Shown: one piece after another, positions 1 through 23,404 of the stretch
Layout: the number at the start of each line of letters is the position of its first letter
Position numbering within the stretch: position 1 is the first letter of the stretch
IMG/VR virus record: IMGVR_UViG_3300042449_000918
Coordinates: 1 to 23,404 of that record
Direction: 5' to 3' (one strand)
DNA from: a virus
Length of the DNA: 23,404 bases
Translations under genes and position numbers: made by a program
The notes under the pieces: model-generated
The model's database searches: none
The model's input: the letters and a program-made list of their open reading frames with translations, nothing else
Told to the model about the DNA's origin: nothing

Positions 1-3000
1 TTAGAACAAACATTAATACTTGACAAATATACAAATACACCAAGTTATAGAATAGGTTTAACAGTTGTTGAATCTTTTGTTACTTCTAACGAAGATGTTA
101 CCTTAGTTGATAATGCTCAAGGTTCATCAAACGTAAATGCACCAGGTGCTCACAGATTCAAAATAGATTTAACGTTATCTAAAAAAACAATCACATCAAC
201 AGATGATGCCGACTTTGTAGAATTATTAAGATTATCAAATGGTATTAGACAAAACCAAGTTCGTTCAACAGAATATGCTGTATTAGAAGATACACTAGCA
301 AGAAGAACGTTTGATGAATCTGGAGATTACACGGTAAAAGAATTTGATTTAGATATAAGAGAACATTTAATATCAGGAAATAATAGAGGTATTTACACAT
401 CAGGTAATGGTGGTGTTGAAACAAAATTAGCTGCAGGTTTATCTCCTGGAAAAGCATATGTAAAAGGTTATGAAATTGAAACTATAGGAACAACTTTTGT
501 TGATATAGATAAAGCTAGAGATTTTGGTACAGAAAATAATTTTAATACAAGATTTGATGTAGAAAATTTTGTAAACGTTACAAACGTATTCGGTTCACCT
601 GATATTGGATTTGTTTCTGGTGATGTTGAAGCATTTAAAAATGTTAATCTATTTGATACATTTACAGTCACAAGAGGTACACAACAATCAACAATAGATG
701 TTACCATACCACAAATTGGTCGTGCTAAGTCAAGAGGCTTTGAATTAAACAACGGAACGGCCAGTGCAAACACATTTTCTAGTTCAGCCTTAACAAGTGC
801 AGTTTATAAACATTTTTTATTTGATGTAGAAATGTTTACACATTTAAACGTAAAAACAGCGCCTGCTTTTTCTAACGGAGAAAAAGTAACAGGTGGCACA
901 TCAGGAGCTTTTGGTTTTGTTCAATCTATATCTAATACAAAATCGGCAGCAGTTTCAAGTATTACAGTTGCAAGTCCTGGAGTTGTAACATTAAACTCAC
1001 ACTCATTTAAAGAAGGAATGCAAATCACTTTAACAGGTGGTTCTTTTGTTATTGATTCTGTTGCATATACACCAGGCACAGTATTTACAGTTAAAAATCC
1101 TACAACAAATACTTTTCAATTATTTGATGCTGCTGGAACAACTCCAGTAAACGTAACTTCTTTCAGTTCAGCGCCTACGGCCGCACACGGTGTTACAGTT
1201 TTAAATAATATAACAGGTACATTTATAGAAGGAGAAACAATTACAGGTACTTCTTCAGCTGCAACGGCAGTTATACAAAATGAAAGATACGGATTTAAAG
1301 GTGTTCAAACTTTTGATTTCACACAAGTTAAACAAGTTGGTATGGCAGGTTCGCCTACTTATACGGCAGACGTTGCTATAGATACAACATATGGAGAAAG
1401 ATATCCTATATTTGGTTCTATATCAGTTGCAAACAGTGGAACAACAGTAACAGGATTTGGTACTTTATTTTTAACTGAATTAAAAATTGGCGATTCAATT
1501 TCATTTACTGATGATGCCGGTGATACAATTACTAGAATAGTAGAATCTATTTCCTCAAATACAAGTTTACAATTATTGACAGCAGTTGGTGGTTCTGATG
1601 TTTCTACTAAAACAGTTGCATTTAGAAATCGTGGTAAATTACAAGGTTCAAATAAAAATATTTCAATATTTAAATTACCTAATAAAAGAATTAAAACATT
1701 AAAAACTACAGCTAATGGTAGTGTTACAGATACAAACTTTAACGTAAGACGACACTTTACAGGTACATTATCAGCAAATGGTGACGTGACAATTACAGCC
1801 GGCACAAATGAAACATTTCCTGCTCTAACAGAAAAAGATTTTTCAGTTTCTATTATGACATTAGGTGCAGGTCCTTCAGGCGCCGTAGGAAACGTATTAA
1901 GTTTATCAGGAAATAATCACGAAGGATTTTCTACATTCGTAAGAGGTGGTTCACCAACAGGAAAAACATTAACTTTAGATTTTGGTGCTAATTATGCAGG
2001 ACATAAAGTTAAAATTTTAGCAACAGTTCAAAGAGGTGTTGCAAGTTCAAAAACAAAAACATTAAACATCAATCAAACAGTTGCTATTTCTTCTCAAGCA
2101 GTAATACAACAAGGCGTAATAGGATTAGCAAAAGCAGACGTATTTAAAATTAATTCTGTTTTTATGGCCGCAAACTTTAGTACGCCAGCTACAACTAGTG
2201 ATACAAATGTTACATCAAGATTTGAATTAGACACAGGTCAAAGAGATAATTTTTATGATATAGGTAGAATTAAATTAAAAACAGGTGCAATTGCACCAAC
2301 CGGAAGATTATTAATTAATTTTGATTTCTTTTCACACGGTTCAGGAGATTATTTTGATGTTGATTCATATTCTGGTGTAATAGACTATGAAGATATACCA
2401 ACATATAATTCTGATACAACAGGTATAAAATTTGATTTAAGAGATTGTTTAGATTTTAGACCTAGAGTAGATGATGCATCTACAGTTATAAGTTCAATAC
2501 AAGATAGACAATATAGTGGTACGGGAAATTCAACAGTTGATATTGTGCAATTCAATTCAGATGTTACTACAGATTTAGAGTTTTATTTACCTAGAATTGA
2601 TAAAATATTTTTAGATAAAGATGGCAATTTTAAAGTAATTAAAGGTGCTAGTAATATAACTCCACAAATTCCAAAAGGGCTTGAAAATGCTATGCACTTA
2701 TATACCGTATTTTTAGGAGCTTACACTTTAGATACAAACGATATAGTTATTGATAAACAAGATAATAAACGATATACTATGAGAGATATTGGCCGTTTAG
2801 AAAAAAGAATTGAAAACGTAGAATACTACACACAATTATCTTTATTAGAAACACAAGCGCAATCTTTACAAATACAAGATGCTGAAGGATTTGATAGATT
2901 TAAAAACGGATTTATTGTAGATAATTTTACAGGACACGGAATAGGAGATGTAGGAAATTTAGATTATAAAGTTTCTATGGATATGGCAGGTGGATTTGTG

Positions 3001-5538
3001 AGACCAATGCACAATTCTCAATCTGTACAATTAATTGAAGCAGATGATGATGGTACAACAATATTAGCAGCTGATAGAACAGCCGCCAATTATCAAAAAA
3101 CAGGAGATTTAATTACATTACCCTACACTGAAACTACAATAATAAATCAACCTTATGCAAGTAAATATGTAAATGTAAATCCTTTTAACGTATTCACTTG
3201 GGCAGGTTCAGTTACACTAGACCCTCCAGGTGACGAATGGAAAGAAACAAATAGAGTTCCTGATTTATTAGTTAATCAAACAGGAGCCTTTGATACGTTG
3301 GTTACTACTTTAGGAAATCCTAATTTAGATCAAGTAGAAATAGGAACTGTGTGGAATGAATGGCAAGATTTTTGGCAAGGTAAACCTGAAACAGGAACAA
3401 CAATAACAAATCAAAGAGAAATTTTTGGTAGAGTACCTAGACCTGTGTTAGCTGATGTCACAACAACAACTACGCAAGACATAGGACAATCAAGAACAGG
3501 AATTAGATCCGTTTTAGTTCCTCAAGTTGTAAGAACAGCATTAGGTGATAAAGTATTAAATATAGCATTTATACCTTTTATAAGAAGTAGAACAATTAAT
3601 TTTACCGCTACAAGAATGAAACCTAATACTAGAGTTTATGCTTATTTTGATAACGTAGATATTACATCATACATCACACCTACAGGTGGTTCTTTGGGAG
3701 GAAATATGGTAACAAATGCAAACGGTGCCGTATCAGGTACTTTTGCTATTCCTGATCCTAATAATGATAACAACCCTAGATGGAGAACAGGTCAACGTGT
3801 TTTTAGATTAACAAGTTCAGTTACAAATTCATCAACAGATGTTGAAACTTCTGCTGAAGCAGATTATATAGCTAGAGGATCTTTAGAAACAGTACAAAAT
3901 ACTATTGTATCAACAAGAGAACCATTATTAGTAAGACAAGATGTAAATGATACCAGAAGCATAACAAGAACATCAACAAGAACAACTGAAGAAATTGTAG
4001 GTTGGGTTGATCCTATTGCACAAACATTTTTAATTGATGATACTGCTGGTGTTTTCGTAACATCTATAGAGTGTTTTTTCCAATCTAAAGACGAAAATAT
4101 TCCTATTACAATGCAAATAAGAGAAGTTGTAAATGGTTATCCTTCACGTACAATTGTACCGTTTGGTGAAGTTGTATTAAATCCAAGTTCAGTAAGCATA
4201 AGTGATGATGCTACAACAGCTACAAAATTTACATTTCCTTCTCCTGTTTATTTACAAGAAAAAACAGAATACAGTTTTTGTTTATTAAGTAATTGTAATA
4301 GTTATAATGCCTTTGTTGCAAGATTAGGAGATACACAAATAGGTTCAAACAGAACAATATCTGAAAACCCTTATGCCGGTGTTTTCTTTAAATCACAAAA
4401 CGGTTCAACTTGGACGGCCGACCAAGAAGAAGATATAAAATTTAAAATTAATCGTGCAGAATTTGAAAATGTTACAGGCACAGTTACACTTGTTAATGAC
4501 AGTTTACCAACAAAAACTTTACAGAACAATCCTTTAAGAACAACAAATACTTCAGGAGTAATAAGAGTATTCCATAAAAATCACGGAATGCACGGTGTAA
4601 ACAATAACGTTACAATTGCTGGAGTGGCAGCAGGTACTTACAATGGTATAACATCAGCACAAATTAACGGCACATACACAAGTATTTCAAATATAACTTT
4701 AGATAGTTATGATATTACAACAGCTGGTACGGCCACTGCTACGGGAGATATTGGTGGCACAACTGTAACAGCAACTGAAAATAGATTATTTGATGTTGCT
4801 TGTTTAAATTTAAGTGTAATGACGGTACCAGGCACTTCTATGAATTATAATATAAGAACAACAACTGGTAAATCAATACACGGTTCTGAATCTGAATTTT
4901 CTTTATTAACAGCATCAAATGCTATTAGTGTAGTTCCTGATGATAACATTTATTTTACTGCACCTCAAATGGTTGCTAGTTCTATTAATGCATCAAATGA
5001 AATGAACAGTGAAAGTAAATCTTTATTTTTAAATCTTACATTAACAACTACAAATACAAAAATATCACCAGTGTTAGACGTTAAGCGCACAAGTATGGTT
5101 GCTGTGCAAAATAGATTAAATAATCCTACATCAGCTAATACACCAAACTTTATAGATGATACAAGTCCTACAGGCACATCATCAGCAGCTGTTTATGTAA
5201 CAAGACCAATTACTTTAGAAAATGAATCTACTGCTTTGGATGTTAGATTAACTCAAAACGTAAGATCAAGTTCAGAAGTTCTAGTTTTCTTTAGACTTAC
5301 AGGTGCTGAAGAAGTAAGAAATATTAATGATTTATCTTGGATAGCATTTAATGGTGATGGTTCAGAAGATATAACTGTTACTCCTGCTGAACAAGATGGT
5401 GTATTTAAAGAATACAAATATTCAGCTTCAGGCTTAAACACATTTACGGCATTTCAAATTAAAATAGTTATGAAAGGTAGTATTTCTTCTTATCCTCCAA
5501 TTATTAGAGATTTAAGAGGAATAGCTTTAGCAGCATAA
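1..5538 (+). CDS. Large virion structural protein, DUF4815-type (5' end outside window)
   Basis: The frame is open from base 1 to the TAA at 5536-5538, so 1845 residues are visible and the start lies upstream; the first in-window ATG at 832 is internal. Residues about 1-190 (RRTFDESGDYTVKEFDLDIRE, LSPGKAYVKGYEIE) and about 745-830 (DIGRIKLKTG, FSHGSGDYFDVDSYS, LDFRPRVDD) match the pattern I know for DUF4815 tail/baseplate-associated proteins of marine T4-like phages. Between them sit beta-rich inserts: GE.VTGGTSGA-like repeats near 290-305 and 409-420, a domain resembling the phage version of the ubiquitin-E1 FCCH fold near 320-376, and a GTTVTGFGTLF domain near 480-530. A second FCCH-like stretch (IRVFHKNHGMHGV) is near 1521-1534. 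No signal peptide or membrane segment is seen. The role is inferred to be virion assembly or adsorption; the exact baseplate or fibre position is unknown. Confidence 0.85.
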   Translation, partial: LEQTLILDKYTNTPSYRIGLTVVESFVTSNEDVTLVDNAQGSSNVNAPGAHRFKIDLTLSKKTITSTDDADFVELLRLSNGIRQNQVRSTEYAVLEDTLARRTFDESGDYTVKEFDLDIREHLISGNNRGIYTSGNGGVETKLAAGLSPGKAYVKGYEIETIGTTFVDIDKARDFGTENNFNTRFDVENFVNVTNVFGSPDIGFVSGDVEAFKNVNLFDTFTVTRGTQQSTIDVTIPQIGRAKSRGFELNNGTASANTFSSSALTSAVYKHFLFDVEMFTHLNVKTAPAFSNGEKVTGGTSGAFGFVQSISNTKSAAVSSITVASPGVVTLNSHSFKEGMQITLTGGSFVIDSVAYTPGTVFTVKNPTTNTFQLFDAAGTTPVNVTSFSSAPTAAHGVTVLNNITGTFIEGETITGTSSAATAVIQNERYGFKGVQTFDFTQVKQVGMAGSPTYTADVAIDTTYGERYPIFGSISVANSGTTVTGFGTLFLTELKIGDSISFTDDAGDTITRIVESISSNTSLQLLTAVGGSDVSTKTVAFRNRGKLQGSNKNISIFKLPNKRIKTLKTTANGSVTDTNFNVRRHFTGTLSANGDVTITAGTNETFPALTEKDFSVSIMTLGAGPSGAVGNVLSLSGNNHEGFSTFVRGGSPTGKTLTLDFGANYAGHKVKILATVQRGVASSKTKTLNINQTVAISSQAVIQQGVIGLAKADVFKINSVFMAANFSTPATTSDTNVTSRFELDTGQRDNFYDIGRIKLKTGAIAPTGRLLINFDFFSHGSGDYFDVDSYSGVIDYEDIPTYNSDTTGIKFDLRDCLDFRPRVDDASTVISSIQDRQYSGTGNSTVDIVQFNSDVTTDLEFYLPRIDKIFLDKDGNFKVIKGASNITPQIPKGLENAMHLYTVFLGAYTLDTNDIVIDKQDNKRYTMRDIGRLEKRIENVEYYTQLSLLETQAQSLQIQDAEGFDRFKNGFIVDNFTGHGIGDVGNLDYKVSMDMAGGFVRPMHNSQSVQLIEADDDGTTILAADRTAANYQKTGDLITLPYTETTIINQPYASKYVNVNPFNVFTWAGSVTLDPPGDEWKETNRVPDLLVNQTGAFDTLVTTLGNPNLDQVEIGTVWNEWQDFWQGKPETGTTITNQREIFGRVPRPVLADVTTTTTQDIGQSRTGIRSVLVPQVVRTALGDKVLNIAFIPFIRSRTINFTATRMKPNTRVYAYFDNVDITSYITPTGGSLGGNMVTNANGAVSGTFAIPDPNNDNNPRWRTGQRVFRLTSSVTNSSTDVETSAEADYIARGSLETVQNTIVSTREPLLVRQDVNDTRSITRTSTRTTEEIVGWVDPIAQTFLIDDTAGVFVTSIECFFQSKDENIPITMQIREVVNGYPSRTIVPFGEVVLNPSSVSISDDATTATKFTFPSPVYLQEKTEYSFCLLSNCNSYNAFVARLGDTQIGSNRTISENPYAGVFFKSQNGSTWTADQEEDIKFKINRAEFENVTGTVTLVNDSLPTKTLQNNPLRTTNTSGVIRVFHKNHGMHGVNNNVTIAGVAAGTYNGITSAQINGTYTSISNITLDSYDITTAGTATATGDIGGTTVTATENRLFDVACLNLSVMTVPGTSMNYNIRTTTGKSIHGSESEFSLLTASNAISVVPDDNIYFTAPQMVASSINASNEMNSESKSLFLNLTLTTTNTKISPVLDVKRTSMVAVQNRLNNPTSANTPNFIDDTSPTGTSSAAVYVTRPITLENESTALDVRLTQNVRSSSEVLVFFRLTGAEEVRNINDLSWIAFNGDGSEDITVTPAEQDGVFKEYKYSASGLNTFTAFQIKIVMKGSISSYPPIIRDLRGIALAA

Positions 5539-5539
5539 T

Positions 5540-5758
5540 ATGAAAATTAAAGTTGAAGGCCATAGTTCACTTGTAAGAGATATAAGATCAAACGCTATTG
5601 TAAATACAAATAAAAATGAATATCAGATATATATGAATAGAATTAAATCACGTGAACAACAAGGCGATCAGATAAGAAATACTATAAAAGAGATAAATAT
5701 TTTAAAGCAAGAGTTGTTTGAAATAAAAGAATTGTTAAAAGAGGTAATTAAAAAATAA
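5540..5758 (+). CDS. Small conserved T4-like phage protein with C-terminal coiled coil
   Basis: This 72-residue protein starts with ATG one base after the stop of the giant structural gene, so it is probably translationally coupled. The N-terminus (VEGHSSLVRD..SNAIVNTNKNEYQ, residues 4-29) resembles a small protein that I recall next to virion genes in T4-like marine phages, where a GH..L.RD....I.NT pattern is conserved. Residues about 40-72 are a strongly charged amphipathic helix with Leu/Ile spacing (IKEINILKQELFEIKELLKE), probably a coiled coil. It could be an assembly chaperone or a minor virion part. No catalytic motif is visible and the function is unassigned. Confidence 0.75.
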   Translation: MKIKVEGHSSLVRDIRSNAIVNTNKNEYQIYMNRIKSREQQGDQIRNTIKEINILKQELFEIKELLKEVIKK

Positions 5759-5761
5759 ACA

Positions 5762-6649
5762 ATGGCATACACAGTCATAAACGCAGGAGATACACTAGAA
5801 CAAGTAAGAGTTAAATTAAATAATTTGACTCAGGTTGACTTTGGTGATCCTTCTCTATTAGCCGGTGCCGGTATCGTAGCAACATCTATTGTTGGTGCTG
5901 TTGTAGAAGTTGCAAATACAACATTTGCTGCTTCAGGTTTTACAATAAGAGATTCAAGTTCTTCTACACAAATTGTAGGTAACGGTCAAACATTTGATAT
6001 AAGAGGTACTTCAAATCAAATCAATGCTGTTGTAAGTTCACCAGATACATTGACTGTAAGTTTAACTAACAACGTTACTATACCAAATAATTTAACAGTA
6101 ACAAATAATTTAACGGCCGTAGGTTCAGTTCACACAATAGGTACCGTAGAATTTGCTGGTAATACAATTCGTTCAACAGATTCAACACGATTATTAATAA
6201 ATGATACATTAAGATGTAATGCTATTGCCACTGCTACAGGCCTGGGAGCTATGTCTGAAATTGCAGGTGTTCCTACTTTAGAGTCAAGATTAGACAGTAG
6301 TCTTTTTGTTTTTGATTGTACACCTATATTTAATTCTTCAATAATTTTTGAAGGTTCATCAGCCGATGCTTTTGAAACTACCATTACTGTTGTAAACCCT
6401 ACAGCAGATAGAACAATAACAGTACCAAACATTACAGGTACATTAATTACAACAGGCGACACTGGTACAGTTTCAAATACAATGTTAACTGGTAGTATAA
6501 CAGGTGGAAAATTATTAGACAGTGCAATAGTAGAAGCTAAAATAGCTGATGGAGCTGTTGCTGCTGCAAAATTAAAAAGCGTGGTTACATTATCAATATT
6601 AAATTCAACTGGAGGCATTTTAAAAACACTTTACGGTGCAGGTGCTTAG
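5762..6649 (+). CDS. Tail-fibre-like virion structural protein
   Basis: A 295-residue, Thr/Val/Asn-rich beta protein with very few Cys, typical of trimeric phage fibres. The N-terminal 40 residues (GDTLEQVRVKLNNL) look like a short adaptor. Residues 100-135 carry alternating NNLTV beta repeats. Residues 217-233 (DRTITVPNITGTLITTGD) are the common phage-fibre pattern, and residues 241-251 (MLTGSITGGKL) lead into AKIADGAVAAAKL, another fibre repeat. The same ML.GSIT..KL motif recurs in the 564-residue protein at 21588-23282, linking the two virion blocks across the island. The gene begins 3 bases after the preceding stop, with no strong ribosome site. An accessory fibre or baseplate-fibre connector is the likely role, but receptor specificity cannot be read. 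Confidence 0.75.
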   Translation: MAYTVINAGDTLEQVRVKLNNLTQVDFGDPSLLAGAGIVATSIVGAVVEVANTTFAASGFTIRDSSSSTQIVGNGQTFDIRGTSNQINAVVSSPDTLTVSLTNNVTIPNNLTVTNNLTAVGSVHTIGTVEFAGNTIRSTDSTRLLINDTLRCNAIATATGLGAMSEIAGVPTLESRLDSSLFVFDCTPIFNSSIIFEGSSADAFETTITVVNPTADRTITVPNITGTLITTGDTGTVSNTMLTGSITGGKLLDSAIVEAKIADGAVAAAKLKSVVTLSILNSTGGILKTLYGAGA

Positions 6650-6666
6650 AAAATGTATAATATATT

Positions 6667-7602
6667 ATGGCAGTAAGAACACCTTTATATTTTGTATCAG
6701 GTAATTTAAGAGAGATGGACGCCGGTATGATTACCGACCTTCAAAATCTTGCTATTTACCAATATTCTTTAAATCCTTCTCAACAATTATCAGTAACAGG
6801 TTCCGGTGGAAATTTAACTGCCATTAACGACACAAGACTACAAGCAGGTGCGGCTTTAACAAGTGTAACTGCTTTTCCTTCTGAAGCTACAACAGCTGAA
6901 CCGAGTACTGTAACAGTAGCATATCAAAGAATTTTACAAACAGCTGCTACGATAACACCTGCCGTTGATACAGGAAAATTATTTCCATTATATTACAATT
7001 CAGCTGGTAATTTACAACATATGAACACAACAGATTTTATAGATACATTTATTGCACCAGCAATTACAACATTAACAAGTGGTTCTACTACAACATCACA
7101 AGGCGGTACATATTTTTTATCTACTTCTGAATCGGTGGCAGGTGCATCATTAGTATCTTCAACACCGGTATTTACAGATACAAGAGCTGATACGTCTTTA
7201 TATTCAGCTGCAGGAATTCCAGAAGCATTAGACCAACCAACTACAATTACAAACTATTATTTACATATTGTAATCGGTGCTGTAGTTACTTTATCACAAG
7301 TTCCTTTATATGCAGATAGTAATAACAATGTAAAACAATTTTCTGAAGCAGAAATAACAACATTATTAACGGACTATATACGTAGAGAAGCTGCATCATC
7401 TATTTTAGGTAATAAAATAGAATATAATTTTGATGGTTCTGGTACGGCCAGAGGTTCTTCAGTGGCTAATACCATATTGATAGGCGGCCTAGGTAATTAT
7501 CAAACACTACAAGTTGGTGCTGATGACTACAGAGCTCAAGAATTTCCAAATGGTTCGCCTAGCACGGCCAACACTTATATATTTAAGATAAATAAGGTAT
7601 AG
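6667..7602 (+). CDS. Putative virion structural protein with three internal repeats
   Basis: A 311-residue Thr/Ser-rich protein without enzyme motifs, in line with its virion neighbours. Reading it against itself shows three copies of a PLY..SG/N-NL..M....I.D...I motif at residues 6-30, 107-131 and 213-238, about 105 residues apart, so most of the protein is built from three similar domains. The last copy is followed by a 70-residue unrelated C-terminus with Gly/Asn-rich turns. The gene starts after a 17-base gap containing GTATAATATATT, which is not a good late-promoter match. No ribosome site of note is seen. I recognise it only as a likely marine T4-like structural protein; the position in the particle is unknown. 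Confidence 0.65.
   Translation: MAVRTPLYFVSGNLREMDAGMITDLQNLAIYQYSLNPSQQLSVTGSGGNLTAINDTRLQAGAALTSVTAFPSEATTAEPSTVTVAYQRILQTAATITPAVDTGKLFPLYYNSAGNLQHMNTTDFIDTFIAPAITTLTSGSTTTSQGGTYFLSTSESVAGASLVSSTPVFTDTRADTSLYSAAGIPEALDQPTTITNYYLHIVIGAVVTLSQVPLYADSNNNVKQFSEAEITTLLTDYIRREAASSILGNKIEYNFDGSGTARGSSVANTILIGGLGNYQTLQVGADDYRAQEFPNGSPSTANTYIFKINKV
6682..7380 (+). repeat. Three degenerate copies of a ~25-residue protein motif
   Basis: Copies at 6682-6756 (PLYFVSGNLREMDAGMITDL), 6985-7059 (PLYYNSAGNLQHMNTTDFID) and 7303-7380 (PLYADSNNNVKQFSEAEITT) share PLY, a polar loop, N-L/V, M/F and an I-rich helix-like end. The DNA has diverged, so this is an old protein-domain repetition and not a fresh DNA duplication. 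Confidence 0.6.
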
Positions 7603-7605
7603 ATT

Positions 7606-7923
7606 ATGCCATACTTAGTAACTGCCACAATTCAAAAACCTAGTGTTGAAGTTAAATTATACGGAGAAAATAACGAAGCAGGTTTATTGGGCGATTTGTT
7701 TAAAAGAGAAAAACAAAAATATAAAGATGCAGGAGAATTACTATCTGAAAGGTCCGATAATACATCAGATGGTATGAAAAGCACTTATGCTGCTTTGTGG
7801 TCATCACAAGAGGCTTATGAAAGATATTTAAATAACACAGTATGTTTACAATATTGGTCAATGGCAGACAGGCATAATATAACAAACAATATAATAATTA
7901 CAAAACGTAAAGCGGAGGTTTAA
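7606..7923 (+). CDS. Small protein of unknown function in the virion block
   Basis: 105 residues, ATG 3 bases after the preceding TAG, followed after 2 bases by the next gene. I do not recognise the family. The N-terminus (YLVTATIQKPSVEVKLYG) looks like a beta strand pair and residues 25-85 are charged and helical, with Trp66 and Trp80 in a conserved-looking setting (ALWSSQEAYERY, QYWSMADRHN). There are no membrane segments and no catalytic motif. Its tight placement between virion genes suggests a minor structural or assembly role, but this is from context only. Confidence 0.6.
   Translation: MPYLVTATIQKPSVEVKLYGENNEAGLLGDLFKREKQKYKDAGELLSERSDNTSDGMKSTYAALWSSQEAYERYLNNTVCLQYWSMADRHNITNNIIITKRKAEV
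7914..7918 (+). promoter_or_regulatory. Strong Shine-Dalgarno (GGAGG) for the next gene
   Basis: GGAGG lies 7 bases before the ATG at 7926. It stands out because most genes here have no good ribosome site, and it fixes the start of the 157-residue gene. Confidence 0.75.
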
Positions 7924-7925
7924 CT

Positions 7926-8399
7926 ATGGCAATTTTTAGTGGAAAAATTATAGAAGCATATTATACGGATCAACAAAAATCTACAATTGAAGTAATTTAT
8001 AAAGAAGGCGAAAAAGCATTTAGTCATTATTTAAAACACGACAATTCACATCCAGATTTTCAAGATTTGATTAAAGAATATGATATAGAGGCATTGACAA
8101 GTTCAACAATCAAGAGATTAAATAACTATAGAAAACAATTAAAAGATACAATATCAGATTTTCAACAACAAGCGCTTGAAAAAGTAGAAACTGAATTAAA
8201 AGATGTAAGAAACCTTTTCTTTAATTCTATGATGAATTTTAATGCTGAAGATCAAAAACACTTAGAAATATTATATACATTTAAATTAAAAGCTTTTGAT
8301 ACTGATAAAATAAAAAACAGTGCTAATGAAGATTTAAAAACACAATTACGATCAGCTGTAACAATAAGCGAAGCTATAAAAATTTTTAATAGTTTCTAA
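7926..8399 (+). CDS. Helical protein of unknown function, last gene of the left virion block
   Basis: 157 residues with a clear ribosome site. The first 25 residues (IFSGKIIEAYYTDQQKSTIEVIYKEG) read as a beta hairpin. Residues 45-157 are highly charged and probably all helical, with a coiled-coil-like stretch near 60-100. No cysteines, membrane segments or enzyme motifs are seen. It is separated by 18 bases from the first island gene, so it marks the left edge of the ordinary virion block. Function unknown; a structural or assembly role is inferred from position only. Confidence 0.6.
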   Translation: MAIFSGKIIEAYYTDQQKSTIEVIYKEGEKAFSHYLKHDNSHPDFQDLIKEYDIEALTSSTIKRLNNYRKQLKDTISDFQQQALEKVETELKDVRNLFFNSMMNFNAEDQKHLEILYTFKLKAFDTDKIKNSANEDLKTQLRSAVTISEAIKIFNSF

Positions 8400-8417
8400 T
8401 ATTTTATAATTTATATT

Positions 8418-9149
8418 ATGATAGAAAACACTATACTGTGTGTTAAGTGGGGCACAAAATATGATGACTATGTTGAGAAATTAAAATCTCAAATAGAAAA
8501 AAATTGTTCTGTACCTTTTAACTTTTACTGTATAACAGATAATCCAACAAAAGAATACGATATATTATGTCCTAATTTTTGGGACAAATATTATACACCA
8601 AAACAGTTTTGGGCTTATAGAAAATTATATATTTTTAATGAAGATTTGTTTCCTATTAAAGGTAATAAATTTTTATATTTGGACTTAGATATATTAATAC
8701 ATCAAGATTTAAAATATTTTTTTGATTTAGAAATGAGTAGACCTTACATTGTGAAAGGTTATTGGAATGATATAGACAATTGTAAAAAAAATTATGGTAA
8801 AATTATGTCAACTCCTTTAAATTCATCAGTAGTACGTTGGAATAGAGGACAGTTAAAGCCGATATACGATCACGTTACAAAAAATTCAGAAGTTATATTT
8901 TTCACTTATAGAACAATAGATAATTATTATAATCACTTTTTTTATAATATGTGGGAAGAAAATGAAAGTTTTTTTAATGTATATCCTAAAGGTGATGTGT
9001 ATTCTTGGTATAAAGGTAATATATTTCCTGAAGATATGAATTTAAAAAAATTAAGAACAGATCATAAAATTTGTTTATTTAATAATAGTGCTGACACTAA
9101 AAATAATGAACATATGTACGAGATTGATGAAATAAAACAATTATGGTAG
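8418..9149 (+). CDS. GT-A-fold glycosyltransferase-like protein
   Basis: 243 residues. The predicted strand plus acidic motif FLYLDLDIL (residues 85-93, DxD at Asp89/Asp91) is the metal/nucleotide-sugar motif of GT-A transferases. The N-terminus (ILCVKWGTKYDDYVEKL, then FNFYCITDNP) follows the layout of GT8/LPS-transferase-like proteins, in which a short strand is followed by the C-T-D/DN turn. Residues 60-72 (TPKQFWAYRKLYIF) are a typical helix before the DxD strand. Cytosolic, no signal peptide. It is the first island gene and overlaps the next by 7 bases, suggesting co-translation. It probably transfers a sugar to a glycan or protein; donor and acceptor are unknown. Confidence 0.7.
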   Translation: MIENTILCVKWGTKYDDYVEKLKSQIEKNCSVPFNFYCITDNPTKEYDILCPNFWDKYYTPKQFWAYRKLYIFNEDLFPIKGNKFLYLDLDILIHQDLKYFFDLEMSRPYIVKGYWNDIDNCKKNYGKIMSTPLNSSVVRWNRGQLKPIYDHVTKNSEVIFFTYRTIDNYYNHFFYNMWEENESFFNVYPKGDVYSWYKGNIFPEDMNLKKLRTDHKICLFNNSADTKNNEHMYEIDEIKQLW

Positions 9150-9769
9150 ACTATATTAAATATACACCTGATGTTGCTAATAATTGGAGTAGAGCTTGGT
9201 CTGAAACAGAAAAACAAAGACCTTGGGCCTATCAAAGATTATCGGACTCGTCTACAATATCACAGTTACAATCTAAATTATGGATTGCAAGTGAATTAGA
9301 AAAATTAAATTTACATTATAAAAAAGTTGCACTCATAGGAGGGTGGTTTGCACAATACATTACACCTTTGTTAATAGATAATTTAAATGTGGACATAGTA
9401 CATAATTATGATATAGATAAAGACGCACAAATAATAAGTTATAAATTTAATAGAAGATATAAAGAACAAGGTAAATATCAAGCATTTACACGAAACGTTT
9501 TCATAAAACCATTTAATGAAAGTTATGATATGATAGTAAACACTTCTTGTGAACATATGTATCATATGAAAAAAATTAAAGAATTAAATCCAACTTTAAA
9601 TAGTATATATGTTTTACAATCAACTAATGACAACTCTTATGAAGATCATATAAATTGTGTAGTTAATGTTAATGAATTGGCCGAACAAGGTAATATAAAG
9701 GAAATATATTTTTCAGGTTCAAAAGTATTAGATAATGGTATGACACGATTTATGGTTATAGGAAAATGA
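9143..9769 (+). CDS. Class I SAM-dependent methyltransferase-like protein
   Basis: 208 residues. Residues 60-78 (KKVALIGGWFAQYITPLL) give a glycine-containing first strand/loop like methyltransferase motif I (VALIGGW replacing the usual V.D.GCG.G). Residues 86-93 (VHNYDIDK) have the acidic end of strand 2 that binds the SAM ribose, and residues 128-139 (YDMIVNTSCEHM) match motif IV. The protein is short for the family and its motif I is unusual, so loss or change of activity cannot be excluded. It overlaps the glycosyltransferase upstream by 7 bases and the radical SAM gene downstream by 4 (ATGA), so it belongs to one translational unit. Substrate unknown. Confidence 0.6.
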   Translation: MVDYIKYTPDVANNWSRAWSETEKQRPWAYQRLSDSSTISQLQSKLWIASELEKLNLHYKKVALIGGWFAQYITPLLIDNLNVDIVHNYDIDKDAQIISYKFNRRYKEQGKYQAFTRNVFIKPFNESYDMIVNTSCEHMYHMKKIKELNPTLNSIYVLQSTNDNSYEDHINCVVNVNELAEQGNIKEIYFSGSKVLDNGMTRFMVIGK

Positions 9770-10383
9770 GTTATTTTGAAAATAGAAAAAGTATTAATTT
9801 AGATATAACGTTTAGATGTCCATTAGAATGTTCAAAGTGTTCTAGGCAATATTTTTATGCCAAACAAAATAAAGTTGTAGAAGGATTGGATATGTCTTAT
9901 GATGCCTTTATAAAAATATTAAATCATTTTGATACTTTGAATTTTTGTGGTCAAATTTCCGACCCTGTAAATCATCCTAATTTTATAATTTTTTTAAATT
10001 TATGTAATGTTTTTAAAAAATCTTTATCTGTACACACGGCAAATTCTCATAAATCTTTAGAATGGTATAAAGAAGCCTTTGAAACAAATAAATGGGCAAA
10101 TTGGCATTTTGGAATAAGTGGTTTACCGAAAGATAGTTATTTGTATAGAAAAAATCAAAATGGAGACAGATTGTTTGAAATAATGTTATTAGCAAAAAAA
10201 ATATTATATAAAAAACCAATTTGGCAATATATTATTTTTTCTTATAATGAAAACGATATTGAAACAGCTAAACAGATTGCTAAAAAAGAAGGACTTATTT
10301 TAAGATTAATGTTATCTAATAGATTTGAACGTAAAAATGACTCATTAAAACCAAAAAATAAACAATTTTATGTTGAAAATTAA
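9766..10383 (+). CDS. Radical SAM core protein (N-terminal part of a split twitch/SPASM-type enzyme)
   Basis: 205 residues. CPLECSKC (Cys18-x3-Cys22-x2-Cys25) after strand NLDITFR is the classic site for the 4Fe-4S cluster that cleaves SAM. The rest follows the partial TIM barrel of twitch-domain radical SAM proteins (MSYDAFIKIL, NFCGQISDPVNHP, VHTANSHKSLEWY, WHFGISGL). The usual family protein is about 300-330 residues with a Cys-rich C-terminus; this one stops after residue 205, and that missing part is encoded by the next gene in a different frame. The overlap with the next gene is 14 bases. It probably carries out a radical modification of a peptide, sugar or small molecule; the substrate is unknown. 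Confidence 0.8.
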   Translation: MSYFENRKSINLDITFRCPLECSKCSRQYFYAKQNKVVEGLDMSYDAFIKILNHFDTLNFCGQISDPVNHPNFIIFLNLCNVFKKSLSVHTANSHKSLEWYKEAFETNKWANWHFGISGLPKDSYLYRKNQNGDRLFEIMLLAKKILYKKPIWQYIIFSYNENDIETAKQIAKKEGLILRLMLSNRFERKNDSLKPKNKQFYVEN

Positions 10384-10711
10384 ACCTCAATGTTTTTATA
10401 AACAAGAACTTGCTACTAATGCAAAAGGTTTTTTAATACCTTGTTGTTGGTGTGGGCCAGAGGGAGATGAAGATCCTAATTTTAAAAAATTAATAAAAGA
10501 TAAATTTCATTTAGATAGAATTGAAAAAATAACAGACGTTATAAATTCTAATGAGTGGCAAGAATTTAAAAAAGATTTAGAAGAAAGTAATATAAAAAAT
10601 TTACCAAAAAAATGCGTTCATCATTGTTCTGTAGATAATGATGAAGAAAGCATTATAAATGCCTTGGAACATATTTTTGATGGTGATAAAGTAAAAACGG
10701 AAATTAGATAG
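10370..10711 (+). CDS. Cys-rich auxiliary (twitch/SPASM-like) C-terminal part of the radical SAM enzyme
   Basis: 113 residues with Cys8, Cys25, Cys26, Cys28, Cys82 and Cys86 (IKPQCFY, FLIPCCWCGP, KKCVHHC). This pattern matches the C-terminal half of twitch/SPASM radical SAM enzymes, which binds an auxiliary iron-sulfur cluster. It lies in the +1 frame relative to the core gene and overlaps it by 14 bases. Removing one A from the AAAA run near 10376-10379 would join them as one protein of about 315 residues (YVE-IKPQC). The split may be real with two coupled subunits, a recent inactivating indel, an assembly error, or a site of frameshifting. The ATG at 10370 has no strong ribosome site. Confidence 0.7.
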   Translation: MLKIKPQCFYKQELATNAKGFLIPCCWCGPEGDEDPNFKKLIKDKFHLDRIEKITDVINSNEWQEFKKDLEESNIKNLPKKCVHHCSVDNDEESIINALEHIFDGDKVKTEIR

Positions 10712-10719
10712 TATAAATA
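10712..10719 (+). promoter_or_regulatory. T4-type late promoter box, almost touching the start codon
   Basis: TATAAATA followed by CTATT and then the ATG at 10725. The box matches the T4 late consensus exactly. With the usual spacing, transcription would start at or next to the ATG, giving an essentially leaderless message. Confidence 0.55.
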
Positions 10720-10724
10720 CTATT

Positions 10725-11621
10725 ATGTTAAACACGTTTAAAAAAGGTAATCAAGAGTGGTGGATAGGATTAGATGATAGTGGCGTAAGAGCAAATGAAC
10801 AATATACTCATATTAAAGATCCTATTTTAAGAGTCGGTTACAAAATAAAAGAAGATGAATTAGTAGATAACAAAGATTTAATAGGTGCTATGCAATTTAG
10901 ACACAATATTAAATTTTTTGACCAAGAAAAAATACCATCAAAAGAAACAATAGAGCAAATAATAAAAGAATCTCATTTATACGTACCTCATAAAAATAAT
11001 TTAATTGCAATAAACATTAAAGTTTGGGGACCAGAATTTCATAAAGAAAAAGAAACACTTGTATTGTCTACCGTGTGTGGGCCTGCCAGAGACCACTATT
11101 TAAAGGGTGGTGGAAAATTTTATGGAAATTATAATGCTCTTAAAACTAGATATGATGAGTGGAGAGATTTAACTATAAAAGGCAATAATGAAAAAATGCA
11201 AAAATGGAGAAATGAATATGGTTTAAACTTTAATGAACAAGTTAGAGCTCCATACTTATTAGCCTTTACACAAAGACATAGAGAACCTACTGAAACTCAA
11301 AAAGAACGAGGTTATATGCCTTGGGTTTGGGAAAATAATGAAGGAGAAAATGCACAATGTAGATGGTTTCTACCTGCTGGTATGCAAGCGTATGGTATTA
11401 CTCTATTATCTGCTTATAGAGGACTCTACGCCAGTTTTTGTAGATGTTTTACAATGAAACCTTTTCTTTATACAAAAATATTTGAAGATGTATTGGATAA
11501 AGATTATATTTCAGGCCATATATTTCTTTTAGGAATTGGATATAAAGATTATCGTGTGGCATATTATTGTGATAAAAACAAAGCTAGTGTAGATGAATAT
11601 GTAAAGTGGCAGACTAAATAA
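10725..11621 (+). CDS. Nitroreductase-like flavoprotein
   Basis: 298 residues. Residues 59-64 (RHNIKF) followed by IPSKETIEQIIKESHLYVPHKNN (70-92) match the N-terminal FMN-binding pattern of nitroreductases (RRS.R.F ... I..IL..A...PS..N). Residues 218-241 (AGMQAYGITLLSAYRGLYAS then FCRCF) fit the middle helix where FMN is bound, and LGIGYKD (269-275) resembles the closing strand. The insert between 100 and 200 (Trp/Arg/Glu-rich) is longer than in typical 200-residue family members. It likely carries out NAD(P)H- or flavin-dependent redox chemistry, for example saturation or dehydrogenation. Its position after the radical SAM genes suggests a shared pathway. Substrate unknown. Confidence 0.6.
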   Translation: MLNTFKKGNQEWWIGLDDSGVRANEQYTHIKDPILRVGYKIKEDELVDNKDLIGAMQFRHNIKFFDQEKIPSKETIEQIIKESHLYVPHKNNLIAINIKVWGPEFHKEKETLVLSTVCGPARDHYLKGGGKFYGNYNALKTRYDEWRDLTIKGNNEKMQKWRNEYGLNFNEQVRAPYLLAFTQRHREPTETQKERGYMPWVWENNEGENAQCRWFLPAGMQAYGITLLSAYRGLYASFCRCFTMKPFLYTKIFEDVLDKDYISGHIFLLGIGYKDYRVAYYCDKNKASVDEYVKWQTK

Positions 11622-11638
11622 ATTGAATTATATTATAA

Positions 11639-12331
11639 ATGAAAATATTTGCTGTTAGAATTGGCAACAAGTACGGGCCAGAATACGAAGATTATCTCAA
11701 AAGAAAATTACCAGAATACGATTTAAATTGGATACGAGAACCTATTAATTCTAAAATTCAATTACAGTGGAATAAAATGCACGTAATGAGTTTAGATTTG
11801 AATGAACCTATTTGTATCATTGATATTGACATACTATTAGTAAACGATTATAAAAAATTATTTGAATATCCTATTGAACGTGGTGAGTTTTTGGCTATGC
11901 CTGGCTGGTGGAGAGAAGATCAATCATATGTTATAAACGGTGGGTTTTTTAAGTATTATCCTAAAGACTGTAAATACATTTACGATAAGTTTATGTCTGA
12001 CGTTGACCATTGGCAAAGTTTTTATATAAAGAATGGTACTACAACAGGACCAGTAAATGGCGAACAACACTTTGTAGAAGATAGTGTAAAAGAAAGATTA
12101 AAATTAAAAACTATACCTAACAGTTGGGTAACTAGATGGTGTTCTAATAGTAATGCAATAGCTGGCAAAGATTATGAACAGTGGCAGTTTAAAACAAGTT
12201 TAAAATATCAATCATTAACAAACAACAAATACATATACTTTGGTGGTGCTTTTCATCCTGATATAAAATTAGTACACTTTACTAATGCTGTAAATAAACC
12301 ACACGAATGGCCAGATTACGTTAAATTTTAA
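11639..12331 (+). CDS. Second GT-A-fold glycosyltransferase-like protein
   Basis: 230 residues. ICIIDIDIL (residues 58-66) contains the DxD (Asp62/Asp64) after a hydrophobic strand. Residues 104-109 (INGGFF) and the GEQHF motif near 141 match the sequence order of GT8/LPS-type transferases, as does a late VHFTNAVNKPHEW with a possible metal-binding His. It is distant from the transferase at 8418-9149, with which it shares only the general fold pattern. The gene ends cassette A; its last 11 bases overlap the 3' end of the opposite-strand gene. The start ATG overlaps a near-consensus late box (TATAAATG at 11633). Acceptor unknown. Confidence 0.7.
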   Translation: MKIFAVRIGNKYGPEYEDYLKRKLPEYDLNWIREPINSKIQLQWNKMHVMSLDLNEPICIIDIDILLVNDYKKLFEYPIERGEFLAMPGWWREDQSYVINGGFFKYYPKDCKYIYDKFMSDVDHWQSFYIKNGTTTGPVNGEQHFVEDSVKERLKLKTIPNSWVTRWCSNSNAIAGKDYEQWQFKTSLKYQSLTNNKYIYFGGAFHPDIKLVHFTNAVNKPHEWPDYVKF

Positions 12332-12911
12332 TTGTTTCGTAAGCTTCTTGCCAACTAGAAAATCTATTTTGTTTAAATCTTAGACTTGCAGCTACTCTTT
12401 TAAATTGTTTAGCTTCATAATGTATACTGTGAGGTATATCTGTTCTTGCTAAAATAGGTTTTGTGCCGTCTATTTCTGCCACTTCTAATAAATCTAACAT
12501 ATCTTTTTTATAATGCACACCATTTAAATAATAATATTCTGGTATTTTGTGTAAACTAATATCAGGATAAACTTTTTCCGGTATCTTGCTTTTCCACCAA
12601 TGAAACTGTGATACCGCTGGATATAATTCTAAATTAATACCGTAATACCAGTCTTTCCATTTACCATCTTCATAGTAAATATCTGAGTGTATTAAAGAAT
12701 CTTTTTCTTCTCTCTTTTTTCTACCACTTTGAAACATTACAAAAATATATGGTTCCATTTTTAAGTCGGAAAATACATCTAAAGCTTCTTCTGTTAGATA
12801 CTGACTAGCATTCTGTAAAATTCTATAGCCACAAAAAATTCTAGGAGGCTTTTCGTCATATATTTTTTTATTTAATATATTGTTAAAATTTAAAAATCTA
12901 AAATTGTTCAT
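12321..12911 (-). CDS. Putative cupin/2OG-Fe(II) oxygenase-like protein
   Basis: 196 residues. LIHSDIYY (His75-x-Asp77) in a beta strand, followed by WKDWYYGINLELYP, and then ARTDIPHSIHYEAKQFKRVAASLRF (155-179; distal His161 or His164, Arg172 or Arg178) fit the HxD...H...R layout of a double-stranded beta-helix oxygenase. This is the weakest of the seven such calls, because two His and two Arg compete for the key positions. It is the last gene of minus-strand cassette B and overlaps the PP-loop gene by 14 bases. It would hydroxylate or otherwise oxidise an unknown substrate using Fe(II), O2 and 2-oxoglutarate. Confidence 0.5.
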   Translation of the reverse strand: MNNFRFLNFNNILNKKIYDEKPPRIFCGYRILQNASQYLTEEALDVFSDLKMEPYIFVMFQSGRKKREEKDSLIHSDIYYEDGKWKDWYYGINLELYPAVSQFHWWKSKIPEKVYPDISLHKIPEYYYLNGVHYKKDMLDLLEVAEIDGTKPILARTDIPHSIHYEAKQFKRVAASLRFKQNRFSSWQEAYETIKI

Positions 12912-13944
12912 CTTCTATAATTTTGTAATAAGTTGTGATTTGGTCTGCTGGGTCTATCATTTTAGGAGCTACATTATCTGGCATTTCATTTAATTCTTTC
13001 TTTAAATATTTAATCAAACTTTTAACTTCTGACCAATACTCATAATGGTACATTTGATAATAACTATTTAGTTGCTTTCTTAATGTGTAATCTTCATCTC
13101 TTAAATCTTCAAAACCTGACCTTTTAATTCTTTTTTTAACTTCTGGCCAATACTTACTGCATATATTAAACTTGCTTGTTGAATTACTTAGCTTACCTTT
13201 TCTTTTATTATTATGTAGTTCCCAAGAAAATGAATCATCTAAAAAAGATAACATCATTTCAGGTGTATATTGGAAAAAACCAGGCACAGCAGGCCTGTTT
13301 AATTTTATAGGATAACGATACCAAGTTGCTATCTTTTCTCTTTCAACAAGTACCCAATCCATATCAGAATAACCTAATTCAGCTGTATTCTTTCCACTTT
13401 CTCTTAATTTTTTTTGTATAGCAATATCTGTTCTTGCTGTATAACATTCACCTGAACCTAAAACAGGCAGACCATCAACTTTACTCATTAACCATTGTTG
13501 TGTTAATAATTGTGGACTTACGCATTTACTTATTTCTGCAATTTTTAAACAATCTTCTGAAAGCCAAAACTTTTTAATATCAAGCGTATGTATATTTAAT
13601 TTTATATTTAATGAATCACATACTTTTTCGGCCCATCTTCTGTCGTATCTATTATAGGTTTCGTAATCTACAAAATGTGCATTAAAAGGAACTTTAATCT
13701 CATAAAAAGATCGTAACATTATTTCACTATCTAATCCACCTGAAAACAATATGTCAATAGGTAATCCTTGTCTTTTGTCGTATATAGCACTGGCCGCAAA
13801 TTTACATTCTTCTCTCCAGTCTTTTAAGGGCCTTTCACACTGACCATATTGTACTGTCCAGTTATCATCTTCAGTAACTCTATCCACAAACCAATTTTTA
13901 TTATAACCAAATTTAAAGTGATTATTTAAAGTATATTCAAACAT
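12898..13944 (-). CDS. PP-loop ATP pyrophosphatase, asparagine-synthase/PAPS-reductase-like
   Basis: 348 residues. IDILFSGGLDSEIML has the SGGxDS PP-loop (Ser68-Gly-Gly-Leu-Asp-Ser73), which binds ATP and releases pyrophosphate. FNAHFVDYETYNRYDRRWAE (87-106) fits the following strand-helix. There is no N-terminal glutamine-amidotransferase domain (no catalytic Cys2; the N-terminus is only about 60 residues) and no QueC-type Cys zinc cluster, so it is neither a complete asparagine synthase nor a clear QueC. It likely adenylates a substrate for amide, thio or deaza chemistry. It lies between two GNAT-like genes and an oxygenase-like gene, with a 1-base gap upstream. Confidence 0.7.
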   Translation of the reverse strand: MFEYTLNNHFKFGYNKNWFVDRVTEDDNWTVQYGQCERPLKDWREECKFAASAIYDKRQGLPIDILFSGGLDSEIMLRSFYEIKVPFNAHFVDYETYNRYDRRWAEKVCDSLNIKLNIHTLDIKKFWLSEDCLKIAEISKCVSPQLLTQQWLMSKVDGLPVLGSGECYTARTDIAIQKKLRESGKNTAELGYSDMDWVLVEREKIATWYRYPIKLNRPAVPGFFQYTPEMMLSFLDDSFSWELHNNKRKGKLSNSTSKFNICSKYWPEVKKRIKRSGFEDLRDEDYTLRKQLNSYYQMYHYEYWSEVKSLIKYLKKELNEMPDNVAPKMIDPADQITTYYKIIEDEQF

Positions 13945-13945
13945 A

Positions 13946-14473
13946 TTATTTCTTTATTGATTTCAATTTATAATCTATTATATATACAGATATATTTTTA
14001 TAATTTTTCCATAATACATACCAAATTTTTTTAGATATTGTTTTGCCTTCAAATTCATTAGTTACATCATAAGCATATGTCCAACCTAAATTTTTATATC
14101 TATTATCACTGTGAGATACTGCAACCCAATTTGTCATATTATCGTCACACCATTTATTTTCTGTAATATAGTCTGCTTTCATTTTCATCAGATATAACCA
14201 TATACTTCTATTTCTATATTCTTTATTTGTCCAAGACCACAAATGATATATTTTATCGGTATTTTTTTTACTATCAAAAAACTTAATCATTGAACTTGTT
14301 CCTACTAATTTATTATTTTCGTAAGCACCAAAATGTTTGTGTTCACCTTTTGAAATGTCTTTATATAAAGTTTCATAATAATTTTTATCAACTATCATAT
14401 TTTCTTCATCTTTTAAAGCTTCAAATATTTCACTAAAATTTTCTACAATTTTATATTCAATTTTATTACTCAT
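13946..14473 (-). CDS. GNAT-like acetyltransferase
   Basis: 175 residues. HFGAYENNKLVGTSSMI (47-63) is the beta2-beta3 hairpin of the GNAT fold, HLWSWTNKEYRNRS (77-90) is strand 4 leading to the acetyl-CoA loop, with R87-N-R89-S replacing the usual R/Q-x-x-G-x-G/A, and IWLYLMKMKADYIT (91-104) is the following helix. NRYKNLGW (124-131) matches the late Y-x-x-x-G-F/W motif. The missing glycines in the CoA loop make catalytic activity uncertain. It overlaps the next GNAT-like gene upstream by 8 bases. It may acylate an amine on a sugar, peptide or protein; the target is unknown. Confidence 0.6.
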   Translation of the reverse strand: MSNKIEYKIVENFSEIFEALKDEENMIVDKNYYETLYKDISKGEHKHFGAYENNKLVGTSSMIKFFDSKKNTDKIYHLWSWTNKEYRNRSIWLYLMKMKADYITENKWCDDNMTNWVAVSHSDNRYKNLGWTYAYDVTNEFEGKTISKKIWYVLWKNYKNISVYIIDYKLKSIKK

Positions 14474-15137
14474 CTAAATTACTGTATTGCATAGGTATAA
14501 AGTTATCTTTTAGATAACCTTTTTCTTTAAATATATTATGTAATAATTTAGGTTTTAATATTGCATATTTAATTGCTATTGAAGAATTAGAACCATATTC
14601 GCCTAACATATTGTTTTGATAGTTATACTTGCCTATTTCTCCTTTATTATACATACTGTCTATAAAAATATGGTATCTTCTAAAAGCTGAACTATTTTTA
14701 AACCATTCTTCTTCTCTTTTATTCCAACCTTTCACTTCAGTAACCCAATACCATTGAAAACAATTTTTACTTTCCGCAAATTTGACGGCATTATCTATAC
14801 ACTCGGCTAGTCCCATTAATTTTACATTATAAAGATTACTAATGTTTGGCCTTACAGTCATATTTGATATATAATGAATAGGATATTTTTTCCAAAAATT
14901 TTGAGTTAAAAATGACACAATACGTCCATTGTCATCAAATGAACCTAAGACTTGAACAAAACCTTGAACGTCTTCCAGATTTTTAAAATTTTCTGATAAC
15001 TGTAGATAGTTTTTAATTCTATTTTTTAATGTTTGATCGTGTTGTGAGGGCCTTCTTTTTTTGACTTGACTCCACCTTGCGGTAATCAACTCATCAATTT
15101 GTTCAAAATCACCTAAATTTAATCGCCTAGTAATCAT
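14466..15137 (-). CDS. GNAT-like protein, first gene of minus cassette B
   Basis: 223 residues. The N-terminus MITRRLNLGDFEQIDELI fits the first GNAT strand and helix. VQVLGSFDDNGRIVSFLTQ (61-79) fits the beta hairpin, and HYISNMTVRPN (88-98) fits strand 4, followed by a helix at 104-122 in the CoA region. The usual Q/R-x-x-G-x-G/A loop is not evident, so this is a remote member. The start ATG at 15135-15137 lies next to a minus-strand late box at 15154-15161 and has no clear ribosome site. Product and target unknown. Confidence 0.5.
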   Translation of the reverse strand: MITRRLNLGDFEQIDELITARWSQVKKRRPSQHDQTLKNRIKNYLQLSENFKNLEDVQGFVQVLGSFDDNGRIVSFLTQNFWKKYPIHYISNMTVRPNISNLYNVKLMGLAECIDNAVKFAESKNCFQWYWVTEVKGWNKREEEWFKNSSAFRRYHIFIDSMYNKGEIGKYNYQNNMLGEYGSNSSIAIKYAILKPKLLHNIFKEKGYLKDNFIPMQYSNLDE

Positions 15138-15144
15138 ATAAATA
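15137..15144 (+). promoter_or_regulatory. T4-type late promoter box for cassette C
   Basis: Exact TATAAATA. The predicted start of transcription is near 15150, ahead of the ATG at 15167. The box overlaps the first base of the minus-strand start codon (15137). Confidence 0.6.
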
Positions 15145-15153
15145 AGTATATAT

Positions 15154-15161
15154 TATTTATA
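15154..15161 (-). promoter_or_regulatory. T4-type late promoter box for cassette B
   Basis: The plus strand reads TATTTATA, which is TATAAATA on the minus strand. The predicted start is near 15148, just before the minus-strand gene that starts at 15137. It faces the plus-strand box, so each predicted transcript crosses the other's box. Confidence 0.6.
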
Positions 15162-15166
15162 ATACT

Positions 15167-16006
15167 ATGTCAAGCATATACTCAAAATTGATACAAATTC
15201 CTCACTTGAATTTGACACCTTATTTACCAAAGGTGCCATTGGAGGATATGTTAAAAGATTTAAACCAATTTAACGACACCGACTACTTCCCATATAAAAC
15301 TGCCACAAAGAACAAACAATTCTTAGAATTTTTAGGTAAAAATTGGAAAGGTATGTGTTTAATTGACTCAACAGAAGATGGCCGACAACATAATGATTAC
15401 TATACAAGTAAAGTAAATGCTGATGTATTAAAACATAATTTTAAAGATGATAAGGTGATTTTTCAACCTACAAATGTCGGTAAATTATGTCCTCATATGA
15501 CTAAGTATTGTTATGATGTTGCAAAAAGACCTCAAAGAACAAGATTAAGTAGATTAGTTGTGAATGGCAACTTTCATTGGCATAGTCATAAAGTTTTAGC
15601 TGAAGCAGCAACAGCAGATAAGAGATTTACAAATAAAACAGGTAAGTATGAAAAAACATTAATCATACACATTGTTTTAAAAACAAATGATAAGTGTTGG
15701 ATGGGAGTTTCAAATCAACATCCAATGGGAGGTCATCCTTTTGAAATATACAAACAACATTATGGTCTAGGCGAAGTATGGATTTTAAATGGCCATTATT
15801 ATCATAATGTATTTAATAGTGGTACAACAACAAGAGAACATATTATGTTATATGCAAATATTGATGATGAAAAACTTAACCCTATTTTAGAAAAGGCCAT
15901 TGATGAATATAATGGCCCTATAATTGCGGACGAAATTATACCTCAAAGAATAACAGGTTCATTTAATTTAAATCACGAAACTGGATTACCACTTGATAGA
16001 ATTTAA
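15167..16006 (+). CDS. Aspartyl/asparaginyl beta-hydroxylase-like 2OG-Fe(II) oxygenase
   Basis: 279 residues. RLSRLVVNGNFHWHSHKVLA (126-145; His137, His139, His141) fits the first iron-ligand strand. TLIIHIVLKTNDKCWMGVSN (164-183) is the following strand pair, and YHNVFNSGTTTREHIMLYA (212-230; His213, Arg223) is the very typical H.V.N.....R.H.L motif of Asp/Asn beta-hydroxylases, binding Fe and the 2-oxoglutarate carboxylate. The known family includes protein hydroxylases and LpxO lipid A hydroxylase, so both protein and lipid substrates are possible. The start lies 17 bases downstream of the predicted transcription start. The 3' end overlaps the next gene by 14 bases. Confidence 0.75.
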   Translation: MSSIYSKLIQIPHLNLTPYLPKVPLEDMLKDLNQFNDTDYFPYKTATKNKQFLEFLGKNWKGMCLIDSTEDGRQHNDYYTSKVNADVLKHNFKDDKVIFQPTNVGKLCPHMTKYCYDVAKRPQRTRLSRLVVNGNFHWHSHKVLAEAATADKRFTNKTGKYEKTLIIHIVLKTNDKCWMGVSNQHPMGGHPFEIYKQHYGLGEVWILNGHYYHNVFNSGTTTREHIMLYANIDDEKLNPILEKAIDEYNGPIIADEIIPQRITGSFNLNHETGLPLDRI

Positions 16007-16796
16007 TTCGTTATTGTCAGCTGAATTAATCAATTTAGATTTTGATAAAGATTCTTTTATTAAAGAATATGATGAACACATTTTACCCAATAGTAATAAC
16101 ATACGTAACGGCCAACACGTATTATTTAAAACGGTAAATGCAAATTCAAATTGGGGTATGGTTGAACCACAAAAGTATTTAAAAGCAGATGTAAGAACAG
16201 AAACAGGAGCTGTCGTTGATAATGGTTATCCTAGTTGGAAAGGTACTTCACTAATTTACTTAGATACTACTGATGAAGAATTAAAAGAAAATAGTAAAAA
16301 CGGTAGTGTATCTGTTCGCAATTACGTATTAGACAAACACGGAGAGTTTAAGTTTTTTCCACAATATGAAAATTTAAACATAACCAAATATATTAAAAGT
16401 TTACCTTTAAGTACTATTATAGGAATAAGATGTGTTAGTTTACAACCTGATACTTTTTCTATAATTCATAGGGACGATAGTAATTATTTGCCAGACAGCC
16501 AAAGAAGTTTAAAAGTACAACGTATGGTAAACAACTACTTATGGAAACAAGGATTTGTTCAAATTACAATTAACATAAGTGATGGCGAAGTGCCTTTATA
16601 CTATAGTACTACAAGTGATTTGAGTGAGAAATTCAAAACTATTAATTATCCTGTTTATCTATTTAATGATTTTTTTTATCACGGAGTTCCCATTACAAAA
16701 AACAGGCGTCGCCAAATACGAATAACAGGACGTCCTACAAATGATTTAATGAAGCATATAAATAATTCTACATTAGTATATTATGAAAAAAACTGA
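15993..16796 (+). CDS. 2OG-Fe(II) oxygenase-like protein (paralogue of 18837-19586), TTG start
   Basis: 267 residues. IRCVSLQPDTFSIIHRDDSN (145-164; His159-x-Asp161), FVQITINISDGEVPLYYST (188-206), and VYLFNDFFYHGVPITKNRRR (221-240; His230), then QIRITGR with Arg243, give the HxD...H...R set of a double-stranded beta-helix oxygenase. The opposite-strand gene at 18837-19586 has the same order (VRCILQ.., HKD, ITLNIADGG, H, RIQLR). The start is inferred to be TTG at 15993: no ATG lies between the in-frame stop at 15969 and residue 56, and residues 1-18 (IEFNSLLSAELINLDFDKD) align with the N-terminus of the paralogue. It overlaps the preceding gene by 14 bases. Confidence 0.65.
   Translation: MIEFNSLLSAELINLDFDKDSFIKEYDEHILPNSNNIRNGQHVLFKTVNANSNWGMVEPQKYLKADVRTETGAVVDNGYPSWKGTSLIYLDTTDEELKENSKNGSVSVRNYVLDKHGEFKFFPQYENLNITKYIKSLPLSTIIGIRCVSLQPDTFSIIHRDDSNYLPDSQRSLKVQRMVNNYLWKQGFVQITINISDGEVPLYYSTTSDLSEKFKTINYPVYLFNDFFYHGVPITKNRRRQIRITGRPTNDLMKHINNSTLVYYEKN
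16757..16764 (+). promoter_or_regulatory. T4-type late promoter box inside the 3' end of a gene
   Basis: Exact TATAAATA inside the preceding coding region. The predicted transcription start is near 16770, 13 bases before the ATG at 16783. It could give separate expression of the later genes of cassette C; coding chance cannot be excluded. Confidence 0.4.
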
Positions 16797-17481
16797 TTAT
16801 TATAAAAAATTATTATTTTGTCCTTTAGATTTGCCTACACCACCAGATGTAGATTATAATAAGTTTAATGAATGGCATTTAGAACAATTAGAATATAATA
16901 AAAAACATAACAAGACAGCGGCCGTAGCTGATGGTAAACAAGAATATCCTTGGCAGGTAAGTTGGGCGTTATGGTGGAACACTTATGATAAACCAAATCC
17001 TTGGATATGTGATTTTGATAAAAAGTTTCCGGAGTTAGTAGAATATATAAAACAATATCCTTTTACACAAGCAAAAAGTATTAGTTTTCTAAATCAAAAG
17101 GAAAGTAGAGATGTATATTTACACACTGATCCTGATAAAAGGTGGGGTATGCGATTTTATTTGAAAAATGGTTTAGGAGAAAAACTATATTTTGTGAAAA
17201 GTTTAGAACAAAGAAAAGAACGTTTAAAAACTATGCACGAAGGCCAATATAATGATTTATGGGAAAATAGTCAAAAAGAAAAGTTATATGCCAAATTTCC
17301 TACTCAAAGATGTGCTTGGATGTTGAATAGTATGGATGCTTTTCACGGTGTTGAAAAGAATCCTAAACCAGCTGGTAATAGAATTAGTTGTGTATTGATA
17401 GGTGATTATGATTACGAAAAATTGTTTAAACTTTTTGATCGTAGTATTGAAAAATATAAAGAATATGCAATTTTCTACTAA
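16783..17481 (+). CDS. 2OG-Fe(II) oxygenase-like protein
   Basis: 232 residues. AKSISFLNQKESRDVYLHTD (97-116) carries His114-x-Asp116, WGMRFYLKNGLGEKLYFVK (121-139) supplies the next strands, and CAWMLNSMDAFHGVEK (177-192; His188), followed by NRISCVLIGD with Arg200, completes the HxD...H...R pattern. The first 90 residues are Trp/Tyr/Pro-rich (WQVSWALWWNTYDKPNPW) and unlike the other oxygenases in the island, so this is a separate subfamily. It overlaps the upstream gene by 14 bases, and the desaturase begins 8 bases downstream. Substrate unknown. Confidence 0.65.
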   Translation: MKKTDYYKKLLFCPLDLPTPPDVDYNKFNEWHLEQLEYNKKHNKTAAVADGKQEYPWQVSWALWWNTYDKPNPWICDFDKKFPELVEYIKQYPFTQAKSISFLNQKESRDVYLHTDPDKRWGMRFYLKNGLGEKLYFVKSLEQRKERLKTMHEGQYNDLWENSQKEKLYAKFPTQRCAWMLNSMDAFHGVEKNPKPAGNRISCVLIGDYDYEKLFKLFDRSIEKYKEYAIFY

Positions 17482-17489
17482 ATAATAAT

Positions 17490-18254
17490 ATGAAAAATAT
17501 ATTTCGTTCCAACACCGGTTATTTTATACCAATACAAATTACTTTAACTATTGTAATGATATTGGCAATTATACTTGGAGATTTTAGTTGGAAATGGTGG
17601 CTCGCTGGTATTATAAGTTATTTTATTACAGGTTGTTTAGGCATTACAGTTACGTTTCATAGATACTTAACACATCATAGTTTTAAAATGTCTAAATCAT
17701 TAGAATATCTTTTTAGTTTTTTTGGTTCTATGGGAGGAACAGGTTCTACTATAGGCTGGGTGGCCGTTCATAGACATCATCATTCACATAGTGATACAAT
17801 AGAAGATCCTCATAGCCCTAGACATCAAGGTTGGAAAGTTTTATTTCCTAATTACAATTTTACTTGGAATAAATGGGCCGTAAGAGATTTATTAGTAAAT
17901 AAATTTCATCTATTCTTACACCAATATTACTTTTTAATACTTACAGTATGGGCATTAATTCTTACTACTCTATTTGGTATTGCAGGTTTTGTATTTCTAT
18001 TTTCTATGCCTATAGTATGTCAAGTATGGTCTAGTGTATTAAGCAACTATGTAAACCACGCTCAATGGGTGCCTTTTGGTTATAGAAATTATAATCTAAA
18101 AGATGATTCAGTAAACAATGCTCTACTAGCTTTAATTACATTTGGAGAAGGCTGGCATAATAATCATCACGCTACACCAGGCCGTGCTTCATTTAAAAGA
18201 AGATGGTGGGAGTTTGATTTAACAGGTAGTATTATTAATCTAGTTAAAAAGTAA
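17490..18254 (+). CDS. Membrane acyl-lipid/acyl-CoA fatty acid desaturase
   Basis: 254 residues with the three histidine boxes of membrane desaturases: HRYLTHH (57-63), HRHHH (94-98) and HNNHH (223-227), together binding a di-iron centre. Hydrophobic segments at about 10-30, 36-55 and 145-175 fit the membrane helices; the protein lies in the host inner membrane. The GW.AVHR.HH.H.D...DPHSP and GEGWHNNHHA patterns match delta-9-type desaturases. The length is on the short side for bacterial members (about 250-320). It introduces a double bond into host fatty acids using O2 and an electron donor that is not encoded here. It is placed amid the oxygenase genes, 8 and 6 bases from its neighbours, so it is probably co-expressed with them. 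Confidence 0.92.
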   Translation: MKNIFRSNTGYFIPIQITLTIVMILAIILGDFSWKWWLAGIISYFITGCLGITVTFHRYLTHHSFKMSKSLEYLFSFFGSMGGTGSTIGWVAVHRHHHSHSDTIEDPHSPRHQGWKVLFPNYNFTWNKWAVRDLLVNKFHLFLHQYYFLILTVWALILTTLFGIAGFVFLFSMPIVCQVWSSVLSNYVNHAQWVPFGYRNYNLKDDSVNNALLALITFGEGWHNNHHATPGRASFKRRWWEFDLTGSIINLVKK

Positions 18255-18260
18255 TACGAT

Positions 18261-18848
18261 ATGTATTCTAATCTGGCTTTTTTACCTATTAAAGTAGATT
18301 TTTTTAATGATTTTAATATTATAGAAGATTTTCCTAATAAATTTCATTTTTGGAACTATAAACAATTACTAGACGAAAATAACAAATCAAATTATGATGT
18401 AAAATCTTGGCGTACAGATTTAAATACAGAATACGATTTCGTTAAAAAATTAGTAGAACAATTACCCTACGATAATTTATCTAGTGTAAGAATAACAAAA
18501 CAATTACATCCGGTTTTAAAACATTTGGATATAACAACGCCTGATTGTCCTTTAAACATATACGAAGATTTTGTAAAAAATGAACCTTGTGGATATAGAT
18601 TTGTTTTGTTAAACAAAAATACTTTTTTACAATTTTTTATTAAAGAACAATGGGTAACAGCTAATTTGCCTGAAAATACATATTGTTATTTAATGAATAC
18701 AACTAAACTATTACATAGAGTTTTATCTTTTGATAATATCAGTGAAAGAATTACAATATATGTAAGAGGTAATGTTAATAAAGAAAAACATTTAAAAAAT
18801 ATAGAAAATAATTTAAAGCTTTACGAAAAGTACGCTTTATATATGTAA
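18261..18848 (+). CDS. 2OG-Fe(II) oxygenase-like protein
   Basis: 195 residues. SVRITKQLHPVLKHLDIT (75-92; His88-x-Asp90), YRFVLLNKNTFLQFFI (112-127), and CYLMNTTKLLHRVLSF (142-157; His152), then SERITIYVRGN with Arg163 and Arg169, match the HxD...H...R core of the fold. The protein is short, like other phage-type oxygenases. It is the last gene of plus cassette C; its final 12 bases overlap the 3' end of the opposite-strand oxygenase. Substrate unknown. It could be Fe-binding but lack catalysis; sequence alone does not decide. Confidence 0.6.
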   Translation: MYSNLAFLPIKVDFFNDFNIIEDFPNKFHFWNYKQLLDENNKSNYDVKSWRTDLNTEYDFVKKLVEQLPYDNLSSVRITKQLHPVLKHLDITTPDCPLNIYEDFVKNEPCGYRFVLLNKNTFLQFFIKEQWVTANLPENTYCYLMNTTKLLHRVLSFDNISERITIYVRGNVNKEKHLKNIENNLKLYEKYALYM

Positions 18849-19586
18849 AAGTTTTAAATAAGGTTTATTTAATTTAGCAAAAACTCTTAATTGTATTCTT
18901 TGACTTTTAACTTCAGTAGTACAATGTAAACAAGCATCATCAAAATGCCAAGCTTTATGTTTACTTTCATCTATCATAAATTTTTTACCAGTTCTATAAT
19001 CTTGTATCCAAAGATTTGCACCACCATCGGCTATATTTAATGTTATAGAACAAAAACCTTTATCATAAAACATTTTATTAGTTTGGGGGCCACTATCTTT
19101 ATGTACAACACCAATACTAGGTGGTTCTTGTAATATACAACGTACAGTTAAAGGATATTCAATTGGTAATGATTCTATAATACTTTTAGTATAAGATATT
19201 TGTAAATCTTCACGCCAAGACCAAGGAGAAGTATATTTTATCCATAAGGGCAATCTATCGTTATTTTCAAATTTGCCTTCCCAAGATTCTTTTTGAGATT
19301 TTTCTTTTTCAGGTAAATAAGTCAAATTTAACATTTGAAAAGTATTATATTCTCCTTTAACTAATTTTCTTTCTCCGTTTTCTTGTACGTAATGATGTAT
19401 ATGTTTATTCTTTTCAAAAATAACTTCAGGAAAAATATCACCATTTGGGTCCCACCTACTATGGCCTTTATCATTGTAGTCTGTGGTAGCCACCATACTT
19501 TTTTCAAATACATTGTTTGATAATAATTCATCTTTGATTTTTTGTTGGTCAAAATCAAAATCAATACTAGCCCATACTGGTATCAT
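18837..19586 (-). CDS. 2OG-Fe(II) oxygenase-like protein (paralogue of 15993-16796)
   Basis: 249 residues, ATG at 19586 preceded by AAAGGA at 19592-19597 (5-base spacing), a good ribosome site. LTVRCILQEPPSIGVVHKDS (146-165; His162-x-Asp164), FCSITLNIADGGANLWIQD (178-196), and AWHFDDACLHCTTEV (212-226; His221), then RIQLRVF (Arg230/Arg234), give the full HxD...H...R set. The same order and spacing occur in the plus-strand gene at 15993-16796, so the two are distant paralogues or two related imports. It overlaps the preceding gene of the cassette by 20 bases. Confidence 0.7.
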   Translation of the reverse strand: MIPVWASIDFDFDQQKIKDELLSNNVFEKSMVATTDYNDKGHSRWDPNGDIFPEVIFEKNKHIHHYVQENGERKLVKGEYNTFQMLNLTYLPEKEKSQKESWEGKFENNDRLPLWIKYTSPWSWREDLQISYTKSIIESLPIEYPLTVRCILQEPPSIGVVHKDSGPQTNKMFYDKGFCSITLNIADGGANLWIQDYRTGKKFMIDESKHKAWHFDDACLHCTTEVKSQRIQLRVFAKLNKPYLKLLHI

Positions 19587-20196
19587 TATATTCCTTTGGT
19601 AAATATTTTTCTTTAAATTCTTTCAAAGAACAACTTATTAACTTAACTGCTATTTTTTGTTTCGTGTTATTGATATTATATACGTTATCTAAAAAAATTA
19701 AATCATTATAAAAGTTAGAATTTTTATTACCTAATGTTACTGCTTTTTTGTCTTTCACTCTTTTTAAAAATTTAATTAACCATTCGTTATATAGGTTAAA
19801 GGTAAAAACAACTGCTTTAACATTTAATTTTTTAGCTTCTTCAAATTGTTTTGGTAATAAGTAATCGCCTTGCCACCATTTTTTTCTGTCATTAAGATTT
19901 GTCCAAGTACGAGAACCTAATATCATAATATCATCTGACCAAGGACTTATATAACAACCACTAGCCGCTATTGGTGTTTTATCTTTTAATAATACAAAAA
20001 ATTTACCTTTATCAAATCTTTTTTTATTAACAATACTATACATTAGTGATGATTTATTATTTTGCCAATCTTTCCAATTAACATTTTTAGATGCTACACT
20101 ATTATCTTTTTCGGAAAGTTTACACATTTCTTCTAAATTTTTTTTATAATCTTTCCAGTTTAAACTGTTTATAGACAATACTTCAATATTATTCAT
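19567..20196 (-). CDS. GNAT-like acetyltransferase
   Basis: 209 residues from the ATG at 20194-20196; an in-frame TTG at 20211 would add five residues but is less likely. GKFFVLLKDKTPIAASGCYI (about 64-83) matches the GNAT beta2-beta3 hairpin, and DIMILGSRTWTNLNDRKKWW (89-108) leads to the acetyl-CoA region, though the usual R/Q-x-x-G-x-G/A is replaced by RKKWWQGDY. KKLNVKAVVFTFNLYNEWLIKFL (122-144) fits the later strand and helix. Many Lys and Asn. A remote member; activity is uncertain. It overlaps the upstream gene by 8 bases and lies in the same minus-strand cassette. Confidence 0.5.
   Translation of the reverse strand: MNNIEVLSINSLNWKDYKKNLEEMCKLSEKDNSVASKNVNWKDWQNNKSSLMYSIVNKKRFDKGKFFVLLKDKTPIAASGCYISPWSDDIMILGSRTWTNLNDRKKWWQGDYLLPKQFEEAKKLNVKAVVFTFNLYNEWLIKFLKRVKDKKAVTLGNKNSNFYNDLIFLDNVYNINNTKQKIAVKLISCSLKEFKEKYLPKEYNDTSMG
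19592..19597 (-). promoter_or_regulatory. Shine-Dalgarno AAAGGA for the gene starting at 19586
   Basis: Minus strand AAAGGA, 5 bases from ATG. It confirms that start inside the 3' end of the upstream gene. Confidence 0.65.
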
Positions 20197-20656
20197 TGTA
20201 TTTTTTTTCAATAATTCTATTAGCTACTTGTTCAAAACTTTCATTATCAATAGATATTTTAAATAACAATCTTTCACTATTGCCATTTATAACACTATGC
20301 GGTTGAGTAGTATCTAGTAAAGCATTTTTATAGAAATAATTTTTACTGTTTATTATTATAGCCGTGTTATTTTCACTTAATAAAAAATTTAAAGAACATT
20401 TTGTAGTATTATCTGTATGTGTGTTTATATAGGCATTAGGCTTAAGCCAATAAAATCTAGGTGTGCCTACAATTTCAAAATCTTTCATAATTTGTTCTAT
20501 ATAATTGCCTGAATATATGCTAACCTTCCAATCTGTAAAAACTTTATTTGGATAACGACCGTCTGTGTGAAATATAGATAATTTTTTAGCTTCTTCTGAT
20601 TCTTTTAAAATCAAATCTTTTTTAAGTTCGTACTTTAAATGTAATAAAGGTTGCAT
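20189..20656 (-). CDS. Small 2OG-Fe(II) oxygenase, Asp/Asn-hydroxylase-like
   Basis: 155 residues from the ATG at 20654-20656; a TTG at 20665 would add three residues. PRFYWLKPNAYINTHTDN (66-83; His80-x-Asp82), CSLNFLLSENNTAIII (87-102), and TQPHSVINGNSERLLFKISI (117-136; His120, Arg129) are the HxD...H.V.N....R pattern, close in style to Asp/Asn beta-hydroxylases and prolyl-hydroxylase-like proteins. At 155 residues it is nearly only the catalytic barrel. It is the first gene of minus cassette D, with a late box at 20685-20692 directly upstream. No ribosome site is visible. Confidence 0.65.
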   Translation of the reverse strand: MQPLLHLKYELKKDLILKESEEAKKLSIFHTDGRYPNKVFTDWKVSIYSGNYIEQIMKDFEIVGTPRFYWLKPNAYINTHTDNTTKCSLNFLLSENNTAIIINSKNYFYKNALLDTTQPHSVINGNSERLLFKISIDNESFEQVANRIIEKKYNE

Positions 20657-20684
20657 AATTATCAATTTTTAAATAATATATAAC

Positions 20685-20692
20685 TATTTATA
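20685..20692 (-). promoter_or_regulatory. T4-type late promoter box for cassette D
   Basis: The plus strand reads TATTTATA, that is TATAAATA on the minus strand. The predicted transcription start is near 20679, ahead of the minus-strand genes. It lies back to back with the plus box at 20696-20703. Confidence 0.6.
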
Positions 20693-20695
20693 TCG

Positions 20696-20703
20696 TATAA
20701 ATA
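20696..20703 (+). promoter_or_regulatory. T4-type late promoter box for the right virion block
   Basis: Exact TATAAATA. The predicted start is near 20709, followed by AAAGGAG and the ATG at 20724. This is the most complete promoter-leader in the window. Confidence 0.7.
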
Positions 20704-20711
20704 ATACTATT

Positions 20712-20718
20712 AAAGGAG
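20712..20718 (+). promoter_or_regulatory. Perfect Shine-Dalgarno AAAGGAG that fixes the start at 20724
   Basis: AAAGGAG lies 5 bases before the ATG at 20724. An in-frame GTG at 20718 overlaps this site and is therefore unlikely to be the start. Confidence 0.8.
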
Positions 20719-20723
20719 TGAAT

Positions 20724-20933
20724 ATGGCGATTACAATTAATGGTAAAGAATATGATGAAAGTAAGTTCAGTGATAAATTGAAAAACTACATCATAGCAAG
20801 ACAAGAAATACAAAACAATAAGACAAGATTGCTTATTGAAATTGAGAAAATAGACGTTTTAACTGAATACTATAACAATAGAATTATAGAAGAATTAGGT
20901 ATAGAGGTTAAGGAAACTAAAGAAACAAAATAA
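20724..20933 (+). CDS. Small DUF6447-like phage protein
   Basis: 69 residues from the ATG chosen because of the AAAGGAG site. ITINGKEYDESKFSDKLKNY (3-22) followed by a charged helix with IARQEIQNNKTRLLIEIEKI is the pattern I recall for DUF6447-type small phage proteins (VTI.GKEYD...LSDEAK...). Function unknown in the family. Residues about 17-60 are probably a coiled coil. It is the first gene of the right virion block, under a late promoter, so a particle-associated or assembly role is likely. The stop abuts the next ATG directly. Confidence 0.7.
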   Translation: MAITINGKEYDESKFSDKLKNYIIARQEIQNNKTRLLIEIEKIDVLTEYYNNRIIEELGIEVKETKETK

Positions 20934-21272
20934 ATGGCAGCTGTAGCAAACCTATCAATAGACCAAGGCGCAACATTTACATCAGATATAACCGTAAAAG
21001 ACATAAACGGAAACGTATTTGATTTGACTGGCTATACGGCCGTTGCAAAACTGGCCAAAGGTTATTCATCTACAAGAACAAGAACGACAATGTCCACTGC
21101 ATTTGCTACAGATAGAACAACTGGTGTTTTGACTATTTCTTTAACGGCCAATCAAACAACCGCTCTGGACGCAGAAAGATACGTCTATGACGTTGAAATT
21201 ACCTCTAGTACTGGTTCAGTTACAAGAGTTTTAGAAGGAATTATTACCGTTAGACCTGAAGTAAGTGTTTAA
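20934..21272 (+). CDS. Beta-sandwich virion protein (BppU/LtfC-like N-terminal fold)
   Basis: 112 residues. LSIDQGATFTSDITVKDINGN (7-27), DLTGYTAVAKLAK (30-42), TGVLTISLTANQTTALDAER (63-82) and YVYDVEITSSTG (83-94), ending in RVLEGIITVRPEV (98-110), are the standard order of a small phage beta-sandwich found in baseplate and fibre-associated proteins: D-x-G, D-L-T-G-Y, G-x-x-x-x-x-L-T, Y-V-Y-D, L-E-G. The start ATG directly follows the preceding TAA. Structural, not enzymatic. The exact position in the particle is unknown. Confidence 0.7.
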   Translation: MAAVANLSIDQGATFTSDITVKDINGNVFDLTGYTAVAKLAKGYSSTRTRTTMSTAFATDRTTGVLTISLTANQTTALDAERYVYDVEITSSTGSVTRVLEGIITVRPEVSV

Positions 21273-21300
21273 ATTATTCTTTATTATAGATTAAAATTAA

Positions 21301-21308
21301 TATAAATA
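21301..21308 (+). promoter_or_regulatory. T4-type late promoter box
   Basis: Exact TATAAATA in the 57-base gap between two virion genes. The predicted start is near 21314, followed by a purine-rich AAAGAGAG leader (weak ribosome site) before the ATG at 21330. Confidence 0.6.
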
Positions 21309-21329
21309 TAAGTAAAAAGAGAGATTTGA

Positions 21330-21584
21330 ATGGCTAACATAACTGCTAGGATCAGTTCACCTACATCTGCTGGACCCCAAAAAGTATCTGTAACGATACC
21401 ATCTGGTGCCACATTACAAAACAGCTCATTACAATTAAAATTATTAGGCGATGTAGATACGACAACTGAAGGATTAATTGACGGCTCTTTATTACAATAT
21501 AGATCAAGCGATCAAAAGTTTGTTACAAGAACAAACATCATTACAACTACAGGAAATTTAACACTTAACGGTGGAGAATATTAA
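21330..21584 (+). CDS. Small fibre-associated virion protein
   Basis: 84 residues, own late promoter upstream. The N-terminus is beta-like (ITARISSPTSAGPQKVSVTI), followed by SSLQLKLLGDVDTTTEGLIDGSLLQYRSSDQKFV (32-65); the DGSLLQYRSSDQKFV pattern resembles the phage-fibre phrase DG..L.YD....W. It ends in NLTLNGGEY, very like the C-terminus (ITTIDGGTY) of the next gene. It is probably a minor fibre or baseplate component. The stop is 3 bases before the next ATG. Confidence 0.65.
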   Translation: MANITARISSPTSAGPQKVSVTIPSGATLQNSSLQLKLLGDVDTTTEGLIDGSLLQYRSSDQKFVTRTNIITTTGNLTLNGGEY

Positions 21585-21587
21585 TAA

Positions 21588-23282
21588 ATGGCAACTATAA
21601 TTAAAATTAAAACGTCCAGTGGCCTAGGTACGCCCGCTACAGCCAAAATCGGAGAGCTTTCATATTCATACGCTACAGGTGCTTATAACACATTAGGAGA
21701 CAAACTCTTTATTGGTGTTGGGCCAGTTGACGGTAACGGAGATGCCTCATCACAGGTTGTAATTGGCGGTAAGTATTTTACAGCAGCTTTAGATCATCAA
21801 CCAGGAGTTTTAACTGCTAGTTCAGCTATTATCGTTGATGCAAATAAAGCAGTAGATGAAATTATTGTAGGAAATAGTACAACAGTTGGCGGCGGAATTA
21901 AATTAAATGAAGGTACTAATAACGGTACTGATAATATTATAATTAAAGCTCCGAATACTTTAGCTGCAAGTTACACATTAACTTTACCACCAGATGATGG
22001 AACAATTGGCCAGTTTTTAAAGACAGACGGTTCTGGTGTTTTATCTTTTGCAACTGTTACTACAGATTTTACAATTGTCGGCGATACAGGCTCAGACAAT
22101 TTTGTTACAGGAGAAACTTTAGACTTTGAAGGTAATTCACAAGTTGTAACTGCCGTTTCAAATAATAAAGTATCTTTTTCAATTGCTAATAGTTCAATTG
22201 GCACAACACAGTTAACAGATGCTGGTGTTACAAACGTAAAATTAGCAAATTCTACAATCACATTAGGAAGTTCAACATTAACTTTAGGTTCAACAACAAC
22301 TGATATTGCAGGTATTACATCTTTAGTAGTAGATGACATTACAATTAATGGCCAAACAATCTCAACAACGGCTTCAAATAAAAATATTGAATTATCTCCT
22401 CACTCAACAGGAACAGTTACAGTTCCTTCAGGATATAAAGACAGAGCAGGATTTACAGATAACTCTTTAGCAAACAAAGCATACGTAGATTCAGTATCAC
22501 AAGGTTTAGATGTTAAAAATTCTGTTGAAGCAGCTACAACTACAAATTTATCAGCAACGTATTCAAACGGCACCGCAGGCGTAGGCGCTACATTAACTTT
22601 TGGTTCTGCTGTTACAACTTTAGATGGATACACACTTGTTAATGGTGATAGAATTTTAGTTAAAGACCAAACAAATGCTTTTGAAAATGGTATCTATACA
22701 AGAACATCATCTACAGTTTTCACAAGAGCCATTGATGCCGATACTTCAAGCGATTTATCTGGCGGAGTATTTGTATTCGTAGAACAAGGTACAGCAAATG
22801 GTGATAACGGTTATGTATTTACACACAACGGTGCACCAACAATAGGCACAACAAATTTACCTGTTTCTCAATTTTCTGGTGCAGGACAAATTACAGCAGG
22901 TGCTGCTTTAACAAAATCAGGCAATCAATTAGACGTAGCTGTAGATAATAGTTCAATAGAAATTACTACTGATGCTTTAAATGTAAAAGCTTTAGGTATT
23001 ACAAATGCTATGTTAGCAGGTTCTATTACAAGAAGCAAACTTGCAAATCCATTTATAAGATTAGCGGATGAATCTTCTACATTAGGACAAGTTTTCTTAG
23101 AAGATACTTTAGAATTTTTAGCAGGCGAAGGAATTAACACAACAGTATCACAAAATAGAATAACAATATCAGGAGAATTAGCAACTTCAGCAAACGCAGG
23201 TGTTGCCTTTTTCCCTACTGCAAACTTTTTAGTTACAAGTGGTTCAGTAGCAATAACAACAATAGACGGAGGAACATATTAA
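21588..23282 (+). CDS. Tail-fibre-like virion protein
   Basis: 564 residues. Starts with IIKIKTSSGLGTPATAKIGELSYSY (4-28), the usual N-terminal adaptor of marine T4-like fibres (GEL.YS). YTLTLPPDDGTIGQFLKTDG (129-148) is the very common fibre phrase, DGYTLVNGDRILVKDQTNAF (346-365) with NGIYTRTSS is a known fibre domain, and MLAGSITRSKL (475-485) repeats the motif of the protein at 5762-6649. The protein is rich in Thr, Ser, Ala and Gly with no Cys, as in trimeric fibres. It probably binds host surface or links fibre to baseplate. The TAA overlaps the next ATG by one base (TAATG). Confidence 0.85.
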   Translation: MATIIKIKTSSGLGTPATAKIGELSYSYATGAYNTLGDKLFIGVGPVDGNGDASSQVVIGGKYFTAALDHQPGVLTASSAIIVDANKAVDEIIVGNSTTVGGGIKLNEGTNNGTDNIIIKAPNTLAASYTLTLPPDDGTIGQFLKTDGSGVLSFATVTTDFTIVGDTGSDNFVTGETLDFEGNSQVVTAVSNNKVSFSIANSSIGTTQLTDAGVTNVKLANSTITLGSSTLTLGSTTTDIAGITSLVVDDITINGQTISTTASNKNIELSPHSTGTVTVPSGYKDRAGFTDNSLANKAYVDSVSQGLDVKNSVEAATTTNLSATYSNGTAGVGATLTFGSAVTTLDGYTLVNGDRILVKDQTNAFENGIYTRTSSTVFTRAIDADTSSDLSGGVFVFVEQGTANGDNGYVFTHNGAPTIGTTNLPVSQFSGAGQITAGAALTKSGNQLDVAVDNSSIEITTDALNVKALGITNAMLAGSITRSKLANPFIRLADESSTLGQVFLEDTLEFLAGEGINTTVSQNRITISGELATSANAGVAFFPTANFLVTSGSVAITTIDGGTY

Positions 23283-23404
23283 TGGCATTTTTAGCTTGGC
23301 ACATAATCGCAATACTTACAGTTATGGCCGGATCATTTTTGATTGGTTACAGTTTAGGCAAAAAAGAAGATAGAAGAAATTACAATTATATTGATAGATT
23401 AAAA
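23282..23404 (+). CDS. Membrane-anchored small protein (3' end outside window)
   Basis: 41 residues visible from the ATG at 23282, which overlaps the preceding stop by one base, so translation is probably coupled. Residues 2-25 (AFLAWHIIAILTVMAGSFLI) are one transmembrane helix, followed by a positively charged stretch KKEDRRNYNYIDRLK, which suggests an N-out/C-in anchor. The family is not recognised. A role as an inner-membrane protein expressed late is possible but not shown. Confidence 0.65.
   Translation, partial: MAFLAWHIIAILTVMAGSFLIGYSLGKKEDRRNYNYIDRLK

Follow-up and report, generated by a model that had tools for sequence, protein, structure and literature searches.

An exchangeable enzyme island in the host recognition cluster of a T4-like phage related to those of SAR11-type bacteria

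Described systems and the present locus

The enzyme island considered here lies at a site already described in pelagimyophages as their hypervariable host recognition cluster, or HRC (Zaragoza-Solas et al. 2020; PMC7029224), which, like this island, adjoins VrlC and combines fibres with glycosyltransferases and radical SAM cassettes. The accessible portion of that account also records a desaturase and a 2OG protein, both in freshwater pelagimyophages, and reads the glycosyltransferases as O-chain modification, whereas it includes neither a g6-linked cassette nor a fusion of SPASM and glycosyltransferase, and neither two independently swapped modules nor a set of seven oxygenases (PMC7029224).

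The window, i.e., the whole stretch of DNA that was analysed, comprises 23,404 nucleotides of the IMG/VR record IMGVR_UViG_3300042449_000918, the source of which is a T4-like virus near Pelagibacter phage Mosig and related to the phages of SAR11-type bacteria. The initial annotation had described an 18-gene enzyme island between fibre/baseplate blocks, and all of these ORFs are present, tightly packed at positions 8418-20665, with VrlC and fibre genes directly to the left, a fibre-assembly block to the right, and the neck gene gp14 outside the record. Chance or mis-called ORFs were rejected as an explanation, because the island ORFs recur in the same order on independent contigs. The content of the site is non-syntenic and hypervariable among close relatives, and both fibres (g3 and g4) and glycosyltransferases (g7 and g12) are represented. 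By position and content, this island makes up the enzyme portion of the pelagimyophage HRC, and to call it previously undescribed was too strong, given that the region has been published (PMC7029224).

The cultured phage Mosig (EXVC030M; MT647606, 54.7-73.4 kb), whose genome announcement does not discuss its island (PMC7892664), has a related cassette at the same site, with glycosyltransferases, radical SAM and a SPASM half, as well as nitroreductases, a desaturase, 2OG enzymes and GNAT, as in the window. An epimerase, an ArnB-like aminotransferase, a carbamoyltransferase and a C7 glycosyltransferase are found in the Mosig island and not in the window, and most of the right-module genes are not homologous between the two phages.

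On the other hand, the gtr/oac serotype-conversion modules depend on polytopic membrane glycosyltransferases, flippases or membrane acyltransferases. The window island would act in a similar manner if a host glycan were its target, but the only polytopic protein found in the window by a hydropathy scan is the desaturase g20, and no flippase, polymerase, ligase or polytopic glycosyltransferase is encoded in the window, so that any envelope glycan would depend on host machinery. Clusters that combine multiple radical SAM genes with the g8 family are also found on other viral contigs and in Bdellovibrionales (part of the loci L285-L349, together with L187 and L208), where the g8 family adjoins radical SAM enzymes and Asp/Asn hydroxylases, as in the window, although these clusters mostly lack glycosyltransferases, g6 and the fibre anchors. 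As far as could be found in the literature, the putative conserved sugar-handling core and the swapping of its cassettes have no earlier description.

Gene content of the island and its flanks

The left anchor on the forward strand consists of the VrlC-type baseplate protein g1 (5' end open), which matches the VrlC of Mosig at 66% and that of HTVC008M at 46%, and the 72-aa virion protein g2 (together 1-5758; PHROG 358/473). These are followed, on the same strand, by the fibre protein g3 (5762-6649; tail-fibre/baseplate PHROGs), in which the N-terminal part is conserved and the C-terminal part is type-specific, the fibre-like protein g4 (family C5; 6667-7602), which was assigned by family comparison and lies upstream of most cassettes, and the small protein g5 (7606-7923), the family of which recurs in other islands (54 matches by iterative HMM). 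The right anchor, g25 to g28 (20718-23282, forward strand; PHROGs), is kept in relatives, in the order of a small ORF, an L-shaped-tail-fibre-assembly homologue (g26) and then fibre genes.

The 157-aa orphan protein g6 (family C6; 7926-8399, forward strand), whose family comprises 64 loci in IMG/VR, invariably follows fibre genes on the same strand as these, with a glycosyltransferase within 7 kb downstream in 45 of 49 loci and a member of the g8 family in 44 of the 49, an association that a reciprocal scan also favours. It is a companion dedicated to the glycosyltransferase cassette and is co-transferred with the island. Its AF2 model is locally confident (pLDDT 87; pTM 0.48), and searches of BFVD and the PDB with this model gave no match at E 0.001.

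The next six genes, all on the forward strand, encode a GT8-like glycosyltransferase with a DxD motif (g7, 8418-9149; PF01501 at E 6.5e-4, below Pfam's cut-off), a protein of a SAM-binding-fold (Rossmann) family with TSCEH and HINC motifs (g8, family C8, 9143-9769), a radical SAM core (g9, 9766-10383; CxxxCxxC, phrog_21308 at 1.1e-10 and TIGR04317, W_rSAM, at 1.4e-7), an overlapping SPASM-like half (g10, 10370-10711; PF13186 at 2.7e-3), a nitroreductase-family protein (g11, 10725-11621; hhalign 99.7% to C49, a family annotated as nitroreductase) and a second glycosyltransferase, homologous to g7 and of the same family (g12, 11639-12331). The weak PDB profile matches of g8 are methyltransferase and spermidine synthase folds, and its chromosomal homologues adjoin glycosyltransferase and radical SAM genes. 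In relatives, SPASM is fused to a glycosyltransferase (for example, L076:209-1294 and L117:11012-12070). A programmed frameshift between g9 and g10 was rejected, because the relative frame, which is +1 in the window, L085 and L043, differs in L074 and L035, and overlap with translational coupling is the more likely arrangement. Compared across dozens of contigs, g6, soluble glycosyltransferases, g8 and the radical SAM and SPASM proteins are a recurrent left cassette, and tblastn searches of g11 and of the right-module gene g14 against isolated phages found no match.

The right module begins on the reverse strand with the 2OG oxygenase-like g13 (12321-12911; HxD...H...R conserved in six sequences), the PP-loop protein g14 (12898-13944; SGGLDS, PF01171 at 5.3e-4), the GNAT-like g15 (13946-14473; PF00583 at 1.4e-3) and g16 (14466-15137), the other half of a tandem GNAT-type protein, the two being a single protein of about 390 aa in L259, L260, L262 and L264. 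On the forward strand lie g17, of the Asp/Asn beta-hydroxylase family (15167-16006; PF05118 at 8.8e-5, just over the cut-off, hhalign 97.6% to C16, motif HxH...H...R), the 2OG oxygenase-like g18 (15993-16796; a g22 paralogue at 26% identity, HxD...H...R conserved) and g19 (16783-17481; H114, D116 and H188 invariant in nine sequences with identity down to 26%, AF2 model at pLDDT 38, too poor for reading the double-stranded beta-helix fold expected of Fe(II)/2OG oxygenases), the membrane fatty-acid desaturase g20 (17490-18254; PF00487 at 1.4e-18, DesA family at 1e-27) and the weakly 2OG oxygenase-like g21 (18261-18848; motif in two near-identical sequences only). The module ends on the reverse strand with the 2OG oxygenase-like g22 (18837-19586; H162-D164...H221...R230 conserved), the weakly GNAT-like g23 (19567-20211; hhalign 71% to C82) and g24, a 2OG oxygenase that is Asp/Asn hydroxylase-like (20189-20665; hhalign 91% to C16). 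The metal triad HxD...H is conserved among the divergent homologues of g13, g18, g19, g22 and g24, usually with a distal Arg, and the candidate oxygenases g13, g18, g19, g21 and g22 are assigned at the level of motifs only. The enzyme counts given initially hold, i.e., two glycosyltransferases, one methyltransferase-like protein, radical SAM in two parts, one nitroreductase-like and one PP-loop protein, three GNAT-like and seven oxygenase-like proteins, and one desaturase.

A motif search revealed two divergent pairs of the late-promoter motif TATAAATA, one at 15137-15161 (leftward for g16, rightward for g17) and the other at 20685-20703 (leftward for g24, rightward for g25), where the exchanged DNA also ends on the right, and six of the seven occurrences of the motif fall within the 1% of the DNA that is non-coding. 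These T4-late-type motifs serve the right module in both directions. The shared late promoters proposed earlier stand for g13-g25 and not for g7-g12. Given that half of the island has such promoters, it is unlikely to be expressed early only. A pelagiphage transcriptome study (PMC12753301) deals with HTVC022P and HTVC027P rather than with myophages.

Exchange and modularity among relatives

The site was judged to be facultative from 21 sequences, in which the interval between g2 and g26 ranges from 53 bp in P-HM1 through 2.2 kb in HTVC008M and 15.2 kb in the window phage to 19.9 kb in Mosig, so that the constant presence in all relatives that would have told against the initial annotation was not observed. 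For example, L091 is 97.3% identical to the window to the right of position 20696, yet carries an unrelated enzyme island, and nearly the same island as that of the window is found in a more distant phage. At conserved residues, the window and L097 share 79% codon identity within the island, compared with 55% in the flanks next to it (Fisher P about 1e-26) and 63% in the backbone genes; by these sequence comparisons, the island is one that was transferred as a block. The left edge of the exchange lies inside g3, where DNA similarity to island-swapped relatives stops at about 6061-6178.

The two parts of the island also move separately. L101, which has no g6-to-g8 cassette, is 99.4% identical to L103 over 4964 bp of the right module, and L103 and L106 have fibres (92%) and right flank (99.4%) in common and different right modules. 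Right modules thus change where the fibres are alike and persist where the fibres have changed, and the left and right modules are exchanged separately. The location of the island among fibre genes agrees with what was first noted, and a late promoter lies at its right edge, but the suggestion that the fibres are the target is weakened, because right modules and fibres change independently.

Other contents of the same site in relatives include a NAD-dependent epimerase, to which the deposited annotations add an ArnB-type aminotransferase and a carbamoyltransferase, so that the reported lack of nucleotide-sugar biosynthesis applies to the window and not to these relatives. Replaced islands hold four radical SAM and three 2OG proteins and no glycosyltransferases, and a similar oxygenase set occurs in other T4-like phages just before the neck genes (L267). 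The fibre-like g4 as an obligatory target was rejected, since L142, L148 and L154 carry the cassette but not this gene.

Predicted target and significance

The best explanation is a late tailoring of surface glycan or lipid, with the host envelope as the predicted target, at a tentative probability of about 0.45. Beside the exchange, modularity, enzyme families and promoter motifs, which are observed, we infer a glycan pathway. The exchange of the island would proceed by recombination in the shared flanks, on the left inside g3 and on the right at the g25 late promoter. The left part, g6-g12, would provide a cytosolic glycan pathway in which the radical SAM/SPASM pair acts together with a glycosyltransferase, with the SAM-binding-fold protein and the nitroreductase in the same pathway and g6 linked to all of them. 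Oxygenases, acyltransferases, the PP-loop enzyme and the membrane desaturase would come from the right part, g13-g24, late in infection, and the resulting changes in LPS-type glycan and lipid on the surface of the infected cell may prevent sibling or competing phages from binding. A glycan or lipid product is favoured by the proximity of glycosyltransferases and g8 to g6, the fusion of SPASM with a glycosyltransferase, the chromosomal neighbours of g8 and the polytopic g20. Against an envelope target, seven different oxygenases would be unusual in an LPS pathway, several enzyme assignments are motif-based, g6 keeps to the fibre strand right behind the fibre genes, and virion assembly fits the late promoters at least as well as phage exclusion does.

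These last two points also favour the main rival, itself somewhat unlikely, by which soluble enzymes in the cytosol would add sugar, hydroxyl and acyl groups to fibre or baseplate proteins, either while the virion is being assembled or earlier, and g6 would serve as their acceptor, adaptor or assembly partner. It would account for an island among fibre genes whose exchanged DNA starts in the fibre gene g3, for the near-constant company of g6 and the glycosyltransferase cassette, and for the desaturase being the only membrane protein, although the latter has no obvious role in it, some cassette loci lack g4, and the right modules do not follow the fibres. A dedicated glycosylation system, in which g6 would be acceptor or adaptor, the glycosyltransferase-coupled radical SAM/SPASM and TSCEH-family proteins would make an unusual virion sugar, and exchangeable oxygenase/acyltransferase modules would tune it, is unlikely. 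If the virion is the target, the island would represent an elaborate decoration of phage proteins, of which no report was found.

It is quite improbable that the right module supports replication by altering a diffusible metabolite or membrane lipids and lies at this permissive site by chance. Oxygenases, GNAT and PP-loop proteins, nitroreductases and desaturases are typical tailoring families, the right module of L101 occurs without any glycosyltransferase cassette, and oxygenase sets of a similar kind precede the neck genes of other T4-like phages, but the left part resembles a glycan pathway and goes with g6, the timing is probably late and the placement at the fibre locus is repeated. Finally, a RiPP-type system, in which radical SAM/SPASM and oxygenases would modify a phage peptide, is very improbable, given that SPASM is fused to a glycosyltransferase and the g5 homologues resemble full-length folded proteins with no core-peptide pattern, even though peptides are often substrates of SPASM enzymes, the small g5 family recurs in islands and replaced islands hold radical SAM and 2OG proteins but no glycosyltransferases. 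Among ORFs of at least 60 aa, no island gene resembles a short precursor.

Of the viruses that live in water, SAR11 phages rank with the most abundant, and to our knowledge their large variable region has so far had only a general explanation. With host-envelope tailoring as the preferred reading of its function, this region can now be split into two separately exchanged modules, with a conserved cassette that can be named, i.e., g6, a glycosyltransferase, g8 and radical SAM/SPASM.

Exchange of the island between fixed anchors

Judged from its flanks, the window, which is the entire IMG/VR record (23,404 bases), belongs to a T4-like phage (Kyanoviridae) whose nearest relative is Pelagibacter phage Mosig, with 66% identity in the VrlC baseplate protein and 73% in the fibre-assembly protein. 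The enzyme island (8418-20665) comprises 18 ORFs, g7 to g24, in four almost gapless gene runs. When the flanking blocks were compared in relatives, as the initial annotation had proposed, the same two anchors (g2 and g26) proved to be separated by only 53 bp in P-HM1, by 2.2 kb in HTVC008M and by 19.9 kb of mainly enzymes in Mosig; in Melnitz the interval is 11 kb, and most of its genes are fibre-like or unnamed.

Among the IMG/VR contigs, which are fragments with mechanically called ORFs, four with anchors 83-97% identical to those of the window hold an entirely different enzyme set, i.e., radical SAM/SPASM proteins, 2OG oxygenases and a cupin. Contig L097, from a more distant phage, carries an island nearly the same as that of the window, from which g18 is absent and to which a gene next to g24, a GNAT and one more gene are added. 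Codons at conserved residues are identical in 79% of cases in this shared island, against 63% for backbone genes and 55% for g3, g4 and g25; the transfer of the island, along with g5 and g6, is therefore more recent than the divergence of the backbones. DNA similarity to the island-replaced relatives ends on the left inside the fibre gene g3 and restarts on the right at about 20690-20696, exactly at the g25 late promoter.

The right module (g13-g24) also moves on its own. Contigs L101 and L103 are 99.4% identical across 4964 bp spanning this module, yet the entire g6-to-g8 cassette is absent from L101. Between L103 and L106, identity is 92% in the fibres and 99.4% at the right end, although their right modules differ. 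Exchange of the module is therefore independent of both the fibres and the left cassette.

The suggestion that the system was previously undescribed fails for the variable region itself, which is published as the host recognition cluster, its glycosyltransferases (GTs) being interpreted as modifying the O-chain (PMC7029224). The Mosig announcement (PMC7892664) does not discuss that phage's island, and no description of the g6-linked conserved cassette, the SPASM-GT fusion or the modular swaps was found in the literature searched.

The g6-linked left cassette

The left part encodes two GTs (g7, g12), a SAM-binding-fold protein (g8), a radical SAM enzyme whose core (g9) and SPASM half (g10) are separate, overlapping genes, and a nitroreductase-family protein (g11). 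Relatives of the orphan protein g6 occur at 64 IMG/VR loci. At 49 of these the sequence continues downstream for 4 kb or more, and among the 49 a GT lies within 7 kb downstream at 45 and the g8 family at 44. Most of the 49 also carry a second GT-like family with a DxD motif together with a SPASM-GT fusion, and a carbamoyltransferase is often present as well. A reciprocal scan that started from g8 recovered g6 at nearly all loci having both GT and fibre anchors, and also revealed viral clusters of a second kind, which contain several radical SAM genes and lack g6.

In many relatives SPASM and GT are joined in a single protein, and the radical SAM step is thereby linked to the glycan step. Relatives additionally have an NAD-dependent epimerase, Mosig has an ArnB-type aminotransferase and a carbamoyltransferase by its deposited annotation, and many GTs and radical SAM proteins neighbour g8 homologues on bacterial chromosomes (a tally without a background set). 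Given these enzymes, the fusion and the g6-GT-g8 association, the left part is read as a glycan pathway.

Several other features of these families were observed. The core/SPASM split (window 9766-10711) persists in diverged relatives, and a carbamoyltransferase family bears a fused N-terminal radical SAM/twitch-type part at L129:8637-11510 and in L147 and L165. The g8 family (TSCEH motif) matches at least 588 viral loci, and accompanies several radical SAM genes, mostly without GTs, in unrelated viral contigs (part of L285-L349, e.g., L301, L314 and L342). Loci L245, L249 and L215, binned as Rhodobiaceae, Ca. Pelagibacter and Gammaproteobacteria genomes, resemble phage DNA, L245 holding the complete cassette together with VrlC. 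The g5 family consists of small proteins (about 90-118 aa; window 7606-7923, L106:10423-10737, L103:11909-12265) found in many such islands, where they often adjoin the desaturase or lie at the end of the island.

The right module and its promoters

Seven proteins of the right module resemble 2OG oxygenases (g13, g17, g18, g19, g21, g22, g24). The others are a PP-loop protein (g14), g15 and g16, which share a tandem GNAT between them, a further, weak GNAT (g23) and a membrane desaturase (g20). The enzyme families initially proposed for the island were recovered, several of the profiles being built from few sequences. The HxD...H triad is kept across divergent homologues of g13, g18, g19, g22 and g24, and g17 and g24 match an Asp/Asn hydroxylase profile; the g21 assignment is based on two near-identical sequences, and five of the seven assignments remain at the level of motifs. 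Elsewhere, g15 and g16 correspond to a single tandem GNAT protein of about 390 aa (L260:6246-7415, L262:9546-10721). In another T4-like phage type (L267, L268, L269), about eight 2OG-like genes, an AlkB-like membrane hydroxylase, a GNAT and an SDR are consecutive, and this oxygenase row directly precedes neck-type genes, according to translations read by eye.

Six of the seven TATAAATA motifs, the core of the T4 late promoter, fall within the non-coding 1% of the window, as divergent pairs ahead of g16/g17 and g24/g25 and singly ahead of g27 and g11, the last being too near the start codon to convince. The shared late promoters previously claimed hold for g13-g25 and not for g7-g12, for which no clear separate promoter is seen and which may be transcribed by read-through from the fibre genes.

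Predicted target of the island

The location of the island, its late promoters, the position of g6 on the fibre side and the solubility of the enzymes would all suit the decoration of the virion itself, the less likely of two readings, which is weakened by the module swaps. Tailoring of the host envelope is favoured: it suits the glycan families and the desaturase, the neighbours of g8 on bacterial chromosomes, and right modules that vary independently of fibre type. The absence of a flippase or ligase from the island counts against it. The host envelope is proposed as the target only tentatively, with a probability of roughly 0.45, and the island may serve to tailor it.
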